Assembly: GCF_004683965.1 (NCBI RefSeq)
Contig: NZ_CP038436.1
Span: 3,844,001-3,908,000, forward strand
Reading direction: 5' to 3'
Source of the DNA: Nocardioides seonyuensis
GTDB taxonomy: Bacteria; Actinomycetota; Actinomycetes; Propionibacteriales; Nocardioidaceae
Length of the DNA: 64,000 bases
Translations under genes and position numbers: made by a program
Notes under the pieces: model-generated
The model's database searches: none
What the model was told of the DNA's origin: nothing
The model's input: the letters and a program-made list of their open reading frames with translations, nothing else
Part shown: positions 1 to 64,000 of the stretch, piece by piece
How the letters are laid out: each line of letters starts with the position of its first letter
Position numbering within the stretch: position 1 is the stretch's first letter

Positions 1-119
1 CACCTCCGTCGGACTGATCGCCTGGCAGTGCCTTGCGGAGTGAGGACCTTCGTCCTCCTCGTTGATGGCCTTCGCCTCAGGAGTTCACCCGTGGGCCTCC
101 CTACGCTCGTGGACGAAGC

Positions 120-141
120 GGGAGCCACACATACGGCTCCC
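120..141 (+). other. Short hairpin in the leader of the first gene
   Basis: A 7-bp inverted repeat (GGGAGCC, 8-nt loop, GGCTCCC) lies 17 nt before the first start codon. It has no T-tract, so it may be a leader structure or chance. The rest of 1-158 holds no gene I can support. Confidence 0.2.
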
Positions 142-158
142 CCAACGGAAGGCACATC

Positions 159-746
159 ATGCGCGCGTTCGTCGACAAGCTCGTCTCCTGGACCGGTCTG
201 GCTCTTGCTGTGGTCCTGCTGATCGCAGGAGGGCTGCTGACCTGGGCCTCTGTGTTCATCGGGGGCGAGGTCGACAAGCAGCTGTCGGACCAGCAGATCG
301 TGATGCCCGTCCAGGAGGCCATCGCAGGCGACGAGGCACTCTCCGACGCCGACAGGGACGCGCTGGAGGAGTTCGCCGGCAGCAAGATGGACACCGGCGC
401 GGAGGCGAAGGCCTACGCCGACCACTACATCCTGGCCCACACCAACGCGTCGACCGGCGGCGAGACCTACGCCACGCTGGGTGACAAGCAGCGCGAGGTG
501 TGCCCCGAGCGCGGGTCCACCGAGGAGCCCAGCGAGGAGTGCAACACGGTGAACGCGCAGCGCGCCACCGCTCAGACTGGCAGCACCCTGCGCGGCCTGC
601 TCCTCTACGGCTACGCCTTCGCCACGATGGGCACCATCGCCGGCATCGCCGCGGTCGTCGCCTTCATCGGCGCTGCGATCCTGGCGCTCCTCGCCCTCCT
701 CGGCCTGCGCCACTCGAAGCGGGCCGACGTCGGGGTGACCGCCTGA
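159..746 (+). CDS. Hypothetical membrane protein with two TM segments
   Basis: I do not recognise a named family. The 195-residue product has a TM helix at about residues 13-35, an acidic extracytoplasmic region of roughly 100 residues with two cysteines (in VCPERGS and EECN), and a second long TM helix near 148-183 ending in a short basic tail. This gives an N-in/C-in topology with one external domain that could be disulfide-bonded. The ATG follows GGAAGG at a normal distance. It is monocistronic: a hairpin terminator follows at once. Function unknown. Confidence 0.75.
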   Translation: MRAFVDKLVSWTGLALAVVLLIAGGLLTWASVFIGGEVDKQLSDQQIVMPVQEAIAGDEALSDADRDALEEFAGSKMDTGAEAKAYADHYILAHTNASTGGETYATLGDKQREVCPERGSTEEPSEECNTVNAQRATAQTGSTLRGLLLYGYAFATMGTIAGIAAVVAFIGAAILALLALLGLRHSKRADVGVTA

Positions 747-766
747 CACGGTCGCACACCGGATCC

Positions 767-798
767 GGGAGGCAGGTTCCTTGGGGGACCTGCCTCCC
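767..798 (+). terminator. Rho-independent-like terminator
   Basis: An 11-bp perfect stem (GGGAGGCAGGT / ACCTGCCTCCC) with a 10-nt loop lies 20 nt after the first stop codon. The U-tract is poor, as is common in high-GC actinobacteria. Confidence 0.6.
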
Positions 799-825
799 TA
801 GGCTTGTGCCCAGGAGGAACCGACC

Positions 826-1326
826 TTGGGCCACCAGAGCCACCACCTCATCGCCCGCGTCGTCTCGGGCGGACAGACCGGAGCAGACCGGGCAGCCCTG
901 GACGCGGCCATCGCCGCTGGCGTGCCGTACGGCGGCTGGTGCCCCGCCGGAGGCTGGGCGGAGGACCTTCCCGATCCGCCGGGGCTGCTCGCCCTGTATC
1001 CAGGACTGGCCGAGACGGACACCCGTGACCCGGACGTCCGCACGAGACTCAACGTGCGTGACAGCGATGCCACCCTCGTGGTGCAGGGCCAGGACACCCC
1101 GTCGCCGGGGAGCGACCTGACTCGTCGTACCGCGGCGAAGCTGGAGAGACCCGTGCTCATGACCGACGGGAACGACCTCGACGAGGTCATCGGCTGGCTC
1201 GACGGAATGGGCCCCGGTCTGACGTTGAACGTCGCGGGCCCGCGTGAGAGCGAGCAACCCGGCGCCTACGAGCTCACGCGCAAGCTCCTCGCCGGCGTGC
1301 TCAGGCCGGGCGCGGCGAGTACATGA
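826..1326 (+). CDS. YpsA/SLOG-type putative molybdenum-carrier protein
   Basis: The 166-residue protein begins with the nucleotide-binding signature [15 protein letters not shown] (about residues 13-27), the hallmark of the putative molybdenum carrier family (a SLOG/Rossmann fold related to YpsA and lysine decarboxylase-like proteins). The family is thought to bind a nucleotide-like ligand; its role is unproved. A TTG start is chosen because AGGAGG lies 8 nt upstream and no ATG fits. The 3' end overlaps the convergent ynfA-type gene by 26 nt. Length matches the family. Confidence 0.8.
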
Positions 1327-1636
1327 TCACGGCCACGCCGACCAAGCAGATCAGTGCTCCTGCGACGTCGTAGCGATCGGGCCGGAAGCCGTCGAAGGCC
1401 ATGCCCCAGGCGAGGGACCCGACGACGAACACACCACCGTAGGCAGCGAGGATGCGGCCGAAGTGGGCATCCGGTTGCAGGGTCGCCACGAAGCCGTAGA
1501 CGCCCAGGGCGATGACGCCCGCACCGATCCAGATCCAGCCGCGGTGCTCGCGCACGCCCTGCCAGACCAGCCAGGCGCCGCCGATCTCGGCGACGGCGGC
1601 CGCCACGAACAGGGTGATCGACTTCAGCGGGTCCAC
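1301..1636 (-). CDS. ynfA: YnfA family small membrane protein
   Basis: The 111-residue, four-TM protein is a clear YnfA/UPF0060 member. It shows the conserved [11 protein letters not shown] stretch in TM1, an HRGW turn, [13 protein letters not shown], and the DRYDVAGA loop before the last helix. YnfA proteins resemble small-multidrug-resistance transporters; the substrate is uncertain. A GTG start is chosen because it gives the family length; longer in-frame starts run into the upstream gene. It lies 35 nt behind the universal stress protein and is probably co-transcribed with it. A second YnfA is at 52476-52808. Confidence 0.88.
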
Positions 1637-1671
1637 GGCGGCATCGTGCCAGAGCGAGCGCCGGCCAAGGG

Positions 1672-2583
1672 CTACCTGCTCGTTGCGGCCTCTCCGGCCG
1701 CTCGAGCCAGGGGTACCACCATGACGGGAGCCTCGGCGTGACGGAGCACCGTCCGGACGACGGAACCCAGATGCGGTGACACGCGCCAGCGGCCGGCGTG
1801 CCGTCCCACCACCACCAGGGACGCGACCTCGGACGCCTCCACGAGCATCTGGGCCGGCCACTCGTGGTTGACCTCGACCCGGACCGGGACGGAAGGGTGG
1901 GCTGTCCGGAGGCTGCTGATCCTCCCCTCGAGGGCGCGGACCTGCTCGTCGTGCCACTCATCGGCCATGGGTGCTCGGAGGATGTCCTCGTAGGCAGGAT
2001 CCAGACGCCACGCGTTGACCACCTGCAGCGTCGCATCCGTGGCAGCAGCCCAGTCGAGGCCGGCTGCGACCGCCTCGGCCGGCGAGCCGTCGTCGTGCAC
2101 GCCGACGACGACGTGATGCGGGGCCGAGCGGGGCTGCCAGTCCGTCGGCACGGAGACCACCGGGCAGGTGCTGTGCGCTGCGGTGCCATGGACCGTGGAC
2201 CCGACGAAAAGACGGTCAAGAAGCGGGGTGGCCCGGTGCTGCACGACGACCAGCCGGGCGTCCTGGCTCAGATCGACGAGCACGCGGGAGGGCGGGCCGA
2301 GGACAGCCTTGGAGCTGCACTCGACCGACCCGCCGCTGAGGTCGAGGAACTCGTCCTCCACGTCACTGATGATGTCGTGGGCGACGTTGGCCGCTTCCTC
2401 GTAGTCGATCAGGTAGCCGGGCGGTGGTGCTGGGTGGCCGACCCCGTAGGCGTGCACCAGGACGACCGGGGCATGGTGACGCCTCGCCGTCTCTGCAGCG
2501 AAGCGCAGGATCCCGGCCTCTCGTCCCGAGCCCGTGACGCCGACGACGACGGCTCCGCGCCGTGTCAGTTCTGTGGTCTGCAT
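1672..2583 (-). CDS. Universal stress protein, two UspA domains
   Basis: The 303-residue protein is a tandem UspA. Domain 1 spans about residues 9-147 and domain 2 about 155-293. Domain 2 ends with the ATP-binding signature [15 protein letters not shown] (G-2x-G-9x-G-S/T type), and domain 1 has a related [13 protein letters not shown] segment. Tandem Usp proteins in actinobacteria bind ATP in the cytosol and respond to dormancy, hypoxia or oxidative stress. The ATG is preceded by GAGGAGG. It probably heads a two-gene unit with ynfA. Confidence 0.92.
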
Positions 2584-2691
2584 GGAGTCCTCCTCGATGG
2601 GTCGTGCTGCCCGCAGCCGTGGGGCCGCGGATCAACGATCCATCTCGGCAGGCGTTCTGCAACAGAGCCAGAGGTCCCGTCGCCTCCAGAC

Positions 2692-3081
2692 TCAGCGCGA
2701 CTCGACCAGCTCCTGGGCGACCTCGCGCAGCTTGCGGTTGGAGTTACGACTGGCTGCCTTCAGCACCGTGAAGGCCTCGTCCTGGCGGATCTCGCGCTCG
2801 GCCATGAGGATGCCGACCGCGGTGCCGATGGTGCGGGAAGACTGCAGAGCCCGCTCCATCTGGGCGGCGTGCTCGCGACTCACCACACCGGCGTCCTGGA
2901 GCTCGGCGATCATCTGCCGGTCCAGTGCTGCGGCTGCCTCGATGTCCTCGATCCGACCCAAGGTGTCGGCCGCGTCCGACTGCAGGGTCTCGATGGCAGC
3001 GCGGTCGCACCCGATCTGCGCCGTCAGGGCATCTATCTGGCTCTGGAGATCCTGGCTGTCTCCTTGTCGCTGGTCGCTCAT
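2692..3081 (-). CDS. ANTAR-domain regulator with coiled-coil N-terminus
   Basis: The 129-residue protein has a heptad-rich coiled coil (about residues 8-65) and a C-terminal ANTAR domain (about 66-126), recognised by the conserved TIGTAVGILMAE segment and the closing helix RNSNRKLREVAQELV. ANTAR domains bind dual hexaloop RNA structures and act as antiterminators. No receiver or GAF domain is present, so the coiled coil probably sets dimerisation or partner binding. It is divergent from ald. Codon 1 has no Shine-Dalgarno; see the leaderless promoter entry. Confidence 0.85.
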   Translation of the reverse strand: MSDQRQGDSQDLQSQIDALTAQIGCDRAAIETLQSDAADTLGRIEDIEAAAALDRQMIAELQDAGVVSREHAAQMERALQSSRTIGTAVGILMAEREIRQDEAFTVLKAASRNSNRKLREVAQELVESR

Positions 3082-3093
3082 GGAGGAATTATG
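3082..3093 (-). promoter_or_regulatory. Probable leaderless -10 box for the ANTAR gene
   Basis: On the minus strand CATAAT (3093-3088) lies exactly 6 nt before the ANTAR ATG, and no purine-rich ribosome-binding site precedes that ATG. This is the geometry of a leaderless actinobacterial transcript. Inferred from sequence only. Confidence 0.4.
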
Positions 3094-3136
3094 ACGATTC
3101 GGCGCACGTCCGTGCCACAGGCGGGAGGATCACTAC

Positions 3137-4252
3137 ATGAAGGTCGGCGTACCCCGGGAAGTCAAGAACCGCGAGTACCGGGTGGCGTTGACCCCCCTGG
3201 GAGTCCACGAGCTCGTGGCGCACGGGCACCAGGTGCTCGTGGAGAGGGGCGCCGGGGAGGGGTCGCTGATCCCCGACGACAGCTACGTCGCGGCGGGGGC
3301 CACCGTCCTCGACACCGCGGACGACGTGTGGGGCGCCGCCGACATGGTCCTGAAGGTCAAGGAGCCGGTGGCCGAGGAGTACGCCCGGATGCGGGAGGGC
3401 CTGACCCTCTTCACCTACCTCCACCTGGCCGCGGACAAGGCGCTCACCGCGGAGCTCATGACCCGCAGGGTCACCGCCATCGCCTACGAGACGGTGCAGC
3501 TGCCGTCAGGGTCCCTGCCCCTGCTCTACCCGATGTCCGAGGTCGCCGGCTGCCTGGCGCCCCAGGTGGGGGCCTACTCCCTCATGAAGGCCCAGGGTGG
3601 GCGGGGAGTGCTCATGGGCGGCGTCGGCGGGGTCGCCAACGCAAAGGTCGTCATCATCGGTGCGGGCGTGTCCGGCCAGAACGCCGCGAACATCGCCCTC
3701 GGCATGGGCGCGGACGTGACCCTTCTCGACACCGACCTCGACAAGCTGCGCCTGTCGTTCTGGCGCTACAACAATCGCGTCCACGGGCTCGCGTCGTCCA
3801 GGATGGCCATCGAGCAGCAGGTCCTGGAGGCCGACATGGTCATCGGCGCCGTGCTGATCCCCGGTGGCGCCGCGCCCAAGCTGGTGAGCAACGACCTGGT
3901 GTCCCGGATGAAGCCGGGGTCGGTCCTCGTCGACATCGCGATCGACCAGGGCGGATGCTTCGAAGACTCGCGCGCCACCACCCACGACGACCCCACCTAC
4001 ACAGTGCACGACTCGGTCTTCTACTGCGTCGCCAACATGCCCGGGGCCGTGCCCAACACGTCGACCTACGCCCTCACCAACGCGACGCTGCCCTACGTGG
4101 TCGCAGTGGCGGACAAGGGTTGGGAGCGCGCGATGCGTGAGGACCGCAGCCTGGCGCTCGGTCTCAACACCCATGCGGGCCGCCTCACGAACGCCCCGGT
4201 CGGAGAGGCCTTGGACATCGAGTCGGTCGAGCTCGACAGCGTGCTCGCCTGA
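3137..4252 (+). CDS. ald: Alanine dehydrogenase
   Basis: Catalyses the reversible NAD-dependent oxidative deamination of L-alanine to pyruvate and ammonia, a cytosolic hexameric enzyme. The 371-residue length equals that of mycobacterial Ald. Visible features are the N-terminal MKVGVPREVKNREYRVALTP, the catalytic lysine region LKVKEPV (about 71-77), the FTYLHLAAD histidine segment (about 92-100), and the NAD-binding glycine motif GAGVSGQNAANIALGMGA (about 174-191) with acidic TLLDTD after it. GGGAGG precedes the ATG. Its stop directly abuts that of the convergent diguanylate cyclase. Confidence 0.97.
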   Translation: MKVGVPREVKNREYRVALTPLGVHELVAHGHQVLVERGAGEGSLIPDDSYVAAGATVLDTADDVWGAADMVLKVKEPVAEEYARMREGLTLFTYLHLAADKALTAELMTRRVTAIAYETVQLPSGSLPLLYPMSEVAGCLAPQVGAYSLMKAQGGRGVLMGGVGGVANAKVVIIGAGVSGQNAANIALGMGADVTLLDTDLDKLRLSFWRYNNRVHGLASSRMAIEQQVLEADMVIGAVLIPGGAAPKLVSNDLVSRMKPGSVLVDIAIDQGGCFEDSRATTHDDPTYTVHDSVFYCVANMPGAVPNTSTYALTNATLPYVVAVADKGWERAMREDRSLALGLNTHAGRLTNAPVGEALDIESVELDSVLA

Positions 4253-5764
4253 TCAGCGAGTCGAGGCTGTCTCGGCTCTCCGGGACCGCCCGGCCTTGAC
4301 GTCGTACATCGCCGCGTCCGCAGCCGAGATCAAGGAGCTGAGGTCGTGCTCGTCCGACAGGGCGACGCCGACGGAGGCGCGCACGTCGACAGTGGTCCCC
4401 TGCCAGATCAACGAGAAGGTCACCGCTGTGCGCACGCGCTCAGCCATAGGCGCTGCGTAGTCCCGGGGTACGCGCGCGGCGACGACGAACTCGTCGCCAC
4501 CCAGTCGGGCCACGAGGTCACCCGGGCGCGCCGTGGAGCGCAGCCGGTGCCCCACCTGGACGAGGACCTCGTCCCCGGCCGCGTGCCCGAGGGTGTCGTT
4601 GACGGACTTGAAGCCGTCGAGGTCGGCGAAGGCCACGACCAGCACCTCGTCGGGCATGAGCTCTTCCAGCTGGGCGGCGATCCACGGCTCCACGACCCTG
4701 CGGGACGCACACCGCGTGAGTGCGTCGGTGTCTGCCTCCTCACGGGCCCGCTTCAGCGCTGCCTCCCGCTCCACCTGCGCTCCGATGAGCCGCGCGAAGA
4801 GACGCATCGTGGGGAGGTGCTCCCCGGCGTCTTCCGACACGACGGGACTGGCCGCGCACAGGGTGCCCCAGATCTCGCCGTCCGACGTCGTGACGGGGAC
4901 CGAGGCATAGGCGTTGATGCCGATGTAGCGGGCGCCCTCGTTGTCGCCCCACACGGCCGGGACGTCGCTCACGACAGGGCGGTCCTCCTCGATGGCTCGC
5001 TTGCACAGGGTGTCCTTCCAGGGAATGAGGAACCCCTCCGGCATCGCCCAGTCCTTCCGGACGTTGCGGACGTAGCGGACCTCCTGCATGGCCTCGTCGG
5101 TGTGGATCCTGGTGAGGAACGTCGTGACGAAGCCCGTCAGGTCGCCCAGGGCGTCCAGCATGGGCCGACTCAGTCGCTCGAGGTCCTCGGCTCCCTCGAG
5201 GGCCGCGGCTATGTCAGCCAGTCCGGTGGTGGTCGGACGAGGCGCCGGGGGTGCGTCGAGCGCGCTCACCAACGGCCCGACAACTTCGGCGAGACCCGTG
5301 AGCACGTCCAGGTCGCGGGGGTTGAGCGAGTCGTGCGGCTCGCGGCTCAGCGTGCACAGGGTGCCGAACACCTTGCCGTCGTCCTTGATGAGCGGCACTG
5401 CCGCGTAGGACACGATCGAGCGGTTGGCGCCCTTGGCACGCGCCTGCAGCGCATCTTCGAGGCGGGCGTCCCCCACCAGCATCGGCCCGTCCGTCACCAC
5501 CAGGCCGCACCACGTGGCCTCGAGCGGTTCCAGGAGGCCGACGGGCCCCGCCGTGCCGTCGGCGTACGACGACTGTCGCACCGTGCGGTTGCCCGCTCCG
5601 TCGAGCACGCTGACGAAGGCGAAGTCCATCGCGAGCTGCTCGCACGCGAGCGCGAGCAGCCGCTGGAGAGCGTCGTGCGGCTCGCCAGACACCATCCGCG
5701 CGAGGCCTTGCAGGACAGGCACGGAAGTCACAGGATCACCATGCGCGAACAATCGGCCGCGCAT
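4253..5764 (-). CDS. Diguanylate cyclase, GAF-GAF-GGDEF
   Basis: The 503-residue cytosolic sensor has two GAF domains (about residues 15-165 and 190-330), a short helical linker and a GGDEF domain (about 345-500). The active-site signature RLGGDEFVV (near 417-425) is intact, with the upstream FADLDGFKSVNDTLGH motif, so c-di-GMP synthesis is expected. No EAL domain is present. The inhibitory RxxD site is not evident upstream of GGDEF. The ATG at 5764 has a weak leader, and a GTG about 10 codons in is an alternative. Convergent with ald. Confidence 0.92.
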   Translation of the reverse strand: MRGRLFAHGDPVTSVPVLQGLARMVSGEPHDALQRLLALACEQLAMDFAFVSVLDGAGNRTVRQSSYADGTAGPVGLLEPLEATWCGLVVTDGPMLVGDARLEDALQARAKGANRSIVSYAAVPLIKDDGKVFGTLCTLSREPHDSLNPRDLDVLTGLAEVVGPLVSALDAPPAPRPTTTGLADIAAALEGAEDLERLSRPMLDALGDLTGFVTTFLTRIHTDEAMQEVRYVRNVRKDWAMPEGFLIPWKDTLCKRAIEEDRPVVSDVPAVWGDNEGARYIGINAYASVPVTTSDGEIWGTLCAASPVVSEDAGEHLPTMRLFARLIGAQVEREAALKRAREEADTDALTRCASRRVVEPWIAAQLEELMPDEVLVVAFADLDGFKSVNDTLGHAAGDEVLVQVGHRLRSTARPGDLVARLGGDEFVVAARVPRDYAAPMAERVRTAVTFSLIWQGTTVDVRASVGVALSDEHDLSSLISAADAAMYDVKAGRSRRAETASTR

Positions 5765-5832
5765 GGTCGGGATTGAGGATTTCTCCTAGTGATCTCGCGG
5801 CCGTCCCGTTCGATGTGCCGATCAGCCCACTG

Positions 5833-6291
5833 TCATGAACCTGTCACCGGAGGGGTCGTGGGCGATTCGTCAGCGGACACGCTGCGATGGAGGAGGACGT
5901 CGGCCATGTTGTCCTCGGCCCAGGCCTTGATCCCCCGCATCACCTCTTGCAAGGAGAGGCCCAGGTCGGTGAGCTCGTACGTCACGGTGACCGGGACGGT
6001 TGCGGTGACAGAGCGGGTCACAAGACCGTCGCGCTCGAGTGAGCGCAGCGTCTGGGTGAGCATCTTCGGACTCACGCCCGAGATACGCCGGGAAAGCTCG
6101 GAGTAGCGCAGCCGCTGGGGGCTGGTCTGGCGGTCGGCTCCCGGACCGTCACCGCCGAGAGCCGCGAGTATCAGGGCGACCCACTTGTCCGAGATCCGCG
6201 CCAGCAGCTGGCGACTGGGACAGACCGCCAGGAACGAGTCGTACTGCTGCTTTGCTGCTGCCCGCCGTTGGGCCGCGGTCATGGTGGGCAT
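5833..6291 (-). CDS. HxlR-type winged-helix transcriptional regulator
   Basis: The 152-residue protein carries the HxlR winged helix, with the typical opening CPSRQLLARISDKWVALIL (about residues 24-42), RYSELSRRISGVSPKMLTQTLRSL as the recognition helix, and a wing followed by YELTDLGLSLQEVM. A single cysteine lies just before the domain (residue 24), the position used for redox or quinone/electrophile sensing in YodB/HypR-like members. It is divergent from a quinone-oxidoreductase-like gene and a flavodoxin-fold gene, which fits control of quinone detoxification. GGAGATGG precedes the ATG. Confidence 0.92.
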   Translation of the reverse strand: MPTMTAAQRRAAAKQQYDSFLAVCPSRQLLARISDKWVALILAALGGDGPGADRQTSPQRLRYSELSRRISGVSPKMLTQTLRSLERDGLVTRSVTATVPVTVTYELTDLGLSLQEVMRGIKAWAEDNMADVLLHRSVSADESPTTPPVTGS

Positions 6292-6333
6292 TCCATCTCC
6301 CCGATCCAGTGACTAACGCACTTCAAGGTGCGT

Positions 6334-6350
6334 ACTTCCCGACGGGAAGT
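6334..6350. promoter_or_regulatory. Inverted repeat, likely HxlR operator
   Basis: ACTTCCC-GAC-GGGAAGT is a perfect 7-bp dyad in the 121-nt divergent region between the HxlR regulator and the oxidoreductase. The ACTT..AAGT ends resemble known HxlR/YodB-type sites. Assignment is by position and symmetry. Confidence 0.5.
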
Positions 6351-6412
6351 GATGCCCTCAAGGATGTTGCAGAGACGACCTTCGACACAAGACGCAGCAA
6401 GGAGCACATGAC

Positions 6413-7330
6413 GTGAACGACCAGACCTCGAGACGCGCCGTGGTTCGCGACCCTTCCGGATCCGAATCGATCGAGATCATCAACGTGCCCATCCCTCAGC
6501 CCGGCGCGGGCCAGGTCCGGATCGAGGTCGCCGCGGCCGCCATCAACCCGGTCGACCTCGGCGTCGCGAGCGGCCGGTTCCACCAGCTCGGCGTGGTCCA
6601 CCAGCCCGTGCACACCGGTCTGGGCTGGGACTTCGCTGGCACCGTGGAAGCCGTCGGTGATGGTGTCACGTTGACCGTCGGCACCCTGATCGCCAAATTC
6701 GTCGACGGCTTCGACCGCGACTACGGCTCGCATGCCGACCACGTCGTGGTCGACGCTGCGCACGTCGCTCCCCTGCCCGACGGCATGTTCCTGAACGTGG
6801 CGGCCGGCGTGCCGCTCGCCGTGACCACTGCCGGCCAGCTGGTGAAGCTCATCGGGGCTGCGCCCGCAGCGGGGCGACGGCTGCTGGTGACCGGCGCGGC
6901 CGGCGCCGTGGGTGCGCATTTCGCCATACTGGCCAAGGAGCACGGCTGGGAGGTCACCGGCCTGGCGCGCGCAGGAGACGAGGAGTTCGTACGAGGCCTC
7001 GGCGTCGAGTTCGTCGACGAGACCACCCAGGGCTGGGACGTCGTGGTCGACGCCGCAGCCATGCAGGCCGAGGCGCTGCGGCTGGTCAGAGACGGGGGCC
7101 GATTCGTGGGCGTCCAGCCCGCACTGCGACTTCCCGAGGAGCGAGGCATCACGGTCGACGTGGTTGTCAGTCACCCGGACGTGACGCTGTTGTCCAGCCT
7201 CCTCGAACGCGTCGCCGCCGGACACCTGCCCGCCCGGATCCACGCCACCCTCCCCCTCACCGAGATCGTCAGTGCCTACCAGCTCTTGGCCAAGGGCAAC
7301 GTGCGCGGCCGGATCGTGGTGGTCCCGTGA
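6413..7330 (+). CDS. NADP-dependent quinone oxidoreductase-like MDR protein
   Basis: The 305-residue protein belongs to the zinc-independent medium-chain dehydrogenase/reductase (quinone oxidoreductase) family. It has a GroES-like N-terminus (INPVDLGVASGRF and GLGWDFAGTVEAVG) and a Rossmann domain with LLVTGAAGAVGAHFAILAK (about residues 159-177). No zinc-ligand cysteines are seen. Expected to reduce quinones or enones with NADPH. The GTG start has AAGGAG 8 nt upstream; the nearby ATG at 6408 meets a stop two codons on. The stop overlaps the next gene (GTGA). Confidence 0.92.
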   Translation: MNDQTSRRAVVRDPSGSESIEIINVPIPQPGAGQVRIEVAAAAINPVDLGVASGRFHQLGVVHQPVHTGLGWDFAGTVEAVGDGVTLTVGTLIAKFVDGFDRDYGSHADHVVVDAAHVAPLPDGMFLNVAAGVPLAVTTAGQLVKLIGAAPAAGRRLLVTGAAGAVGAHFAILAKEHGWEVTGLARAGDEEFVRGLGVEFVDETTQGWDVVVDAAAMQAEALRLVRDGGRFVGVQPALRLPEERGITVDVVVSHPDVTLLSSLLERVAAGHLPARIHATLPLTEIVSAYQLLAKGNVRGRIVVVP

Positions 7331-7701
7331 TCACCACCATCGCCACGGTCGCCGCAGGTCTGCTAGGTGCCGCACTCATCTGGCTGGGGACGAACGCCTT
7401 CATCGCCCCTCGCGCCGCCGCAGCGTTCGGGATCCCCGCACCTGTCGACCATCCCGACTTCCTGCGGTGGATGCAACCGAAGGGCGTGCGCGAGATCGTT
7501 CCAGGCATCTTCATCTTCGTTGCGATGGTGACGGCGAGTCCCGCGGTGCTCGGTTGGTACCTACTCACCTTCGCCCTGATCCCCGCGGGCGACGCCGCGA
7601 TCGTGCTGCGCAGCGGTGGCCCGAAACACGTCGCGTACGGCGTCCACGCCGCCACCGCCGCTGTCATGCTGGCCGTGGGTCTCGTGCTGCTCCTGGCTTG
7701 A
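7327..7701 (+). CDS. DUF4267 small membrane protein
   Basis: The 124-residue protein has four predicted TM helices and the DUF4267 features: a PRAAAAFGIP segment after TM1, the central KGVREIVPGIFIF motif, and the DAAIVLRSGGP loop before the last helix. DUF4267 proteins commonly accompany HxlR/TetR regulators and oxidoreductases; their function is unknown. The GTG start overlaps the preceding stop, so it is translationally coupled to the oxidoreductase and probably falls under the same HxlR control. Confidence 0.85.
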   Translation: MITTIATVAAGLLGAALIWLGTNAFIAPRAAAAFGIPAPVDHPDFLRWMQPKGVREIVPGIFIFVAMVTASPAVLGWYLLTFALIPAGDAAIVLRSGGPKHVAYGVHAATAAVMLAVGLVLLLA

Positions 7702-7753
7702 CCCTCCCGCCCGCGCGATGGCACAGGACACCCTTGGAAGGGATGCAGACTCG

Positions 7754-8383
7754 ATGACACTCTCCATGGTGGTGGTCGCCCACCCACGCGCAGGCAGCTT
7801 CGTCCACGCGCTGGGCGAAGCGGCCGCATCGACGCTGGTCGACGCCGGTCACGACGTTCGGCTGCACGACCTCTACGGAGAGGAGTTCGATCCGGTGCTC
7901 GACCCGAGTGAGGCGATCACCACCGAGCCCGGCGACGCCTTCACCAGCGGCGCGGATCCGTTGACGGCTCGACACCGACGCGAGCTGGCCGAAGCGGACA
8001 CCGTCGTCGTGGCACACCCGAACTGGTGGGGGAAGCCGCCGGCGATCATGGCGGGGTGGATCGACAGAGTGCTGGTCCCCGGCGTCGCCTACCAGCTCGA
8101 CAGCGCCGACGGCCTGCCCACCTGTCTCCTACGACTCAGACGACTCGTCGTGCTGAACACCGGCGATACCTCGCCAGAGCGCGAGGCCGACGTCTTCGGG
8201 GACCCACTGGCCGCGATCTGGGAACGCTGTGTCGGCGCCTACCTCGGCGACGCCTCTGTGGACCGGCTGCTCGCCACGCCCGTGAGTGGCTCCACAGTCG
8301 AGCAACGCGCCGTCTGGCTCGCTCAGGCACGCGCCCTCGCAGCGGGGGGACGAACTCACGCCGAGAGCAGGGCGAGCGGCTGA
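7754..8383 (+). CDS. NAD(P)H dehydrogenase (quinone), flavodoxin-like fold
   Basis: The 209-residue protein has the flavodoxin_2/MdaB-KefF type fold. It opens with MVVVAHPRAGSFVHALGEAA (phosphate-binding loop for FMN/FAD), followed by HDLYGEEFDP and the HPNWWGKPPAIMAGWIDRV segment (about residues 94-112), a family hallmark near the active site. It probably reduces quinones by two electrons. The ATG at 7754 begins the conserved core; longer readings lack homology. Third gene of the HxlR-linked set, 52 nt after the DUF4267 gene. Confidence 0.88.
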   Translation: MTLSMVVVAHPRAGSFVHALGEAAASTLVDAGHDVRLHDLYGEEFDPVLDPSEAITTEPGDAFTSGADPLTARHRRELAEADTVVVAHPNWWGKPPAIMAGWIDRVLVPGVAYQLDSADGLPTCLLRLRRLVVLNTGDTSPEREADVFGDPLAAIWERCVGAYLGDASVDRLLATPVSGSTVEQRAVWLAQARALAAGGRTHAESRASG

Positions 8384-8547
8384 GACGGGGCTGCTCATCC
8401 ACGGCATCGATCCAGTCCGCCGCGTGTGCCCAACGGCCCGCCACCCGCGCACGATGCCGGTCTACAGCAGCAGCGCCGAGGCCGCGACGAGGACCGCCGA
8501 ATCCGCCAGGCTCCGCACCCCTCCATTGGACACGGAGGCCTAATCAG

Positions 8548-8590
8548 AACCGCCTCTGACCTGCTGTTTTCGCAGGTCAGAGGCGGTTTT
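8548..8590. terminator. Strong bidirectional terminator at the element boundary
   Basis: A perfect 17-bp stem (AACCGCCTCTGACCTGC and its complement) with a 7-nt loop ends in TTTTCT on the plus strand. It serves the flavodoxin-fold gene and, on the minus strand, would serve the tRNA gene whose 3' end lies at 8597. Confidence 0.85.
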
Positions 8591-8596
8591 CTACTC

Positions 8597-8618
8597 GGTG
8601 GGCGATACTGGGTTCGAA
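8597..8618 (-). other. Attachment site: 3' end of a tRNA gene, truncated at the T-loop
   Basis: Read on the minus strand this is TTCGAAC-CCAGT-ATCGCCC-A-CC: a canonical T-loop, 3' T-stem, 3' acceptor strand, discriminator base and part of CCA. The 5' T-stem that should precede it (ACTGG) is absent (TCAGT is found), and no D or anticodon arm follows at higher coordinates, so this is a fragment and not a gene. Such fragments are left when tyrosine integrases recombine at tRNA 3' ends. The integrase lies 170 nt away. The implied acceptor start GGGCGAT resembles some Val/Ala tRNAs; identity is not established. Confidence 0.65.
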
Positions 8619-8739
8619 ACTGATTTCTGAGACACCACGATTCAGGTGCCAGATCGCTTGAAACGGCTCCTGACCTGCAGCTTTGACAAGGTCCACGGTC
8701 GCCACAAGGCGACACAGGGAGACACAAAACACCCATCTA

Positions 8740-8769
8740 GGACTACGCTTGGACTACGTAGGGACTACG
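8740..8769 (+). repeat. Three GGACTACG repeats at 11-bp spacing before the integrase
   Basis: GGACTACG occurs at 8740, 8751 and 8762, a strict 11-bp period that ends 16 nt before the integrase GTG. Equal helical phasing suggests binding of one protein along one DNA face (integrase arm sites, an excisionase, or a repressor of int). Inference from position and spacing. Confidence 0.6.
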
Positions 8770-8785
8770 AAATGGGGTGCGCCCA

Positions 8786-10021
8786 GTGGCGCAACAGCGT
8801 GATCGTCGGCAGTTCGGCCAGATCCTCAAACTGGGCAGCGGGCGCTTTCAGGCAAGGTACTCCGACCCGGACGGACTCGTCACGAAGGACGGGAAGCGTC
8901 TCCGTCACAAGGCGCCGTACACCTTCGACACTCGAACCGACGCCGAAGCGTGGCTGATCGACGAACGGCGCCTCATCTCGAGTGGAACCTGGACTCCCCC
9001 GGCCGAACGCCAGGCTCGGCGACGAGAGAAGGCTCTGACCTTCGGCGAGTACGCCCCACGGTGGCTGGCCGCCCGCAAGGTCAAGGGACAACCCCTCGCG
9101 GACCGTACGCGAGACCACTACCAAGACCTGCTCGATCGGATCATCCTCCCCACGTTCGCTCACGTTGAACTCAAGGCCATCAGCCCCGAGAGGGTGGCCG
9201 ACTGGTACGACACGACTGCGCCCGACAGACCGACGACCCAAGCCCACGCCTACTCACTGCTGCGGGCCATCATGCGCACCGCTGCCGACCCGACGAAGCA
9301 CAACGGTCGTCCCCTCATCCCGTTCAACCCCTGCGGGATCTCCGGCGGCGGCTCATCTGGCTCCAAGCGCCGGGTCCGCCCCGCGACGGCGGAGGAGATC
9401 GCCACGATCGTGGCCGCGCTCCCCGAACGCCACCGCTTGCTGGTCCTGCTTGCCGACGGCTGCGCCCTCCGATTTGGCGAGCTCTGCGAGCTCCGCCGCT
9501 CCGACATTGACCTGACGAACGCGGTCATCCACGTACGCCGTGGCGTTGTCCGCTCGCGTTCCGCCGGGGTTGTAGCCAAGGCACCTAAGAGCGAGGCCGG
9601 TATCCGTGACGTGCCGATCCCGCCCGACATCGTCGACGCCGTCCGAGAGCACATCGGCCTCCACGCCGCCCCGGGACCGAAGGGTCTGTTGTTCCCTGGC
9701 CGCGACAGCGAGCACCTCTCCCCCAGCGCCTTCTACGGCAAGGTCTCCAAGAAGCGCCGCGGCAAGCTCCCGACGACCGGATGGGGTTGGTACGAAGCAC
9801 GCCGCCTCGCCGCCCGAGAGGACCTTCGCTTCCATGACCTACGCCACGGGGCGCTTACGGAAGCAGCTCGACACGGTGCCACGCTCGCAGAGCTCATGGC
9901 GCTCGGTGGTCACTCCACCAACCAAGCAGCCATGCGCTACCAGCAGGCCGCTTCGGATCGCCTGGCCGAATTGGTCCGCAAGCGGGCCGAGGCTCGAGGC
10001 TGGGCCGCGAGATCAGACTAG
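8786..10021 (+). CDS. int: Tyrosine-type site-specific integrase
   Basis: The 411-residue phage-type integrase has an arm-binding/AP2-like N-terminus (RFQARYSDPDG), a SAM-like core-binding domain (about residues 80-190) and a catalytic domain with the full set of residues: Arg in CALRFGELCELR (~229), Lys in AKAPKSEAG (~258), HDLRHG (~349-354), GGHS histidine (~374) and the tyrosine in MRYQ (~382). The GTG at 8786 is chosen (GGGGTG upstream); a GTG at 8777 adds three codons. It should integrate and excise the element at the tRNA-fragment site. Confidence 0.95.
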   Translation: MAQQRDRRQFGQILKLGSGRFQARYSDPDGLVTKDGKRLRHKAPYTFDTRTDAEAWLIDERRLISSGTWTPPAERQARRREKALTFGEYAPRWLAARKVKGQPLADRTRDHYQDLLDRIILPTFAHVELKAISPERVADWYDTTAPDRPTTQAHAYSLLRAIMRTAADPTKHNGRPLIPFNPCGISGGGSSGSKRRVRPATAEEIATIVAALPERHRLLVLLADGCALRFGELCELRRSDIDLTNAVIHVRRGVVRSRSAGVVAKAPKSEAGIRDVPIPPDIVDAVREHIGLHAAPGPKGLLFPGRDSEHLSPSAFYGKVSKKRRGKLPTTGWGWYEARRLAAREDLRFHDLRHGALTEAARHGATLAELMALGGHSTNQAAMRYQQAASDRLAELVRKRAEARGWAARSD

Positions 10022-10040
10022 AATTGAACCCGGTCCCCTT

Positions 10041-10172
10041 GAAGACGTCGAGGCCGCAGCCGACGCGCAGGCGGTTCTCGAATCGGCCCAGAAGGTCATG
10101 CGAGGGCAGCACCATGTGGAGCACGCGACGCTGCAGGTGGAGTCGTCACCGACGAAGGAGTGCCTGAACAGG
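10041..10172 (+). pseudogene. C-terminal remnant of a CDF cation-efflux protein
   Basis: About 43 codons in one frame read EDVEAAADAQ, then VLESAQKVMR and HHVEHATLQVES. This matches the end of the intact CzcD-like CDF at 49865-50776 (VLTEARRVLR, HGIEHATLQVEA). There is no start codon, no transmembrane part and no proper stop. It looks like the scar of a lost metal-efflux gene beside the integrase. Confidence 0.6.
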
Positions 10173-10198
10173 CGTGACCGCCTCCGCCATCGGAGCCG

Positions 10199-10378
10199 GT
10201 GGTTGGACGTGGGTCGACTGGAGTCTTCGTGGCCGGTTCGCTTGCCTGGGGCACGGGGACGAATGCCTCGATGCCTGGGACCAATGGCCCTGTGGTTGAC
10301 ACTGCGGCACTGGTTTCGTGGGGCAAGCCGCCCCCGACGTGGGACCCGCACGAGAACCCTGGAGCGATTTCCCGATGA
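10199..10378 (+). CDS. Possible 59-residue ORF coupled to the dsbA-like gene
   Basis: A GTG-initiated reading frame of 59 codons ends in TGA that overlaps the next ATG (ATGA), the coupling used throughout this window. The product begins [20 protein letters not shown] and ends in a proline-rich tail. It matches no family I know and may be the end of a truncated gene. A GGAG lies close upstream of the GTG. Confidence 0.25.
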   Translation: MVGRGSTGVFVAGSLAWGTGTNASMPGTNGPVVDTAALVSWGKPPPTWDPHENPGAISR

Positions 10379-11136
10379 AGGATCAAGCAAGGGCACGGAC
10401 CGAGTCGATGCGCGCCGAGCGTGCCGCGCAGGCCGCACGCCAGAAGCGCAATCAGCGCATGTTCGCCATCGGCGGCGGCGTAGTCATCCTCGGACTCCTC
10501 ATCGCGATCGTCCTCGCAGTCGTCAACGCCTCCGGCGGCGGCAACGGGGGCCGGGACACGAAGGCTGACGGGAGGGTCGTCGTGCCGGCCAACGTCGTCG
10601 ACGGCGTCATCCCCGTGGGTGAGGAAGAGGCGCCCGTCACAGTCGACCTGTACTACGACTACATGTGCCCCGCGTGTGGGGCGTTCGAAGCCAGCAACGC
10701 AGATGACCTCACCAGCCTCATCGAGGCCGGTACGGTCAAGGTCAACCTACGGATGATGAACTTCCTCGACGCGCAGTCCAACGGCACCCAGTACTCCACC
10801 CGCGCCGGCAACGCGCTCGCGACAGTGGCCAACGACGCACCCGAGGCGGTGTGGGACCTCCACAACGCGCTGTACGCCAACCAGCCTGCCGAGGGCACCG
10901 AAGGCCTCAGCGACGAGGAGATCGCCTCGATCGCCACCTCGGTCGGAGTACCTGCCGACGTCGCCGACTCCTTCACCGACGGTACCTACCGAGGCTGGGT
11001 GGCGCAGAGCAACCAGGCCGCCGCCGAGGCCGGCGTGAACTCCACCCCGACCGTGAAGATCGACGGCGAGACCTTCGAGGGCAACTGGGCCGAGCCCGGT
11101 GTCCTGGCCGCCGCCGTCGAGGCCGCCGCCGAGTGA
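10375..11136 (+). CDS. Membrane-anchored DsbA-type thiol:disulfide oxidoreductase
   Basis: The 253-residue protein has a basic cytosolic N-terminus, one TM anchor (about residues 28-51), a low-complexity GGGNGG linker and a thioredoxin_4/DsbA domain (about 70-250). The active site CPAC is at residues ~97-100 in DYMCPACGAFE; the cis-Pro region NSTPTVKIDG is near 224. It should oxidise exported proteins outside the membrane. The ATG follows GGAGCG at about 10 nt. Its stop overlaps the GTG of a VKOR gene, which would reoxidise it. Confidence 0.9.
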   Translation: MKDQARARTESMRAERAAQAARQKRNQRMFAIGGGVVILGLLIAIVLAVVNASGGGNGGRDTKADGRVVVPANVVDGVIPVGEEEAPVTVDLYYDYMCPACGAFEASNADDLTSLIEAGTVKVNLRMMNFLDAQSNGTQYSTRAGNALATVANDAPEAVWDLHNALYANQPAEGTEGLSDEEIASIATSVGVPADVADSFTDGTYRGWVAQSNQAAAEAGVNSTPTVKIDGETFEGNWAEPGVLAAAVEAAAE

Positions 11137-11810
11137 GCGTGCCCACCGGCACCGAACACTCCGTGAGCGGACCAGGAGAAGGCGACGTCGACGCGGTCGG
11201 CCCCGGGTGGTTCCAGCGGATCCGCCACAGCAACACTGCCATCTGGACCACGATGCTGCTGGCCTCGATCGCGAGCCTGTGGGCCTCCTTCGTGCTCTCG
11301 GTCGACGCGATCGTGCTCGCCGAAAACCCCGCCGCCGACCTCGGCTGCAACATCAACGCAGTCATCAGCTGCGGCACCGTCGGCTCGGCATGGCAGTCTT
11401 CGCTGCTCGGGTTCCCCAACGCGTTCCTGGGCCTCATCGCCGAGCCGGTCGTGCTCACCATCGCCGTCGCCAGCCTCGGCGGCGTACGGTTCCCGCGCTG
11501 GTTCATGTTCGCGGCCCAGATCGTGTACCTGATCGGCCTCGTCTTCGCCTACTGGCTCTTCTACCAGGCGATGTTCGTCATCGGTGCCCTGTGCCCCTGG
11601 TGCCTGCTGGTGACCGTCGCCACCACCTTGGTGTTCTTCGAGATGACCCATGTCAACATCCGCGACAACAACCTCTTCCTGCCGCACGGCATCCAGGCGA
11701 GAGCGGCGGCTGCTGTCCGCGCCAACCTCGACTTGTTCCTTGTCGTCGTGTGGCTCCTCAGTCTCGCCCTGCTGATCGTGGTGAAGTACGGCGACGCGCT
11801 AGTCGCCTGA
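11133..11810 (+). CDS. Vitamin K epoxide reductase (VKOR) family protein
   Basis: The 225-residue integral membrane protein regenerates DsbA by passing electrons to quinone, the actinobacterial substitute for DsbB. It has five TM helices, a loop cysteine pair (GCNINAVISC, ~71 and 79) and the quinone-site CxxC in GALCPWCLL (~152-155). The Ser/Asn after the first loop and the FPNAFLGL motif are typical. Coupled by GTGA overlap to the dsbA-like gene. A second VKOR lies at 15267-15854. Confidence 0.92.
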   Translation: MSVPTGTEHSVSGPGEGDVDAVGPGWFQRIRHSNTAIWTTMLLASIASLWASFVLSVDAIVLAENPAADLGCNINAVISCGTVGSAWQSSLLGFPNAFLGLIAEPVVLTIAVASLGGVRFPRWFMFAAQIVYLIGLVFAYWLFYQAMFVIGALCPWCLLVTVATTLVFFEMTHVNIRDNNLFLPHGIQARAAAAVRANLDLFLVVVWLLSLALLIVVKYGDALVA

Positions 11811-12067
11811 CCAGCGCCGGTCAGCGCAGCGGGCGGAAGATGCCCGCAGCCGCCTCAAGAGCGACGCCCCCGTCCGAGGTCCGTCGGGCCTCGAGGGTGC
11901 ACGATGCCGTCCCGGACGCGTACGGTCTGGGCATGCACCTCGCCACGAGGTAGACGTCGACGCCGCCCTTCACCATGGTCCGCCACAGCGCCGCGGGCGG
12001 TCCAGACCACTACTCCCGCGGCCCGCAAGGGATAGTCGCGGCGACGCCTGTCTCGCACAATCTTCAA
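11811..12067. other. Gap between VKOR and multicopper oxidase genes
   Basis: No confident gene. On the minus strand an ATG-started 51-codon frame (11976 to 11821) reads MVKGGVDVYLVARCMPRP and ends GIFRPLR. It has gene-like composition but no ribosome-binding site, and an in-frame stop 33 bases upstream of its ATG; it could be a remnant. No clear promoter or operator is seen. Confidence 0.25.
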
Positions 12068-13906
12068 ATGGGCATCAGTGACTTCGGCAGGGGGTCTCTG
12101 TTCTTCGCCGTGCTGGTGGCGCTTGCTTTGGCCTTGGCGCCCTCGAGCGCAGGCCCCGGCGGTGCCTTAACTGCAGCCGCAGACCCAGCACCCCAACTCG
12201 CCACCATCTTGATCGAGCTGGGTGGTGCCGCTACCGGATACGCGACGCCGAACGTAGCCGTCGCCCAGGGCGGCGAGGTGACAGTCGTCAACAACGATTC
12301 CATGGCCCACACGGTGACCTCCGATGCCGTGGGGACTGACGGCGACCCGCTGTTCCATGTGGTCGTGCCCGCCCGAACCACGCGCACGCTGGTGATCGCC
12401 CGCCTGGCAGGCGGCAAGTACGCGTTCTTCTGCGGCTTCCATCCCTCCATGCGTGGCACCCTCACCATCGAAGGAGACGCCACCGGCGAGATTCCAACCT
12501 CACCACCGTTCGACCAGCCACTCCGCATCCCCAAGGTGCTGACCGGCAACAACGTCACCATCCCGATGCGTATGGGCAAGGTACGGGTCATGGCCAGCGG
12601 GCCAAGAACACGCATGTGGACCTACGCCGGCAGTTTCCCCGGCCCGACCATCAAGCGGCCCACGGGCCGTGCAACGAAAGTCACCTTCGTACACCAGCTG
12701 CCTCGAAAGGCCGGGTCGATGTCGGTGCACAACCATGGCGGACATCAGAGCTCCCGCGACGACGGCCAACCTACGCGATACTTGATCGGCAAAGGCGGGA
12801 GGCGCACTTACACCTACCCTCTGACCGACTTCGGCGCGCCCGTGCCCGCCTACTTCGCCTTCTACCACGACCACAAGATGGACGTCACCGCGCGCAACAA
12901 CTGGCGGGGTCTCCAAGGCATGTTCTTGGTGACGGACCCGAGGGAGCGCCGCTTGAGGCTCCCCACCGGCAAGTTCGACGTCCCGCTTCACTTCTCCGAC
13001 CGTAGTTTCACGCGTAAGAATCAGCTCACGAACCCGTTCCCCAGCCCCGGCAGGGGGATGCATCACTGGATGAACGGCCCCAAGGCGCCACCAAACGACG
13101 CCACCGTGGGCAGCCGCATCCTCGTCAACGGCCAGTACGCACCGTACCTACGGGTCAAGCCTGGCCTGTACCGGCTACGTCTGCTCAATGCGTCACTGTT
13201 CTCCGCCTACGACTTTGCTCTTTCCAACGGCAGCCCTTTCGTGCAGGTCGGGACGGGCAACGGGCTGCTGCCCAAGTCAGTAGTACGTCAGGATCTCCTG
13301 CTCGGGCCGGCTCAGCGCGCCGACGTCATCGTCGACTTCAGACGGCAGCGGGGCGAGAACGTCCTCCTGCGGACGATTCCGCGCAGCGACGATACGACCG
13401 GCACAGGCAGCCGGTCGGCGACTCTGATGCAGTTCCGGGTTCGGGGTAGCACCGACCAGACGGCTCGGATTCCCGCCCGGCTCACGAAGATCGAGAACAT
13501 CAAGGCACCAAGGAAGGTCGCGAAGACCTGGACTTTCGGCCTGAGTGAAACCGGCCGCGGCTCCTTCTGGTCGATCAACGGCAAGATGTTTGACCCCGGG
13601 CGGGTTGACCACAAGGTCCGGATGAACTCTGTCGAACGCTGGCGCCTACGGAACGTCAGCGACATGACCCACTACGTGCACCTGCACGAGGAGCGCTGGC
13701 AAACCCTGAGCCGCAACGGTGACAAGCCGCCGCCCTGGGAGAAGGGGTACGAGGACACGTGGCGGCTCGACCCGGGCGAGACCGTCGACGTGTTCGCCCG
13801 CTTCACCGACTACCCGGGGCTGTTCATGGTCCATTGCCACATGCTCAATCACGAAGATCACGGAATGATGGCTCAGTTCAAGGTCCTGCCTACGCGATCC
13901 CCGTAG
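12068..13906 (+). CDS. Secreted multicopper oxidase with N-terminal cupredoxin domain
   Basis: The 612-residue protein has a signal peptide (about 1-38), a plastocyanin-like domain (about 42-138; ligands in SMAHTV, FFCGFHPSM) and three-domain laccase/CueO-like oxidase repeats. Copper ligands are HNHGGH (~221), FYHDHK (~265), the HLHEERW segment (~535) and MVHCHMLNHEDHGMM (~588). It probably oxidises Cu(I) or phenolics outside the cell with O2. The ATG at 12068 directly starts the signal peptide; upstream starts add a non-signal leader. A fused N-terminal plastocyanin domain is less common. Confidence 0.93.
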   Translation: MGISDFGRGSLFFAVLVALALALAPSSAGPGGALTAAADPAPQLATILIELGGAATGYATPNVAVAQGGEVTVVNNDSMAHTVTSDAVGTDGDPLFHVVVPARTTRTLVIARLAGGKYAFFCGFHPSMRGTLTIEGDATGEIPTSPPFDQPLRIPKVLTGNNVTIPMRMGKVRVMASGPRTRMWTYAGSFPGPTIKRPTGRATKVTFVHQLPRKAGSMSVHNHGGHQSSRDDGQPTRYLIGKGGRRTYTYPLTDFGAPVPAYFAFYHDHKMDVTARNNWRGLQGMFLVTDPRERRLRLPTGKFDVPLHFSDRSFTRKNQLTNPFPSPGRGMHHWMNGPKAPPNDATVGSRILVNGQYAPYLRVKPGLYRLRLLNASLFSAYDFALSNGSPFVQVGTGNGLLPKSVVRQDLLLGPAQRADVIVDFRRQRGENVLLRTIPRSDDTTGTGSRSATLMQFRVRGSTDQTARIPARLTKIENIKAPRKVAKTWTFGLSETGRGSFWSINGKMFDPGRVDHKVRMNSVERWRLRNVSDMTHYVHLHEERWQTLSRNGDKPPPWEKGYEDTWRLDPGETVDVFARFTDYPGLFMVHCHMLNHEDHGMMAQFKVLPTRSP

Positions 13907-13964
13907 CAAACACCACGAGATCGTCGATGCCGGTTGCGGCGGTGCGCATCCGGCCTGCTCCCAT

Positions 13965-13983
13965 CTACTATCCTTCATAGGAG
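13965..13983. promoter_or_regulatory. BlaI-type operator, site 1 (one mismatch)
   Basis: CTACTAT-CCTTC-ATAGGAG matches the perfect dyad at 14569 in both arms except one base (G for T). It lies 42 nt before the TTG of the DUF3093 gene. Confidence 0.55.
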
Positions 13984-14024
13984 CAGCGGCGACCCTGTGC
14001 GCCGCGCTTGGTGAGGGCTGGACT

Positions 14025-14501
14025 TTGAGCGATCCAAAAGCGGCGTTTCGCGAACGCCTTCACGTACCGGTGCGCTGGTGGCTCCTAGGCGGCTTGCTGG
14101 TGGCCAGCTTCTGGCTCGCCATGATCGTCGCGGTGCCCGAGAAGCTCGCGTGGGGCATTGCCGCCGCCTTGACCGTGCTTCTCATACTCATGCTTCGCGC
14201 CTACGGCGGCGCGCGGATCGTCGTGGCGGACGGGTGGCTTCGAGCCGGGCGGGCACGAATCGAGGTCCGATTCGTGGCGTCCGCGCGGGCTCTCGACCGA
14301 GTTGAGTCTCGTGCCGTTTGCGGGCCGCAGGCTGACGCTCGCGCATTTCTCCTGCTGCGACCATATCTCCCGCATGCCGTGCGTATCGACATCGATGACC
14401 CCACCGATCCGACGCCGTACTGGTTGGTGGCTTCGCGCAACGGCGAGGCGCTCGCTGCGTCACTGAACAGCGCCCGGCGGCCCGCCGGCGGTTCGGCCTA
14501 G
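14025..14501 (+). CDS. DUF3093 membrane protein
   Basis: The 158-residue protein has two TM helices (about residues 15-37 and 42-60) followed by a cytosolic or membrane-proximal beta-rich domain with the DUF3093-type segments VVADGWLRAGRARI and PYWLVASRNGEALAASL. The family is widespread in actinobacteria, usually as a chromosomal single copy; function is unknown. A TTG start is used because it begins the conserved part. It lies behind a BlaI-type operator, which suggests it belongs to the same regulon as the disulfide and cytochrome genes. Confidence 0.8.
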   Translation: MSDPKAAFRERLHVPVRWWLLGGLLVASFWLAMIVAVPEKLAWGIAAALTVLLILMLRAYGGARIVVADGWLRAGRARIEVRFVASARALDRVESRAVCGPQADARAFLLLRPYLPHAVRIDIDDPTDPTPYWLVASRNGEALAASLNSARRPAGGSA

Positions 14502-14568
14502 GGGACGGCTTCCCAGGGACAGCGCACTCACGGAGACCGGCTGCGGACAGTCGCCGCCCCTCCACTTG

Positions 14569-14587
14569 CTACTATCTCGCATAGTAG
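14569..14587. promoter_or_regulatory. BlaI-type operator, site 2 (perfect dyad)
   Basis: CTACTAT-CTCGC-ATAGTAG is a perfect 7-bp dyad with a 5-nt spacer, 20 nt before the GTG of the second dsbA-like gene. A blaI-like repressor is encoded at 18404-18748. Short palindromes with TACTA/TAGTA-type arms are typical of BlaI/MecI/CopY operators. Confidence 0.7.
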
Positions 14588-14607
14588 ATTCTTCGAAGGG
14601 TGGACCC

Positions 14608-15270
14608 GTGCGGAAGCAAACACTGCTGGCCATGGTGGCCGGCGCGATCGTAGTGGCGGCGCTGGCAATTCTGTTCGTCGTCAACCAGTCCGGCGAGGAC
14701 GAGGTCGGTCCTTCGGCCGTGGAGTCGCCCACCGAGGAGAACGCAATCGTCCGAGCTGACAGTCGCATTCTCGGTGAGGAGGGAACGAGCGGTGTCACGT
14801 TCGTGGAGTTCCTGGACTTCGAGTGCGAGGCGTGTGGGGCGGCCTACCCGATCGTCGAGGACCTGCGCGAGAAGTACGCGGGCGAGGTCACGTTCGTGAT
14901 CCGCTACTTCCCGCTCCCGGGCCACTTCAACTCCGAGCGGGCCGCGCGCGCGGTCGAGTCTGCTGCCCGTCAGGGCAAGCTCGAGGAGATGTACAGCAAG
15001 ATGTACGAGACGCAAGAGACTTGGGGCGAGGCTAGAGAGCCGCACGACGACCTCTTCAGGAGCTTCGCTGAGGAGCTGGGCCTCGACATGGATCAGTACG
15101 ACGCCGACTACGCCTCCGCCGAGGTCGCGGACCGGGTGGCTCGCGACATCGAGGACGGGACCACGCTCGGCGTGCAGGGAACGCCGACCTTCTACGTCGA
15201 CGGCGAGCTGTTCCAGCCCCAAAGCGTGGACGACTTTTCCACTGTCCTCGATGAGGCGCTCGCCCAGTGA
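14608..15270 (+). CDS. Membrane-anchored DsbA-type oxidoreductase (second copy)
   Basis: The 220-residue protein has an N-terminal TM anchor (about residues 4-26), a linker and a DsbA-like thioredoxin_4 domain. The active site is CEAC at ~72-75 in DFECEACGAAYP; cis-Pro lies in GVQGTPTFYVDG (~191-202). The CEAC motif differs from the CPAC of the first copy, implying a different redox potential or substrate. The GTG start has GAAGGG upstream; the ATG-like alternative at 14566 lies inside the operator. First gene of a four-gene unit with VKOR, ccdA and tlpA. Confidence 0.92.
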   Translation: MRKQTLLAMVAGAIVVAALAILFVVNQSGEDEVGPSAVESPTEENAIVRADSRILGEEGTSGVTFVEFLDFECEACGAAYPIVEDLREKYAGEVTFVIRYFPLPGHFNSERAARAVESAARQGKLEEMYSKMYETQETWGEAREPHDDLFRSFAEELGLDMDQYDADYASAEVADRVARDIEDGTTLGVQGTPTFYVDGELFQPQSVDDFSTVLDEALAQ

Positions 15271-15854
15271 CCCCGGACCGGAGGCTTTCCGCGGGCCTGG
15301 TTGTCGGTGGCTTGGCGGGTCTCGTCGCCTCCGCGGTGTTGCTCATCGAACGGATCAATCTGGCCCAGGACAGCGACTACGTCCCCAGTTGCAGCATCAA
15401 CCCCATCATCAGCTGCGGCTCGGTCATGGAGTCCGCCCAGGCCTCCCTTCTCGGCTTCCCGAACCCGCTCATCGGGGTGGCAGCCTTCCCGATCGTCGTG
15501 GCGACCGGTGCCGCACTGCTTGCCGGCGGCAGGCTCGCCCGCTGGTACTGGCTCGGGCTGCAGGCCGGCGTGTCCGCCGCGCTGGCACTCGTGATGTGGC
15601 TCGCATTCCAGAGCCTCTACCGGATCGGAGCCCTGTGCCCCTACTGCATGGTTGTGTGGGCGGTGGTGATTCCGCTGTTCTGGTACGTCACCCTCCACAA
15701 CCTAAAAAGTGGAGCTTTCGGGGAGGCGGCCGCATCATCTCGAGTGACGGCCGCGGTGCGCGCATGGCACGCACCGCTGCTGCTGGCGGCGTACCTGCTC
15801 GTCCTCGTGCTCATCACGATCCAGTTCTGGGCCTACTGGTCCACACTGCTGTGA
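15267..15854 (+). CDS. VKOR family protein (second copy)
   Basis: The 195-residue protein has five TM helices, a loop cysteine pair in SCSINPIISC (~41 and 49) and the membrane CPYC motif (~124-127). It is the quinone-linked oxidase partner of the DsbA just upstream, to which it is coupled by GTGA overlap. Shorter N-terminus than the first VKOR, and only moderate likeness outside the motifs, so the two pairs are older paralogues and not a recent duplication. Confidence 0.92.
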   Translation: MTPDRRLSAGLVVGGLAGLVASAVLLIERINLAQDSDYVPSCSINPIISCGSVMESAQASLLGFPNPLIGVAAFPIVVATGAALLAGGRLARWYWLGLQAGVSAALALVMWLAFQSLYRIGALCPYCMVVWAVVIPLFWYVTLHNLKSGAFGEAAASSRVTAAVRAWHAPLLLAAYLLVLVLITIQFWAYWSTLL

Positions 15855-15870
15855 GAGCCGAGAACCGGCC

Positions 15871-16653
15871 ATGATCAGCGGAGTCCAGGAGGCGATCCTC
15901 GACGGCTCCATGCTCGTCGCCCTTCCTATCGCGATCGCCGCAGGCCTCCTGTCCTTCTTCACCCCCTGCTCGCTCCCCCTCGTCCCGGGCTACCTCTCCT
16001 ACGTCGCTGGAATGGCAGGAGCTGAATCTGCGGTTGCACATGAGCCGGGCCGAGGCACTCCTGTCCGCCGGTCCCGCACCGTGCTGGGAGCTGCCCTGTT
16101 CGTGCTGGGATTCTCTGCGGTGTTCACCAGCTACGGGGTGGCCTTCGGCTCGCTCGGATCGCTGATGCTGGCCCACCAGGAGACGATCTGGCGCGTGGCT
16201 GGCGGGTTCACGATCGTGCTGGGGCTGCTGTTCGCGGGCGGAGCGGACCGACTCCCGCTGCTCGGTCGCACTGTGCGTCCCAGGATGACCCCCCGACTCG
16301 GGCTGGTCGGGGCGCCCGTGTTGGGTGCTGTGTTCGCTGTCGGCTGGACACCGTGCATCGGGCCGGCTCTGGCCGCCGTGCTCACCCTTGCCACCACCTC
16401 GGCCACTGCCGGGCGGGGCGCGGCCCTCTCACTCGCCTACGCCCTCGGCCTCGGGCTGCCCTTCCTGCTGGCTGCCATCTCCCTGACCCGGGCGACCCGC
16501 GTGTTCGCGTGGGTACGCCGCCGATCCCTCTGGATCACCCGCGGAGGAGGCGCGTTGCTCGTCGTCGTCGGCGTACTCCAAGTATCGGGCGTCTGGTCGC
16601 AGATCGTCGCCGCCGTACAGACACTCGTGGTCGGTTGGCAGGCCCCACTGTGA
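15871..16653 (+). CDS. ccdA: CcdA/DsbD-type transmembrane electron carrier
   Basis: The 260-residue, six-TM protein moves electrons from cytosolic thioredoxin across the membrane to reduce extracytoplasmic thiol proteins, mainly for cytochrome c heme attachment. Both conserved motifs are present: SFFTPCSLPLVPGYLSY (Cys ~33) and VGWTPCIGPALAAV (Cys ~160). Its stop overlaps the GTG of the TlpA-like gene that it would reduce. Placing a reductive branch directly behind an oxidative DsbA/VKOR pair balances the thiol system. Confidence 0.93.
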   Translation: MISGVQEAILDGSMLVALPIAIAAGLLSFFTPCSLPLVPGYLSYVAGMAGAESAVAHEPGRGTPVRRSRTVLGAALFVLGFSAVFTSYGVAFGSLGSLMLAHQETIWRVAGGFTIVLGLLFAGGADRLPLLGRTVRPRMTPRLGLVGAPVLGAVFAVGWTPCIGPALAAVLTLATTSATAGRGAALSLAYALGLGLPFLLAAISLTRATRVFAWVRRRSLWITRGGGALLVVVGVLQVSGVWSQIVAAVQTLVVGWQAPL

Positions 16654-17267
16654 ACGCTCGGATCCCGCGGGGCGCGGTCGTCGGCGTGCTCCTGGTGGCG
16701 GCGCTCGTCGCTGCGTGGATGCTCTTCGTGCGGCCTGATGCGCCCGAATCCGGCTCGGCCGGCGGGTCACCCAACGCCACCGATGTGGTCCAGCAGTACG
16801 AACCAGGTGACCGGCGATCGATCACCGCTTTCATCGCCTCGCTGCTCGACGGCACCGAGTTGAACAGTGAGGATCTGCTCGGTCGGCCCACCGTGGTCAA
16901 CTTGTGGGGCTCGTGGTGCGTTCCGTGCAGAGACGAGGCGCCGGACCTCGTGCGCGTTGCCCGCGATTTCGAAGGCCGAGTCCGCTTCCTCGGTCTCAAC
17001 GTCCGCGACAGCCCCGACGCGGCGCGCGCGTTCGAGCGGGCCTTCGAGGTCCCCTACCAGAGCGTGCATCCAGACGACAGTGCCCGCACGATCCTCGCCT
17101 TCAACGGAGCACTCACAGCCGCCGCCATTCCCACGACGGTCGTGCTCGACAGCGAAGGCAGGGTCGCCGCGCGCGTCGTGGGACAGGTCGATGCCACCAC
17201 CCTACGAGGCCTCATCACCGACGTGCTCGACCAGACCACAAGGCCAGCGGCCGGTGCGCGAGACTGA
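16650..17267 (+). CDS. TlpA/ResA-like thioredoxin
   Basis: The 205-residue membrane-tethered thioredoxin has a TM anchor at about residues 7-25 and a redoxin domain (about 60-190) with the active site WGSWCVPCRDE (Cys ~90 and 93) and AAIPTTVVLDSEG near the cis-proline. It receives electrons from CcdA and should keep apocytochrome c cysteines reduced for heme ligation, in partnership with the ResB/CcsA proteins encoded on the opposite strand. A GTG start overlapping the ccdA stop is used. Confidence 0.92.
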   Translation: MNARIPRGAVVGVLLVAALVAAWMLFVRPDAPESGSAGGSPNATDVVQQYEPGDRRSITAFIASLLDGTELNSEDLLGRPTVVNLWGSWCVPCRDEAPDLVRVARDFEGRVRFLGLNVRDSPDAARAFERAFEVPYQSVHPDDSARTILAFNGALTAAAIPTTVVLDSEGRVAARVVGQVDATTLRGLITDVLDQTTRPAAGARD

Positions 17268-17438
17268 GGTTCCGAGGGCTCCCCTCGCGCTCGGGGCCAT
17301 CTAGGGCCGCCGCATCGCGGGAATGGCGCTGGCCGCCCACGGTCGCGCCAGCCCAGTCATTGCAACAACAGGACCGACGGGCTCAAGGGCTGTCGGAGCT
17401 GACCGGCCGAGAGCCGCCTGGCCGAGGGGTGGCCAGCT

Positions 17439-18398
17439 TCAAGCCCGCGCGGGGGGCGCAGTCAGGGAGCAGCAGTCCCTCGTTGCTGCTTCGATCGCCG
17501 GCGCCAACGCCAGTCCCACTGGGACCGAAAGCGCCACGACCGAAGCTACGCCCACCAGGAGTCCCGCCCCTCGCCGAGGCGGCGAGGGCGTAGCGGTCAG
17601 GCGCCGCACGCGCTGCAGGGCAGCAGTGTCGCTGGCGGCCAAGGCGGCCTCGGGACGCACTCCAGTGCTCAAGGCCACCAATGCCTTAGCCAGGACCCTG
17701 CGGTCTTCGACGCCGGAGGCCGCATCGTCAGCGGTCATCTCCAGGAGGACTGTCACCTGTTCGTGGGCCGCGGTAAATAGTGGAACCCACGGGAAGGTCC
17801 GCGTGAGTGCGTCGGCGTAGGCGAGCGCGAGGTGGTGTCTAGCCCGCAAGTGTCGATGCTCGTGACCGAGCACCAGTTCGCGTTCACGGTCGGTGAGGAT
17901 CTCGAGAGCGGCGGTGGAGAGCACCACGGTGCCCGATCCTCCGGGCAGGCAGTAGGCGACGGGTACGGCGTGGTCGATGACGGTGAAGCCATCCGGATGC
18001 GGGCTCCCCACGAGAAGAAGTGCATCACGCTGTGATCGGCGGACGCGCGCCGTGCGCCAGTAGGTGCACGCGGTCGTGGCCGCGAGCATGGCGGCGCACA
18101 ACGCGGCGATACCGAGGCTGGCGACGCCCGGCAAGATTCCGAGCGGGGTCTCGTAGTGCTCGACGACGGTGATGGTGTGTGCGCCGAGCAGGTAGGCCAG
18201 AGAGAACCGCATCGGCAGGAATGGCAACGCAAGGGCGACCGCGGCCAGCAGGATTGCCAACACCACGGACGTGGACACAACCTGCCACCCCAGAATCGCT
18301 GCGCGGGGAGCACGCGTCGACCAGGGTCTGCGGAGGAGCCGGACACCCACGACACCGACGGTCGTGGCGTAGGCGAGCAACAGGAGCGCCGCGATCAC
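17439..18398 (-). CDS. M56 family (BlaR1/MecR1-like) membrane metallopeptidase
   Basis: The 319-residue integral membrane protein has three to four N-terminal TM helices, a cytosolic zinc-protease loop with LVLGHEHRHLRARHH (HExxH at ~180-184) and a C-terminal TM segment (near 290-310). It lacks a penicillin-binding sensor domain, as in the actinobacterial BlaR homologues. Expected role: on an unknown signal, cleave or inactivate the BlaI-type repressor encoded 5 nt upstream. The GTG start is set by that spacing. Convergent with the tlpA-like gene. Confidence 0.9.
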   Translation of the reverse strand: MIAALLLLAYATTVGVVGVRLLRRPWSTRAPRAAILGWQVVSTSVVLAILLAAVALALPFLPMRFSLAYLLGAHTITVVEHYETPLGILPGVASLGIAALCAAMLAATTACTYWRTARVRRSQRDALLLVGSPHPDGFTVIDHAVPVAYCLPGGSGTVVLSTAALEILTDRERELVLGHEHRHLRARHHLALAYADALTRTFPWVPLFTAAHEQVTVLLEMTADDAASGVEDRRVLAKALVALSTGVRPEAALAASDTAALQRVRRLTATPSPPRRGAGLLVGVASVVALSVPVGLALAPAIEAATRDCCSLTAPPARA

Positions 18399-18403
18399 GT
18401 GAG

Positions 18404-18748
18404 CTACTCCACTCGCTCGGTGAGGGCGGCCGCCTCCCCTGGTTCCATCCGGCCCACCAGGTGCATCAGCGCCGCGGTGCGGTCGTCGCTCTCGGCCAGC
18501 ACTTCCTGCAGCATCTCCGCGGTGTATTCCTCACGCGTGGAGGCGGGCACGTAGACGTAGGCCTTGCCGTGCTTCTCCCGCCGGACCAGTCCCTTAGAGT
18601 GCAAGTTGTCCAGGACGGTCATGACCGTGGTGTAGGCCAACGGCCGTTCCTGACTGATGTCCTCGAGCACCTCACGCACCGACGCGGGCTTGCCAAGTCC
18701 CCATAGACGCTGCATCACCGTGGCCTCGAGCTGGCCCAGCTGTCTCAC
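18404..18748 (-). CDS. blaI: BlaI/MecI/CopY family transcriptional repressor
   Basis: The 114-residue winged-helix protein shows the family signature: LEATVMQRLWGLGKPASVRE, then TTVMTVLDNLHSKGLVRREK (recognition helix and wing) and AYVYVPASTREEY before a C-terminal dimerisation helix. These repressors bind short palindromes as dimers. Three matching dyads lie in this window, one in front of this very operon, so autoregulation is likely. GTG start overlapping the copD/ctaG stop (GTGA). The inducer (copper, redox or cell-wall stress) is not shown by the sequence. Confidence 0.93.
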   Translation of the reverse strand: MRQLGQLEATVMQRLWGLGKPASVREVLEDISQERPLAYTTVMTVLDNLHSKGLVRREKHGKAYVYVPASTREEYTAEMLQEVLAESDDRTAALMHLVGRMEPGEAAALTERVE

Positions 18749-20820
18749 GGGCGGTCCCCCTGCTCCTGGTGGATGTCTTCACTACGACGGCCCATCGTAG
18801 GCGGAGTCGCCCCGCGGGTCTCTTCCGCGCGAGCGAGGGCGCCCAAATAGTTGTTGTACGCCGTCAGCTCGCGGTCCTGTCCTCGAGCCTCCCGTCGATC
18901 GAACCGTCGGCGCTCTCGTCCATCCGCGCGGACCCACGACACGAGGAGGGCCGCTGCCATGACGGCCAGCGGGTACTCCCCCAGTGCCCACCCCAGTGAA
19001 GCTCCGAGGTACTGGTCGTCGGCGAGACTCCTGCCCCAAGGCCGACTTAGAGCCTCGAACCACTGGCGCGCCAGCACGGTGCTGGTGGCCATCAGGCTCA
19101 CGGCGAAGAGCGCATGGAACCCGAACGTGACCATGACGAGGAGGACGCGCAGCGGATAGGGCGGCCGACGAAGTCCGGGATCGGAGCCCACCACGGACTC
19201 AGCGAAGAGATAGCCCGCCAACAGAAAGTGGAGCGTCATCAACACGTGGGCGGTGTGGGACTCCAGCGATGCCTCGAACAGCGAGGAGGAGGAGTAGAAG
19301 ACCACCATGCTGACCACGAACATCACCGCCGCCACGATGGGGTGGCCCAACAGCTGGACCGGCAGCGCGTGCACGACCCCAAGCAGCCATTCGCGCGGCC
19401 CCTGAGATCCGTCGTCGCGACGGCGGAGCGTCCGCAGAGCCAGGGTCACCGGGGTGCCGAGCACCAAGAACACGGGCACGCTGGTGGCGATCGTCATGTG
19501 CTGGACCATGTGCATGCTGAAGAGGACCCGCCCGTAGGCGCCAGGCGCCCCGTTGGTTGCCCACAGGAAGAGAAGGCATCCCACCACCCACGAGGTCGTG
19601 CGCCACCACGCCCACGCCGCGCCGCGTCGACGCAGGCGGCGCACCGACCAGAGGTACCAGGCGATGCCAGCGACCCCGAGGGGCAGGAACAGCGTGTCCA
19701 AGTCCCAGGACGTGAACCATCCAGCGGCGTCCAACGGTTCCGGGAGCGAGCGCCCCAGCAACGACTCCGACGCGGTGAGTGGCCGGGCGCCGCCGTCCGG
19801 GGCGGGTGGCGCAGTACGACTCAGTGCGACGCCGAGGCCAGCGGTGCCTGAGAGCACGGCCAGTTCCACGGACACCAGCCACCAGAACGCCCCCGAGTCG
19901 CCCGCCTCCAGCCTTGCCATGGTGCGACGGCGCTGCCACCATCCGGCCCCGGCCAAAGCGCTGACGGCGGTGAGTTTCATCCCCAGCAGCAGGCCGTACG
20001 GAGACGCCACGGAAGCGATGGAGGGAAGCCGCAGCCACGCGGCGAACAAGCCGGACATCGTCACCAGGACGACGCACCATCCCGCAAGCGTGGAGTAGCG
20101 GCGAACCGTCGGCCCCAGTCCCCCTCCCAACTGTCGGCGCACCACGACCAGCGACACAAGCCCACCCATCCAGACGGCGATGCCGAGCAGGTGGAACATC
20201 TGGAGGTTGACGGCCTCGTCGTGATTGAGAATGCCCGCAGCGTGGCCGGTGAGGGCGATCGGCCATAGTCCTACCACTGCGATCACGGTCGTGACTCCGA
20301 CGCCGCCCATGCGCGAGGACATGGCACAGCCAAGCGCCACGAGTGCGGCGAAACCGGCTCCCCAGAGGGCGTACCGGCCGAGTTCAAAGCGCACGAAGAA
20401 GAAGACTGCCTGCTCGGTGAAGCCTGGAGCGTGCAGGGCCGTGCCTGAAACATCCGAGTAGACCAGCACGATCAACAATCCGCTGGTGAGCGCCCAGGCT
20501 GACGCCGCGAACTGGGCCAGCGCAACCAGCCTCCGCTGTGCGCCACTGAGCTTGTTCAGCTCTGCCTCGCGCGCGGCGGGGACGCACGTCGTGGCCAGAA
20601 CCAGGGCGCCGACGGTCGTCAGAGCGGCGACGTCGCGAAGGGTCTGGACGAGTGGCAGTCCCACCCGGGTCGCGGCGCCGGGGTCGGGCAGACCGACGAT
20701 GCCGAGCGGTGCCAGAGCGCCTACCAAGCCAGCCGCGGTGAGAGCAACGGCCACTGCCCACGCGGGTGTAGCCAGTGCCACAGCTGCAGCTCGCGCATGG
20801 TTGCCGATCGAGGCACTCAT
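18745..20820 (-). CDS. CopD-CtaG fusion: copper import / cytochrome oxidase assembly
   Basis: The 691-residue polytopic protein joins an N-terminal CopD-type domain (about residues 1-330, with the heme/Cu-like HLLGIAVWMGGLVSLVVVRR segment near 210) to a C-terminal caa3-type CtaG domain (about 400-650, with HMVQHMTIATSVPVFL and HFLLAGYLFAESVVG histidines). Such fusions occur in actinobacteria and handle copper for cytochrome c oxidase. The ATG at 20820 is used because it overlaps the copC stop (ATGA); longer starts read into copC. Basic, glutamine-rich C-terminal tail. Confidence 0.92.
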   Translation of the reverse strand: MSASIGNHARAAAVALATPAWAVAVALTAAGLVGALAPLGIVGLPDPGAATRVGLPLVQTLRDVAALTTVGALVLATTCVPAAREAELNKLSGAQRRLVALAQFAASAWALTSGLLIVLVYSDVSGTALHAPGFTEQAVFFFVRFELGRYALWGAGFAALVALGCAMSSRMGGVGVTTVIAVVGLWPIALTGHAAGILNHDEAVNLQMFHLLGIAVWMGGLVSLVVVRRQLGGGLGPTVRRYSTLAGWCVVLVTMSGLFAAWLRLPSIASVASPYGLLLGMKLTAVSALAGAGWWQRRRTMARLEAGDSGAFWWLVSVELAVLSGTAGLGVALSRTAPPAPDGGARPLTASESLLGRSLPEPLDAAGWFTSWDLDTLFLPLGVAGIAWYLWSVRRLRRRGAAWAWWRTTSWVVGCLLFLWATNGAPGAYGRVLFSMHMVQHMTIATSVPVFLVLGTPVTLALRTLRRRDDGSQGPREWLLGVVHALPVQLLGHPIVAAVMFVVSMVVFYSSSSLFEASLESHTAHVLMTLHFLLAGYLFAESVVGSDPGLRRPPYPLRVLLVMVTFGFHALFAVSLMATSTVLARQWFEALSRPWGRSLADDQYLGASLGWALGEYPLAVMAAALLVSWVRADGRERRRFDRREARGQDRELTAYNNYLGALARAEETRGATPPTMGRRSEDIHQEQGDRP

Positions 20821-21416
20821 GCGTCGGGGTCTCGCTTCAAGAGCCGCACTGCCGCGAGGACTGTGAGGAGGAGCAAGGACAGCACGGCAACGGCAGCGGC
20901 TACCAGGCCCCACGGGATGTCGCTGTCGTCCCCGCCGGAAGGGGGTGAGGTATGGGCTTCCTCTCCCGCAGGTGTCGGCGCGGCGCTGGTGCGCTCCTCC
21001 CTCGGCGCATCGGCGGTACGTACGGTGAATGACGATTCCCCCGCGACGGGATGGCCGTCCTTGGAGACCACTCGGAACGCGGACCGCCAGCGCGACACCG
21101 TGCCGGGCTGTGCCGCCAAGGAGGAGGGCACCGTCGCGACCAAGATGCTGGCGGACCGTCCGGCTGTCACCTCAAGGGTCGTGGGTGCACCGCCGTCAAC
21201 TTGCACGGTCACCGTACTCAGCCCGGGATCCATCTCCTCGGAGAACTCCAAGGTCAACTCACTGGGGACCTTCTCGAGCCCAGCCCCATCGGCGGGATCC
21301 ACCGAGATCAGGTCGGTGTGCGCCGCCGCCGGACCGGCGAGCAGGCAAGCTGTCACGACCCCGACCATCGCGGCGAGGAGCGCGGGCACCCACCGCACGC
21401 GCACGTGGCTCACCAT
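20817..21416 (-). CDS. copC: CopC domain protein, membrane-anchored
   Basis: The 199-residue protein has a signal peptide whose predicted cleavage (GPAAA|HTDL) leaves histidine at the mature N-terminus, the Cu(II) ligand typical of CopC. The CopC beta-barrel (about 33-130) ends in SKDGHPVAGESSFTV, with the second conserved His. A Pro/Ser-rich spacer and a C-terminal TM helix (about 168-190) follow. Adjacent to CopD, to which it probably passes copper. Start overlaps the small upstream ORF. Confidence 0.92.
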   Translation of the reverse strand: MVSHVRVRWVPALLAAMVGVVTACLLAGPAAAHTDLISVDPADGAGLEKVPSELTLEFSEEMDPGLSTVTVQVDGGAPTTLEVTAGRSASILVATVPSSLAAQPGTVSRWRSAFRVVSKDGHPVAGESSFTVRTADAPREERTSAAPTPAGEEAHTSPPSGGDDSDIPWGLVAAAVAVLSLLLLTVLAAVRLLKRDPDA

Positions 21417-21511
21417 CGTGCCCTCGAGATGAGGTACAGCACCAGAACGGTAGCAACCAACGAGACGAGTCCGATGATGACCGTCGAGAGGCCGGGTCCA
21501 GAAACATCCAT
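21410..21511 (-). CDS. 33-residue single-TM protein in the cytochrome/copper operon
   Basis: This very small gene starts with ATG after AGGAG at 7 nt, lies 4 nt behind the ccsA stop and overlaps copC by 7 nt. The product begins MDVSGPGLSTVIIGLVSLVA, has one TM helix (about 8-29) and a short basic end (SRARW). Its position beside ccsA recalls CcmD, a tiny helper of cytochrome c maturation, but no sequence signature proves this. Start, spacing and hydrophobicity argue that it is real. Confidence 0.6.
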   Translation of the reverse strand: MDVSGPGLSTVIIGLVSLVATVLVLYLISRARW

Positions 21512-21515
21512 GAAG

Positions 21516-22430
21516 TCACACTCCTGCGTATGAGTGGAGGCCCGGGATCCACAGGTTGACCCCGAAGAAGTTGAACAGGAAGGCCAGAAAGCCAGACACG
21601 GCGAGCAGCGATGCCCCGCGGCGCCAACCGCTCGTCGACAGCGCGTGGAGATGGGCGGCGTAGAGAACCCAGGTGATGAAGGCCCAAGTCTCCTTGGGAT
21701 CCCAGCCCCAGTAGCGTCCCCAGGCGTTTTCGGCCCAGACCGCACCGGCGATCACGGCGAAGGTCCAGATCGGGAAGGCAACCAGGTGGACGGTGTGCGC
21801 CAAGGAAGCGAACGGGTCGTCATCGCCGCCCCGCCCGCGCCGTATCAGGTGGGCAAGCGTCGCGATCGCCCCTAGGGTGAAGAGCGCTCCCGCCACGATC
21901 GCCGCGGCCACGTGCACGACCAGCCAGCGTGAATTCAGCACTGGCACCAGGTCGTCCACGGGCGTGTAGAGAGAGGTAACCGACACGCCCAGCAGCACCA
22001 GCACCACGGCCACCAGCCATGCCGCAAGACCACCCACAGGCCGACCACGCAGGTAGGCGAGGAATACGACCGCGACCGCTGCCGAGCCGGTCAGGCCGAA
22101 CTCGTACATGTTGCCCCACGGAGCCCGCCCCGCGGCAAACCCCCGGGCCACCACCGCCAAGCACACCAGCACCGTGCCGAGCACCGTGAAAGCGGTGCCC
22201 ACCTGGCCGATGCCCCGGGCGCGGCCCGATATGCGCGAGCCTGTACTCGTGGAGCTGTCACGACCCGGCGGCGGGCCACCGGCCGGGACTGTGAGCAGGG
22301 TGGCCCGCGACACGGCCGGGCGCGAGACCGCCGCTGAGACGGCATACAGGGCGAGCGCCAAGGCAAACACGGCCAGGGCCGACGTGACGAGACCGTCGGA
22401 GACGCTCCCCAGGTCGAGCTGTTTCATCAT
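21516..22430 (-). CDS. ccsA: CcsA/CcsB-type cytochrome c biogenesis protein
   Basis: The 304-residue, about eight-TM protein is the heme-handling subunit of system II cytochrome c maturation. It carries the tryptophan-rich WWD-type region WGRYWGWDPKETWAFITW (about residues 241-258) and flanking histidines (HVAAAI, HTVHL, HLHALS). It works with ResB to export heme and ligate it to CXXCH. The ATG at 22430 (or the adjacent ATG at 22427) overlaps the resB stop; upstream in-frame starts lie within resB. Confidence 0.94.
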   Translation of the reverse strand: MMKQLDLGSVSDGLVTSALAVFALALALYAVSAAVSRPAVSRATLLTVPAGGPPPGRDSSTSTGSRISGRARGIGQVGTAFTVLGTVLVCLAVVARGFAAGRAPWGNMYEFGLTGSAAVAVVFLAYLRGRPVGGLAAWLVAVVLVLLGVSVTSLYTPVDDLVPVLNSRWLVVHVAAAIVAGALFTLGAIATLAHLIRRGRGGDDDPFASLAHTVHLVAFPIWTFAVIAGAVWAENAWGRYWGWDPKETWAFITWVLYAAHLHALSTSGWRRGASLLAVSGFLAFLFNFFGVNLWIPGLHSYAGV

Positions 22431-24052
22431 CGATCCTCCTCTAGGCCGCCGGCGTCTGTCGGCGGCAGACCGACGGCCGCGGCCACATCCGTCAACTCGC
22501 CGGGTGGCAATGGGCGCCGCGACAACGAGCGCCCGGCCACCTCGATGGTCCCGTCGCTTGCCCGCCGCACCCAGATCCGTCTGCGACGTACGGCGAGCGA
22601 GGCGGTGAGACCCGTGAGCAGGAGGATCGCCGCTACAAGTGAGATCTCCTTGCCCGGGTCGCGGGCGACCTGGAAGTTGGCGAACCGGGAGACACCGCCA
22701 AATGTCACCGACCCCAGCCCGTCTGGCAGCTGAACGGTCTGGCCCAGAGCGAGCGACACCCGCCACGGCTCCCCGTTCCCGCGCTCCACCCTTTCCAGGT
22801 CGGTGAAGTCGAGGGTGAAGACCGATTGCGGGCTGCCCTTGTCCAGACCGAGGTCCCCGAAGTAGGCGGTGAGCTGGACGATCGGGTTGGCCAAGTCGGG
22901 ATAGGCCGACACGCTCATCCCCTCTGGGCCGTTCACCGCCGTGGGAAGGAAGAGACCCTGGAAGGCCAAGGACGTTGGTCGGGCGTCCGGCGCCTTCACC
23001 ACTCCATCGGAGGTGAAGGCCTGATCCATGGGCAGAAAGATGGTCGGCCCCGACGCCGCTACGTCACCGTTGCCGTCGCGCACGGTCAGCTGCGGCGCAT
23101 AGCCGTGGCCGGTCAAGAAGAACTTCGTGCCGTTGATGTCCAGCGGCCGGTTCGGCCGAACAGCGAAGGTGCCGTCACCCTCCTCAGCGCTGCGGTAGGA
23201 CACCGTCGCCTCGAATGCGCGCGGCTCTCCGAACCGTGGCCCGCTGTTCTCGAACTCGGCGACGAAGTCCTCGAGCGTCAGGTCCAGCGGCTCGAGGCCT
23301 GCAACGTCGGCCCACGGTGCGGGAGTCATTGCGTCGTACGAGGAGGCCACGTTGGCGAACGTAGTGTCCTCGACGAGCGCGACCCGCCCCTCGTAGCCGA
23401 ACAATCGACCGCCTGCTACGCCGATGAGGAGCACGAGCAGAGAGAGGTGGAAGGCCAAGTTGCCGAGCTCACGGACCTGGCCCTTCTCGGCCCGGACCTC
23501 GTCGCCGTCGCGCAGCACCCGGAAGCGACGACGGCGGAGGTGGGTCACCGCAGTGTCCAGGGCAACGTCCACGTCACGCACGTGCCCGCTCCGATATCCG
23601 GCCTCCTTGGACAGACGTCGCGGTGCGGCCGGCGGCACCGAGCGGACCTCATGCCACAGCCGAGCACACCGGGGCACGACGCATCCGGTCATGGAGACTA
23701 GAAGGAGCACATAGACCGCAGCGAACCACGGTGCGCTGTAGACATCGAAGAGCGACAACCGATCCAGCCACGGCGCAAGCTCTGGGTGCTCACGGTAGAA
23801 GTTGGGCACGGCCGAGGGATCGCTGGCAACGCCTCGCTGAGGCAGCAACGACCCGGGCACCGACGTGAGAGCAAGCAGGATGAGCAGCACCACCGCCGTG
23901 CGCATAGCCGTCAGCCGGCGCCAAGCCCAGCGGCTCCAGGCCACCAGCTCCGAAGGCCCGCCAGGGTCTGTCCCGCGGACGGGCGCGGGACGGTTCCCCT
24001 CCGCGACATCCGTGCCACCGGTCCGGTGCGCTCCTCGAGACTCCACCACCAC
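22427..24052 (-). CDS. resB: ResB-type cytochrome c biogenesis protein
   Basis: The 541-residue protein has the ResB layout: three N-terminal TM helices (about 50-70, 105-125, 190-215), a large extracytoplasmic domain (about 215-480) and a last TM near 495. Seen motifs are TAVVLLILLALTSVPGSLLPQRG at the first helix (shown here only in part: TSVPGSLLPQRG) and AFHLSLLVLLIGVAGG with a conserved His. First gene of the seven-gene reverse operon. A GTG at 24052 (or 24049) directly abuts the operator, so the mRNA leader must be very short or absent. Confidence 0.92.
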   Translation of the reverse strand: MVVESRGAHRTGGTDVAEGNRPAPVRGTDPGGPSELVAWSRWAWRRLTAMRTAVVLLILLALTSVPGSLLPQRGVASDPSAVPNFYREHPELAPWLDRLSLFDVYSAPWFAAVYVLLLVSMTGCVVPRCARLWHEVRSVPPAAPRRLSKEAGYRSGHVRDVDVALDTAVTHLRRRRFRVLRDGDEVRAEKGQVRELGNLAFHLSLLVLLIGVAGGRLFGYEGRVALVEDTTFANVASSYDAMTPAPWADVAGLEPLDLTLEDFVAEFENSGPRFGEPRAFEATVSYRSAEEGDGTFAVRPNRPLDINGTKFFLTGHGYAPQLTVRDGNGDVAASGPTIFLPMDQAFTSDGVVKAPDARPTSLAFQGLFLPTAVNGPEGMSVSAYPDLANPIVQLTAYFGDLGLDKGSPQSVFTLDFTDLERVERGNGEPWRVSLALGQTVQLPDGLGSVTFGGVSRFANFQVARDPGKEISLVAAILLLTGLTASLAVRRRRIWVRRASDGTIEVAGRSLSRRPLPPGELTDVAAAVGLPPTDAGGLEEDR

Positions 24053-24071
24053 ATACTATCTCGGATAGTAG
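24053..24071. promoter_or_regulatory. BlaI-type operator, site 3, between resB and lnt
   Basis: ATACTAT-CTCGG-ATAGTAG matches site 2 at 17 of 19 positions. It occupies the whole gap between the divergent resB and lnt genes, so one bound repressor could block both. It also places blaI under its own control. Confidence 0.7.
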
Positions 24072-24092
24072 ATGCTCTGTTCAGGAGGTCGA

Positions 24093-25628
24093 GTGGTCAT
24101 CACTGGAGGCGAGCGGGCGGCTGCGGCCATTGTCGGTGGGCTCGCCCTCGCTGCGGCATTCCCGCCCTTGTCTGCGCCGTGGCTCGCACCCCTCGGCCTG
24201 GTTGCCTTCTTCCTGGCTGTGGGTCACTGGGGCGTTCGCGCCGGGTCCCTGACCGGGTTCGTGTTCGGCCTGGCGTTCTTCGGCCCCACCCTGTGGTGGC
24301 TGGCGCAGGCGATCGCCCCTGCAGCTTGGGCGGCGATAGTGGCCCTGCAAGCGGGCTGGCTCGCACTGCTCGGTGCCGGAGTGGTGCTCGTGCGCCGTCT
24401 GCCGTACTGGCCCATTTGGGCGGCCGCCCTCTGGACTTCCGTCGAGGGGGCGCGGTCCGCAGTTCCCTGGGGCGGCCTGCCCTGGGGCCGCGTCGGCTAC
24501 ACCGCTGTAGAGACCCCATGGGCCGCCTCGCTTGCCCTGGTGGGTGTTGCTGGGACGAGTGCGCTCGTGGCACTGGTCGGTGCCATCCTCGCGGCAACGG
24601 TCGAGGCAATGCGCGAAAGACGCCCGGCGCTGGTTCTCACGCGCCCCATGCTGGTCTCATGCACGGTCGCCTCTGGTCTGCTCCTCGCGTCCACGACAGT
24701 CCTCCAGACGGGGCACGCAGACACCGAGTCTTCCCGGCGAAGTCCCACAGCGAGGGTTGCCGTAGTCCAGGGCGAAGTGCCTGGCACCGGCACAGACGTC
24801 GTCTCCCACCACCGCCAGGTCACCCGCACCCTGCTCGACGAGACGCGTCGACTGGCCCAGCTCCTCGGCCCCGAAGAGCCGCCTCCCGACCTGGCCGTGT
24901 GGCCGGAGAACGCCACCGCCGTGGATCCCGCCGCCGACTCCACGGCTCGAGAGGCGCTCCTCGCCGCAGCGGAGGCATCCCAGGCCCCGGTGCTGGCCGG
25001 GTCGGTGGTGGACGGCGTTTCTCCCTCGACGGCACTCAACCAGGGCATCGTGTGGACGGCCGACGGCGACCAGGGTCGCTACACCAAGCAACACCTCGTG
25101 CCGTTCGGCGAGTACGTCCCCTTGAGGTCCCTTGCGAGCCGGGTCTCCTCACGCGTGTCGGACATTCATCGCGACATGTTGCCCGGTCCTCCCAGTTCAC
25201 CCCTGAGGGCGGGCGGACTCGTGCTCGCCAACGCCCTCTGCTTCGATGTGGCATACGACGACGTCCTCCGAGAACAGGTCGCCCAAGGCGCCCAGTTGGC
25301 CGTCGTCCAGACAAGCAACGCCATGTTCCTCGGGACGGGACAGCAGGAGCAGCAGTGGATGATCACCCGTGCGCGCGCCATCGAGCTCGGGCGCCCCATC
25401 GTTGTCTCCTCGATGAACGGCATCTCCGGTGCAATCGCATCCGACGGAAGTGTCATCACGCGATTACCTGGCGTACGCGCAGCCAGCAAGATGGTCACGG
25501 TGCCGTTGATGACGGAGACCACTCCCGCCGTGCGCATGGGCTCGTGGCCGGCGCGCATGGTCTACGTCATGGCTTTCGTGGGGATCCTGACTGCGGGGAT
25601 TCGTGCTAGCCGCCGCAGAGGGCAATGA
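24093..25628 (+). CDS. lnt: Apolipoprotein N-acyltransferase
   Basis: Adds the third acyl chain to the N-terminal cysteine of lipoproteins at the outer face of the membrane. The 511-residue protein has five to six N-terminal TM helices (about 1-200), a carbon-nitrogen hydrolase domain (about 220-480) with the catalytic triad in AVWPENAT (Glu ~271), TKQHLVPFGEY (Lys ~331) and NALCFDVAY (Cys ~382), and a final TM helix. The GTG at 24093 has AGGAGG upstream; an ATG at 24072 is an alternative but lacks one. An extra lnt under BlaI control and on a mobile element is unusual. Confidence 0.93.
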   Translation: MVITGGERAAAAIVGGLALAAAFPPLSAPWLAPLGLVAFFLAVGHWGVRAGSLTGFVFGLAFFGPTLWWLAQAIAPAAWAAIVALQAGWLALLGAGVVLVRRLPYWPIWAAALWTSVEGARSAVPWGGLPWGRVGYTAVETPWAASLALVGVAGTSALVALVGAILAATVEAMRERRPALVLTRPMLVSCTVASGLLLASTTVLQTGHADTESSRRSPTARVAVVQGEVPGTGTDVVSHHRQVTRTLLDETRRLAQLLGPEEPPPDLAVWPENATAVDPAADSTAREALLAAAEASQAPVLAGSVVDGVSPSTALNQGIVWTADGDQGRYTKQHLVPFGEYVPLRSLASRVSSRVSDIHRDMLPGPPSSPLRAGGLVLANALCFDVAYDDVLREQVAQGAQLAVVQTSNAMFLGTGQQEQQWMITRARAIELGRPIVVSSMNGISGAIASDGSVITRLPGVRAASKMVTVPLMTETTPAVRMGSWPARMVYVMAFVGILTAGIRASRRRGQ

Positions 25629-25853
25629 ACTCAACGCGCCGTTCGACCGTGTTCGGCTCTTCGTGTGGTTCCGTGCCGGTTCGCGCCTGGAGGAAAGGCA
25701 AAGTCCGCCGCAGCGCCCGAGGAAAAGTGGCCTCCTCATCGCGACGGCCGCCCGCGTGCGCTGTTGGGACTTCTCCGAACCCCCATGCTGATCGGGTTCT
25801 CCCAGTACACGGTGACGTGTACGTGGTCCAGGTGATTGGCTGTGACGGAGCCA
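25340..25853. repeat. Segmental duplication, copy A
   Basis: Contains the 3' end of the intact lnt (from CAGGAGCAGCAGTGGATGAT), its downstream flank and a 48-bp piece (25806-25853) identical to the 3' end of the VldE-like gene at 27370-27417. Copy B is at 26945-27417 with matching blocks in the same order. Between the blocks, 25660-25800, the copies diverge. Confidence 0.75.
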
Positions 25854-26107
25854 GCTCGAACGCCTCGATCGACTCTGCGCAGGCGGTGCGCCCATCGTCG
25901 AGGGCAACGGTCAGTCCCCAGTGACGCCCTACCCGTTGCGGTTGGCCCAGCAGGCTACTCCCGGCCAATCAACTCCCGTGCCTGCCCGTTAGAGGACGGG
26001 GATACTTCCGCCGAGCGCGGCTTGTTGCTGGTCTCCTGGGTTGGGTTGGTACACATTCCGGACTGCCGTGCCTGGAGTCGCGGAGTCTTCTCGAGGAGTT
26101 CCAGCGA

Positions 26108-26527
26108 CTACTGCGTGACGAACTCCGTAACGTAGAGATCCATAACCTCACCGTGGTAGAGCTCCTCAATCTCAGCGGCGAGCTCCTCCTTCAGCTTCTT
26201 CCGCTGGTTGAGGTCAGAGAGCTCTGCGACGGTTCGGCCTGAGAACATCTCTATTGTGGCGTCGAGAGCTCTGCTGCCGTCCGCTTCCTCAGCCTCAACT
26301 GTGAGTTGCAGCGCGATTGCGATCCGCAGATAGCTTCCGGCTGCGAGGTTCAGCTGGATCGGCTCGAGAGTGACGACCTCGCCCGCGACTGGCTCAGGAT
26401 CCCCTTCAGCCTTCGGCTGGAGGACGAGAAAGTACGCTGCGGCAGCGACGGCGAGGAGGGCGACGATCGCGAGGATCTTCTTCTTGCCCTTCCTCGGCTC
26501 GTCGTCGGGCGTCGCAGACTTGGTCAT
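26108..26527 (-). CDS. fliL: Orphan flagellar basal-body protein FliL
   Basis: The 139-residue protein has a lysine-rich start, one TM helix (about residues 18-35) and a FliL domain with LEPIQLNLAAGSYLRIAI, ALDATIEMFSGRTVAEL and the closing HGEVMDLYVTEFVTQ, all typical of actinobacterial FliL. FliL stabilises the stator ring around the motor. No other flagellar gene lies nearby, so its role here is unclear. It is visibly more AT-rich than its neighbours and lies between the two copies of the duplicated segment. ATG start; full length. Confidence 0.85.
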   Translation of the reverse strand: MTKSATPDDEPRKGKKKILAIVALLAVAAAAYFLVLQPKAEGDPEPVAGEVVTLEPIQLNLAAGSYLRIAIALQLTVEAEEADGSRALDATIEMFSGRTVAELSDLNQRKKLKEELAAEIEELYHGEVMDLYVTEFVTQ

Positions 26528-26649
26528 AGTGGTGCTTCCTGGTCAGAGGGTCCCGGCGAGTCATCGCTGTTGATCAGACCGATCGGCCCGGGCACACTGT
26601 TCTTGAGGACTTCGAAGGCAGCCTCTTCGAATCGAGCACATCCGGGCCG

Positions 26650-26940
26650 ACGTCGTCGACCGCGGGTGCGATTAGCGCCTTTGCCGTGGTCACCTTCGCC
26701 AACGGTCGACAACATCGGGGTCACGTGCCGGTGTTCCTCGCGGTCGGAACGGGCGCGCTCGTGGCCTATTGCGTCGTGTTCCTGGGCCAGGTCGTCGTCT
26801 TCGTCCTTGCCGCCAAGATCGTGGCGACCCGCAAACCGATCGCAGAGGTTCTGGAGCGCTGGGAACACATCTTGTTCCCGCTCGTCCTCATCCTGATTGG
26901 CCTCGTCATCCCGATCGAAGGCGGCGCGTTCGGTCCTCGG
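26650..26940 (+). pseudogene. Truncated CadD-type cadmium resistance transporter
   Basis: The frame reads GAISAFAVVTFANG, then VPVFLAVGTG and ERWEHILFPLVLILIGLVI, then EGGAFG, the second half of CadD family exporters. The N-terminal TM helices and start are missing. Around 26700 an extra C and a missing base shift the frame for about six codons, so the conserved GDNIGV is read as RQHRGH and then recovers. The reading continues out of family into duplicated lnt sequence at about 26945. Confidence 0.7.
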
Positions 26941-26944
26941 GACC

Positions 26945-27417
26945 GGACAGCAGAAGCAGCAGTGAATGATCACGCGGGCCCGCGCCATAGAACCCGGACG
27001 CACCGTCGTCGTCTCCTCGATGAACGGCATCTCCGGTGCGATCGCACCCGACGGAACAGTGATCACACGACTGCCCGCCGCAGGCGCAGCGAGCGCGGTG
27101 GTTACCGTCCCTGTGATGAGCACGACGACTCCCGCCGTCCGCATGGGACGGTGGCGGGGCGCGCGTGGCCTACGTCATGGCTTTCGTAGGGATCCTGACT
27201 GCGGGGATTCGTGCTAGCCGCCGCAGGCGGCAATGAACTCAACGCCCCGTTCGACGGTGTTCAGCTCTTCGTGTGGTTCGGTGGCGGTTCTTGCGCGGTG
27301 GATGGGCGACGTCAGTGAATCGCCTCGCAGTAGGGCAAGCTCGAGTGGACGTGACAACCGCAGATTCAGTACACGGTGACGTGTACGTGGTCCAGGTGAT
27401 TGGCTGTGACGGAGCCA
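26945..27417. repeat. Segmental duplication, copy B
   Basis: Matches copy A (25340-25853) in order: lnt 3' coding block, the shared downstream block GCTAGCCGCCGCAG with CAATGAACTCAACGC, and the 48-bp end block, which here is the 3' end of an intact gene. Copy B holds the complete VldE-like gene; copy A holds the complete lnt. Confidence 0.75.
26950..27234 (+). pseudogene. 3' fragment of a second lnt
   Basis: Encodes MITRARAIEPGRTVVVSSMN, GISGAIAPDG and VVTVPVMSTTTPAVRMG, the end of Lnt, about 85% alike to the intact copy by eye. A frameshift near 27155 breaks the last TM helix. The catalytic Glu, Lys and Cys regions are absent. Fused by rearrangement to the cadD remnant. Confidence 0.75.
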
Positions 27418-28409
27418 CGGTCGGCCATACTCCGCCAACCCTCGCCCGCGCGTTCCACGGACCAGATCTTGCGGGCGTGGATCAGGTACTCGATGCCAAG
27501 TTCGCCATAGTTGGCCCGGAGGAAGTTGGCGACCTCCCAGCCTGTCGCGCCGCTCACCATGATGTCCATGGCGCGACCCTGCCCGTGCTCACCGTCGCTA
27601 CGCCATGTCCCGTAGGACGTGATCTCTGGCCAGTTCGAACACACGGCATCGAAGATGTCATAGAGCGAAGGTCGCCCGGCGTCTATCGCAGTGCCGTTGG
27701 CGCACACCCCCCCGAGGGACGGACCTGTCTCCGGCGGGGCCGGCTTCTCAGCACTGAGGTAGGCGGCCGTGACCCAGCGGGAAGTACCGCCGATGACGAT
27801 TTCCGCGCGGTCAGCCTCGCGGCGTCCGGTGACAAGAACGTGCTTTCGCTCCTCAACGAGGCCGACCTTGGCGGCATCCTGACCAGGGCCGTTCCAGAGG
27901 TTCAGATCCGCGGTGGTCCAGAGCTTCGAGTCGGCGCCTCGTACGGCGCTCAGAGTGGCGCGAGCATCCATCAGCCCGGTCCTGTTGCGGCCTTGTGCGT
28001 TCCCGACCCCACGTCGCGAGCGGGCTCTGGTACCAGCGGTAGATCGCGTCTGCGACCGTGACACGGTGAGGTCCCGCCGGTGCACGAGGGCCGTGTGGCT
28101 CGGGAGCGTGCGTGAGATCGTGGAGCCGACCGAGGACGCCAGAAGATCCTGGTCGGACGTGCCGGGTTCGGCGTTGAGCACGCCCATAGTGACGGCTGAC
28201 AAGGTGGCGACGATGGCGACAGGGGCGGCCACCAGGGCGGCCCGAGAGAAACTGCCGGCAGGGGTTTCCCGCTTGTGGCGATGCTGAGCCACGGCGCTGA
28301 TCCTTTGCTGTGTGCTGACGGGGGAGGTGCTGCCGCTTCCAGGGGAACCGGCAGTCCGGAGCGCGGGCACGATCACCGAGTGAAGCACAGCAACCCCAGC
28401 CTGTCTCAA
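27366..28409 (-). CDS. Secreted/anchored SH3-like protein with VldE/ARB_07466-type C-terminal domain
   Basis: The 347-residue reading has a TM or signal segment at about 57-80 (AALVAAPVAIVATLSAVTMG), a linker, an SH3-like region (about 160-220, with LWTTADLNLWNGPG and WVTAAYLS) and a C-terminal domain (about 235-347) with YGTWRSDGEHGQGRAMDIM and NHLDHVHVTVY. His and Asp in these motifs resemble zinc ligands of M15/LAS peptidase-like folds, so a cell-wall role is likely, perhaps opening the envelope for transfer. A GTG near residue 40 is an alternative start. The same module is common on actinobacterial mobile elements. Confidence 0.8.
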   Translation of the reverse strand: MRQAGVAVLHSVIVPALRTAGSPGSGSTSPVSTQQRISAVAQHRHKRETPAGSFSRAALVAAPVAIVATLSAVTMGVLNAEPGTSDQDLLASSVGSTISRTLPSHTALVHRRDLTVSRSQTRSTAGTRARSRRGVGNAQGRNRTGLMDARATLSAVRGADSKLWTTADLNLWNGPGQDAAKVGLVEERKHVLVTGRREADRAEIVIGGTSRWVTAAYLSAEKPAPPETGPSLGGVCANGTAIDAGRPSLYDIFDAVCSNWPEITSYGTWRSDGEHGQGRAMDIMVSGATGWEVANFLRANYGELGIEYLIHARKIWSVERAGEGWRSMADRGSVTANHLDHVHVTVY

Positions 28410-28443
28410 TCTGCACCGAGGAACCCGTCATCAATGCTTGATG

Positions 28444-28485
28444 AGTGAGCCGCTCCATGACTTCGGGGATCTTCAGCAGCAGGGT
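28444..28485 (-). pseudogene. Possible excisionase/HTH remnant
   Basis: Fourteen codons read TLLLKIPEVMERL, like the start of MerR-type excisionases (LLTVPEVxxRL). A stop directly precedes and the sequence then leaves the family. The rest of 28410-28664 shows nothing recognisable. Confidence 0.2.
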
Positions 28486-28664
28486 CTATCTCCACTCCTC
28501 GCGCTTCGTGGCTCTTCAAGCGCGTTGGGGTCGGCGAGCAGACAGCCCGCCAGGACGTCGAGCCAGGCAACCGGGCCAATGGCACCTCGTCGAACCCGAC
28601 GCGTCCGGCATTTTGCAGAACATCTTGCAACCACAATGACGTAGCGGCGTCTTCGGGAGCTAGC

Positions 28665-29555
28665 CGGCGGGGAGTACGGCACTCCCCCGGCGACGTGGCG
28701 CGACGCGACGGACGACCACGGAGCTGTCCATACGGACGTCAGTGATTCGCCACCGGTCACGTTCTTGACCCACCCAGACGACAGTGCCCGCAGGCTTCGG
28801 TCGCTGCGGCGGGTCACCACAACATCGCTGACAGAGGCGCGTGCTCCGTTAGCCAGTTGGATCTCGTTGGCGCCGTCCGCCCCTTCGAGGACCAGTCGCT
28901 CGGCTCGCGTCCGTTCGTTGAGCACGTACAGCGTGTGCCGGCTCGGTCACGAGAACGCTGGCTAGGCCACCCTGAGTGTCGACACACCACGCCTCGTAGA
29001 CGTCGTCGAGCCTGTGGTAGGTATCGCCCTCCCGGATCCGATGCTCACGGGCGTAGGTGGAGATCACGTCCACATTGCCGCTTCGCAGATCCATTTAGGC
29101 TGCCTTCTCCCACTCGTTGCGGGTGCGATGAATTGCTGGGAGTTGCGCGGCGTCTGGGCGTTTGGTCCACCCAGGAGCCCGAAGGCTCCGCCAGCGTCGA
29201 CCGACTGCACTGGCTCGGGTCCCAACTAGGAGGACCTTCGCGCCGGCAGCCGCAGCTAGCCCGCTGATCCGATGGAGCGTCGTAGTCCCGGCCAGTGTCG
29301 CCTCGTCGACGAGCACGAGTTGGTTGGCGCGGAACCCCGCGTTTCCGTGGCCGAACTCGTGGAGCCACTTAGCTGTGTTATCGCAGCGACTCCGAGGTCG
29401 TCCGCCAGGGCTTGGACAGTGCGGCCGAAGGCGCCAGCCCCACGACGTTCCCCTGCCCATCCTCGGCCAGCCAAGTGAGTCGGAGCGCTCGCATCGCGGT
29501 GGTCTTTCCGGCGCCAGCGGGGCCGGCCATCAGACCAGCCGTCTTGTCCCCCTGG
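28665..29555 (-). pseudogene. Broken MobF relaxase/helicase copy
   Basis: Reverse-strand blocks match the intact relaxase (32373-35894) in order: Walker A GPAGAGKTTAMRALR (about 29500), NTAKWLHEF, VDEATLAGTTTL, then DLRSGN, AHAVRA, NERTRAERLV and SSGWVKN. At least four lesions are visible: a frameshift near 29250, a TAA at 29097 (WEKAA-stop), frameshifts near 28927 and 28770. The N-terminal relaxase half and the C-terminus are gone. A non-functional relic, probably of an earlier related element. Confidence 0.85.
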
Positions 29556-29651
29556 CCGAGAGAACTTGTTCACCGTGCCGCTCGAAGACCAGGTTCTGCT
29601 TCCCATGTTCCAGTTCGAGGTGGCGTCATCGCGTCGTGGGACACTTCGCGC

Positions 29652-30287
29652 ATGAGAACTGCCGCGACGGGGTTGCGCTGGGCGCGCGCAACGACTGTTG
29701 CGACGGCAGCGACGGTGGTGGCTCTCGCTGCACACCTCGGTGCCGACGGGTCCGCTCCCTCGTCTCCGGTGCTGGCGTTCCTCGTCCTTGCCCTGACGGC
29801 GGCACTCGCACCGTTCCTCGCCCGTCCGGCCTCCAGCACACGGATCGTCCTGCTCACGGTGGTCGGCCAGTTCGTCGCCCACGCGACCCTCACGCTGGCA
29901 GCCGCTCAGGAGAGCGGCGCGAGCAGCCCTACTCACGTCATGTCAGGTGGAGCGCTGGGGGGTGCCCACCACGCCCACGCCAGCACGACGGCGGGGAGCA
30001 GCGTCGTGACTCAACTGTCCGAGCTGGTCTTCGCTGCTGACGCTCGCATGCTGCTCGCCCATACCGCCGCGGCCGTCGTGGTCGGAGTGTGGCTCGCGGC
30101 CGGCGACCGAGCCGTGTGGACCCTCGCGAGCCTCATCTGGCGCGCTCTGGTCCTGCCACTGCTGCCGCTACCAGCCTCGCCCGCGCCGGTGCGAGCAACG
30201 GCCTCGGGTGCGCTCGGCATGCTGCTGCCGCGCATTGAGGTTGGAAGCGTCGTACGCCGCGGACCACCACACCTCCTTCCCGTCTGA
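29652..30287 (+). CDS. Hypothetical polytopic membrane protein
   Basis: The 211-residue protein has about five TM helices (near 5-28, 38-55, 62-82, 120-150) and a histidine-rich extracytoplasmic loop (GGAHHAHAS, ~105-113) that could bind a metal. I do not recognise a named family. It starts with ATG just after the broken relaxase and lies 96 nt before a PepSY gene. Pairs of this kind occur with copper or heme-iron uptake genes in actinobacteria, so metal handling is a reasonable guess, not a finding. Confidence 0.7.
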   Translation: MRTAATGLRWARATTVATAATVVALAAHLGADGSAPSSPVLAFLVLALTAALAPFLARPASSTRIVLLTVVGQFVAHATLTLAAAQESGASSPTHVMSGGALGGAHHAHASTTAGSSVVTQLSELVFAADARMLLAHTAAAVVVGVWLAAGDRAVWTLASLIWRALVLPLLPLPASPAPVRATASGALGMLLPRIEVGSVVRRGPPHLLPV

Positions 30288-30383
30288 GACTTCCACACGC
30301 CACCCGCCGACTGGTACCCCGCACCCCGGCGGCCGTCGGCGCGTCCCGTCCCGCCAGGCCCTCCGGGCCCACCGAGGAGACCC

Positions 30384-31781
30384 ATGACCCAGCTCGACCC
30401 GCGCCCGCCCGCGCAGCCAGCCCCGCCACGCTCCCAAGCCCGCGCCAGGTCCGGCGGCTGGTTCCGCGCCGTGTGGCGCTGGCACTTCTTCGCCAGCATC
30501 GTCGTCGTTCCCGTCCTGCTGGTGCTCGCCACCACCGGCCTCATCTACCTGTTCCGCTTCCAGCTCGAGCCACTCCTGCACCCGGACCTGTTCCACGCGA
30601 ACCAGCCAGCCGGGATGGACTTCACCCAGCCCTACAGCGCCCAGCTCGACGCCGCCGAGCGGGCCTATCCCGACGCCACCCTCCTGGCGCTGGCGGAGCC
30701 TCGGACGGAGGAGCGCGCCACCGTCATCACCGCCGAGATGCCCGACGGGTCACCCCGCGAGATCTTCGTCAACCCGTGGGGCGCCGACGTTCTCGGGTCG
30801 CTGAACCCCGACACCACCCTGAGCGGATACGCCGTCCGTCTCCACGCCGACTTGATGTCGGGGGTGTGGGGTGACCGGCTCATGGAGCTCGGCGCCTGCT
30901 GGGCCCTCGTCACCGCTCTGCTCGGCTACTACCTGTTCTGGCGCGGACGCCGTGCCCGTTCGCGCAAACCGAAAACCCTGAGGTCGTGGCACGCCCGCAT
31001 CGGGGCCGTGGCCGGCGTCGGGTTGGTGACTCTGCTGGTCTCCGGGCTACCGTGGACCGGGTTCTGGGGAGCCCAGGTCCAGGAGCTCGCCACCAACCAA
31101 GGCACCTCCATGTGGAGCCTCGACCACGGCGCCGAGTCCAACCCCGCCTCCACCCTCGATGAGTCCCTGCCGCACAGCCACGCGGTGCCCTGGGGGTCCG
31201 GGAAGACGGAGGTTCCCCAGTCGGACGACGAAGGCCACGAGGGCGCCGTCGCGAACGTCGACACCGCCATCGAGGTCGCGGCCGGTGAAGGACTGCGGCA
31301 CCCGATGACGGTCGCGCTGCCCGACGGTGACGACGGCGTCTTCTCCGCCATCGGCTATGCCTTCGACGCACCCTCAGACGAGCAGACCGTCCACGTGGAT
31401 CGGTTCGGCGGCGAGGTCGTGTCGACCTACGGCTACGACGACTACCCGCTGCTCGCCAAGGTGGTCGCCCAAGGCATCGGCCTGCACGAAGGCCGCTCCC
31501 TCGGCCTGGTGACGTTCTGGGCCTCCGCGCTCATGTGCGGAGTCATCATCGCCTCGTGCGTGACCGGCCCGCTGATGTGGTGGCGGCGCCGCCGCGGCGC
31601 TGGCCTTGATGCGCCCCGCGGACGGATGCCGGTTGCGGGGTCGCCATGGCTTCTGGCCGGGCTGGTGGTGCTCGGCGTGCTGCTGCCGTTCTTCGGGGTG
31701 ACGCTGCTCGCCGTCCTGGTGTTCGACCAGCTGGTGGTGCGCCGGCTGCCGGTCATGACGAGGTGGCTCGGCGCGCAGTAG
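30384..31781 (+). CDS. PepSY-associated TM protein
   Basis: The 465-residue membrane protein belongs to the PepSY_TM (DUF337-like) family: TM1 at about 33-55 with the WHFFASIVVVPVLLVLATTG opening, an external PepSY-like domain, TM2-TM3 (~175-225) and a C-terminal TM pair (~380-460). Typical segments are RLHADLMSGVWGDRLMELGA and a HARIG turn. Relatives include reductase-like partners in siderophore/heme or copper systems. The ATG follows GAGGAG. Probably co-expressed with the upstream membrane gene. Confidence 0.88.
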   Translation: MTQLDPRPPAQPAPPRSQARARSGGWFRAVWRWHFFASIVVVPVLLVLATTGLIYLFRFQLEPLLHPDLFHANQPAGMDFTQPYSAQLDAAERAYPDATLLALAEPRTEERATVITAEMPDGSPREIFVNPWGADVLGSLNPDTTLSGYAVRLHADLMSGVWGDRLMELGACWALVTALLGYYLFWRGRRARSRKPKTLRSWHARIGAVAGVGLVTLLVSGLPWTGFWGAQVQELATNQGTSMWSLDHGAESNPASTLDESLPHSHAVPWGSGKTEVPQSDDEGHEGAVANVDTAIEVAAGEGLRHPMTVALPDGDDGVFSAIGYAFDAPSDEQTVHVDRFGGEVVSTYGYDDYPLLAKVVAQGIGLHEGRSLGLVTFWASALMCGVIIASCVTGPLMWWRRRRGAGLDAPRGRMPVAGSPWLLAGLVVLGVLLPFFGVTLLAVLVFDQLVVRRLPVMTRWLGAQ

Positions 31782-31804
31782 GCGAACCGCGAGGGTGCTC
31801 ACAG

Positions 31805-31848
31805 GATGGCGGGACAGATGACGGACCGGGGGTTCCCTGCCCGCCATC
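31805..31848. terminator. Hairpin between convergent genes
   Basis: GATGGCGGG pairs with CCCGCCATC across a 26-nt loop (three more pairs after one bulged base). It lies 24 nt after the PepSY stop and may end transcription from both sides. Confidence 0.45.
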
Positions 31849-31912
31849 TGCGGGCCACGTCCCGGTCTCCTTCCCCCTCCCCGACCGGATGCTCGCGCGT
31901 TGAAGGGTGGAA

Positions 31913-32269
31913 TCACCGAACAAGTCGCCCCACCTGGTTGCCTAACGTCGTCGTACGCGCGCTCACGACGTGCACGACCCGACGAACCGCGGTGATGCAT
32001 GCCAAGAGTCCGAGTCTGATGGAGTCCCACGCGAGTATGGGAACGATCAGGTTCATCCAGCCGGGCGCGCCGTGCACGACTGCCTCCGCGACTACGTGCA
32101 TCGCCATGAGAAGGGTCGCAGCCAGAAGAGTCAGCCCGGCCGCTGTTCGCCAGCGCGGAGCCGCCGCACGCACACGTGGAATCGAGACGTTGGCGGGTGC
32201 GTTCAACTGGAGGTAGTCGTACACGCGCGCCACGACGAACACAACGGGCAGCATGACCAGAAGAAGCAT
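31913..32269 (-). CDS. Hypothetical small membrane protein downstream of the relaxase
   Basis: The 118-residue product has a TM helix at the N-terminus (MLLLVMLPVVFVVARVYDYL), two central TM helices (about 38-60 and 68-92) and a basic end. ATG at 32269 is chosen because GGAGGAGAT directly precedes it; the longer reading overlaps the relaxase. It follows the relaxase on the same strand by 103 nt, so co-transcription and a transfer-related role are possible. No family recognised. Confidence 0.65.
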   Translation of the reverse strand: MLLLVMLPVVFVVARVYDYLQLNAPANVSIPRVRAAAPRWRTAAGLTLLAATLLMAMHVVAEAVVHGAPGWMNLIVPILAWDSIRLGLLACITAVRRVVHVVSARTTTLGNQVGRLVR

Positions 32270-32372
32270 GATCTCCTCCGCGGTGCGGGAATGGGGCTCC
32301 CTGCGTACGCCTGCCCACGACGCGGGACGGCATGTCGCGCCCGGTCCTGTGGAGAAGCCGGGTAACGGCGCT

Positions 32373-35300
32373 CTATGGACCGGCAACGGCTGGAGAGCTG
32401 AGGTCGGCCGAAGGTCGCACCGGGCGTTGCGCTACGGCAGCGCGCGCTCGGCGTAGGGCGAGCAACGCACGCTCGCGGTCGCTCTTCTGGGCATCGTCGT
32501 CCACTCCCCGACCGACCGGCTGGTCGGAGACGATCCGATAACGGTCTCGATAGGCGGCCACGGTGACGACTTCCATGAGCCATGGCTCCCGCACATCGAT
32601 CTCACGCGGCGTGCTCCCGAGACCGTTAACCCACACTGCGCCCGAGCCCAGCGCTTCCTCTGCGAGAACGCGTGCCCTCGATTCGATGAGCGTGGCGCGA
32701 TCAGCAATCGCTTGCCGATCCTCAGGAGCCATTGGTCCGAGCGGCTCTGGGATCAATCCGGCAATGAGCCGGGGTCGCGCGCGATTCCCCCGTGGCCCCA
32801 AGGCAGCAACCTTCTCCAAGCGATGCCGAAGCACAGCAGCCAGATCATCGGCGTCATCAAGGCGGTGCTGACTCACAATGCGCGGCATCAGCCGTTCGAG
32901 GTCGTGGTGGTGTGCCTCCGCGCGCCGCAGGGTCGCCGACAGCGGGCCGAATGCCGTCGACTCAATAACGGCGGTGTGCTGCTCATCAGTCAGCCCTGAG
33001 CGGCGCAGAAGGTCGGCGAAGCGATCGTGTTGCGCCGCGGCCGCGATCATCTCGAGCTCCGCGGCAAGCTGGGCGATGGATGCGTACTCCTCATGCTGGG
33101 CCTCGATCGTCTTGTGTGCCGATAGGCTGGCACCGCTGTGCTGGAGCACGCCGTACAGGACGGTCCTGGCGCTGATGTCCTCGGTCTTGGGAGGGGTGTG
33201 GCTGTCGTCTGGTTGGTCGAGGGCGACGTAGGCAATGTTCGAATCGCGACCGCGCGTCATTGAGACATAGAGATTCTCGCGCGTCGTCGACGGTGTAACG
33301 ACCACATGCGACGTGTCGACGGTCATGCCCTGGGCGCGGTGGGCGGTGACGGCGTACCCGAGGTCGAGGTGTTGTGCCACATAGTCGGCCGGGAGTACGG
33401 CACTCCCCTGGCACCCTGGGTCGACGCGACGCAGTACCACGGAGCCGTCCTTGCGGATGTCGGTGATGCGCCACCGGTCACCGTTCTTGACCCACCCCGA
33501 CGACATCGCACGCAGGGTTCGGTCGTTACGGCGAGTGATCACGACATCGCCCACCGAGGCGCGCACGCCGTCGGCCAAATGAATCTCACAGCCTTCGTCC
33601 GCACCGTCGTGGACCAGGCGTTCGGCTCGAGCCCGTTCGTTGAGGGCACGTACAGCGTGGGCCGACTCGGTCAACAGCACGCTGGCCAAGCCAGCTTGGG
33701 TGTCGAGGCGCCAGGACTCGTAAGCGGAGTCGATCATGCGGTCGGTGTCGCCCTCTCGAAGCCGGTCATGGCGGGCGTAGGTGGAGATGACCTCGGCGTT
33801 GCCGCTGCGTAGGTCCAGGGTGGCTGCCTTCTCCCAGTCGTGCCGGAAGCGGTGGATCAAGGTGAGTTGCGCGGCGTCGGAACGGCGGTCGACAAGCAGA
33901 CCGAACGCTCCGCCGGCATCGACCGACTGCAGCTGATTCGGATCTCCGACCAACAGGACCTTGGCTCCAGCTGCCGATGCGATCGCGCTGATCTGATCCA
34001 GCGTCGTGGTGCCAGCCAATGTGGCCTCATCGACGATCACGAGCTGGCCGGAGCGGAATGCCGCGGCTCCGCGGTCGAACTCATGAAGCCACTTAGCCGT
34101 GTTGTCGCAGGCGATTCCCAGGTCGCCCGCCAACGCCTGGGCAGCCGCGGCGGAAGGCGCCAGCCCGACCACGCTCCCTTGCCCGTGTTGAGCCAGCCAG
34201 GCGTGGCGCAGTGCTCGCATCGCAGTGGTCTTGCCGGCCCCCGCAGGTCCGACCAGCAGATCCAGTTGCCGGCCCGAGGCGGCGATCGCTTCGAGGGCAG
34301 CGACTTGCTCGACACTAAGGGTCTCGTGTTTGGCAACGCGATCCACGATTGCGCGTCCCACAGTAGGCGCGCCCAATACCTCGGACCGATCGAGCAGCCG
34401 CGTCTCCGCATCAAGCACGCCGACCGAGGAGTACTTCACCGAGTGTCGTGGCCGGAAGACGCTGGTGCCATCCGGCCTGCGGAAGGCAGCGGGGCTTGGC
34501 GCGAGTTCGGGCGGGGTGAGGGCGATCGACTGCTGCTGGGCGGCGTCGACGATCATCGCGACCACGGCCTCGCGATCCGTCGTACTCGCGAAGCGCAGGT
34601 CCATCGTCTGCTTCGATGCCTCGGCCATCACGTTCCAGTGGGTCCAGGTCGAACGCTTGAGACTGACCTTCGCGACCACGTCCGCGCCGAGGGCATGTAT
34701 GGCCGGGAGTGGCACTTCGTCGGCGACCAGCGGTTCGGCGGACAGCTCTCCCAGCAAACCCGTCGCCATGGCCGTGGCATCACACCCCAGTCGGTCGCTT
34801 GCACGCTGACGCCACTCCGCCGTGAGTTCGGCCAGCGACCGGATCTCTTTCGGCGGTCGTGTCGCGAGGGTGGCGGTAGCCCGCAGTTCGACGATCTTCT
34901 TCTCCGAGGGCATACGGCCGTGCGCAGCGACGTACTCGTCGATGAGTCGATCCTTCTCGAGGTCGATCTCTCGACTGCGTGACGAGAACTCCCGGACGAG
35001 ATCCTCACCAATGCCGGCGATCTCCCACTGCGCGTTGCGGTCGGACCCGCGCTCGCGCAGCTCCCACTCCACGCCGAGCTCACGCGACAACCTGTCGGCG
35101 AGAAGCGCGTTGTAGTGAGCCGACAGCGCCGTCACAGACGCGAAGACGGGGCGACCATCCAGGCTGCGCCAACGGCCATCGAGCCATGCCTGGACTTTGT
35201 TGGAGACGACCAGATGCGTGTGGAGCTGCGGATCACCGGCCCGGGAGTCGTAGTGGTCGTACGCCACCGCAGCCACCCCGGCAACCTCAACCTGGGCGAC

Positions 35301-35894
35301 AGCCCCGTCACCCCCCGAAACGCCCGCTCGGGTGGCAGCCACCTCCCGCTCGAAGAACTCGAGTATGTCCGCCACGGCAGCATGATGCGCTTCGACGATT
35401 CGCTCCTGTGTCGGGGCATCAGCCAGCCCCCACAACACCGAGACCGACTTCGGGACGCTGAAGGTCAGGTCGAACCCCGCGACCGCATTTCGGGCACCAG
35501 CGGCAGTCTCCTCGGCTTCGATCCGGCTGGTCTCGGCGGCGCAGTCCGCCAGGGTCATCTCGGGATCGAGCGCGTCGACACGCTCCTGGATGCGCTCGGC
35601 AACAGGCCGGTACCTCGCGTAGGCGCGGCCTAACTGCTCCCCCGTCAGCGGATCCCTGCCCATGCCGATCAGCAGGGCGAGCTGCGCCTCGGCCACCTCC
35701 ATGCCAGGAGCCAGCTGACCGCTGCCGAGACGTCGTACGCCTGACCCCATCCAGCGCCCCGGTGGGGTGCCGGCCTCGGTGTAGTAGCGGGTGAGCGGAG
35801 TCGACAGGGCGCGGTTGCCGTCACCGACCACAACGCTTCGCAGCAGATACCGGTAGCCGTTGCCCGCTGACATGCGACGCAGCGAGACAGTCAC
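32373..35894 (-). CDS. traA: MobF family relaxase with RecD-like helicase (TraA/TrwC type)
   Basis: The 1173-residue protein nicks and unwinds the element for conjugation. The N-terminal TrwC relaxase domain (about residues 1-330) has the three-His metal site in SRAGDPQLHTHLVVSNK (~213-229) and N-terminal tyrosines (YRYLL, TRYYTEAG). The helicase part has Walker A VGPAGAGKTTAMRAL (~548-562), Walker B-like VIVDEATLAGTT (~620) and C-terminal motifs DLGYAVTAHRAQGMTVD and VSMTRGRDSN. A GTG start is used. Divergent from the pilus operon; its upstream region is a candidate oriT. Confidence 0.95.
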   Translation of the reverse strand: MTVSLRRMSAGNGYRYLLRSVVVGDGNRALSTPLTRYYTEAGTPPGRWMGSGVRRLGSGQLAPGMEVAEAQLALLIGMGRDPLTGEQLGRAYARYRPVAERIQERVDALDPEMTLADCAAETSRIEAEETAAGARNAVAGFDLTFSVPKSVSVLWGLADAPTQERIVEAHHAAVADILEFFEREVAATRAGVSGGDGAVAQVEVAGVAAVAYDHYDSRAGDPQLHTHLVVSNKVQAWLDGRWRSLDGRPVFASVTALSAHYNALLADRLSRELGVEWELRERGSDRNAQWEIAGIGEDLVREFSSRSREIDLEKDRLIDEYVAAHGRMPSEKKIVELRATATLATRPPKEIRSLAELTAEWRQRASDRLGCDATAMATGLLGELSAEPLVADEVPLPAIHALGADVVAKVSLKRSTWTHWNVMAEASKQTMDLRFASTTDREAVVAMIVDAAQQQSIALTPPELAPSPAAFRRPDGTSVFRPRHSVKYSSVGVLDAETRLLDRSEVLGAPTVGRAIVDRVAKHETLSVEQVAALEAIAASGRQLDLLVGPAGAGKTTAMRALRHAWLAQHGQGSVVGLAPSAAAAQALAGDLGIACDNTAKWLHEFDRGAAAFRSGQLVIVDEATLAGTTTLDQISAIASAAGAKVLLVGDPNQLQSVDAGGAFGLLVDRRSDAAQLTLIHRFRHDWEKAATLDLRSGNAEVISTYARHDRLREGDTDRMIDSAYESWRLDTQAGLASVLLTESAHAVRALNERARAERLVHDGADEGCEIHLADGVRASVGDVVITRRNDRTLRAMSSGWVKNGDRWRITDIRKDGSVVLRRVDPGCQGSAVLPADYVAQHLDLGYAVTAHRAQGMTVDTSHVVVTPSTTRENLYVSMTRGRDSNIAYVALDQPDDSHTPPKTEDISARTVLYGVLQHSGASLSAHKTIEAQHEEYASIAQLAAELEMIAAAAQHDRFADLLRRSGLTDEQHTAVIESTAFGPLSATLRRAEAHHHDLERLMPRIVSQHRLDDADDLAAVLRHRLEKVAALGPRGNRARPRLIAGLIPEPLGPMAPEDRQAIADRATLIESRARVLAEEALGSGAVWVNGLGSTPREIDVREPWLMEVVTVAAYRDRYRIVSDQPVGRGVDDDAQKSDRERALLALRRARAAVAQRPVRPSADLSSPAVAGP

Positions 35895-36166
35895 GACCGC
35901 TTCCGTTCCACACGCCTCAGGTGTGCCGGGTTATCCACAGAGCGGTCCTCGATCTGCAATGCGTGTGATGACGAGGACGGATGGTGCAGGAGACGGCTGG
36001 GCAGGGCGGCCGTGGCAGGGGTTTCGTACCTGAGGTGAGTGAAGTCGAGTGACGAAGTGTGCGGAGTGGTCTAGAGAAGGGCATTGCGGATGTGTCGGAG
36101 TGGTGTCGTAATAGAGGGCGGACGGTGGCTGAGTCTCGGTGGCTCAGTCCGGAACGGGTCTCGGGC
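35895..36166. other. Candidate oriT/regulatory region between relaxase and pilus operon
   Basis: This 272-nt divergent gap holds an imperfect 7-bp inverted repeat (CACGCCT-C-AGGTGTG, 35911-35925), a DnaA-box-like TTATCCACA (35931-35939), two GGAGTGGT repeats (near 36065 and 36098) and a CTGAG...CTCAG hairpin (near 36130). MobF oriT sites usually lie next to the relaxase gene and contain such repeats. The nick site cannot be placed by eye. Confidence 0.45.
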
Positions 36167-36772
36167 ATGACGAACACACGGAGGACCTTGGCGCTGGCTG
36201 TCGCAGCGCTCCTCGTGAGCGCGCTCGCCGGCTGCAGCGAGGACCCAGCGAGTACGACGACTCCCACCGAGACTCCCTCGAGCTCGTCACCGTCGCTGAG
36301 TTCGTCCACGAGTGATCCACCGAGCGATACGGCCATCGCAGAGCAGGCAGTCGCCGAGCTCGCGGCCGACTACTTCGCCACGCTCGATCGGCTCCGTCAG
36401 AATTCGGATCGACCACTCAAGCAACTGAAGCGGGTGGCCATCGGTGAGCAACTCGCGGCTCAGGAAGTATTCACCCGCAGACAGCGTGCGGCCGCGAATC
36501 GCCAGACGGGCGAAGTGCGCGTGGTGGAAGCCGTGGTCCAGTCAGTCAATCTCGACGGTCAGGTTCCGACGGCTCAGATGGACATCTGCTGGGACGTCTC
36601 CGACGTCGATGTCGTGGATGCCAAGGGAGAGTCGATTGTGAGCCCCGAGCGGGCAGACCGCGGCTGGACCCGCTATCAGGTCACCAATCACCACTGGAAA
36701 GAAGACCCGTCCGGAGGCTGGCGGATCGCGTCCGGACGAGACCTGGAGAAGGCGCCGTGCTCGGCCGCGTGA
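36167..36772 (+). CDS. Lipoprotein of the pilus/transfer cluster
   Basis: The 201-residue product has a lipoprotein signal with lipobox LVSALAGC (Cys ~21), a Ser/Thr/Pro-rich linker (to about 55) and an NTF2-like or similar alpha+beta domain (about 60-200) with a WDVSDVDVVDAKG segment. The ATG follows GGAACGGG. It overlaps the next gene by 16 nt and heads the Tad-type operon, so it is probably a surface-exposed part of that apparatus. No named family assigned with confidence. Confidence 0.75.
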   Translation: MTNTRRTLALAVAALLVSALAGCSEDPASTTTPTETPSSSSPSLSSSTSDPPSDTAIAEQAVAELAADYFATLDRLRQNSDRPLKQLKRVAIGEQLAAQEVFTRRQRAAANRQTGEVRVVEAVVQSVNLDGQVPTAQMDICWDVSDVDVVDAKGESIVSPERADRGWTRYQVTNHHWKEDPSGGWRIASGRDLEKAPCSAA

Positions 36773-37698
36773 CCGTCCTCACGGTCCTGTTCACAATCCT
36801 CTGCGCGGCACCCGTCCATGCGGACACTGAGTGCGGACAAGTAGACGCATCCACAGGCGCTTGTCTTGTGTGGGTCGACGTCCCGGGCACTCCAGGAACT
36901 CCCGGTGAGCCAGGCGAGGAGGGACCGAAGGACACCGGTTCCGGTCATGCCTGTTACTGGGATCCCGCCAAGCAGGGGATCTCGCAGCCACCGGCCGGGC
37001 CCGTCCCCTGCGACTCGGAGAGCGGCTACTGGTCCAACACCATGAACTGCTACATCCGGCTGATGGATCCGCAGCCTGAGGCGGGCGACGCTGCGTGGCA
37101 AGGTCACGAGCCTGGAGACGGCGCGGTCTACCTCTGCTATCAGCCGCAGACCGGGATCATCGTGCCGCTGTGGTTGGCCAACCCGCCCGACCAGGCAGGC
37201 CAAGGCCCAACTCCACGAGTCGTCGCCGAGCAGGCCATCGCGTCGATGGACTTGAAGGCTGTCCGCATCGGGATCGCACCCAAGGCAGACGAGGACAGCA
37301 TCGGGATCGTCGGGATGCCGGTCTGGATGTGGGCCAAGGAGCCGGACGCCGAAACGGTGGGACCCGTGACCGCGACTGCGAGCGCGGGCGGCATCACGGT
37401 GACGGCGACCGCCAGCCTGCTCAAGGTGACCTGGTCGATGGGCGACGGCACGGAGGTCGTGTGCTCGACCCCGGGCACTCGATACCGGCCGGAGTTCGGC
37501 ATGCAGGCGTCCCCGGACTGCGGGCACACCTATCAACAGTCCAGCGCCGGTCAGGAAGGCGACAAGTTCACGGTCACGGCGACGTCGTCGTGGGTGGTCA
37601 CCTGGTCGGGGGCTGGACAGACCGGGACCATCCGGCTGAACGGGCTCACCCGTATGGCCCGGATCGCGGTCGGAGAAGCGCAGGTGCTCGTGCAGTAG
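36757..37698 (+). CDS. Secreted hypothetical protein of the pilus cluster
   Basis: The 313-residue product has a signal peptide (about 1-22, ILCAAPVHA), a Pro/Gly linker with the short repeat GTPGTPGEPGEEG, a cysteine-containing central domain (CYWDP, MNCYIRLM, VYLCYQ) and a beta-rich C-terminal domain (about 185-300) with two more cysteines (VVCSTPG, PDCGHTYQ), suggesting disulfides made by the DsbA systems. Such genes commonly precede SAF and CpaF genes in actinobacterial mobile elements. Function unknown. The GTG start overlaps the lipoprotein gene. Confidence 0.75.
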   Translation: MLGRVTVLTVLFTILCAAPVHADTECGQVDASTGACLVWVDVPGTPGTPGEPGEEGPKDTGSGHACYWDPAKQGISQPPAGPVPCDSESGYWSNTMNCYIRLMDPQPEAGDAAWQGHEPGDGAVYLCYQPQTGIIVPLWLANPPDQAGQGPTPRVVAEQAIASMDLKAVRIGIAPKADEDSIGIVGMPVWMWAKEPDAETVGPVTATASAGGITVTATASLLKVTWSMGDGTEVVCSTPGTRYRPEFGMQASPDCGHTYQQSSAGQEGDKFTVTATSSWVVTWSGAGQTGTIRLNGLTRMARIAVGEAQVLVQ

Positions 37699-37726
37699 CG
37701 GGCGATGAGACGTGAGAGGCGACAGG

Positions 37727-38401
37727 ATGACGCACACCATCACGCGAGACGACAGGATGACCGGCCCTGAGCCGGCGCCCGCCGGCCCTCCCGTCGCGCC
37801 GCCTCCGAAGCTGCGACGCCGACCCGCCCTGATCGCCGCTGCTGTCGCGCTGGTGGCCCTGGGCGCGGTCCTTGCCGGGTGGGCGTGGTCGGCCACCACG
37901 AACACCCAGGAAGTGCTGGCAGCTCGCGACACGATTGCTCGCGGAGCGGTGATCACCAGCGACGACATCGCTCGGGTGCGGATCAACGCGGATCCCGCAT
38001 TGCAGCCGCTGCCTGCGTCGGCGTACGACGACATCCTCGGGCAGCGTGCGGCGCTGGACATCGCGGCCGGGAGCCTGCTGACTGAAGCCGCCACCCAAGC
38101 CGAACCGCTGCCCCCGGATGGAATGTCCGTCGTCGGTGTCGCGTTGACCGCCGCGCAGGCGCCCGGCCTGACGCTGAGGAATGGCGACCGGGTCCGGGTC
38201 GTGCTGACCCCCGGCGAAGGGGCGGATGCGCCCACTGGGTCACCGCCCTTCAACGAGGCCGAGGTGGTGGGCGCCAGGACGGACAAGATGACCGGCGCGC
38301 TCGTCGTCGACCTACTGGTTCCTCGAGCCGAGGCTGGGGTGCTGGCCGCTCGAGTCGCGACTGGCAACGTCGCCCTCGTCCTGGACTCGGGAGAGCGCTG
38401 A
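37727..38401 (+). CDS. SAF-domain protein (CpaB/RcpC-like)
   Basis: The 224-residue protein has a proline-rich start, a TM helix (about residues 35-55) and a SAF domain (about 60-125) with AARDTIARGAVITSDDIARV, then a beta-rich C-terminus (GLTLRNGDRVRVVLTP). CpaB/RcpC proteins act in the periplasm-equivalent space in Flp/Tad pilus assembly. ATG at 37727 is chosen for its GAGAGG at 7 nt; a GTG at 37712 is an alternative. The stop overlaps the ParA-like gene. Confidence 0.85.
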   Translation: MTHTITRDDRMTGPEPAPAGPPVAPPPKLRRRPALIAAAVALVALGAVLAGWAWSATTNTQEVLAARDTIARGAVITSDDIARVRINADPALQPLPASAYDDILGQRAALDIAAGSLLTEAATQAEPLPPDGMSVVGVALTAAQAPGLTLRNGDRVRVVLTPGEGADAPTGSPPFNEAEVVGARTDKMTGALVVDLLVPRAEAGVLAARVATGNVALVLDSGER

Positions 38402-39165
38402 TGGCCGTCATGGCGCTCACCTCCGCGTCGGGATCTCCCGGCGTCACCACGACGGCCGTCGGACTGGCGCTGACCTGGCCGCGTCCGGTGCTGCTGATCG
38501 AGGCAGATCCAACCGGCGGATCCGGTGTGCTGGCTGGCTACTTCCGGGGCACCCGGGAGTACGACGTCGGGTTGATTGAGCTGGCGCTCTCCCCCGCGTC
38601 TCCTGCCGACGCGCTGCGCGACGTCGTACGACCGCTCAACGATGGGCACTCCTTCTTCGTCGCCGGAACGCGATCACCCGCCCAGGCGACTGCTCTCACC
38701 CGCGTCTGGGAGCCGTTGGGTGAAGCGCTTGCCGAGCTGGATGCACAGGGACAGGACGTGATCGTCGATGCCGGCCGCCTTGGTCTCGTCGGATGCCCGG
38801 AACCGCTGCTCGCGGGAGCCGATCTCTCCCTGCTGGTGACGCGCTCGACCTTGCCCGCGCTCGCGGCAGCGCGCACTTGGGCGGGCGCCGTACGTCGTGA
38901 GCGCAGTTGGCGACAGGCCGGAGTGCTCCTGATCGGTGAGGGCGAGCCCTACGGATCCCGCGAGGTCGGCAAGGTGCTGGACCTGCCGGTGTGCGCCACG
39001 GTGGCCGACGCTGCCGACGGCGCGGCCGTGTTCCATCGCGGCGCCACTCCCCCACGCAACTTCGAGTCCGGCCCGTTCGTGCGGTCGATGCGAGCCGCTG
39101 CTGCGTCGATCCAGGCGACGATCGCTCGTAGTCGGTTCGAGTTGCTGACGGAGGCACCGGCGTGA
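38401..39165 (+). CDS. ParA/CpaE-like ATPase homologue lacking the Walker lysines
   Basis: The 254-residue protein has the ParA/MinD fold expected at the CpaE/TadZ position of the pilus operon. The P-loop position reads SASGSPGVTTTAVGLALTWP: the usual KGGVGKTT is replaced by GSPGVTTT, so both the signature lysine and the Walker A lysine are missing. The later DVIVDAGRLG matches Walker B without the usual DxxP. ATP hydrolysis is therefore doubtful; it may act as a polar localisation or scaffold factor. Coupled to cpaF by ATG/GTGA overlap. Confidence 0.8.
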   Translation: MAVMALTSASGSPGVTTTAVGLALTWPRPVLLIEADPTGGSGVLAGYFRGTREYDVGLIELALSPASPADALRDVVRPLNDGHSFFVAGTRSPAQATALTRVWEPLGEALAELDAQGQDVIVDAGRLGLVGCPEPLLAGADLSLLVTRSTLPALAAARTWAGAVRRERSWRQAGVLLIGEGEPYGSREVGKVLDLPVCATVADAADGAAVFHRGATPPRNFESGPFVRSMRAAAASIQATIARSRFELLTEAPA

Positions 39166-40619
39166 CCGCGGAAGCTCGAATCGACGACCTGACATCGCTG
39201 CCCTTCTTCGCCCAAGCAGCCGATCCCCTGCCGGTCGACACGTCAGGACTTGGCGAGATCTCGGACCTCGACTTCGATCACTCGGACAACGAGCTGGACT
39301 GGGGCCTCGTCGCGGCCCTCCGGTCACAGGCTTCGGAGCGCTTGAGCCAGGCGGTTGCTGCCGAGCGAGGACGCCTCGACAAGGGAGCCCAGCAGGAGTA
39401 CGGCCGCGCGATCGTGCTGGACCTGATCGAGTCCGCGATGGCCGAGGCGGTCAACGCCGGATCCGCTGCCTGGACGTTGGCCGAGCAACAGGCGCTCGCG
39501 CGTGCAGTCTTCGACTCCCTGTTCCGGTTGGGTCGCTTGCAACCCCTCGTCGATGACGACCGGGTCGAGAACATCATGATCAGTGGGTACGACAAGGTCC
39601 GGCTCGAGCTCATCGACGGGACGATCCTCCCGGGCCCACCGGTCGCCGGGTCCGACGAGGAGCTGATCGACTTCCTCGTGTTCCTCGCCTCTCGCAGCGA
39701 GGTCAACGCGCGTGCCTTCTCCGAGGCTCAACCCCGTCTCCACATGCGCCTCGATGGCGGTGCCCGGTTGGCAGCCGCCGCATGGGTGACGCCTCGGCCA
39801 TCCGTGGTGATCCGACGTCACCGGCTGATGCAGGTGACACTCGATGACCTCGTGGCGCGGGACATGCTCACCCCGGTGGCCGCGTCGTTCCTGCGGGCCG
39901 CCGTACGCGCTCGGAAGTCGATCGTGGTCTCTGGGTGCCAGGGCGCGGGCAAGACCACGTTGGTGCGCGCGCTGTGTGGAGAGATCGATTCGCAGGAGAT
40001 GCTCGGCACCTTCGAGACCGAGTACGAGCTGCACCTCCACGAGTTGAAGAGCCACGACATGGTCCACGCGTGGGAGTCGCGCCCTGGATCGGGCGAGCGT
40101 GGTCTGGACGGATGTCAGGCGGGCGAGTTCACCCTCGACGAGGCGCTGACGGACTCGTTCCGCTTCAACCTCTCCCGCCAGATCGTCGGGGAGGTCCGGG
40201 GGCGCGAGATCTGGGCGATGATCAAGGCGATGGAGTCCGGGACCGGCTCCATCTCGACAACCCACGCATCCGACGCCGTCGCCGCGGTCCGCAAGCTCGT
40301 CACGTGCGCGATGGAGGCCGGTCAACACATCACCCAGACGCTGGCGACCGGCAAGCTCGCCGCCACCCTCGACTTGATCGTCCACCTGGACCTGCGTACG
40401 ACGACCCGCGCCGGCGTCGCATCCCGCACGAGACGAGTCGCCGAGATCGTGGCTATCGACCCCGGCGAGAGGGAGACCGGCTACGCCACCACACATGTCT
40501 TCGCCGCCGGCCCGGACGGAGTTGCCGTCCCCGGGGTCCTACCCGATACCTACCAGTCACTGGTCGAGCACGGCTTCGACCTCTCGGCCTATCTCACCGG
40601 TCAGGGGATGCGGCCGTGA
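39162..40619 (+). CDS. cpaF: CpaF/TadA secretion ATPase
   Basis: The 485-residue hexameric ATPase powers assembly of the Tad-type pilus from the cytosolic face. It has an N-terminal domain with the VDDDRVENIMISGYDKVRLE segment, Walker A SGCQGAGKTTLVRAL (~259-273), an Asp box (ETEYELHLHEL), Walker B-like FRFNLSRQIVGEVRGREIW and the His box STTHASDA. All catalytic residues look intact, unlike the upstream ParA-like protein. GTG start overlapping the preceding stop. Confidence 0.93.
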   Translation: MTAEARIDDLTSLPFFAQAADPLPVDTSGLGEISDLDFDHSDNELDWGLVAALRSQASERLSQAVAAERGRLDKGAQQEYGRAIVLDLIESAMAEAVNAGSAAWTLAEQQALARAVFDSLFRLGRLQPLVDDDRVENIMISGYDKVRLELIDGTILPGPPVAGSDEELIDFLVFLASRSEVNARAFSEAQPRLHMRLDGGARLAAAAWVTPRPSVVIRRHRLMQVTLDDLVARDMLTPVAASFLRAAVRARKSIVVSGCQGAGKTTLVRALCGEIDSQEMLGTFETEYELHLHELKSHDMVHAWESRPGSGERGLDGCQAGEFTLDEALTDSFRFNLSRQIVGEVRGREIWAMIKAMESGTGSISTTHASDAVAAVRKLVTCAMEAGQHITQTLATGKLAATLDLIVHLDLRTTTRAGVASRTRRVAEIVAIDPGERETGYATTHVFAAGPDGVAVPGVLPDTYQSLVEHGFDLSAYLTGQGMRP

Positions 40620-41458
40620 TCGTCATGGTGCCCGCGCTGGCCGGCGCGCTGATCGTCACCGGATCGATCGCGCTCGTGATCGGGCTCCGACCCGTTCCAG
40701 TGGGACCGAAGGCACCACGGCGCATCCGCCGCGGGATCTCGCGGCGGACGAGACTCCTGGTCGGCGTCGGCTCGGTGGTCGGCGTGGTTGGCTGGTTGGT
40801 AACCGGCTGGGTGCTGGCCCTGCTTCTCGGTCCGCTGGCAGCGGTCGGCCTGCCCATGCTGCTGACAGTTCCCGATGCGGCCGCCCGGATCGTGCGGCTC
40901 GAGGCGATGGAGGAATGGACCCGATCACTCGCCGGTGTCCTCACGGTCGGCGTCGGTCTGGAGCAGGCCCTCGTCGCGACGCTGAGGTCCACACCGGCAC
41001 CGATCGCGGGCGAGGTGAACCGGTTGGTCTCCCGGCTCCGCGCACGTTGGGTGACCGAGGACGCCTTGCGGGCGTTCGCGGACGAGCTCGATGACTCCAC
41101 CGGCGACCTGATAGCGGCGAACCTGATCCTGGGCGCCCGACGCCGGGGCGCGGGGCTGGCGAGCGTGTTGGAGGGGCTGGCGGGTTCGGTGTCCGCCGAC
41201 GTGCGATCGCGTCGCCAGGTCGAAGCCGACCGGGCCAAGCCACGCGCCACGGCACGTTGGGTGACGTTGATCAGCGCGTCCGCGCTAGTCGCTCTCGCAG
41301 TCTCAGGTGACTACGTGCAGCCGTACGGCACTCCGGTCGGCCAGGTGGTCCTGGTGCTGCTGCTGGGTGCGTACGTCGCCACGCTCGTCTGGATGCGCCG
41401 GATGGCCCTCGGCAAGCCGCTCCCCCGATTCCTCGACGCACGCAGGGCAGCCGCATGA
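40616..41458 (+). CDS. tadB: TadB-like inner-membrane pilus platform protein
   Basis: The 280-residue protein belongs to the type II secretion F family. It has TM helices near 4-22, 40-60 and 62-85, a cytosolic four-helix T2SSF domain (about 100-220, with EEWTRSLAGVLTVGVGLEQAL and AANLILGARRRGAGLASVLE) and a C-terminal TM pair. It forms the membrane platform with TadC, driven by CpaF. GTG start overlapping the cpaF stop. Confidence 0.9.
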   Translation: MIVMVPALAGALIVTGSIALVIGLRPVPVGPKAPRRIRRGISRRTRLLVGVGSVVGVVGWLVTGWVLALLLGPLAAVGLPMLLTVPDAAARIVRLEAMEEWTRSLAGVLTVGVGLEQALVATLRSTPAPIAGEVNRLVSRLRARWVTEDALRAFADELDDSTGDLIAANLILGARRRGAGLASVLEGLAGSVSADVRSRRQVEADRAKPRATARWVTLISASALVALAVSGDYVQPYGTPVGQVVLVLLLGAYVATLVWMRRMALGKPLPRFLDARRAAA

Positions 41459-42357
41459 TCACCGGCCTTCAACTCGCACTCGTGGCCGGCGGTTTGATCG
41501 GCCTCGGCGTCGCCCTGCTCGTCGTACGCCTGGTCCCTGCACACCCGGATCTCGCTGACGCACTGGACCGGTTGGCCCCAGCCCGTCCGACCACCGGACC
41601 AGCGCGCGCCGCTCCAACCACGGCGCAGGAACGGGTCGGTGTCTGGGCGATGCGCACCCTTCCTCCCGGCTTGTGGGTGCGAACGCCGCACCGCGAGCTG
41701 GCACTGTTGCGGATCCCGCTGGCGCGATTCTACGGGGAGAAGCTGGCCTACGCCGCAGCTGGACTGGTGTTGGCACCGATGCTCGGACTCTTCTTCGAGT
41801 TGATCGGGCTGGGCCTGCCGATCAGCGTCCCCTTCGTCGCGACGCTCGGGCTGGCTGCGGTGATGTTCTTCCTGCCGAACTACAACGCGATCGACGACGC
41901 CAGGCGAGCACGAATCGAGTTCCAACGAGCGCTGGGTGCATACATCGAGCTGGTGGCGCTCGAGCGCAACAGCGGGTCGGGCGCACGGCAGGCGATGGAG
42001 GCATCCGCGGAGATCGGCGATTCATGGGTCTTCACCAGGCTCGCCGAAGAGCTCAGCCGGTCGCGGTGGTCCGGGCTGCCTCCGTGGGATGCGCTCCACT
42101 CTCTCGCCGAGGAGCTCGGTCTCCCCCAGTTGGACGACTTCGCCGACATCATGCGCCTCTCCGGAGAGGAAGGCGCCAGCGTGTACGCCACCCTCCGCGC
42201 CCGATCCGGAGCCATGCGCACCGCGATGCTCAACGACGAGCTCGCCGAGGCCAACGCGGTCGGCGAGCGGATGTCGATCCCGGGCTCACTGCTCGGTGTG
42301 GTCTTCATGGCGCTGCTGATCGCGCCCTCACTGCTTCGCATGTTCGGGAACACCTGA
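41455..42357 (+). CDS. tadC: TadC-like inner-membrane pilus platform protein
   Basis: The 300-residue T2SSF-family protein has an N-terminal TM helix (about 5-22), a TM pair (about 95-140), a cytosolic domain (about 150-265, with ALGAYIELVALERNSGSGARQ and EELGLPQLDDFADIMRLSGEEG seen in parts) and a last TM (about 275-295). It pairs with TadB. ATG start in ATGA overlap with tadB. Confidence 0.9.
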   Translation: MITGLQLALVAGGLIGLGVALLVVRLVPAHPDLADALDRLAPARPTTGPARAAPTTAQERVGVWAMRTLPPGLWVRTPHRELALLRIPLARFYGEKLAYAAAGLVLAPMLGLFFELIGLGLPISVPFVATLGLAAVMFFLPNYNAIDDARRARIEFQRALGAYIELVALERNSGSGARQAMEASAEIGDSWVFTRLAEELSRSRWSGLPPWDALHSLAEELGLPQLDDFADIMRLSGEEGASVYATLRARSGAMRTAMLNDELAEANAVGERMSIPGSLLGVVFMALLIAPSLLRMFGNT

Positions 42358-42382
42358 CAGCAACAACGAGAGGAAAGAACCG

Positions 42383-42571
42383 ATGAGATGCATCGTGACG
42401 CTGCTGGTCGCAGCGCAACTGGTCCTGGACCTGCGACACGACCGACGCCGCGAGGGCGGTTCGGTCACGATCGAGCACGTGATCTGGGCGGTCGCCTTCA
42501 TCGCGATCGCGGGGATCGTCGTCGTGGCCATCCGGACATATGTCACCACGCAGGCCGGCAACATCCAGTAG
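42383..42571 (+). CDS. Flp-type pilin-like small protein
   Basis: The 62-residue product ends its leader in RREGG, followed by SVTIEHVIWAVAFIAIAGIV: a prepilin-like cleavage after Gly with Glu at position 5 and a hydrophobic helix, then a short tail. This is the layout of class IVb/Flp pilins, and so it is the likely major pilin. The ATG has GAGAGGAAAG upstream. Its 3' end overlaps the TadE-like gene. No prepilin peptidase is seen in the window. Confidence 0.75.
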   Translation: MRCIVTLLVAAQLVLDLRHDRRREGGSVTIEHVIWAVAFIAIAGIVVVAIRTYVTTQAGNIQ

Positions 42572-42938
42572 GCGCAGCGAACGTGGCTCGGTGAGCATCG
42601 AGCTGGTGATTCTGCTGCCTGCCTTGATGGCGGTCCTCTTCCTGGGGATGCAGGCCGCGCTCTATCACCACGCCCAGACGGTGGCGATCGCCGCCGCTCA
42701 GGAGGGTGCCCGGGTCGTTGCGGCCGAGAACGGCCACGAAGGACTAGGGATCTCGGCCGCGCAGGACTTCGTCGCCGTGGCAGGTGGTGACGAGGTACTG
42801 ACCTCGCCCACTGTCACCGCCGATCGCACGCCTACTCGAGCAACCGTCATCGTTCGCGGATACGCACTCAGCGTGATCCCAGGGTGGCGACCCGAGATCC
42901 GGCAGGCGGCGAGCATGCCGGTGGAACGCCTGTCATGA
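42540..42938 (+). CDS. TadE-like pseudopilin
   Basis: The 132-residue protein has a basic leader (about 1-15) and the TadE-type segment RGSVSIELVILLPALMAVLF with the conserved Glu, a TM helix, then HHAQTVAIAAAQEGARVVAA typical of TadE/TadG. The remainder is an external beta-rich domain. Probably a minor pilin. ATG at 42540 overlaps the pilin gene by 32 nt. Confidence 0.85.
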   Translation: MSPRRPATSSRRSERGSVSIELVILLPALMAVLFLGMQAALYHHAQTVAIAAAQEGARVVAAENGHEGLGISAAQDFVAVAGGDEVLTSPTVTADRTPTRATVIVRGYALSVIPGWRPEIRQAASMPVERLS

Positions 42939-43363
42939 AGCGGCGGAGCGAACGAGGGTCGGCGGCTGTGGAGGCCGTGGTGGGGCTGCCTGCCTTTGCC
43001 TTGTTCGTCGTCTTGATCGTCTTGGGGGGACGTACGGCAACCGCCCACCAGGCGCTCGAATCCGCTGCGGCAGACGCCGCGCGCTCTGCCTCACTTGCTC
43101 GTACTGGAACTGCCGCCGACGAAGCGGCACGAACGGCGGCCCAGACCAGCCTCGACAACCAGCACCTTGACTGCCGCAGCATCGACGTGAGCGTCGACAG
43201 CGAAGCCTTCGCGCTCCCTCTCGGACGTGAGGGATCCGTCGAGGTTACCGTCGCGTGCCGTCTCGAGCTGTCGGACCTGAGCATCCCGGGACTGCCCGGG
43301 AGTCGCCTGCTCCGCTCCTCCATGAGCAGCCCGCTTGATTCGTGGCGGGAGCGCACGCCATGA
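42935..43363 (+). CDS. TadE-like pseudopilin, second
   Basis: The 142-residue protein starts MKRRSERGSAAVEAVVGLPA with the conserved Glu of TadE family members, one TM helix (about 12-35) and an Ala-rich amphipathic helix (HQALESAAADAARSASLAR) followed by an external domain with two cysteines (LDCRS, VACRLE) that could pair. ATG overlaps the preceding stop (ATGA). A minor pilus subunit. Confidence 0.85.
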   Translation: MKRRSERGSAAVEAVVGLPAFALFVVLIVLGGRTATAHQALESAAADAARSASLARTGTAADEAARTAAQTSLDNQHLDCRSIDVSVDSEAFALPLGREGSVEVTVACRLELSDLSIPGLPGSRLLRSSMSSPLDSWRERTP

Positions 43364-43779
43364 CGCGGAACGGCGAAGGCGGAGCGATCACGATCTGGCT
43401 GGCACTGACCAGCGTGGCAATGATGCTCCTTGTGGGCCTCGCCGTAGACCTCGGCGGACAGGTGCACGCCCAGCAACGCGCCCACGACCTCGCCGCCCAG
43501 GCCGCACGGGCCGGCGGGGAACAAGTACAGGCCGCGCCCGCCATCAACGGCGCGTACGTCCACGTCGACGCCGTCGCCGCTTCTCAAGCAGCTCGGGCGT
43601 ACCTGACCGCTGCCCACGTCGACGGAACGGTCGCCGTCTCAGGAAGCACGGAACTCACCGTCGAGGTCAACGACTCCTACAGCACCCGGTTCCTCGGTCT
43701 CATCGGCATCAACAACCTGCCCGTGACGGGTTCGGCATCAGCGCGACTCGTCCGCAGCCTGGGAGGGACAGAACAATGA
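43360..43779 (+). CDS. TadG-like pilus protein
   Basis: The 139-residue protein begins with a GEGGAITIWLALTSVAMMLL hydrophobic segment and continues VDLGGQVHAQQRAHDLAAQAARAGG, as in TadG/Tad-domain proteins, then a small external domain. No von Willebrand domain, so it is much shorter than classical TadG. ATG overlaps the preceding stop and the gene overlaps the LysM/BTAD gene by 4 nt. Confidence 0.85.
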   Translation: MTRNGEGGAITIWLALTSVAMMLLVGLAVDLGGQVHAQQRAHDLAAQAARAGGEQVQAAPAINGAYVHVDAVAASQAARAYLTAAHVDGTVAVSGSTELTVEVNDSYSTRFLGLIGINNLPVTGSASARLVRSLGGTEQ

Positions 43780-46778
43780 CGGCACTCAAGACCCGCCTGA
43801 TCGGACTCGCGGGATGCCTGGCGATCCTTCTTCTCGTCATTGGGATGCCATCGACACTGATCGCCATCGATGCTGTCCCGCGTCCCTCCGACTTCGGTTG
43901 GTCTCAGCTCACCGCCCCCGACGACGGCACCTTGGCTCTGGTCCTCATCAGTGGAGTCGCCTGGATCGCCTGGGCCGTGATGGTGGTGTCGTTGGGCGCG
44001 GAAGCCGTGGGGCGCCTCCGCGGGGGCCCGCCCCTGCGACTTCCCGGACTGGCCGTCCCTCAGCTCGCGGCCGGGCGGCTCATAGCGGTGGCGGCATTGC
44101 TCTTCGTGAGTGCGCCGCTCACGCCTTCGTTGTTAGGTACGCCCCCTGCCGCAGGGGTTGCGCCGCCTGTCCCCTCAATGGTCGCTCCCCCAGCTGCTTC
44201 CCCTGCCCCTGCTGTCTCCGTGCCGCAGCAGTCCCCCGACCCGACTCCGACGCAGTTCTACACCGTCAAGCGCGGCGACAGCCTGTGGCGGATCGCCGAA
44301 GAGCACCTGGGCGACGGCACAAGGTATGGCGGGATCGTCGCGCTCAACCGCGATGTCCTCAACGGACAGCCAGACTTCATCACGCCCGGCCTCATCCTGC
44401 GCATCCCGGATGAAAGGGCGAACGGCGAGGCGTACGTCGTCCAGCCCGGCGACACGCTCTCGGAGATCGCCGAGCGAGAGCTCGGCGAAGCGTCGGCGTA
44501 CCCGGAAATCTTCGTGGCTTCACAGGACACCGTGCAGCCCGACGGGCGACAGCTCGGGGACCCGAACCTCATCCTGCCCGGCTGGAAGTTGACCTTGCCA
44601 AGCCAGGTTCGGACGAACACTTCCGAGTCCGAGCAGATCGAGCGAGATGCCGAGCCGGGGCGCCTCCCCACCCCCAGAGTGGTCCCTGATCCGTCATCGC
44701 AAGATTCGAGCCCCGATACCGCTCGCGCGGGTGTTGATGAAACGAGCGGCTCCGCCACGCCTGGGTGGGCACTGGTCGGCCTGACCGGGGCAGGGGCTGT
44801 GCTGGCCGGTTCGATGCTGCTGGTCCTGCGGCAACAGCGTCGTACACAGCGCCGCTATCGCACTCCCGGCCACGTGCTCGTCCCGCCGCCAGCTGAGCTT
44901 CTCGACGTGGACAAGACGGCGCACCTGACCGGCACGGTGTCGGCACCGCGAGTCGACGTTCTCGATCGGGCACTGCGCCAGTTGGCGACGATCAGCTCTG
45001 ACGTCCCTCGTCTCAGCACAGTCGAGCTCAGCGCCGATAAGATCACCTTGCACCTGACCGAAGCGGCCTACCTCCCCGCGCCTTGGGCGGGAGAGCAGGC
45101 GGCGTGGTCACTCGACCTGTCCGCAGACATTCAGGAGTCCAGTGGCGACGTCGCGCCCTACCCGCTGCTCGTCAGCATCGGCATGGACGACGCCGGCTCG
45201 CTCGTCCTGGTGAACTTGGAAGAGGTCCGAACCGTCGCCATCACCGGTGATCCCGAGCGCGCTGCCGCTTTGGGCCGCCACCTGACCGCCGAGCTCTCGC
45301 TCAGCCCTTGGTCGACCTTGGTCGAGGTCGACACGATCGGCATCGCAGGCGAGCTCGCCGACATGGATCCCTCGCGACACCATCACCACCCAGAGACCGA
45401 CGACGGTTTCCTCGATGAACTAGCTAGCGGCCTCGAAGCCGAAGACCCCGCACTGGAGCCCGACCAGTTCCGGGTCGTGATCGCCTCGTCTGGGGACGCC
45501 CAGCACGACGCCCTCCGCAAGGTCGTCGCCTCATATCCCGGGCGGGCCGGCGCTGCCATCGTCACCATCTCACTCGATCCGGTGGACTCAAGTTCGCAGC
45601 TGTCACTCGACGCGGAGGGACGCCTCACCGGCACCGAACTCGGCCTCACCCTGACAGCAGCCGGCCTCACCGCAGAGGATGCCGTGGCCTGCTCGACCTT
45701 GATCGACCTGACTCGCGATATCCCCGAGGAGACAATCCCGCCGCTCCAGCCAGACGGGGCCACCACCGTGGGAGGGGGGCTCGCTCCAGCGCTCACCGAG
45801 CCAAGACCCCAAGGCCCTGCTGGTGACCGATCCCTGCTTCCCTTGTCGGCCACGGAGTACGCGGAGGTCGCCGCCACGACTCGTGAAGACGTAGACCTCC
45901 TGGCGCCCGTCGTTTCCGAGTCCACCCAGGAGCAGGTGTCGGAGTCAGATCCTGACCTCGATGAGGAGGTCGCCCGTTGGCAGTCACCGCACTTGATGGG
46001 GCCGAAACTCACGCTCCTGGGCCCGGTGTCCGCTCGGACCTTGGGTGACGCGCGCAGAATGGCGCACCGCCGACCGTTCTACATCGAACTGCTCAGTTTC
46101 CTCGCGCTCCGCCCTAATGGAGCCACGGCCGATGAGATCGGCACAGCGTTCGGCATCCAGCCCGAGCGTGCTCGGAAGGATCTCGGCATCCTCCGAGGTT
46201 GGCTCGGTACGGACAAACGGACCGGCAAACCCCACCTCCCAAATGCTCGTCAGACGCACGTCAAAGGCGAAGGAGCCCGGTACGTCCTCAGCGGTGTGGC
46301 TACGGATCTCGATCTCTTCCGCCGACTACGAGCCCGCGGACAGAGTCGCGGCGCGGCCGGCATCGATGATCTCCAGACGGCGCTGACCCTCGTGAGCGGT
46401 GAAACCTTCTCCGATCTGAGGCCCACCGGATGGTCGTGGCTCTTCGAGGGCGAGCGCCTCGACCACATCATGTCGTGCGCCATCGTTGACACGGCACACA
46501 TCGTGACCACCCAGGCGCTAAGCGTTGGCGACCTCGACCTCGCCCGATTCGCCGCCGAGACTGGCAACCTCGCCTGTCCGTACGACGAGACAAGCCGGCT
46601 TGATCTCGTCGCGGTCAGGAGCGCATGCGGCGAAGATGAAGCTGCGGAGCGGCTGCTGGCAGATGCAGTTCTGGACCGATCCGATGACGGCCTCGGTCCC
46701 CTCGACACGCCCGCACATACCTCGCGCATCGTTCGGCAGCGCGGTTGGGCGACCTCACGATCCCGATCTGCCGGATGA
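43776..46778 (+). CDS. Membrane-anchored LysM protein with C-terminal winged-helix/BTAD regulatory domain
   Basis: The 1000-residue protein has two N-terminal TM helices (about 5-30, 45-70) and a third near 100, a Pro-rich linker, two LysM modules (YTVKRGDSLWRIAEEHLGD at ~162; YVVQPGDTLSEIAERELGE at ~219), another TM (about 329-348), a long acidic region, a winged helix (about 730-830, SARTLGDARRMAHRRPFYIE) and a BTAD-like alpha-helical domain (about 840-985). It could sense peptidoglycan outside and regulate DNA or pilus assembly inside. Last gene of the Tad operon; ATG overlaps the TadG-like stop. Confidence 0.85.
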   Translation: MTALKTRLIGLAGCLAILLLVIGMPSTLIAIDAVPRPSDFGWSQLTAPDDGTLALVLISGVAWIAWAVMVVSLGAEAVGRLRGGPPLRLPGLAVPQLAAGRLIAVAALLFVSAPLTPSLLGTPPAAGVAPPVPSMVAPPAASPAPAVSVPQQSPDPTPTQFYTVKRGDSLWRIAEEHLGDGTRYGGIVALNRDVLNGQPDFITPGLILRIPDERANGEAYVVQPGDTLSEIAERELGEASAYPEIFVASQDTVQPDGRQLGDPNLILPGWKLTLPSQVRTNTSESEQIERDAEPGRLPTPRVVPDPSSQDSSPDTARAGVDETSGSATPGWALVGLTGAGAVLAGSMLLVLRQQRRTQRRYRTPGHVLVPPPAELLDVDKTAHLTGTVSAPRVDVLDRALRQLATISSDVPRLSTVELSADKITLHLTEAAYLPAPWAGEQAAWSLDLSADIQESSGDVAPYPLLVSIGMDDAGSLVLVNLEEVRTVAITGDPERAAALGRHLTAELSLSPWSTLVEVDTIGIAGELADMDPSRHHHHPETDDGFLDELASGLEAEDPALEPDQFRVVIASSGDAQHDALRKVVASYPGRAGAAIVTISLDPVDSSSQLSLDAEGRLTGTELGLTLTAAGLTAEDAVACSTLIDLTRDIPEETIPPLQPDGATTVGGGLAPALTEPRPQGPAGDRSLLPLSATEYAEVAATTREDVDLLAPVVSESTQEQVSESDPDLDEEVARWQSPHLMGPKLTLLGPVSARTLGDARRMAHRRPFYIELLSFLALRPNGATADEIGTAFGIQPERARKDLGILRGWLGTDKRTGKPHLPNARQTHVKGEGARYVLSGVATDLDLFRRLRARGQSRGAAGIDDLQTALTLVSGETFSDLRPTGWSWLFEGERLDHIMSCAIVDTAHIVTTQALSVGDLDLARFAAETGNLACPYDETSRLDLVAVRSACGEDEAAERLLADAVLDRSDDGLGPLDTPAHTSRIVRQRGWATSRSRSAG

Positions 46779-47307
46779 GCAGTATCCCGACGCTCCGAGG
46801 CAAAGGCTCCTGCCCTGGCATCTGCCACCATTGCTCACGTCGCGATCACACACATGCCGTGGACACCTGGATCCTGGCGACAGTCGCACCGCGTCGCCTC
46901 TAGGCGGCCTGGCATCGGTACCGCGATTGGGCGAAGAGCACAAGTGCAGAGAACTGCTTCGCGGCACGAGAACAGCGGTCATGGGCAGCGACCACCGATC
47001 GGCAGCGCGACCCAGCGACTGGACTCATCGAGCACGCGCCCGACATGTGGAGTCTTGCGGGTGCGAGCGCTGCTACGGCGCTGCCAGGCTATGCCAGCCC
47101 AGTCACCGACACGCTGAGCTGAGCGACCGTCACACTGCCGGAGGAACAAGTCGCACTGCCTCTCGACTAGTCGACGAACGTGTAGTGGGTGGCATCGGCG
47201 ACCAGGCCCGAACATGGCAAGGAACTCCCTTGGGACTGGAGTGCGTTCGTACTGCCCGTCCAACCGAGGACGACACTCACGCCGTGATGCGCTAACATCG
47301 CTGAATC
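46779..47307. other. 529-nt gap between the pilus operon and metal island
   Basis: I see no gene with convincing composition. It holds a 12-bp perfect palindrome TCGACTAGTCGA (47163-47174) and, at the right end, the promoter of the CmtR-like gene. It is likely a module junction. Confidence 0.4.
47293..47298 (+). promoter_or_regulatory. Probable -10 box of a leaderless CmtR-like gene
   Basis: TAACAT lies 9 nt before the ATG, with no Shine-Dalgarno between. This fits a leaderless promoter; the repressor operator should overlap it. No clear -35 match. Confidence 0.4.
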
Positions 47308-47703
47308 ATGCTGCCAACAACTAACGATGTTCCCGCTACTGGACCGCTTGCGTCCCTCGAACGCGCGGGGCTAGACGCTGCCGCCTGCCTCTTCCACGGC
47401 CTCAGCGACCGGAACCGGCTCATCATCCTCCGCCACCTCGCCCTCGGTGAGCACCGCGTCGTCGACCTGATGGCGCACCTCGGGCTCGCCCAGTCGACGG
47501 TGTCCAAGCATCTCGCCTGCCTCAAGGACTGCGGCCTGGTCGACTCCCGACCCCAGGGCCGCGCGTCGCTGTTCTCTCTCACCCACCCGGAAGCCGTGCT
47601 CGATCTGCTCGCCGCCGCCGAGCAGCTCCTCGGGCTGACAGGTGACGCCGTCACGCTGTGCCCCAACTTCGGCACCGACACCCTCCGCAAGGACTCTCGA
47701 TGA
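47308..47703 (+). CDS. ArsR/SmtB family metal sensor, CmtR-like
   Basis: The 131-residue winged-helix repressor has the ArsR core HGLSDRNRLIILRHLALGEH and the recognition helix AQSTVSKHLACLKDCGLV. The CLKDC cysteine pair (CxxxC, ~67 and 71) and a late cysteine in TLCPNF match the metal site of mycobacterial CmtR, which senses Cd/Pb. It should repress the efflux genes downstream and release on metal binding. ATG start without ribosome-binding site; the stop overlaps the next ATG. Confidence 0.9.
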   Translation: MLPTTNDVPATGPLASLERAGLDAAACLFHGLSDRNRLIILRHLALGEHRVVDLMAHLGLAQSTVSKHLACLKDCGLVDSRPQGRASLFSLTHPEAVLDLLAAAEQLLGLTGDAVTLCPNFGTDTLRKDSR

Positions 47704-48482
47704 GCGCCCACGTGCACGCCCCGGCCGCGCTGACGCTTCAGGACAAGGCGCGCCTCGGTCGCCGTGCCCAGCTGCTCGCCGGCGCGTCGGTGACCTACAA
47801 CCTCATCGAGGCGGTCATCGCTATCTCCGCCGGCATCATCGCCGGGTCAGTCGCGCTCGTGGGTTTCGGCCTCGACTCGGTCGTCGAAGTGTCCAGCGGT
47901 CTCATCATCTTGTGGCAGTTCCGCCACCGGCTCCCCGAGTCCCGTGAACAGCAGGCGCTGCGGTTGATGGCGCTGTCGTTCTTCGCGCTCGCCGCCTACG
48001 TCACCTTCGAGTCGGTGCGCGCGCTTCTCGGCGGGCACGACCCGGACACCTCGACGGTCGGCATCGCGCTGGCCGCGGCGTCGCTGGTCATCATGCCGTT
48101 CCTGTCCTGGGCCCAACGCCGTACCGGCAAGGCGCTCGGCTCGAACGCGGTGGTCGCCGACTCCACGCAGACGCTGCTCTGCACGTACCTGTCTGCGGTG
48201 CTGCTGGTGGGGCTCGTGCTGAACGCGACGCTCGGCTGGTCGTGGGCTGACCCCATCGCGGGCCTGGTCATCGCCGCCGTCGCCGTCAAGGAGGGCCGGG
48301 AGGCGTGGCGCGGGGAGAACTGCGGGTGCGGACCCGTCGGCATCGGCACAGAAGCTGAGGAAGCCGGCGACGGGTGCTGCAGCGGCGGCACGTGCACGGA
48401 CGGCTGCTGCACACCCGTCGACCAGAACCACGAGCCCACCGCCCCGGTTTCCGAGGTTTTCGAGATCGGCAGGCGGCCGTGA
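47700..48482 (+). CDS. CDF-like cation efflux transporter with Cys-rich tail
   Basis: The 260-residue, about six-TM protein belongs to the CDF-related cation transporter family that follows CmtR-type sensors. Intramembrane acidic motifs are GFGLDSVVEVSSG (~52) and VADSTQTLL (~154). The cytosolic tail (about 205-245) holds ENCGCGPVG and a CCSGGTCTDGCC cluster, a plausible soft-metal (Cd/Pb/Cu) binding site. ATG overlaps the repressor stop, so the two are co-expressed. Confidence 0.88.
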   Translation: MSAHVHAPAALTLQDKARLGRRAQLLAGASVTYNLIEAVIAISAGIIAGSVALVGFGLDSVVEVSSGLIILWQFRHRLPESREQQALRLMALSFFALAAYVTFESVRALLGGHDPDTSTVGIALAAASLVIMPFLSWAQRRTGKALGSNAVVADSTQTLLCTYLSAVLLVGLVLNATLGWSWADPIAGLVIAAVAVKEGREAWRGENCGCGPVGIGTEAEEAGDGCCSGGTCTDGCCTPVDQNHEPTAPVSEVFEIGRRP

Positions 48483-49168
48483 TGTCTCGACCCGCGCACA
48501 ACCTGCCTGGCTCTCCGTCGCTGACCGACGCCGAGACCGAACGGCTCACGCGCCGCGGGCTGCGGCTGGCTCAGTTCACCGTCGCCTACAACGTCATCGA
48601 GGGCGCGGTCGCCATCACCGTCGGTCTGATGGCCGGGCTCGTCTCCCTGGTCGGGTTCGGGCTGGACTCGGGTATCGAGTCCGCCGCCTCCGTCCTGGTC
48701 GGGCTCCGGCTCGCCGCCCGGCTCCGCCACGGCGAAGCCGACGAGGCCAAGGAGAGACGCGCCCTCAAGGCCGTCGCGGTCACGTTCTTCGTCCTGGCCG
48801 CCTACGTCGTTCTCGAGGGCACCCGGTCTCTGCTCGAAGGTGAACCGCCGGAGAACTCGACCGTCGGCATCGTCTTGCTGGTCGCCTCAGTGGTCGTGAT
48901 GCCGCTGCTTGCCCGTGCCAAGGGACGAGTCGGTGAACAACTCGGCGGAGACCCGCTCATCCTGGCCGACGCCGCGGAGACCCGCATCTGCGTGCTGCTG
49001 AGCATCTCCACGCTCGTCGGCCTCGGCCTGTACGCCCTGACCGGTGCGGCGTGGCTCGACCCCCTCGCCGGGTTCGTCATCGCCGCGTTCGCCATCCATG
49101 AGGGACGCGAGGCCTGGGAGGGCGAACTCGTTGAAGACGACGACGAACAGGAGGAGAACGATGACTGA
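48482..49168 (+). CDS. CDF-like cation efflux transporter, acidic tail
   Basis: The 228-residue, about six-TM paralogue of the preceding protein has GFGLDSGIESAAS and LADAAETRICVLL at the metal-site positions. Its tail is acidic (LVEDDDEQEENDD) in place of the Cys cluster, which suggests a partner subunit or a different metal. TGATG overlap with the preceding gene points to equal expression and perhaps a heterodimer. Confidence 0.87.
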   Translation: MSRPAHNLPGSPSLTDAETERLTRRGLRLAQFTVAYNVIEGAVAITVGLMAGLVSLVGFGLDSGIESAASVLVGLRLAARLRHGEADEAKERRALKAVAVTFFVLAAYVVLEGTRSLLEGEPPENSTVGIVLLVASVVVMPLLARAKGRVGEQLGGDPLILADAAETRICVLLSISTLVGLGLYALTGAAWLDPLAGFVIAAFAIHEGREAWEGELVEDDDEQEENDD

Positions 49169-49865
49169 GCTGGGCAACGACGCGGTCGCGGTCGCCGCGC
49201 TGGCCATCTACGCGGTCTACCTCGGCGTCGGGTTCGGGCTACGCACCTGGCTGCAGTGGCGCCGTACCGGTGACACCGGCTGGCGAGGCATCTCAGGACG
49301 GTTCGGCTCTGCCGAGTGGTGGGCCGGCGTCCTGTTCACCGCCGCGCTCCTAGCCGGCGTCCTAGGCCCCGTCACCGCCCTGCTCGGGCTCGAGCCGGTC
49401 GCAGCCCTGGGCGATGCGGTCGTGCAGGTGGTCGGTGCCGGGGTGGCGGTCGCCGGCGTCCTCGCCACGTTCGCCACCCAGCTCGCGATGGGCACGAGCT
49501 GGCGTATCGGCGTCGACGAGACCGAACGCACCGACCTCGTCACCGCTGGCCCGTTCGGCCTCGTGCGCAACCCCATCTTCACCGCCATGGCCGCCACCGG
49601 CCTCGGCCTCGCCCTCATGGTCCCCAACCTGGTGGCGCTCCTCGGGTTCGCCCTGCTCCTCGTGGCACTGCAGCTTCAGGTCCGCGTCGTCGAAGAGCCC
49701 TACCTCGTGCGCACCCACGGCCAGTCCTACGCCGCCTACGCGGCCACCGTCGGCCGCTTCATCCCCGGCCTCGGACGCGCGACACCCAGACCCACCAACC
49801 ACCCCGCCATCAACTCTGCCGACGGCTCGACCGACCGGCGCACAACCACCGAGGGAGTCGCCTGA
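49161..49865 (+). CDS. Isoprenylcysteine carboxyl methyltransferase-like membrane protein
   Basis: The 234-residue protein has about five TM helices and the ICMT/PEMT-like C-terminal signature: GPFGLVRNPIFTAMAATGLG (~131-150) and EEPYLVRTHGQSYAAYAATVGRF (in part EEPYLVRTHGQSYAAY, ~180-195). These bind S-adenosylmethionine; the methyl acceptor is unknown in bacteria. Homologues often lie with CDF and metal-resistance genes. ATG after GGAGGAG; overlaps both neighbours. Confidence 0.87.
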   Translation: MTELGNDAVAVAALAIYAVYLGVGFGLRTWLQWRRTGDTGWRGISGRFGSAEWWAGVLFTAALLAGVLGPVTALLGLEPVAALGDAVVQVVGAGVAVAGVLATFATQLAMGTSWRIGVDETERTDLVTAGPFGLVRNPIFTAMAATGLGLALMVPNLVALLGFALLLVALQLQVRVVEEPYLVRTHGQSYAAYAATVGRFIPGLGRATPRPTNHPAINSADGSTDRRTTTEGVA

Positions 49866-50776
49866 TGGGCGCCGGACACAGCCACGGACCCGCAGCAGGG
49901 CATGCGGGCGGGCGGCACCGCTGGCGCCTCGCAGTCTCCTTCGCCCTCATCGCCGTGTTCTTCGTCGTCGAGCTCACCTACGGCCTGCTGTCCGGGTCTC
50001 TTGCACTGCTCTCGGATGCCGGCCACATGGCAGCCGACGTCGTCGCCCTGGGCGCCGCGCTCGTCGCCACCCGCATCGCCACCCGACGTGACACCACCGG
50101 ACGCCGGACCTACGGCTCCTACCGCGCCGAGGTCTTCGCCTCCGGCCTGGCGGTCCTGCTGATGCTGGGTGTCGCGGTGTACGTCGTCATCGAGGCGTTC
50201 GGTCGCATCGGGGAAGAGGTCACGGTCGAGACCGGTCCGATGCTCGTCGTCGGCGCCGTAGGCCTGCTGATCAACGTCATCGCGATGGTCCTGCTGCGCG
50301 GCGGCGCCGCCGAGAGTCTCAACGTCAAGGGCGCCTACCTCGAGGTCGTCGCCGACACCGCCGGCTCGGTCGGCGTCATCGCCGCCGGCCTCCTCGTCGC
50401 GGCCACCGGCGAGTCCTACTGGGACACCCTGGTGGCGCTGGCCATCGGCACCTTCGTTGCCGTGCGTGCGGTCATGCTCGGCCGCGAAGTCCTCGCAGTC
50501 CTCGGCCAACACGTCCCCGCCGGCATGGAGATGAACGACGTGACCGCCGACCTCGAGGCCATCGACGGCGTCGACGACGTCCACGACCTCCACGTGTGGA
50601 CCCTCACCTCCGGCATGCACGTCGCCACCGCCCACCTCGTCGCCCGCGACACCACCACCGCAGCTGGCGTCCTGACCGAAGCGCGACGGGTGCTCCGCAC
50701 CGACCACGGCATCGAGCACGCCACCTTGCAGGTCGAGGCAGCAGCCGACAAGGGCTGCCAAGAGCTCGACTGGTAG
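49865..50776 (+). CDS. CzcD-type CDF cation efflux protein
   Basis: The 303-residue CDF exporter has a His-rich start (HSHGPAAGHAGGRH), six TM helices with the zinc/cadmium site residues in LLSDAGHMAADVV (HxxxD, ~53-60) and VVADTAGSVGV (~158), and a cytosolic ferredoxin-like domain (about 210-300) with DDVHDLHVWTLTSGMHVATA. It should expel Zn/Cd/Co by proton antiport. ATG overlaps the methyltransferase stop. A remnant similar to its C-terminus lies at 10041. Confidence 0.93.
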   Translation: MGAGHSHGPAAGHAGGRHRWRLAVSFALIAVFFVVELTYGLLSGSLALLSDAGHMAADVVALGAALVATRIATRRDTTGRRTYGSYRAEVFASGLAVLLMLGVAVYVVIEAFGRIGEEVTVETGPMLVVGAVGLLINVIAMVLLRGGAAESLNVKGAYLEVVADTAGSVGVIAAGLLVAATGESYWDTLVALAIGTFVAVRAVMLGREVLAVLGQHVPAGMEMNDVTADLEAIDGVDDVHDLHVWTLTSGMHVATAHLVARDTTTAAGVLTEARRVLRTDHGIEHATLQVEAAADKGCQELDW

Positions 50777-50921
50777 CCGACCCGGCCGACCGTCACACAG
50801 CGTCGGCACCAGCCGCCGCCCGCCCTTGGTGGACCAGTCTGCGCTGGGCGCAGGACGTTCGCCTCTGGTCATGGCTTCACGCCTAGCGCACGGTGGAGGG
50901 AGCGAACCTTGGAGGTTTGAG

Positions 50922-51725
50922 ATGAGACGCCCTGTGGTGTGGCTCGTGGCCGTCGTGACGGTGCTGTTGGTCGGTGCGACCACGGCAGTCGCGGTGAATG
51001 TTGCGGACAACGATGACCGATGGTCCGGACGCGGCGGCGCAATGATGATGTCTGACCGGGACGACCGGCCCCATCGAAACTGGCAGCCGGGTTGGCACGG
51101 GCCTGGACCGATGATGCCCGGTGGCATGCACGGGATACGAGTGAGCAGCGAGGACGCCTACCTGGCCGAGATGGTCGCGCACCACGAGGAAGCGGTCGCG
51201 GCGGCACGAGAGCTGCGGCGCTCACCGCGCGCGAGGATACGTGAGTTCGGTGCCGCCATCGTCGCCTCACAGTCCGCCCAGATCGACCAGATGCAGCAGT
51301 GGCTGGCCGACTGGTACCCGAACCGGACCGACGAAGTGAACTACGAGCCGACGATGCGGGACCTGACCCGGCTGTCCGGTCAGAGACTGGACCGGGTGTT
51401 CTTGCAGGACATGACCCGGCACCACATGGCAGCGGTGATGATGTCGCAGCGGCTGCTGGCGCGGGGACTGGCCGAGCACGACGAAGTCGCGGCGCTGGCT
51501 CGAACCATCCGCAGCGAGCAGCACGACGAGATCTTCCAGATGCGCCGGTGGCTCCGAGACTGGTTCGGGTACGACTGGCAGCACAGTCCGCGCGGTAGCG
51601 GGTGGAGAGGCATGCACAGCATGGGCGGCCCGCGCGACGGCGGGTGGAGTGGCATGAACCACGGCCCGCGCGACAGCGGATGGAACGGCATGCACGGCAC
51701 GGGCGGCCCGCGGATGATGCGGTAG
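50922..51725 (+). CDS. DUF305 protein with Met/His/Gly-rich tail
   Basis: The 267-residue exported protein has a signal/TM segment (about 6-27), a Met/His/Trp-rich linker and a double DUF305 ferritin-like four-helix domain (about 75-215) with MVAHHEEAVAAAREL and DMTRHHMAAVMMSQRLL, His-His motifs that bind metal. The tail holds three imperfect repeats of the form GPRDSGWNGMHGTGG. DUF305 proteins accompany copper and silver resistance genes. GGAGG precedes the ATG. Confidence 0.88.
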   Translation: MRRPVVWLVAVVTVLLVGATTAVAVNVADNDDRWSGRGGAMMMSDRDDRPHRNWQPGWHGPGPMMPGGMHGIRVSSEDAYLAEMVAHHEEAVAAARELRRSPRARIREFGAAIVASQSAQIDQMQQWLADWYPNRTDEVNYEPTMRDLTRLSGQRLDRVFLQDMTRHHMAAVMMSQRLLARGLAEHDEVAALARTIRSEQHDEIFQMRRWLRDWFGYDWQHSPRGSGWRGMHSMGGPRDGGWSGMNHGPRDSGWNGMHGTGGPRMMR

Positions 51726-51939
51726 CTGAGCCTGTCGCCGACTCCTAGACGAGCTGCACCACCTGACCTGCTTCTACCCGTCTGGGCTCACAGTGCTGGA
51801 CAGCCTGTCTTGTCTTGCCGACCCTGGGACCACAACGTCCCTCAGTACATGGAGCCTCGCACCTGGTGCATCGCCGCCGCTGCTGGCGGGTACTCGACCT
51901 CCAAGGCCGTCCGGCTATGCCACACGAGGAGGACACGAA

Positions 51940-52164
51940 ATGCCCACCGGAGACATCGAGACCTACCACGCTGACGGCAAGTGGAAGAACCGCGTCGAAG
52001 CTCTCGAAGAACTGCCAGGCGAGTACGACACCAAGGAGCAAGCCGTCGGTGTCGGGCGTGAGGAGGCCCGCGAACGCCAGGTCGAGCACCTCATAAGCAA
52101 CCTGGACGGCACCATTGCCGAACGCAACACCTATGGCAACGACCCCCGCAACATCCCCGGCTGA
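51940..52164 (+). CDS. DUF2188 domain protein
   Basis: The 74-residue cytosolic protein has the DUF2188 pattern: DGKWKNRVEALEELPGEYDT, KEQAVGVGREEAR and the end DGTIAERNTYGNDPRN. Function unknown; small DUF2188 proteins are frequent on actinobacterial genomes and elements. The ATG has GAGGAGG at 8 nt, so translation is likely strong. Confidence 0.85.
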   Translation: MPTGDIETYHADGKWKNRVEALEELPGEYDTKEQAVGVGREEARERQVEHLISNLDGTIAERNTYGNDPRNIPG

Positions 52165-52291
52165 ACACGGCCCCACCGGCCGCACAGACGCATACAGCCA
52201 AGACGCCCCCGGCGCCGGACCGCTTCGCACGAAGACGGAGCCACCAGCCCAACCGTCACCTGCGGGTCAGCCGCCACCCCTGCGGCACTGA

Positions 52292-52456
52292 TGGTACGAA
52301 GGCTCGTACGGCACGCAGGCAGCCCTTCTGCTCAAGTGGCGCAGCCTTGGCGGTCAGCACGACGGTCTCATCATCGTTGCGGCACCTGACGAGGGCGGTT
52401 CGACGTGGACCGTCGTCGAGATGTGGACCGACAGTGCGCTCCTGTCGCCAGCCTGA
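52292..52456 (+). other. 54-codon open frame without start codon
   Basis: After an in-frame TGA at 52289 the frame reads WYEGSYGTQAALLLKWRSLG and continues with coding-like composition to a TGA. There is no ATG, GTG or TTG start, so it is either the tail of a broken gene or chance. The rest of 52165-52475 shows nothing else. Confidence 0.2.
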
Positions 52457-52475
52457 TCCCAGCCGGAGAGGAGGG

Positions 52476-52808
52476 TCAGCCTGTCCGCGGCGCGTACATG
52501 GTGACCGCCACCCCGACGAGGCACACCAGCGCACCGGCGACGTCGTACCGGTCCGGACGGAACCCGTCCAAGACCATGCCCCAGGCCAAGGACCCGGCCA
52601 CGAACACGCCGCCGTACGCGGCCAGGATGCGGCCGAAGTTCGCATCGGGCTGCAGCGTGGCGACGAAGCCGTACAGACCCAACGCGATGACCCCGGCACC
52701 GACCCACAGCCAGCCTCGGTGCTCGCGCACGCCTTGCCAGACCAACCAGGCGCCACCGATCTCGGCCAAAGCGGCCAGGGCGAACAGCAGCAGCGACTTC
52801 ACGACCAT
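52476..52808 (-). CDS. YnfA family small membrane protein (element copy)
   Basis: The 110-residue four-TM protein has all YnfA motifs ([55 protein letters not shown]). It is about 80% alike by eye to the chromosomal copy at 1301-1636, so the element carries a second version of a host gene. ATG at 52808. Same strand as the MerR-type operon and 55 nt downstream of it, so it may belong to that metal-response unit. Confidence 0.88.
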
Positions 52809-52863
52809 GGCGGCGAGTCTTCCAGCCGGTCCTCGCAATGCCGTGGGCGCGTACCTCGTGCAG

Positions 52864-53148
52864 TCAACCGATGTCGGCGGCCCGCGCCGCGCCCAGTTCC
52901 AGCTCGACGGGACCCACGCTGTCCGTGGTGGCGCAGGCGACCGGGCGCGAGCGTGCGCGGCGCACCACGACCGCCACGACACTCGCGAGACCGACCACGA
53001 CCGCGAACACGACGCCGGCGAACGCCAACGTCACAGCCGTGGCAGCAAACCCGGCCACGCCCAACAACCCCACGACCGGTGCCGCACAGCAGACTGCGCA
53101 CGCCGCGGCGGCTCCGCCGACCATGTGCCGGTCCTTGAACTTCATCAC
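52864..53148 (-). CDS. Small two-TM protein with CxxCC motif, heavy-metal transporter-like
   Basis: The 94-residue protein has [21 protein letters not shown] (in part [12 protein letters not shown], ~16-27) in its first TM helix, a second TM (about 40-62) and a basic turn. The vicinal cysteines before a proline recall the first helix of MerT/MerC-type mercury importers, but the protein is shorter. It is coupled by ATGA overlap to the MerR-type regulator, which supports a role in mercury or a related thiophilic metal. Family not certain. Confidence 0.65.
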
Positions 53149-53624
53149 GAGCCTTCCTCGACGCTGGCGGCCCTACTGTCCGGGTGGATGGTGATGGCCG
53201 TGAACGGGATGGGACAGCACTCCTCCGAAGCGCAAGCCACGAGGTCGTCACACCCGGCGTCGATGGCGGCAGACAGGTTGTCGCGAATGGTGACCAAGTC
53301 GGCGATGCGCTCCTCGACCTCGACGAGCTTCTCGCGGGCCCGTTGCTGGAGGCCGGCGTCGACCAGCTTGCCGTGCCGATGGCGACCAAGCTCGAGCAGG
53401 TCAGCCACCTCATCCAGCGTGAACCCGAGGCGTTGAGCAGCCTTGATGACGCGCAGCACCGTGACTGCCTCGGACGGGTAGAGCCGGTGCCCTCCGGGGC
53501 TCCGGTTCGGTTCGGCGAGCAGACCCCGGCGTTCGTAGTACCGCAGCGTCTCGATGTTCACGTCTGCCGCAGCGGCCACCTGCCCGCGACGCAGGCCCGC
53601 TGGCGCGCCCCCATCGGTAGTCAT
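53145..53624 (-). CDS. MerR family heavy-metal-responsive regulator
   Basis: The 159-residue protein has the MerR DNA-binding domain (about 12-80: LRRGQVAAAADVNIETLRYYERRG and SPGGHRLYPSEAV seen) with a coiled-coil dimerisation helix (about 85-118) and a C-terminal metal loop with CDDLVACASEECCPI (~127-141). The cysteines fit mercury or other soft metals. ATG overlaps the stop of the upstream 122-residue gene. A perfect dyad upstream of the operon (54005-54020) is the likely target. Confidence 0.9.
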   Translation of the reverse strand: MTTDGGAPAGLRRGQVAAAADVNIETLRYYERRGLLAEPNRSPGGHRLYPSEAVTVLRVIKAAQRLGFTLDEVADLLELGRHRHGKLVDAGLQQRAREKLVEVEERIADLVTIRDNLSAAIDAGCDDLVACASEECCPIPFTAITIHPDSRAASVEEGS

Positions 53625-53989
53625 GAAACACCGCCGAGCGCGGCCTCGGCCCGGGAGACCAGGCCGTCGAGCACCTCGGTGTACGCCGCCGGCACCGATG
53701 CGTCGCACGCCACGTCTTGGTCGTTGAGCGGGGTGACGGTGAAGGTGAAGAACGAGCAGCAGGTCGACTCAGCGTCAGCGAGGGCTTGCGTCCGTCGCGC
53801 CAGGTCGGCGTCGCCCGCCAGTTTCAGGCGTACGACCGAGTCACTGGTGCGCTCGATTGAGCGGAGCGAGTCGGTGAACAGCTCGTCGAACTCCGCTAGG
53901 CGCAGCGGCCGTTCGGCGGTGGGGAGCGTGCAGTCAGCCACGTCCACCCACGGTGGCTCTTCGGTGCCAGCAGTCAGGTGTAGGTCCAT
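53621..53989 (-). CDS. Hypothetical protein with vicinal cysteines, first gene of the MerR operon
   Basis: The 122-residue soluble protein holds VADCTLP near the start and the motif ADAESTCCSFFTFTV (~72-86), with a fourth cysteine in DVACDASV. I do not know a named family; similar CCSFF-containing proteins accompany MerR-type regulators in actinobacteria. Three conserved-looking thiols suggest metal or organomercurial binding. The ATG at 53989 lies 15 nt from the operator. Coupled to merR by overlap. Confidence 0.65.
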   Translation of the reverse strand: MDLHLTAGTEEPPWVDVADCTLPTAERPLRLAEFDELFTDSLRSIERTSDSVVRLKLAGDADLARRTQALADAESTCCSFFTFTVTPLNDQDVACDASVPAAYTEVLDGLVSRAEAALGGVS

Positions 53990-54004
53990 GTGCCCACCGT
54001 AAGC

Positions 54005-54020
54005 CTGTACCGGGGTACAG
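54005..54020. promoter_or_regulatory. MerR-type operator
   Basis: CTGTACC-GG-GGTACAG is a perfect 7-bp dyad just upstream of the minus-strand operon containing the MerR-type regulator. GTACC/GGTAC arms are usual for MerR-family promoters, where the dyad lies in an overlong -35/-10 spacer. Confidence 0.65.
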
Positions 54021-54059
54021 GATGCAAGACCATCCGTCGCAGGCGACCGTGGCGAATGC

Positions 54060-54238
54060 GAGTGTTCCCGGCCGCTGGAGCAGGGTTCACGTACAAGAGC
54101 TCCATCAACTCGTTCGGGGGCCACGACATGTGCGGCTCCAACCCCGGGATCAATGGCAAGTCCTGGAGCATCGCCGACGGGTACCACCCCACCCGCAATG
54201 GCTACATTGCTTGGGCTGTGCGCTCGGTCATCGGCTGA
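54060..54238 (+). pseudogene. C-terminal remnant of an SGNH/GDSL hydrolase
   Basis: The frame ends with FGGHDMCGSNPGINGKSW, then ADGYHPTRNGYIAW. This matches the end of secreted SGNH lipases/esterases, with the catalytic Asp-x-x-His as DGYH. The N-terminal GDS block and most of the fold are missing. Likely debris at the boundary between the metal island and the maintenance module. Confidence 0.5.
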
Positions 54239-54292
54239 TCTTCCGGCGCCAGGATCGGGCCCGTCGGCGACCAAGAGGAGGTCGCAACTATC

Positions 54293-54346
54293 GGGGGGAA
54301 CCTGCTGACCTGCGGTTATGCAGGTTCCCCCCTCAGGTTCCCCCTC
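54293..54346. repeat. Hairpin plus direct repeats (CAGGTTCCCCC) before the primase operon
   Basis: A perfect 13-bp inverted repeat (GGGGGGAACCTGC / GCAGGTTCCCCCC, 14-nt loop) is followed by a second direct copy of CAGGTTCCCCC 13 bp on (54334). So one motif occurs three times, once inverted, 46 nt before the primase start. Candidate terminator of the left module, iteron/parS-like site, or repressor operator. Confidence 0.6.
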
Positions 54347-54391
54347 GCGAGAGGCAAAATCGGGCGTACCTGACACTGCACAGTCGGCGGC

Positions 54392-55294
54392 ATGTCCAAC
54401 TCGACGTCCACAGGCCCCCGATGGTCTACGGGCACCATGTCCCGTGTTGCAGCGGCTCCGTCGCTGGTTGCCGCAGCGCGCCGGTACGCGAGCCTCGGCA
54501 TCCCGGTCTTCCCCTGCGTCACGGGCGGCAAGCAGCCGCTGACCCCGAACGGTTTCCACGATGCGAGCGTCTCCCTCGCCACGGTCGAACGATGGTGGCG
54601 TCGTACACCTGACGCCAACATCGGGCTCCCCACCGGCGTCACCACTGGCGTGCTCGTGGTGGACGTCGACGTCCATGGCTCTGGGAGCGGGTACGAGGCC
54701 TTCGACTGCGCCCATCACAAGGGACTGACCCAAGGGTGGGGATGGCTGGTCCGCACACCCTCGGGCGGCATGCACGCCTACTATCCGACCGCCAGAGACG
54801 AACAGAGGTGCTGGCAGGTTCCAGGCGCACACATCGACTTCCGCGGCGACGGCGGGTACGTCATCGCGCCGCCCTCGCGCCTTGAGGTCCGCGGCAAGCC
54901 AACACCGTACGAGGTCATCGCAGTCTCCGAACGGAAGCCGATGCCGTTGGACGCGGCCAAGCTGCGCCTATTCCTCGACCCGCCCAAACAGACACGCCAA
55001 GCGTGCACCCCGCTTCCGCCCCTGGGCACGAGGCCGGAACGGTTGGCCAAGTGGATGGCCACGCAGCCCGAGGGCGGTCGCAACCAAGGGCTGTTCTGGG
55101 CGGCCTGTCGCCTCGTCGAAGACGGCCACCCGATCGAGTTCACCATTGCGACCCTGGGCCCGGCCGGTGTCCAGGCGGGTCTCCCCCAACCGGAGGTGGA
55201 GTCGACCATTGTCTCGGCGTACCGCACCGCCGTCCCGCGACCTCGGGTGAGCCGCCCGGGCCCTACCCCGGTGAGTGAAGCGATCGCGCAATGA
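54392..55294 (+). CDS. Bifunctional DNA primase/polymerase (prim-pol)
   Basis: The 300-residue protein has an archaeo-eukaryotic primase domain of the plasmid/phage prim-pol family (about residues 25-190): YASLGIPVFPCVTGGKQPLT, ANIGLPTG, the metal-binding DVDVHG (~89-94), and the His motif in GGMHAYYP and HIDFRGDGGYVIAPPS. A small helical domain follows. No helicase domain is fused. It probably primes replication of the excised or transferred strand. ATG has only a weak GGCGG upstream. First gene of an overlapping set. Confidence 0.92.
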   Translation: MSNSTSTGPRWSTGTMSRVAAAPSLVAAARRYASLGIPVFPCVTGGKQPLTPNGFHDASVSLATVERWWRRTPDANIGLPTGVTTGVLVVDVDVHGSGSGYEAFDCAHHKGLTQGWGWLVRTPSGGMHAYYPTARDEQRCWQVPGAHIDFRGDGGYVIAPPSRLEVRGKPTPYEVIAVSERKPMPLDAAKLRLFLDPPKQTRQACTPLPPLGTRPERLAKWMATQPEGGRNQGLFWAACRLVEDGHPIEFTIATLGPAGVQAGLPQPEVESTIVSAYRTAVPRPRVSRPGPTPVSEAIAQ

Positions 55295-55650
55295 ACAGTC
55301 ACGGCGAGTACCGCCGCCACACCCACCAGCCGCCGGAGATGTCGTACTCCCCCGATGCCAACGCCGGCCCTGGCCACGATGCCGGGCACGAGGGCAACGG
55401 TCTAGCCCATGCAGCCGACCCGTCCCTCCCGAGAGACCAACCCGCCGGCCTCAGGTCCGAGCGGATCGCGTGGGTCCGGCCCTCGGACTTGCCGAGCTTC
55501 ACCGGCCCGATGGTCGGGAGGGGCATCGATCTGCAGGCCGAGCTGATCCGTCGCGCACGCCGTACCCCCACGACCTCGAGCCGCGCAGTGCGCCGCCACA
55601 TCCACCAATCCCAACGCAGATCGACCCGAGAGGAAGGCATCGGACTATGA
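55291..55650 (+). CDS. Hypothetical protein, Pro/Arg/His-rich
   Basis: The 119-residue product is rich in Pro, His and Arg, with no TM or known domain. A central segment RIAWVRPSDLPSFTGPMVGR may be structured; the ends look disordered. Coupled on both sides by ATGA overlaps to the primase and the sigma-like gene, so it is probably real and an accessory of replication or its control. I do not recognise it. Confidence 0.65.
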   Translation: MNSHGEYRRHTHQPPEMSYSPDANAGPGHDAGHEGNGLAHAADPSLPRDQPAGLRSERIAWVRPSDLPSFTGPMVGRGIDLQAELIRRARRTPTTSSRAVRRHIHQSQRRSTREEGIGL

Positions 55651-56492
55651 ACGCCTCATTCGCCACCGGAGAAGGGCTGCGCCAGCTCCTGCAACGCCTT
55701 CACAACCTCGACTCCGTGGGCCACTGGTCCTGGCGCACCGACCCCGAGGCCGAGCGACTGATGGAGTTCACGATCCGCAAATACCGCTGGCTGGCGATCA
55801 ACCACGGCTGCCAGCCCGAGGACTCGGCGTATGCCGCCTTCGAGGCCATGCACACCCGGGCCGTGCGCACCGCCGACGACCCCTGGGCGGTCGTCACCCG
55901 CGCAGTGCAGGTCAGCCTGATCGCCGAGGAGCGTGCCAACGGGTTGCTGTGCTCGAACCCGCAGGCACGGCGCCACGTCACGTGGGGTCGTCACGACGCC
56001 CGCCGGTTCTGTGAGTACGAGAACGACGTGTTGGAGTACCACCCCGCCCTGCGCGCACCCGCCTTCCTAGGCAGGGTCGTCGACGGCCCCGAGACAATCG
56101 ATCAGACGAAGCCCACCACACCGGCCGAGGCCACCGACCGCGTGATCGCGCTGTTCACGGCGCTGGGGTGGCCCGAGAACACCACGATCTGCGCGGTGGA
56201 CTACATCTGTGGGCGGCTTGCCGAATCCAAGAACCGTCCCGCCGCTCACTCCCTGCTACGCCGTGATGAGGTCGGACGGGCAGCCCTCGACCTGGACCGC
56301 GACGCCTGGACCGCACTCCTGCGGTTGGTGCTGGGGTGTCCCGAGCCGGAGTACCGGTTCACTCGCGCCGGCCATGGCCTGCTGACACTCTTTATGTGCG
56401 GCTACGAGATCACCGAGTTCCTCGCCGACGACGACCTGATCCTCGAGATCAGCCAGACCGCACCCAAGACTGCGAGGCGCATCGATGCCTGA
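55647..56492 (+). CDS. Hypothetical protein with sigma-region-2-like N-terminus
   Basis: The 281-residue protein has an N-terminal helical part (about 25-110) with EFTIRKYRWLAINHGCQPED, AYAAFEAMHTRAV and PWAVVTRAVQVSLIAEE, a pattern close to sigma-70 region 2 (R/K-Y, then acidic D-A-xx-F-E). A further helical domain (about 150-280) has no match I know. It could be a divergent sigma-like or RNA polymerase-binding regulator of the element. This is inference; region 4 is not evident. ATGA-coupled to its neighbours. Confidence 0.6.
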   Translation: MNASFATGEGLRQLLQRLHNLDSVGHWSWRTDPEAERLMEFTIRKYRWLAINHGCQPEDSAYAAFEAMHTRAVRTADDPWAVVTRAVQVSLIAEERANGLLCSNPQARRHVTWGRHDARRFCEYENDVLEYHPALRAPAFLGRVVDGPETIDQTKPTTPAEATDRVIALFTALGWPENTTICAVDYICGRLAESKNRPAAHSLLRRDEVGRAALDLDRDAWTALLRLVLGCPEPEYRFTRAGHGLLTLFMCGYEITEFLADDDLILEISQTAPKTARRIDA

Positions 56493-57468
56493 CACACGCG
56501 GCCACATCGAACTCGAGCGGACCATCGACTCCATCGTCGTCGGCATCCGGCACCGCAAGGACGCCGGCGACATCGAGGCACTGGCCCGCTCGATCGAAGA
56601 GGTCGGGCTGCTTCAGCCCATCACCATCACCCCCAACGGCGTCCTGGTGTGCGGGTGGCGGCGCCTGGAGGCAGTACGTCGGCTCGGCTGGACCACCTTG
56701 AAGGTATGGGTTCGGTCCGGCATCTCCGACCAGCTCTCGCACCTGCTCGCCCAGCAGGACGAGAATGAGCACCGCAAGCCCCTCACTCCGTTGGAGACCG
56801 CCGAGCTGTACGCCGAGATCAAGCGACTCCTCGCCGAGGACGGCCAGCGCCGTCAGGAGGCGACGCGCTTCGGAGCAGGCGGCGGTTCTGACGGAGTGAA
56901 CGGTGCCGAGGGCCCCACGGCACCACGCGGCTCCGGGGACTCCCGAAATCAAGCCTCACGCATGATCACCGGCGCCCAGTCGTTCGCCCGACTCGAACAG
57001 ATCAACTGGATCCGCCGCATCTCGTGTGACACCAACCAGCCCGAGTCCATCCGCACGTTCGCGCGCAACATGCTCACCGAGATCGACAACGATGCCCCCG
57101 TCGAACCGGCGTACAAGCGCGTCCGCGCCGCAGTCGAATTGGCCAGTACGCCGGACCCTGAGGTCGCCGATCCCGACGACGTGAAGAAGCTCGGCGAAGC
57201 AGCACTGGCCCGTGTGCGGCAGCAAGACGCCCGCAAGGGCCTACGGGCACTCAAGAGGAAGCCCACCGGTATGCCGTTCCACCGCAGCCTGAGGTCCTTC
57301 ATCCTCATGTGGACCGAGCTCGAAGGCTGGTCGGAGCTGTACGACCCCCACGATCTCGCGGGTCCCCTCAGCGACGAGGAATGGGAGCGGTTCGAGCGCG
57401 TCGTGGCGGAAACGGTCGAGTTCCGTGAGCGACTCAGGGTCGCGCGCAACGACCTCGCCTCGGCTTAG
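56485..57468 (+). CDS. parB: ParB/Spo0J-like nuclease-fold protein
   Basis: The 327-residue protein has an N-terminal ParB domain (about 8-100): ALARSIEEVGLLQPITITPN and GWRRLEAVRRLGW (the GERRxxA-type CTP/DNA motif), then an HTH-like region QDENEHRKPLTPLETAELYA. The rest is helical. No ParA partner is adjacent. It may aid segregation of the circular form or act as a regulator at the repeats near 54300. ATG overlaps the preceding gene by 8 nt. Confidence 0.88.
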   Translation: MPDTRGHIELERTIDSIVVGIRHRKDAGDIEALARSIEEVGLLQPITITPNGVLVCGWRRLEAVRRLGWTTLKVWVRSGISDQLSHLLAQQDENEHRKPLTPLETAELYAEIKRLLAEDGQRRQEATRFGAGGGSDGVNGAEGPTAPRGSGDSRNQASRMITGAQSFARLEQINWIRRISCDTNQPESIRTFARNMLTEIDNDAPVEPAYKRVRAAVELASTPDPEVADPDDVKKLGEAALARVRQQDARKGLRALKRKPTGMPFHRSLRSFILMWTELEGWSELYDPHDLAGPLSDEEWERFERVVAETVEFRERLRVARNDLASA

Positions 57469-57515
57469 GTCGCGCACCTGAGGGGACGCCAACCCCTTCG
57501 CCGTTCGGAGACGTC

Positions 57516-58181
57516 ATGCTCGACATCACACGCCGCCAGGTCCTGCTCATCCTCGTCGGGGTCCTCGCCGTCTCGACGATGGTCGCAGGCGTCTACGGAC
57601 TGGTACGCCAACCGGCCGCGCGGCCTGCCGCGAACGGGCATCCTGCAGGCATCGATGCCGAGGCAATCGAGGTGGAGTCGGACGAGTCGCCCGCTCAGGA
57701 AGACCGTTCGCTCCCCCGCACCTCCGATCCCATCACCTACGCCCGCGCCGTCGCGACGTCCCTCTTCAACTGGGACACAACCGCTGGTCTGCTGCCCGTT
57801 GACTACACCGCGGCCGTGCTCGCCGACACCGACCCTTCCGGTGAAGAGACGCCCGGCCTGCTCACCGACGTGGCGACGTACCTGCCGAGCATCGAGCAGT
57901 GGCTGGATCTCGCCACTATGAACGTGACCCAGACCCTCTCCATCGAGCAGGCATTCGTTCCCCACTCGTGGGCAGCGGCGCTCGAGCAAGCGCGTGGACA
58001 CCTGCGACCAGGTACGACCGCGGTCACCATCACCGGCACCCGCCACCGCGAGGGAATCTGGGAAGGCGAACCGGCCGAGACGTCGTACCCCGTCGCGTTC
58101 ACTGTCTTCGTCGCCTGTCCACCCGCGTTCGAGCGCTGCCACGTGCTGCGTCTCTCCCAACTCGACAACCCACTGAAGTAG
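57516..58181 (+). CDS. VirB8/TcpC-like transfer protein candidate
   Basis: The 221-residue protein has a short cytosolic start, one TM helix (about residues 8-28), a Pro/Ala-rich and acidic linker and an external alpha+beta domain (about 70-221), the architecture of VirB8/TcpC NTF2-like proteins of conjugation systems. Two cysteines (VACPPAFERC) near the end may form a disulfide. The fold is inferred from layout and position between parB and the cell-wall hydrolase. Confidence 0.7.
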   Translation: MLDITRRQVLLILVGVLAVSTMVAGVYGLVRQPAARPAANGHPAGIDAEAIEVESDESPAQEDRSLPRTSDPITYARAVATSLFNWDTTAGLLPVDYTAAVLADTDPSGEETPGLLTDVATYLPSIEQWLDLATMNVTQTLSIEQAFVPHSWAAALEQARGHLRPGTTAVTITGTRHREGIWEGEPAETSYPVAFTVFVACPPAFERCHVLRLSQLDNPLK

Positions 58182-58187
58182 CGCGCG

Positions 58188-59309
58188 ATGAGCATGCGCA
58201 TCCTGATCGTCGGCGTAGCGCTGGCTGTGGTGCTCGCGCCCGGGGCGGCGGTCGTGGGTGTCGCCACGCTTGTTGGCCCTGCCGCAGCAGGGACAGGCTC
58301 GTGCCTCACGGATGCGGCGGCGACTGGCAGCCTCGCCGTCACTGGTGACGTACCCACCAGCCTCTCCACGACGAACGCGAACGGGGAGACCGTCACGTTC
58401 ACCCAGCGACAACTCCAGCGAGCCGCGACGATCGTCGCCGTCGGCAAGTCCGCGAACGTCCCCGCCCGCGGGCAACTCATTGCCCTCATGGCTGCGCTGA
58501 CCGAATCAGCCCTCAGAGTGCTGTCCAACGTCAGTGCCCACCCCGGATCAGCCGAGATCGCCAACGACGGCGACGGCGGCGATCATGACTCACTGGGCCT
58601 GTTCCAGATGCGGCCCTCGACCGGCTGGGGAACCGTGCGCCACCTCATGGACCCCGTCTGGTCCAGCCGCGCGTTCTACGGCGGCCCCAACGGGCCCAAT
58701 CACGGCTCACCCTCAGGGCTCCTCGACATTCCGAACTGGGAAGACCTCGAGCTTGGTGAAGCAGCCCAGGCCGTCGAGGTGTCGGCCTACCCGGACCGGT
58801 ACGTCGTCAACCAGCCCGTCGCCGAGGCCATCCTGGCCGCACTCAGTGGCGTGGGCCTCGGTGCTGGCTTGGCCTGCGCCGACGACGGGGACGGCGAAGT
58901 CCCGGTCGACCTTCCCGAAGGCTTCCCTGGCGCATTCATCACCGCGGCGGCCTCACAGCTCGGGCTCCCCTATGTCTGGGGCGGCGGGAACTTCGAAGGC
59001 CCCACCGGCGGCGGCTTCGACTGCTCCGGCCTGGTCCTGTACGCCGCCTACCAAGCCTCCGACCGCAGGATCCGACTCCCCCACTACTCCGGCGACCAGA
59101 TCCGCGCCGGACGCGGCATCGCATGGGCCGACAAGCAGCCCGGCGACCTGATCTTCTTCAGCTATCCCGGCGCCGGCCGGCCGCACCACGTCGCGATCTA
59201 CGTTGGCGGGGACCAGATTCTTCACGCGCCCCGCACCGGCGACGTCGTCCGCTACGGAACGATCGGGGAGTTCGACGGTGAGGTCATGACGGTGCGGCGT
59301 CTCGGCTAG
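58188..59309 (+). CDS. Transfer-associated cell-wall hydrolase: lysozyme-like plus NlpC/P60
   Basis: The 373-residue exported protein has a signal/TM segment (about 4-28), a lytic-transglycosylase-like part (about 75-205) with ALMAALTESALRV (catalytic Glu candidate) and DHDSLGLFQMRPSTGWG, and a C-terminal NlpC/P60 peptidase (about 245-372) with the Cys in FDCSGLVLY (~277), His in HHVAIYVGG (~333) and HAP. It opens peptidoglycan for the transfer channel, like VirB1/TcpG-type proteins. ATG 6 nt after the preceding stop. Confidence 0.93.
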   Translation: MSMRILIVGVALAVVLAPGAAVVGVATLVGPAAAGTGSCLTDAAATGSLAVTGDVPTSLSTTNANGETVTFTQRQLQRAATIVAVGKSANVPARGQLIALMAALTESALRVLSNVSAHPGSAEIANDGDGGDHDSLGLFQMRPSTGWGTVRHLMDPVWSSRAFYGGPNGPNHGSPSGLLDIPNWEDLELGEAAQAVEVSAYPDRYVVNQPVAEAILAALSGVGLGAGLACADDGDGEVPVDLPEGFPGAFITAAASQLGLPYVWGGGNFEGPTGGGFDCSGLVLYAAYQASDRRIRLPHYSGDQIRAGRGIAWADKQPGDLIFFSYPGAGRPHHVAIYVGGDQILHAPRTGDVVRYGTIGEFDGEVMTVRRLG

Positions 59310-59348
59310 TCCTGGGCCGAAAAGCTGAGTGGGACTCGAGGTCGCTCG

Positions 59349-60272
59349 ATGCGCGAGAAGAGGTTACGTGCCACGCTTGGGAGAGTAGCTATGCGCGAGA
59401 GAGGAAGCACCGTGCGATTGCGAGCCCAACCCTTCCACGCGCTGATTCGCGAGAGACCACTGGACTTCACACCGCCGTATGCCGATGCGTCCACGAATCC
59501 TGCCGGGTTCGTCTTCTGGTGGCGATTGTTGCAGTACGTGTACGGCCTTCCCGACCCCGCAGAATTCCCCGAACTGCCCTCGCCTGTCCTTGACGCTCAG
59601 GAACGGCGTGTCCTCGATCGCTTCATATCGACATGTTCAGAATTGGCCGAGTCGTCGGTGCTCACCCATGAAGGAGGCATGAGAGTCACCGTGCCAGGCC
59701 CTGGTAAGGAACCTCATGTCGAGGCAAACTTTCCATCCAACGAATCCCTTCGAGGCACCAACGTCCTGTTCCGCCAGATTTGTAGCCCAGAGGAGCCCGC
59801 CAGTTACACCAGGGTGCGCAAGATTCTCGGGCGTCAGATCCATGAAGCGACAGACAGCCACCGCGAGCGACGTTCTGAGGAACATCGGGCGTGGAATCGT
59901 GCGCACGGTGGCCTGCAATCCGGTCTCCTGATTCCGACAGCGGGGCGACGGGCGGCCTATGACCATGGCTACTCACTTCCTGCAGGGCAGTTGCTCCCAG
60001 GCGAAGACGCTCGACCGCAGCAACTACTTTCGATGTTCCAATACGGCGATCTCATCCACTGGGGCAGGCACTCAGAAGACCTCGAAGCATTGATGCAGGA
60101 CGACTTGATACATAAGTTGACGACCGTCCGGTTTATCGAGACGTTGATCCAATTGACTCACTTTTACCTGGGCTACTCCGTCGTCCTTCGAGCTGCTTTG
60201 GGAGAGACACCTCCGGCCCGAACACACGGCCAAGCGGCTGAGGGCGAGCCAGGAGCCGAGAGCCGCGCTTAA
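59349..60272 (+). CDS. Hypothetical cargo-like protein, AT-richer
   Basis: I do not recognise this 307-residue soluble protein. It has no TM helix; blocks such as NPAGFVFWWRLLQYVYGLPD and the last helix ETLIQLTHFYLGYSVVLR look structured. Codon use is clearly more AT-rich than in its neighbours (TTG, ATA, TAT, AGA), and it interrupts an otherwise continuous transfer operon. Three starts are possible: ATG 59349, ATG 59391 (both in an ATGCGCGAGA repeat) and GTG 59412 with GAGAGG. A recently acquired accessory or defence gene is plausible but unproved. Confidence 0.65.
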   Translation: MREKRLRATLGRVAMRERGSTVRLRAQPFHALIRERPLDFTPPYADASTNPAGFVFWWRLLQYVYGLPDPAEFPELPSPVLDAQERRVLDRFISTCSELAESSVLTHEGGMRVTVPGPGKEPHVEANFPSNESLRGTNVLFRQICSPEEPASYTRVRKILGRQIHEATDSHRERRSEEHRAWNRAHGGLQSGLLIPTAGRRAAYDHGYSLPAGQLLPGEDARPQQLLSMFQYGDLIHWGRHSEDLEALMQDDLIHKLTTVRFIETLIQLTHFYLGYSVVLRAALGETPPARTHGQAAEGEPGAESRA

Positions 60273-60455
60273 ACTCGCACCCGGAGCCAGGATCGGTGAG
60301 TCATCGACGCAACCGGCGTGCTGCCTAGGTGCCCCGAGACTGCGAACGTTGAAGATGTCGACACCGCGGCAACGACGCGCCCGCGCAGTCTGCCCCGCTG
60401 CACCTCCAATTGCGTCGGCTCCGTTTACGAACTGGCTCTTGCACACCTTCAGAGC

Positions 60456-60743
60456 ATGATCCTTCATCCGGCTGCGTCTATTGGCGGCCCCAACTTCGGA
60501 GCCGTCGGCGGCGCCGACGACCTCCGAGCCATCGTTGGTGCCCTTCTGACCTACGGTTTGATCTTCGCCGTACTCATGCTCATCGTCTCCGCGACCACCT
60601 GGGCGCTCGCTGCCAACGGAGGTAGTTGGCACACGGCCCAGAAGGCCAAGACCGGCGTGCTCGTCGCCCTCGCCGGCGCGACCCTGACCGGCGGCGCGCT
60701 CGCTTGGGCGAACTGGCTGTTGGACCTCGGTGCCCACCTATAA
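60456..60743 (+). CDS. Small two-TM transfer protein (DUF6112/VirB2-like)
   Basis: The 95-residue product has two TM helices (about 25-50 and 65-88) separated by a basic loop (SWHTAQKAKTG), the layout of DUF6112 and VirB2/TrbC-like subunits in actinobacterial transfer operons. The ATG at 60456 starts the conserved part; longer readings add a non-homologous leader. Its likeness to the next gene suggests tandem duplication. Confidence 0.75.
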   Translation: MILHPAASIGGPNFGAVGGADDLRAIVGALLTYGLIFAVLMLIVSATTWALAANGGSWHTAQKAKTGVLVALAGATLTGGALAWANWLLDLGAHL

Positions 60744-60774
60744 GACGTCCGCCCAGACGTCTCAGGAGACTCCC

Positions 60775-61077
60775 ATGCGCCTTTCACTCTCGGTCCTCGT
60801 ACCGCTCGACATCTCCATCAGTCCGAACTCCAACGGATTGCCCGGTATCGGCGAGCTGAAGCAGATAGTCGGAGCGTCGATGACGATCGGACTGATTCTC
60901 GCCGTGCTCGCTCTGATCATCGCCGCGGTGGTGTGGGCGATGGGGTCGAACTCCTCCAATCCCCATCTCGCCGGTCGCGGCAAGCTCGGCGTCCTTGTCG
61001 CACTCGGTGCAGCCATCGCGTGCGGGGCCTCGGTGACGTTGGTGAACTTCTTCTGGAACGTCGGCCAGAGAGTCTGA
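60775..61077 (+). CDS. Small two-TM transfer protein (DUF6112/VirB2-like), second
   Basis: The 100-residue product has PNSNGLPGIGELKQIVGASM before TM1 (about 35-58), a basic loop (HLAGRGKLG) and TM2 (about 75-95), parallel to the preceding gene (GGADDLRAIVGAL and AQKAKTGVLVALAG). Both resemble VirB2-type pilin-like subunits and are probably parts of the mating channel. ATG after CAGGAG. Confidence 0.8.
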   Translation: MRLSLSVLVPLDISISPNSNGLPGIGELKQIVGASMTIGLILAVLALIIAAVVWAMGSNSSNPHLAGRGKLGVLVALGAAIACGASVTLVNFFWNVGQRV

Positions 61078-61084
61078 GGCGGTC

Positions 61085-62458
61085 ATGGGAGTCTGCGACG
61101 TCCCCGTCATCCACACCGTCTGCAACGTCGCCGGCGACGCGGCGGGTGAGATCATCACCGCACCCTTCGAGTGGCTCGCTCACGGCATGGGCGGTGCCGC
61201 GGAGTGGATGTTCGCGTCGGTGTGGAAGGCCATCGACACCACGACGTACGTCGACGTGACCGGCGGTCAGTACACGAAGGTCTACAACATCATGTTCGGC
61301 ATCGCGGTCTTCGTGATGCTCGCATTCTTCATGCTCCAGGTCATCGGCGGCATGATCCGCCGCGAACCCGCGGCCATGACCCGCGCTCTCCTCGGGCTCG
61401 CCAAATCGATCCTCGGCTCGTTCGTCGCCCTCGCCTTACTCGCCACCGCGCTGCAGGTCACCGACCAGCTCAGCATCGGCATCGTCAACGCCGCCGGCAC
61501 CAACATGAACCAGATGGGCGACAAGATCACCCTCCTGGCCGCCGGAATCACCACCATCAACCTCGCTTCGCCCGGCGCAGGCGCGATCCTGACGATCTTC
61601 CTCGCCAGCCTCGCTCTCATGGCTTCGCTGATCGTCTGGTTCAGCCTCCTGATCCGCAAGGCCCTGTTGCTGATCGCGATCGTCTTCGCGCCCATCGCGC
61701 TCGCCGGATCCAGCTGGGATCACACCCGCTCGTGGGTGTCGCGGTGGGCGATGTTCGTGATCGCGATGATCCTCTCGAAGGTCGTGCTGGTCGTGATCTT
61801 CCTGATCGCCACCGCCCAGATCTCCGCGCCCATCGACGCCGACCTGCAGTCGGTCAGCCAACCCATCGCCGGTGTCGTACTCATGCTGATGGCCGGGTTC
61901 GCGCCCTACCTGACCTACAAGGCCATCGCCTTCATGGGCTTCGACATGTACCACGCCATGTCCGCAGAGCAGGAAGCCAAGTCCGCTCTCAACCGCCCGA
62001 TGCCCGTGCCCCTCTCTCGAGGTGGATCCCAGCCCGCCAAGGTCCTGGGCGACGCAGGAAGTGGTGGCGGTACGTCGGGTCGTGGCACGTCGCCCTCTCC
62101 CTCCGGCGCTGGCGGCGGAGGTGGTGGCCCGGCACCTGCGGGCACCGTCGGCGGAAGCTCAGGTGGCAGCGCGGGCGGCGGCCCAGGCAGGAGCGCTGGT
62201 AGTGCGTCGGGGGGCTCCAGCGGCGCCGGCTCCGCCGGAGGTGGCGCAGCTGGCGGTGCGGCTGCTGGGGGAGCCGTCGGAGCAGGGATCGTGGCCGCGA
62301 AGGAAGCCGCCGCAGCCGGTCCCCGGCTGGGGCAGTTCGTCGCAGCCACGCCCGGCAACCACGCCGAGTCTGCACAGGCGCCCCGGAACGGGTCCGCGCC
62401 TCCGCATGTTGCTGACACCACCCTGCCTGAGAAACCAGACCGGGGTGGGTCGCGATGA
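61085..62458 (+). CDS. VirB6/TrbL-type conjugal transfer channel protein
   Basis: The 457-residue protein has about six to seven TM helices (residues 65-270) with KALLLIAIVFAPIALAGSSW, a typical TrbL/VirB6 segment, after an external N-terminal part with two cysteines (GVCDVP, HTVCNVAG). The C-terminal 150 residues are Gly/Ser/Ala-rich and disordered. It forms the inner-membrane pore of the type IV secretion-like channel. ATG 7 nt after the preceding stop; overlaps the next gene (ATGA). Confidence 0.9.
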   Translation: MGVCDVPVIHTVCNVAGDAAGEIITAPFEWLAHGMGGAAEWMFASVWKAIDTTTYVDVTGGQYTKVYNIMFGIAVFVMLAFFMLQVIGGMIRREPAAMTRALLGLAKSILGSFVALALLATALQVTDQLSIGIVNAAGTNMNQMGDKITLLAAGITTINLASPGAGAILTIFLASLALMASLIVWFSLLIRKALLLIAIVFAPIALAGSSWDHTRSWVSRWAMFVIAMILSKVVLVVIFLIATAQISAPIDADLQSVSQPIAGVVLMLMAGFAPYLTYKAIAFMGFDMYHAMSAEQEAKSALNRPMPVPLSRGGSQPAKVLGDAGSGGGTSGRGTSPSPSGAGGGGGGPAPAGTVGGSSGGSAGGGPGRSAGSASGGSSGAGSAGGGAAGGAAAGGAVGAGIVAAKEAAAAGPRLGQFVAATPGNHAESAQAPRNGSAPPHVADTTLPEKPDRGGSR

Positions 62459-63900
62459 GTACGACGACCGAGCCGGGACTGACGCCGATCAAGTTCTCCC
62501 GCCTCTCACGCCGCGGCGTACTGCTCGGCCTTTCCGGACCACAACTCACCGTCGTCGGCACGGCGGCCGGGTCTCTAATCCTGGCGCTGTACGTCGGTGC
62601 CGCCCTGCTCGCCGTACCCGTCATCACGGCCTGCTTGAGCGTGGCATTCGTCAAGATCGGCGGCCGGACGCTCGTCGAGTGGGCACCCATCGCCACCGTC
62701 TGGGCCTGGCGATCCACCGGCGGGCAACTCAACTACCGGCGACGCATCCTCAAACCACGTCCTGCTGGCACCCTCGCCCTCCCCGGGGACGCGGCTAGGT
62801 TGCGGCAATGGGTCGACGTCGAGACCGGAGCGGTCATGGTGCACGACCCGCACGCCGCGACCCTGACCGCGATCATCGGCCTCACCCACCCCGCGTTCGT
62901 CCTCCTCGACCCCTCGGAACAGGAACGCCGCGTCGTGACCTGGGGACGCGTTCTCGCCACCGCCTGCCGATCCGGACGGATCGCGTCGCTTCAGGTCATG
63001 GAACGCACGCTGCCCGAGTCCGGCAAAGGCCTCGCCGACTGGTGGCGGCGCCACGGCGCCCACGACAACACCTGGGTGTCGAAAACGTATGCGGAACTCG
63101 TCGACCGCGCCGGCCCCGCAGGTGAACGCCACGCAAGCACGATCTCAATCTCCCTCGACATGAAGACCGCCAGCAGGTCCGTCCGAGCCGCCGGAGGAGG
63201 AATGCGTGGGGCAGGCGCCGTACTACGGCAAGAGATGGCCACCATGGTCGCGGCTTTGAAGTCGGCCGACCTCTCCCCCGGCGACTGGCTCACCCCAGGC
63301 GACCTCGCCCTGATCCTTCGCTCCGCGTACGACCCCGCGGTGGCCGGCGCCCTCGAACGACACGGCGACCTCGGCCGCGACCTTGCCACCGCCGGCCCCG
63401 TAACCGTCACCGAATCCTGGGGTTCGCTGCGCAGCGACTCCGCGCACCACTGCGTCCTGTGGATCAGCGAATGGCCCCGCTCACTCGTCTTCCCAGGCTT
63501 CCTCGCGCCCCTGCTGCTGTCGTCGGGGGTGCGCCGCACCTTCACGCTGCTCTACACGCCGATGCGGACCGACCGTGCTGCCCGAGACATCCGCAAGAAG
63601 AAGACCGAGTACATCTCCGACGCCGCCCAGCGGCAGAAGATCGGCCAGATCGAAGACGCCCAACAATCAGCCGAATACCAGGACGTCCTCCAACAAGAAG
63701 CGGACCTCACCGCCGGCCACGGTGTCCTGCGCGTCACTGGTCTCGTCGCTATCAGCGCGACTGATCCCGACGAACTCGAGCGGGCCGTCGCCACTGTCGA
63801 GCAGGCCGCGATCCAGGCCTCGTGCGAAACCCGGCGGCTGTGGGGGCAGCAGGCTCAGGGCTTCGCCGCCGCGGCGCTGCCCGTGGCCAGAAGCATGTAG
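62455..63900 (+). CDS. SCO6880 family transfer protein (PrgI/VirB3-VirB4-associated)
   Basis: The 481-residue protein matches the SCO6880 family found beside VirB6 and VirB4 genes in actinobacterial elements. An N-terminal PrgI-like part has two TM helices (about 38-75), then WAPIATVWAWRSTGGQLNYR, and a long cytosolic domain resembling the N-terminal region of VirB4/TraC-type ATPases without Walker motifs. ATG overlaps the virB6-type stop. A VirB4-like ATPase gene is expected just past the window edge. Confidence 0.9.
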   Translation: MSTTTEPGLTPIKFSRLSRRGVLLGLSGPQLTVVGTAAGSLILALYVGAALLAVPVITACLSVAFVKIGGRTLVEWAPIATVWAWRSTGGQLNYRRRILKPRPAGTLALPGDAARLRQWVDVETGAVMVHDPHAATLTAIIGLTHPAFVLLDPSEQERRVVTWGRVLATACRSGRIASLQVMERTLPESGKGLADWWRRHGAHDNTWVSKTYAELVDRAGPAGERHASTISISLDMKTASRSVRAAGGGMRGAGAVLRQEMATMVAALKSADLSPGDWLTPGDLALILRSAYDPAVAGALERHGDLGRDLATAGPVTVTESWGSLRSDSAHHCVLWISEWPRSLVFPGFLAPLLLSSGVRRTFTLLYTPMRTDRAARDIRKKKTEYISDAAQRQKIGQIEDAQQSAEYQDVLQQEADLTAGHGVLRVTGLVAISATDPDELERAVATVEQAAIQASCETRRLWGQQAQGFAAAALPVARSM

Positions 63901-64000
63901 CTGTTCGAAAGCTCGTCCACATTTCGGCGAACGACTGACGGCCCATCAAGTGTTGCGGCATGCTCTTCCCCAGATCCCGCTGGAGACCCGAGACTCCGGC

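Follow-up and report, generated by a model that had tools for sequence, protein, structure and literature searches.

A BlaI/BlaR1-like switch on a mobile element that probably controls duplicate envelope factors in Nocardioides seonyuensis

Genes of the BlaI and M56 families are commonly named after penicillin resistance, and what such a pair does among genes for disulfide formation, cytochrome c maturation, copper handling and lipoprotein acylation is the question raised by this locus of Nocardioides seonyuensis. The window analysed is a stretch of 64,000 nucleotides (contig NZ_CP038436.1, positions 3,844,001 to 3,908,000). A sequence-only reading had joined these four functions in one candidate BlaI regulon, and sequence comparison (Table 1) supports this, because the genome has a single BlaI, the dyads co-occur with a specific BlaI type, they are placed at promoters, and they are conserved in a footprint-like manner. 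Probably, the locus is an element-borne BlaI/BlaR1-like switch through which extracytoplasmic metal or thiol stress would induce duplicate envelope factors.

Table 1. Features of the locus and of the element that carries it, in window coordinates
Feature	Position	Strand	Description	Basis
attL-like repeat copy	8542..8618		77-bp direct repeat, 94.8%	repeat search
Other 77-bp repeat copy	83508-83584 (L202:19508-19584)		overlaps 3' end of tRNA-Val(cac)
Tyrosine integrase	8777..10021	+	element gene	Pfam PF00589
Dyad 1	13965..13983		1 mismatch, 5' of DUF3093	pattern scan
DUF3093 protein	14025..14501	+	second copy at G000:C1:3438743	Pfam
Dyad 2	14569..14587		perfect (0 mismatches), 21 bp upstream of dsbA	pattern scan
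DsbA-like thioredoxin	14608..15270	+	CEAC	Pfam, sequence
VKOR	15267..15854	+	DsbB-type oxidase	Pfam
CcdA	15871..16653	+	DsbD transmembrane family	Pfam
TlpA/ResA-like thioredoxin	16650..17267	+	CVPC	Pfam/NCBIfam, sequence
M56/M48-type membrane metalloprotease	17439..18398	-	HEHRH	Pfam
BlaI/MecI/CopY-family repressor	18404..18748	-		Pfam PF03965
CopD-Caa3_CtaG fusion	18745..20820	-	CtiP-like; start uncertain, up to 20913	Pfam/NCBIfam
Weak dyad	18782..18800		3 mismatches, within copD-ctaG, 33 bp upstream of blaI	pattern scan
CopC	20817..21416	-		Pfam/NCBIfam
Short one-helix membrane protein	21410..21508	-	partly conserved (50 and 59%) in two related clusters
CcsA/CcsB	21516..22430	-	haem handling protein	Pfam/NCBIfam
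ResB	22427..24052	-	second copy at G000:C1:1059093	Pfam/NCBIfam
Dyad 3	24053..24071		1 mismatch, resB/lnt intergenic, abuts resB start	pattern scan
Lnt	24072..25628	+	apolipoprotein N-acyltransferase; second copy at G000:C1:3631542	Pfam/NCBIfam
TrwC-type relaxase	32373..35894	-	element gene, the genome's only one	Pfam
ArsR-family regulator	47308-47703	+	element gene, without dyad
Three cation-efflux-family proteins	47700-48482, 48479-49168, 49865-50776	+	element genes, without dyad
PEMT/ICMT-family methyltransferase	49161-49865	+	element gene, without dyad
DUF305 protein	50934..51725	+	element gene	Pfam

Pfam and NCBIfam bear out the identities of DUF3093, DsbA, VKOR, CcdA, TlpA, the M48/M56 protease and BlaI, and likewise of CopD-CtaG, CopC, CcsA, ResB and Lnt. 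The repressor and the protease, placed earlier somewhere inside the last operon, are both confirmed by Pfam and prove to be the final two genes of the resB operon. The start of lnt is more likely the GTG at 24093 than position 24072. A further copy of each of resB, lnt and DUF3093 is encoded elsewhere in the genome, so the set duplicates host genes.

Judged by its sequence, the regulon locus is cargo of an integrative conjugative element of ~75 kb in tRNA-Val. The element contains an integrase, a TrwC relaxase, a TraG/TraD coupling protein and direct repeats at tRNA-Val, and it appears to be transferable; for its mating-pair apparatus, matches to TrbL and AAA_10 fall under their cut-offs. Genes of a cadmium/zinc type are also present on it, namely CDF pumps, ArsR and MerR regulators and a truncated Cad transporter. 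That the set is element-borne, that it duplicates core genes, and that its BlaI is of a type other than the chromosomal one had all been overlooked by the sequence-only reading.

The dyad consensus, CTACTAT-N5-ATAGTAG, is 19 bp long with a 5-bp spacer. The three sites first proposed were recovered at their positions with one, no and one mismatch, and they are the sole matches with up to 2 mismatches in a pattern scan of the whole 3.97-Mb genome; the many unrelated copies that had been named as grounds for giving up the regulon were thus not found at that threshold. The reversed pattern has no match in the whole 3.97-Mb genome, and shuffled windows predict 0.07 sites with up to 3 mismatches. 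The weak dyad upstream of blaI could be an internal operator, but its overlap with a coding region leaves this ambiguous. As the actinobacterial -10 consensus is TANNNT, with which TACTAT and TAGTAT are compatible, and as the sites lie near starts, the dyads might be conserved -10 boxes on both strands and not operators. However, a -10 box needs no 19-bp palindrome in which both arms are conserved around a free 5-bp spacer, and the pattern is missing from the rest of the genome, making this reading extremely improbable.

Related genomes connect the dyads with one type of BlaI. An island-type BlaI is found in 17 of the 18 genus genomes that have at least two dyads and in none of the 41 others, although kinship among these 59 genomes means that a Fisher test of the co-occurrence overstates independence. 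The exception is G057, whose two dyads are weak and which lacks an island-type BlaI. At orthologous promoters the dyad arms are 93-96% identical and the flanks 32-38%, and 87 of 92 dyad sites show promoter placement. The reversed pattern has scattered matches in relatives (0-8 per genus genome), so isolated 2-mismatch sites mean little and the weight lies in clustering. No such dyad was seen at 57 of 80 named BlaI neighbourhoods, mostly from Streptomyces, or at one of five plasmid loci. The two BlaI types were divided at a deeper split of the BlaI tree (support 95/84); island members do not form one clean clade, with six label changes and with plasmid and other-genus proteins interspersed.

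The chromosomal BlaI type of the genus, missing from N. seonyuensis, is preceded by CTAC[TG]AC-N5-GT[AC]GTAG dyads in 28 of 31 cases. Dyad positions 7/13 thus vary with BlaI type, T/A for the island and C/G for the chromosomal type, and the recognition-helix stretch is NLHSK in the window BlaI versus an RLAKK-like one in the chromosomal type. Calling the operators BlaI-type therefore holds for the architecture of 19 bp and a 5-bp spacer, common to the chromosomal actinobacterial dyads before blaI, and fails for the classical TACA-N2-TGTA operator, which was rejected. These data also bear on whether another regulator, such as an ArsR-family protein, binds the dyads with BlaI as a passenger. Dyad-linked ArsR-family genes occur eight times in relatives, and the window has one ArsR gene of its own. 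Yet this gene lies in a cation-efflux operon 23 kb off with no dyad nearby, and neither the tracking of BlaI type by positions 7/13 nor the same-architecture dyads before chromosomal blaI fits a passenger, which we consider highly unlikely.

The window BlaI is the sole PF03965 match in the genome and, at 91.2 bits against a cut-off of 22.6, belongs to the BlaI/MecI/CopY family. Its CopY/TcrY equivalog score in NCBIfam (38.4 bits) is far under the cut-off of 121.95, and the 114-residue protein lacks any cysteine and hence the C-terminal CxC metal-binding motifs of that group. Scores for the classical beta-lactam regulators are also low (BlaI_of_BCL, 26.6 of 180 bits; MecI_of_mecA, 22.2 of 250 bits). 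Autoregulation, also proposed earlier, finds support in relatives, where a dyad lies no more than 250 bp upstream of blaI in 9 of 22 island cases; in the window it would hold only if resB to M56 forms a single transcript, or by way of the weak site.

The M56 partner has the HExxH and the downstream Glu of a membrane gluzincin protease, as in BlaR1/MecR1. It is 319 residues long and ends 12 residues past the last predicted helix, and therefore has no SxxK beta-lactam sensor domain; Foldseek gave no match at E <0.001. Instead, the predicted outward-facing segments of the M56 partner contain Cys/His, an island-type feature; a C-terminal tail Cys is present in 24 of 24 island-type and 0 of 28 chromosomal-type proteins. 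A classical beta-lactam-responsive BlaI/BlaR1 system with its beta-lactamase located elsewhere would share the superfamilies of repressor and protease. Against it stand the missing sensor domain, the lack in the genome of any further dyad with up to 2 mismatches for controlling a distant beta-lactamase and, as the sequence-only reading had said, the absence of beta-lactamases and PBPs: when all 65 window ORFs of our own gene call were put through Pfam, none hit one of these families at E 0.001. It is accordingly very improbable indeed.

We infer that a BlaI dimer would bind the dyads at promoters and repress DUF3093, dsbA-VKOR-ccdA-tlpA, and the divergent resB-ccsA-copC-copD/ctaG-blaI-M56 operon and lnt. 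Copper outside the cytoplasm, some other thiol-active metal there, or the disulfide damage that results may act on Cys/His in the two parts of the M56 protease that face outward, and the protease's cytosolic zinc site would then cut BlaI. A second set of the copper-sensitive envelope assembly factors would be made, to the presumed benefit of the host, while CopC, CopD-CtaG and other element genes would deal with the metal. Gene content and the Cys/His pattern make a copper or envelope-redox signal plausible; the element's CDF pumps, ArsR, MerR and truncated Cad transporter could equally point to zinc, cadmium or lead. Other islands and plasmids carry related sets that include metal pumps or oxidase genes. 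Counting against a firm choice of copper, 7 of 16 island P-type ATPases lack CPC, and just one P-type ATPase gene is dyad-linked.

The same repressor and targets might instead answer respiratory or energetic stress, which has been suggested for BlaI in mycobacteria, or general envelope stress, and tune cytochrome bcc-aa3 biogenesis. ResB, CcsA, CcdA, TlpA and CtaG serve cytochrome c or oxidase assembly; two plasmids have cytochrome oxidase genes alongside BlaI-M56, and four islands contain a cytochrome bd gene family; and M. tuberculosis BlaI is reported on cytochrome bd and ATP synthase promoters, its BlaR lacking an outer sensor domain (PMC5473688, excerpt). However, lnt, DUF3093, the CDF pumps and CopC do not fit a purely respiratory set, outer Cys/His distinguish the island-type protease, and the RLAKK-like helix of M. 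tuberculosis BlaI, a protein left out of the BlaI tree, marks the separate chromosomal type missing from this genome. Such a signal is therefore unlikely, and metal or thiol stress remains the preferred reading.

More tentatively, it is possible that actinobacterial integrative conjugative elements and plasmids share a modular metal-inducible "spare envelope" kit with a Cys/His-sensing BlaR1-type protease and an insulated BlaI type. The kit would hold second copies of cytochrome c maturation, disulfide, lipoprotein and peptidoglycan-remodelling factors, and on some plasmids a haem-copper oxidase. A Cys/His site between extracellular loop 1 and the C-terminal tail, counterparts of the two BlaR1 elements whose contact is the switch, would substitute for the beta-lactam sensor, and the operator code of a separate BlaI type would insulate the kit from chromosomal BlaI. 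If so, a BlaI/M56 group on actinobacterial mobile elements responds to metal or thiol stress beyond the membrane by turning on substitute copies of essential envelope machinery, and metals are tolerated by replacing poisoned targets besides pumping. It would also offer a testable explanation for a change of input in the BlaR1 signalling scaffold, together with an operator code in which the choice of C/G or T/A at positions 7/13 goes with recognition-helix residues.

Among known systems, the best solved-structure relative of the window BlaI is 2g9w (E 2e-19), which we take to be Rv1846c; its helix is RLAKK, as in the chromosomal type, unlike NLHSK here. The M. tuberculosis BlaI-BlaR pair (Rv1846c/Rv1845c) is also alike in an M56 protein without an outer sensor domain, but the excerpt of PMC5473688 does not mention control of cytochrome c maturation, dsbA-VKOR or lnt. 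Staphylococcus aureus BlaR1-BlaI and MecR1-MecI share the PF03965 repressor family, the protease fold and HExxH, but here there is no beta-lactam sensor domain, the operator is not TACA-N2-TGTA, and the targets are not beta-lactam resistance genes. In Gram-negative bacteria, Scs (suppressor of copper sensitivity) and CutE/Lnt tie thiol-disulfide proteins and lipoprotein N-acylation to copper tolerance, a likeness by description, with a different regulator and cell envelope. CopY/CopR copper repressors belong to the same family and have copper genes among their targets, CopY_TcrY being the best NCBIfam similarity; unlike these, whose CxC metal motif is described in the excerpted PMC7253601, the window BlaI is cysteine-free, so sensing must reside elsewhere. 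Finally, Corynebacterium glutamicum CtiP-CopC likewise combines a CopD-CtaG fusion with CopC and is required for aa3 oxidase (PMC9145763, excerpt), whereas the copy here is borne on an element and shares its operon with BlaI-M56.

The sequence-only reading proposed three candidate BlaI operators, 19-bp dyads of the form CTACTAT-N5-ATAGTAG, and all three are present where it placed them (see table). A scan of the single 3.97-Mb contig, allowing up to 2 mismatches, returns these sites only, and the reversed control pattern returns none. The gene names are likewise borne out (DUF3093; dsbA-VKOR-ccdA-tlpA; resB, lnt, blaI and M56, the membrane protease gene next to blaI), as is the claim that beta-lactamase and PBP genes are missing, since 0 of 65 window ORFs match either family. 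The BlaI of the locus is the single PF03965 match in the whole genome. On the other strand, the gene order is resB-ccsA-(small ORF)-copC-copD/ctaG-blaI-M56. resB and lnt are divergently oriented, and the two main operons run towards each other, meeting at tlpA/M56. Because the genes overlap or are closely spaced, resB to M56 looks like one transcript.

Features of the locus and its surroundings (window coordinates; L202 is a fetched stretch continuing past the window end)
Position	Feature	Remarks
1304-1636	Second YnfA-family gene	Outside the element
8542-8618 and 83508-83584	77-bp direct repeat	94.8%; second copy overlaps 3' part of tRNA-Val(cac)
8777-10021	Integrase	
10318-11810	Second DsbA-like/VKOR pair	Same element; no dyad
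11975-13906	Multicopper oxidase with cupredoxin domain	Same element, after the second pair; no dyad
13965, 14569, 24053	Dyads	
21410-21508	Tiny one-helix membrane protein adjoining ccsA	Also in two related clusters; might act with the cytochrome c machinery as a CcmD-like partner
25327-25705 and 26934-27313	Direct repeat	80-88%
25803-25853 and 27367-27417	Direct repeat	51 nt, 100%
26108-26527	FliL-domain protein	Flagellar context not seen nearby; family in five other dyad clusters, dyad-linked in four
26686-27189	Truncated Cad (cadmium transporter) frame	Enters the lnt repeat
27366-28292	Protein ending in NHLDHVHVTVY	No Pfam match; no dyad nearby at up to 4 mismatches; family dyad-linked in six other clusters; a peptidoglycan peptidase at a guess
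52479-53579	MerR-family regulator and YnfA/UPF0060 protein	
L202:3630-7343	1238-aa protein, PIN domain of TPR-GreAB-C-PIN system	Same element; may be cargo for defence or regulation

Conservation around the sites resembles a footprint. At the dsbA promoters of 11 orthologous loci, mean identity is 93.1% in the dyad arms but close to background in the spacer (30.2%), over 40 bp upstream (31.9%) and over 30 bp downstream (34.4%); at 10 resB promoters the corresponding values are 95.9%, 47.6%, 31.8% and 37.9%. The loci compared include one close pair (genomes G016 and G037). The consensus of the -10 box is TANNNT. Since the arms contain TACTAT/TAGTAT, which fits this consensus, and the gene starts are near the sites, a dimer on the site would be expected to span the promoter.

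The dyads were sought in 96 genomes: our own, 58 others from the genus and 37 from the order. At least two sites occur in 18 of the 59 genus genomes, a single site in 2 and no site in 39; an isolated weak site carries little weight, because the reversed pattern also gives 0-8 matches per genus genome. In the 18, most sites are concentrated in a single cluster or a few, usually spanning 10-30 kb (wider in G013, G023 and G041). Scattered sites, one to three each, occur in 19 of the 37 order-level genomes, mostly at or below their reversed-pattern controls. The 21 clusters fetched from 17 genomes (our own included) hold 92 sites, 87 of them within 250 bp upstream of a predicted gene start, where 27.5% of random positions fall; 3 are within genes and 2 elsewhere. 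The genes so linked recur in differing arrangements: dsbA (12), blaI (9), tlpA and ArsR regulators (8 each), resB (7), a family ending in NHxDHVHVT (6), ccdA and CDF pumps (5 each), FliL-domain proteins (4), copC, lnt, DUF3093, DUF3105 and DsbD-cupredoxin fusions (3 each), and one P1B-ATPase. In a scan of named records, the nearest carriers are Nocardioides (N. glacieisoli, N. lacusdianchii, N. cremeus, N. halotolerans and others). Among the best 80 of at least 596 BlaI loci, 23 carry 50 sites at up to 2 mismatches (shuffles, 0-1). Apart from Nocardioides, the 23 include records of Arthrobacter, Cryobacterium, Blastococcus and Nonomuraea, as well as MAGs placed in Micromonosporaceae and Pseudonocardiales; no such site occurs in the remaining 57, which are mostly Streptomyces.

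Two kinds of BlaI occur in the genus. The island type, that of the dyad clusters, is present in 17 of the 18 genus genomes with at least two dyads versus 0 of the 41 others (p 6.5e-14, a value made optimistic by shared descent); the exception, G057, has two weak dyads on a 33-kb contig. The chromosomal type is found in 9 of the 18 and in 10 of the 41 (p 0.07). A tree of 67 rows from genus and order loci, certain loci omitted, sets 31 non-island proteins apart from 33 others (support for the 33, 95/84), with 3 outliers. The 33 comprise 22 island proteins, which do not form one clade, together with plasmid and other-genus proteins. The recognition-helix region typically reads RLAKK, RLARK or similar in the non-island 31, and mostly NLHSK or NLHRK in the island proteins; the solved relative 2g9w, which we take to be M. 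tuberculosis BlaI, carries RLAKK. Within 300 bp upstream and at up to 2 mismatches, 28 of the 31 non-island blaI genes have a CTACTAC- or CTACGAC-type dyad (shuffled sequence, 0.06) and none has the CTACTAT type. In the fetched stretches L082-L118 the dyad before non-island actinobacterial blaI has the form CTAC[TG]AC-N5-GT[AC]GTAG, apparently a general operator for autoregulation. At position 7, 79% of the island dyads have T and 9% have C, these sites having been collected with the T pattern.

The integrase, a TrwC relaxase, the repeat at tRNA-Val(cac), and a TraG/TraD coupling protein, which lies with an ArdC-type antirestriction protein within about 10 kb of the tRNA end, show that the locus is carried as cargo on an element some 75 kb long. 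The window also encodes Tad-type genes (T2SSE, T2SSF, TadE), a Prim-Pol protein, weak matches to ParB and TrbL, and metal-type genes (ArsR and MerR regulators, three cation-efflux-family proteins, DUF305 and the truncated Cad transporter). Four other clusters contain relatives of the relaxase (36-60%), and one contains an integrase relative at 78%. The paired direct repeats of the table show that the 3' part of lnt and the stretch after it have been partly duplicated; the FliL-domain gene and the Cad frame lie between the copies. Second copies lie elsewhere in the genome, a resB-ccsA-ccdA-tlpA set at 1.059 Mb, lnt at 3.63 Mb and DUF3093 at 3.44 Mb, so that the element adds its own versions of functions the host already has. 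No dyad (up to 2 mismatches, whole genome) accompanies these second copies.

BlaI-M56 is also present on plasmids of Mycolicibacterium, Streptomyces, Gordonia and Rhodococcus, beside varying sets of resB, ccsB, tlpA, ccdA, VKOR, lnt, P-type ATPases and cytochrome oxidase genes. Of the 123 records that matched, five were examined, the Nonomuraea one being an 11.9-Mb record with no annotation in the stretch, and 4 of the five carry the dyad (up to 2 mismatches). In Gordonia pKB1 it lies before ctaD and between a thioredoxin gene and lnt. Cytochrome c oxidase subunit genes adjoin BlaI-M56 on pJCM12603 and pKB1.

The biogenesis of cytochrome c and the thiol-disulfide oxidoreductases of the periplasm are named as copper targets (PMC7558416), and C. 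glutamicum CopD-CtaG/CopC has a proposed role in copper supply to the aa3 oxidase (PMC9145763). A set that doubles these functions and adds metal handling fits tolerance by target replacement. The ArsR, MerR, CDF and Cad genes of the element point to divalent metals as well, and zinc, cadmium, silver or respiratory stress are possible signals. That the signal is respiratory stress and not metal we consider rather unlikely, and it has the weight it has because M. tuberculosis BlaI is linked to respiration (PMC5473688). The candidate BlaI regulon joining envelope and copper genes, as first proposed, gains support and is extended to an element, to relatives and to duplicate gene copies. By its sequence, the locus would be a variant within the BlaI/BlaR1 kind; the variant appears new, and the kind is known.
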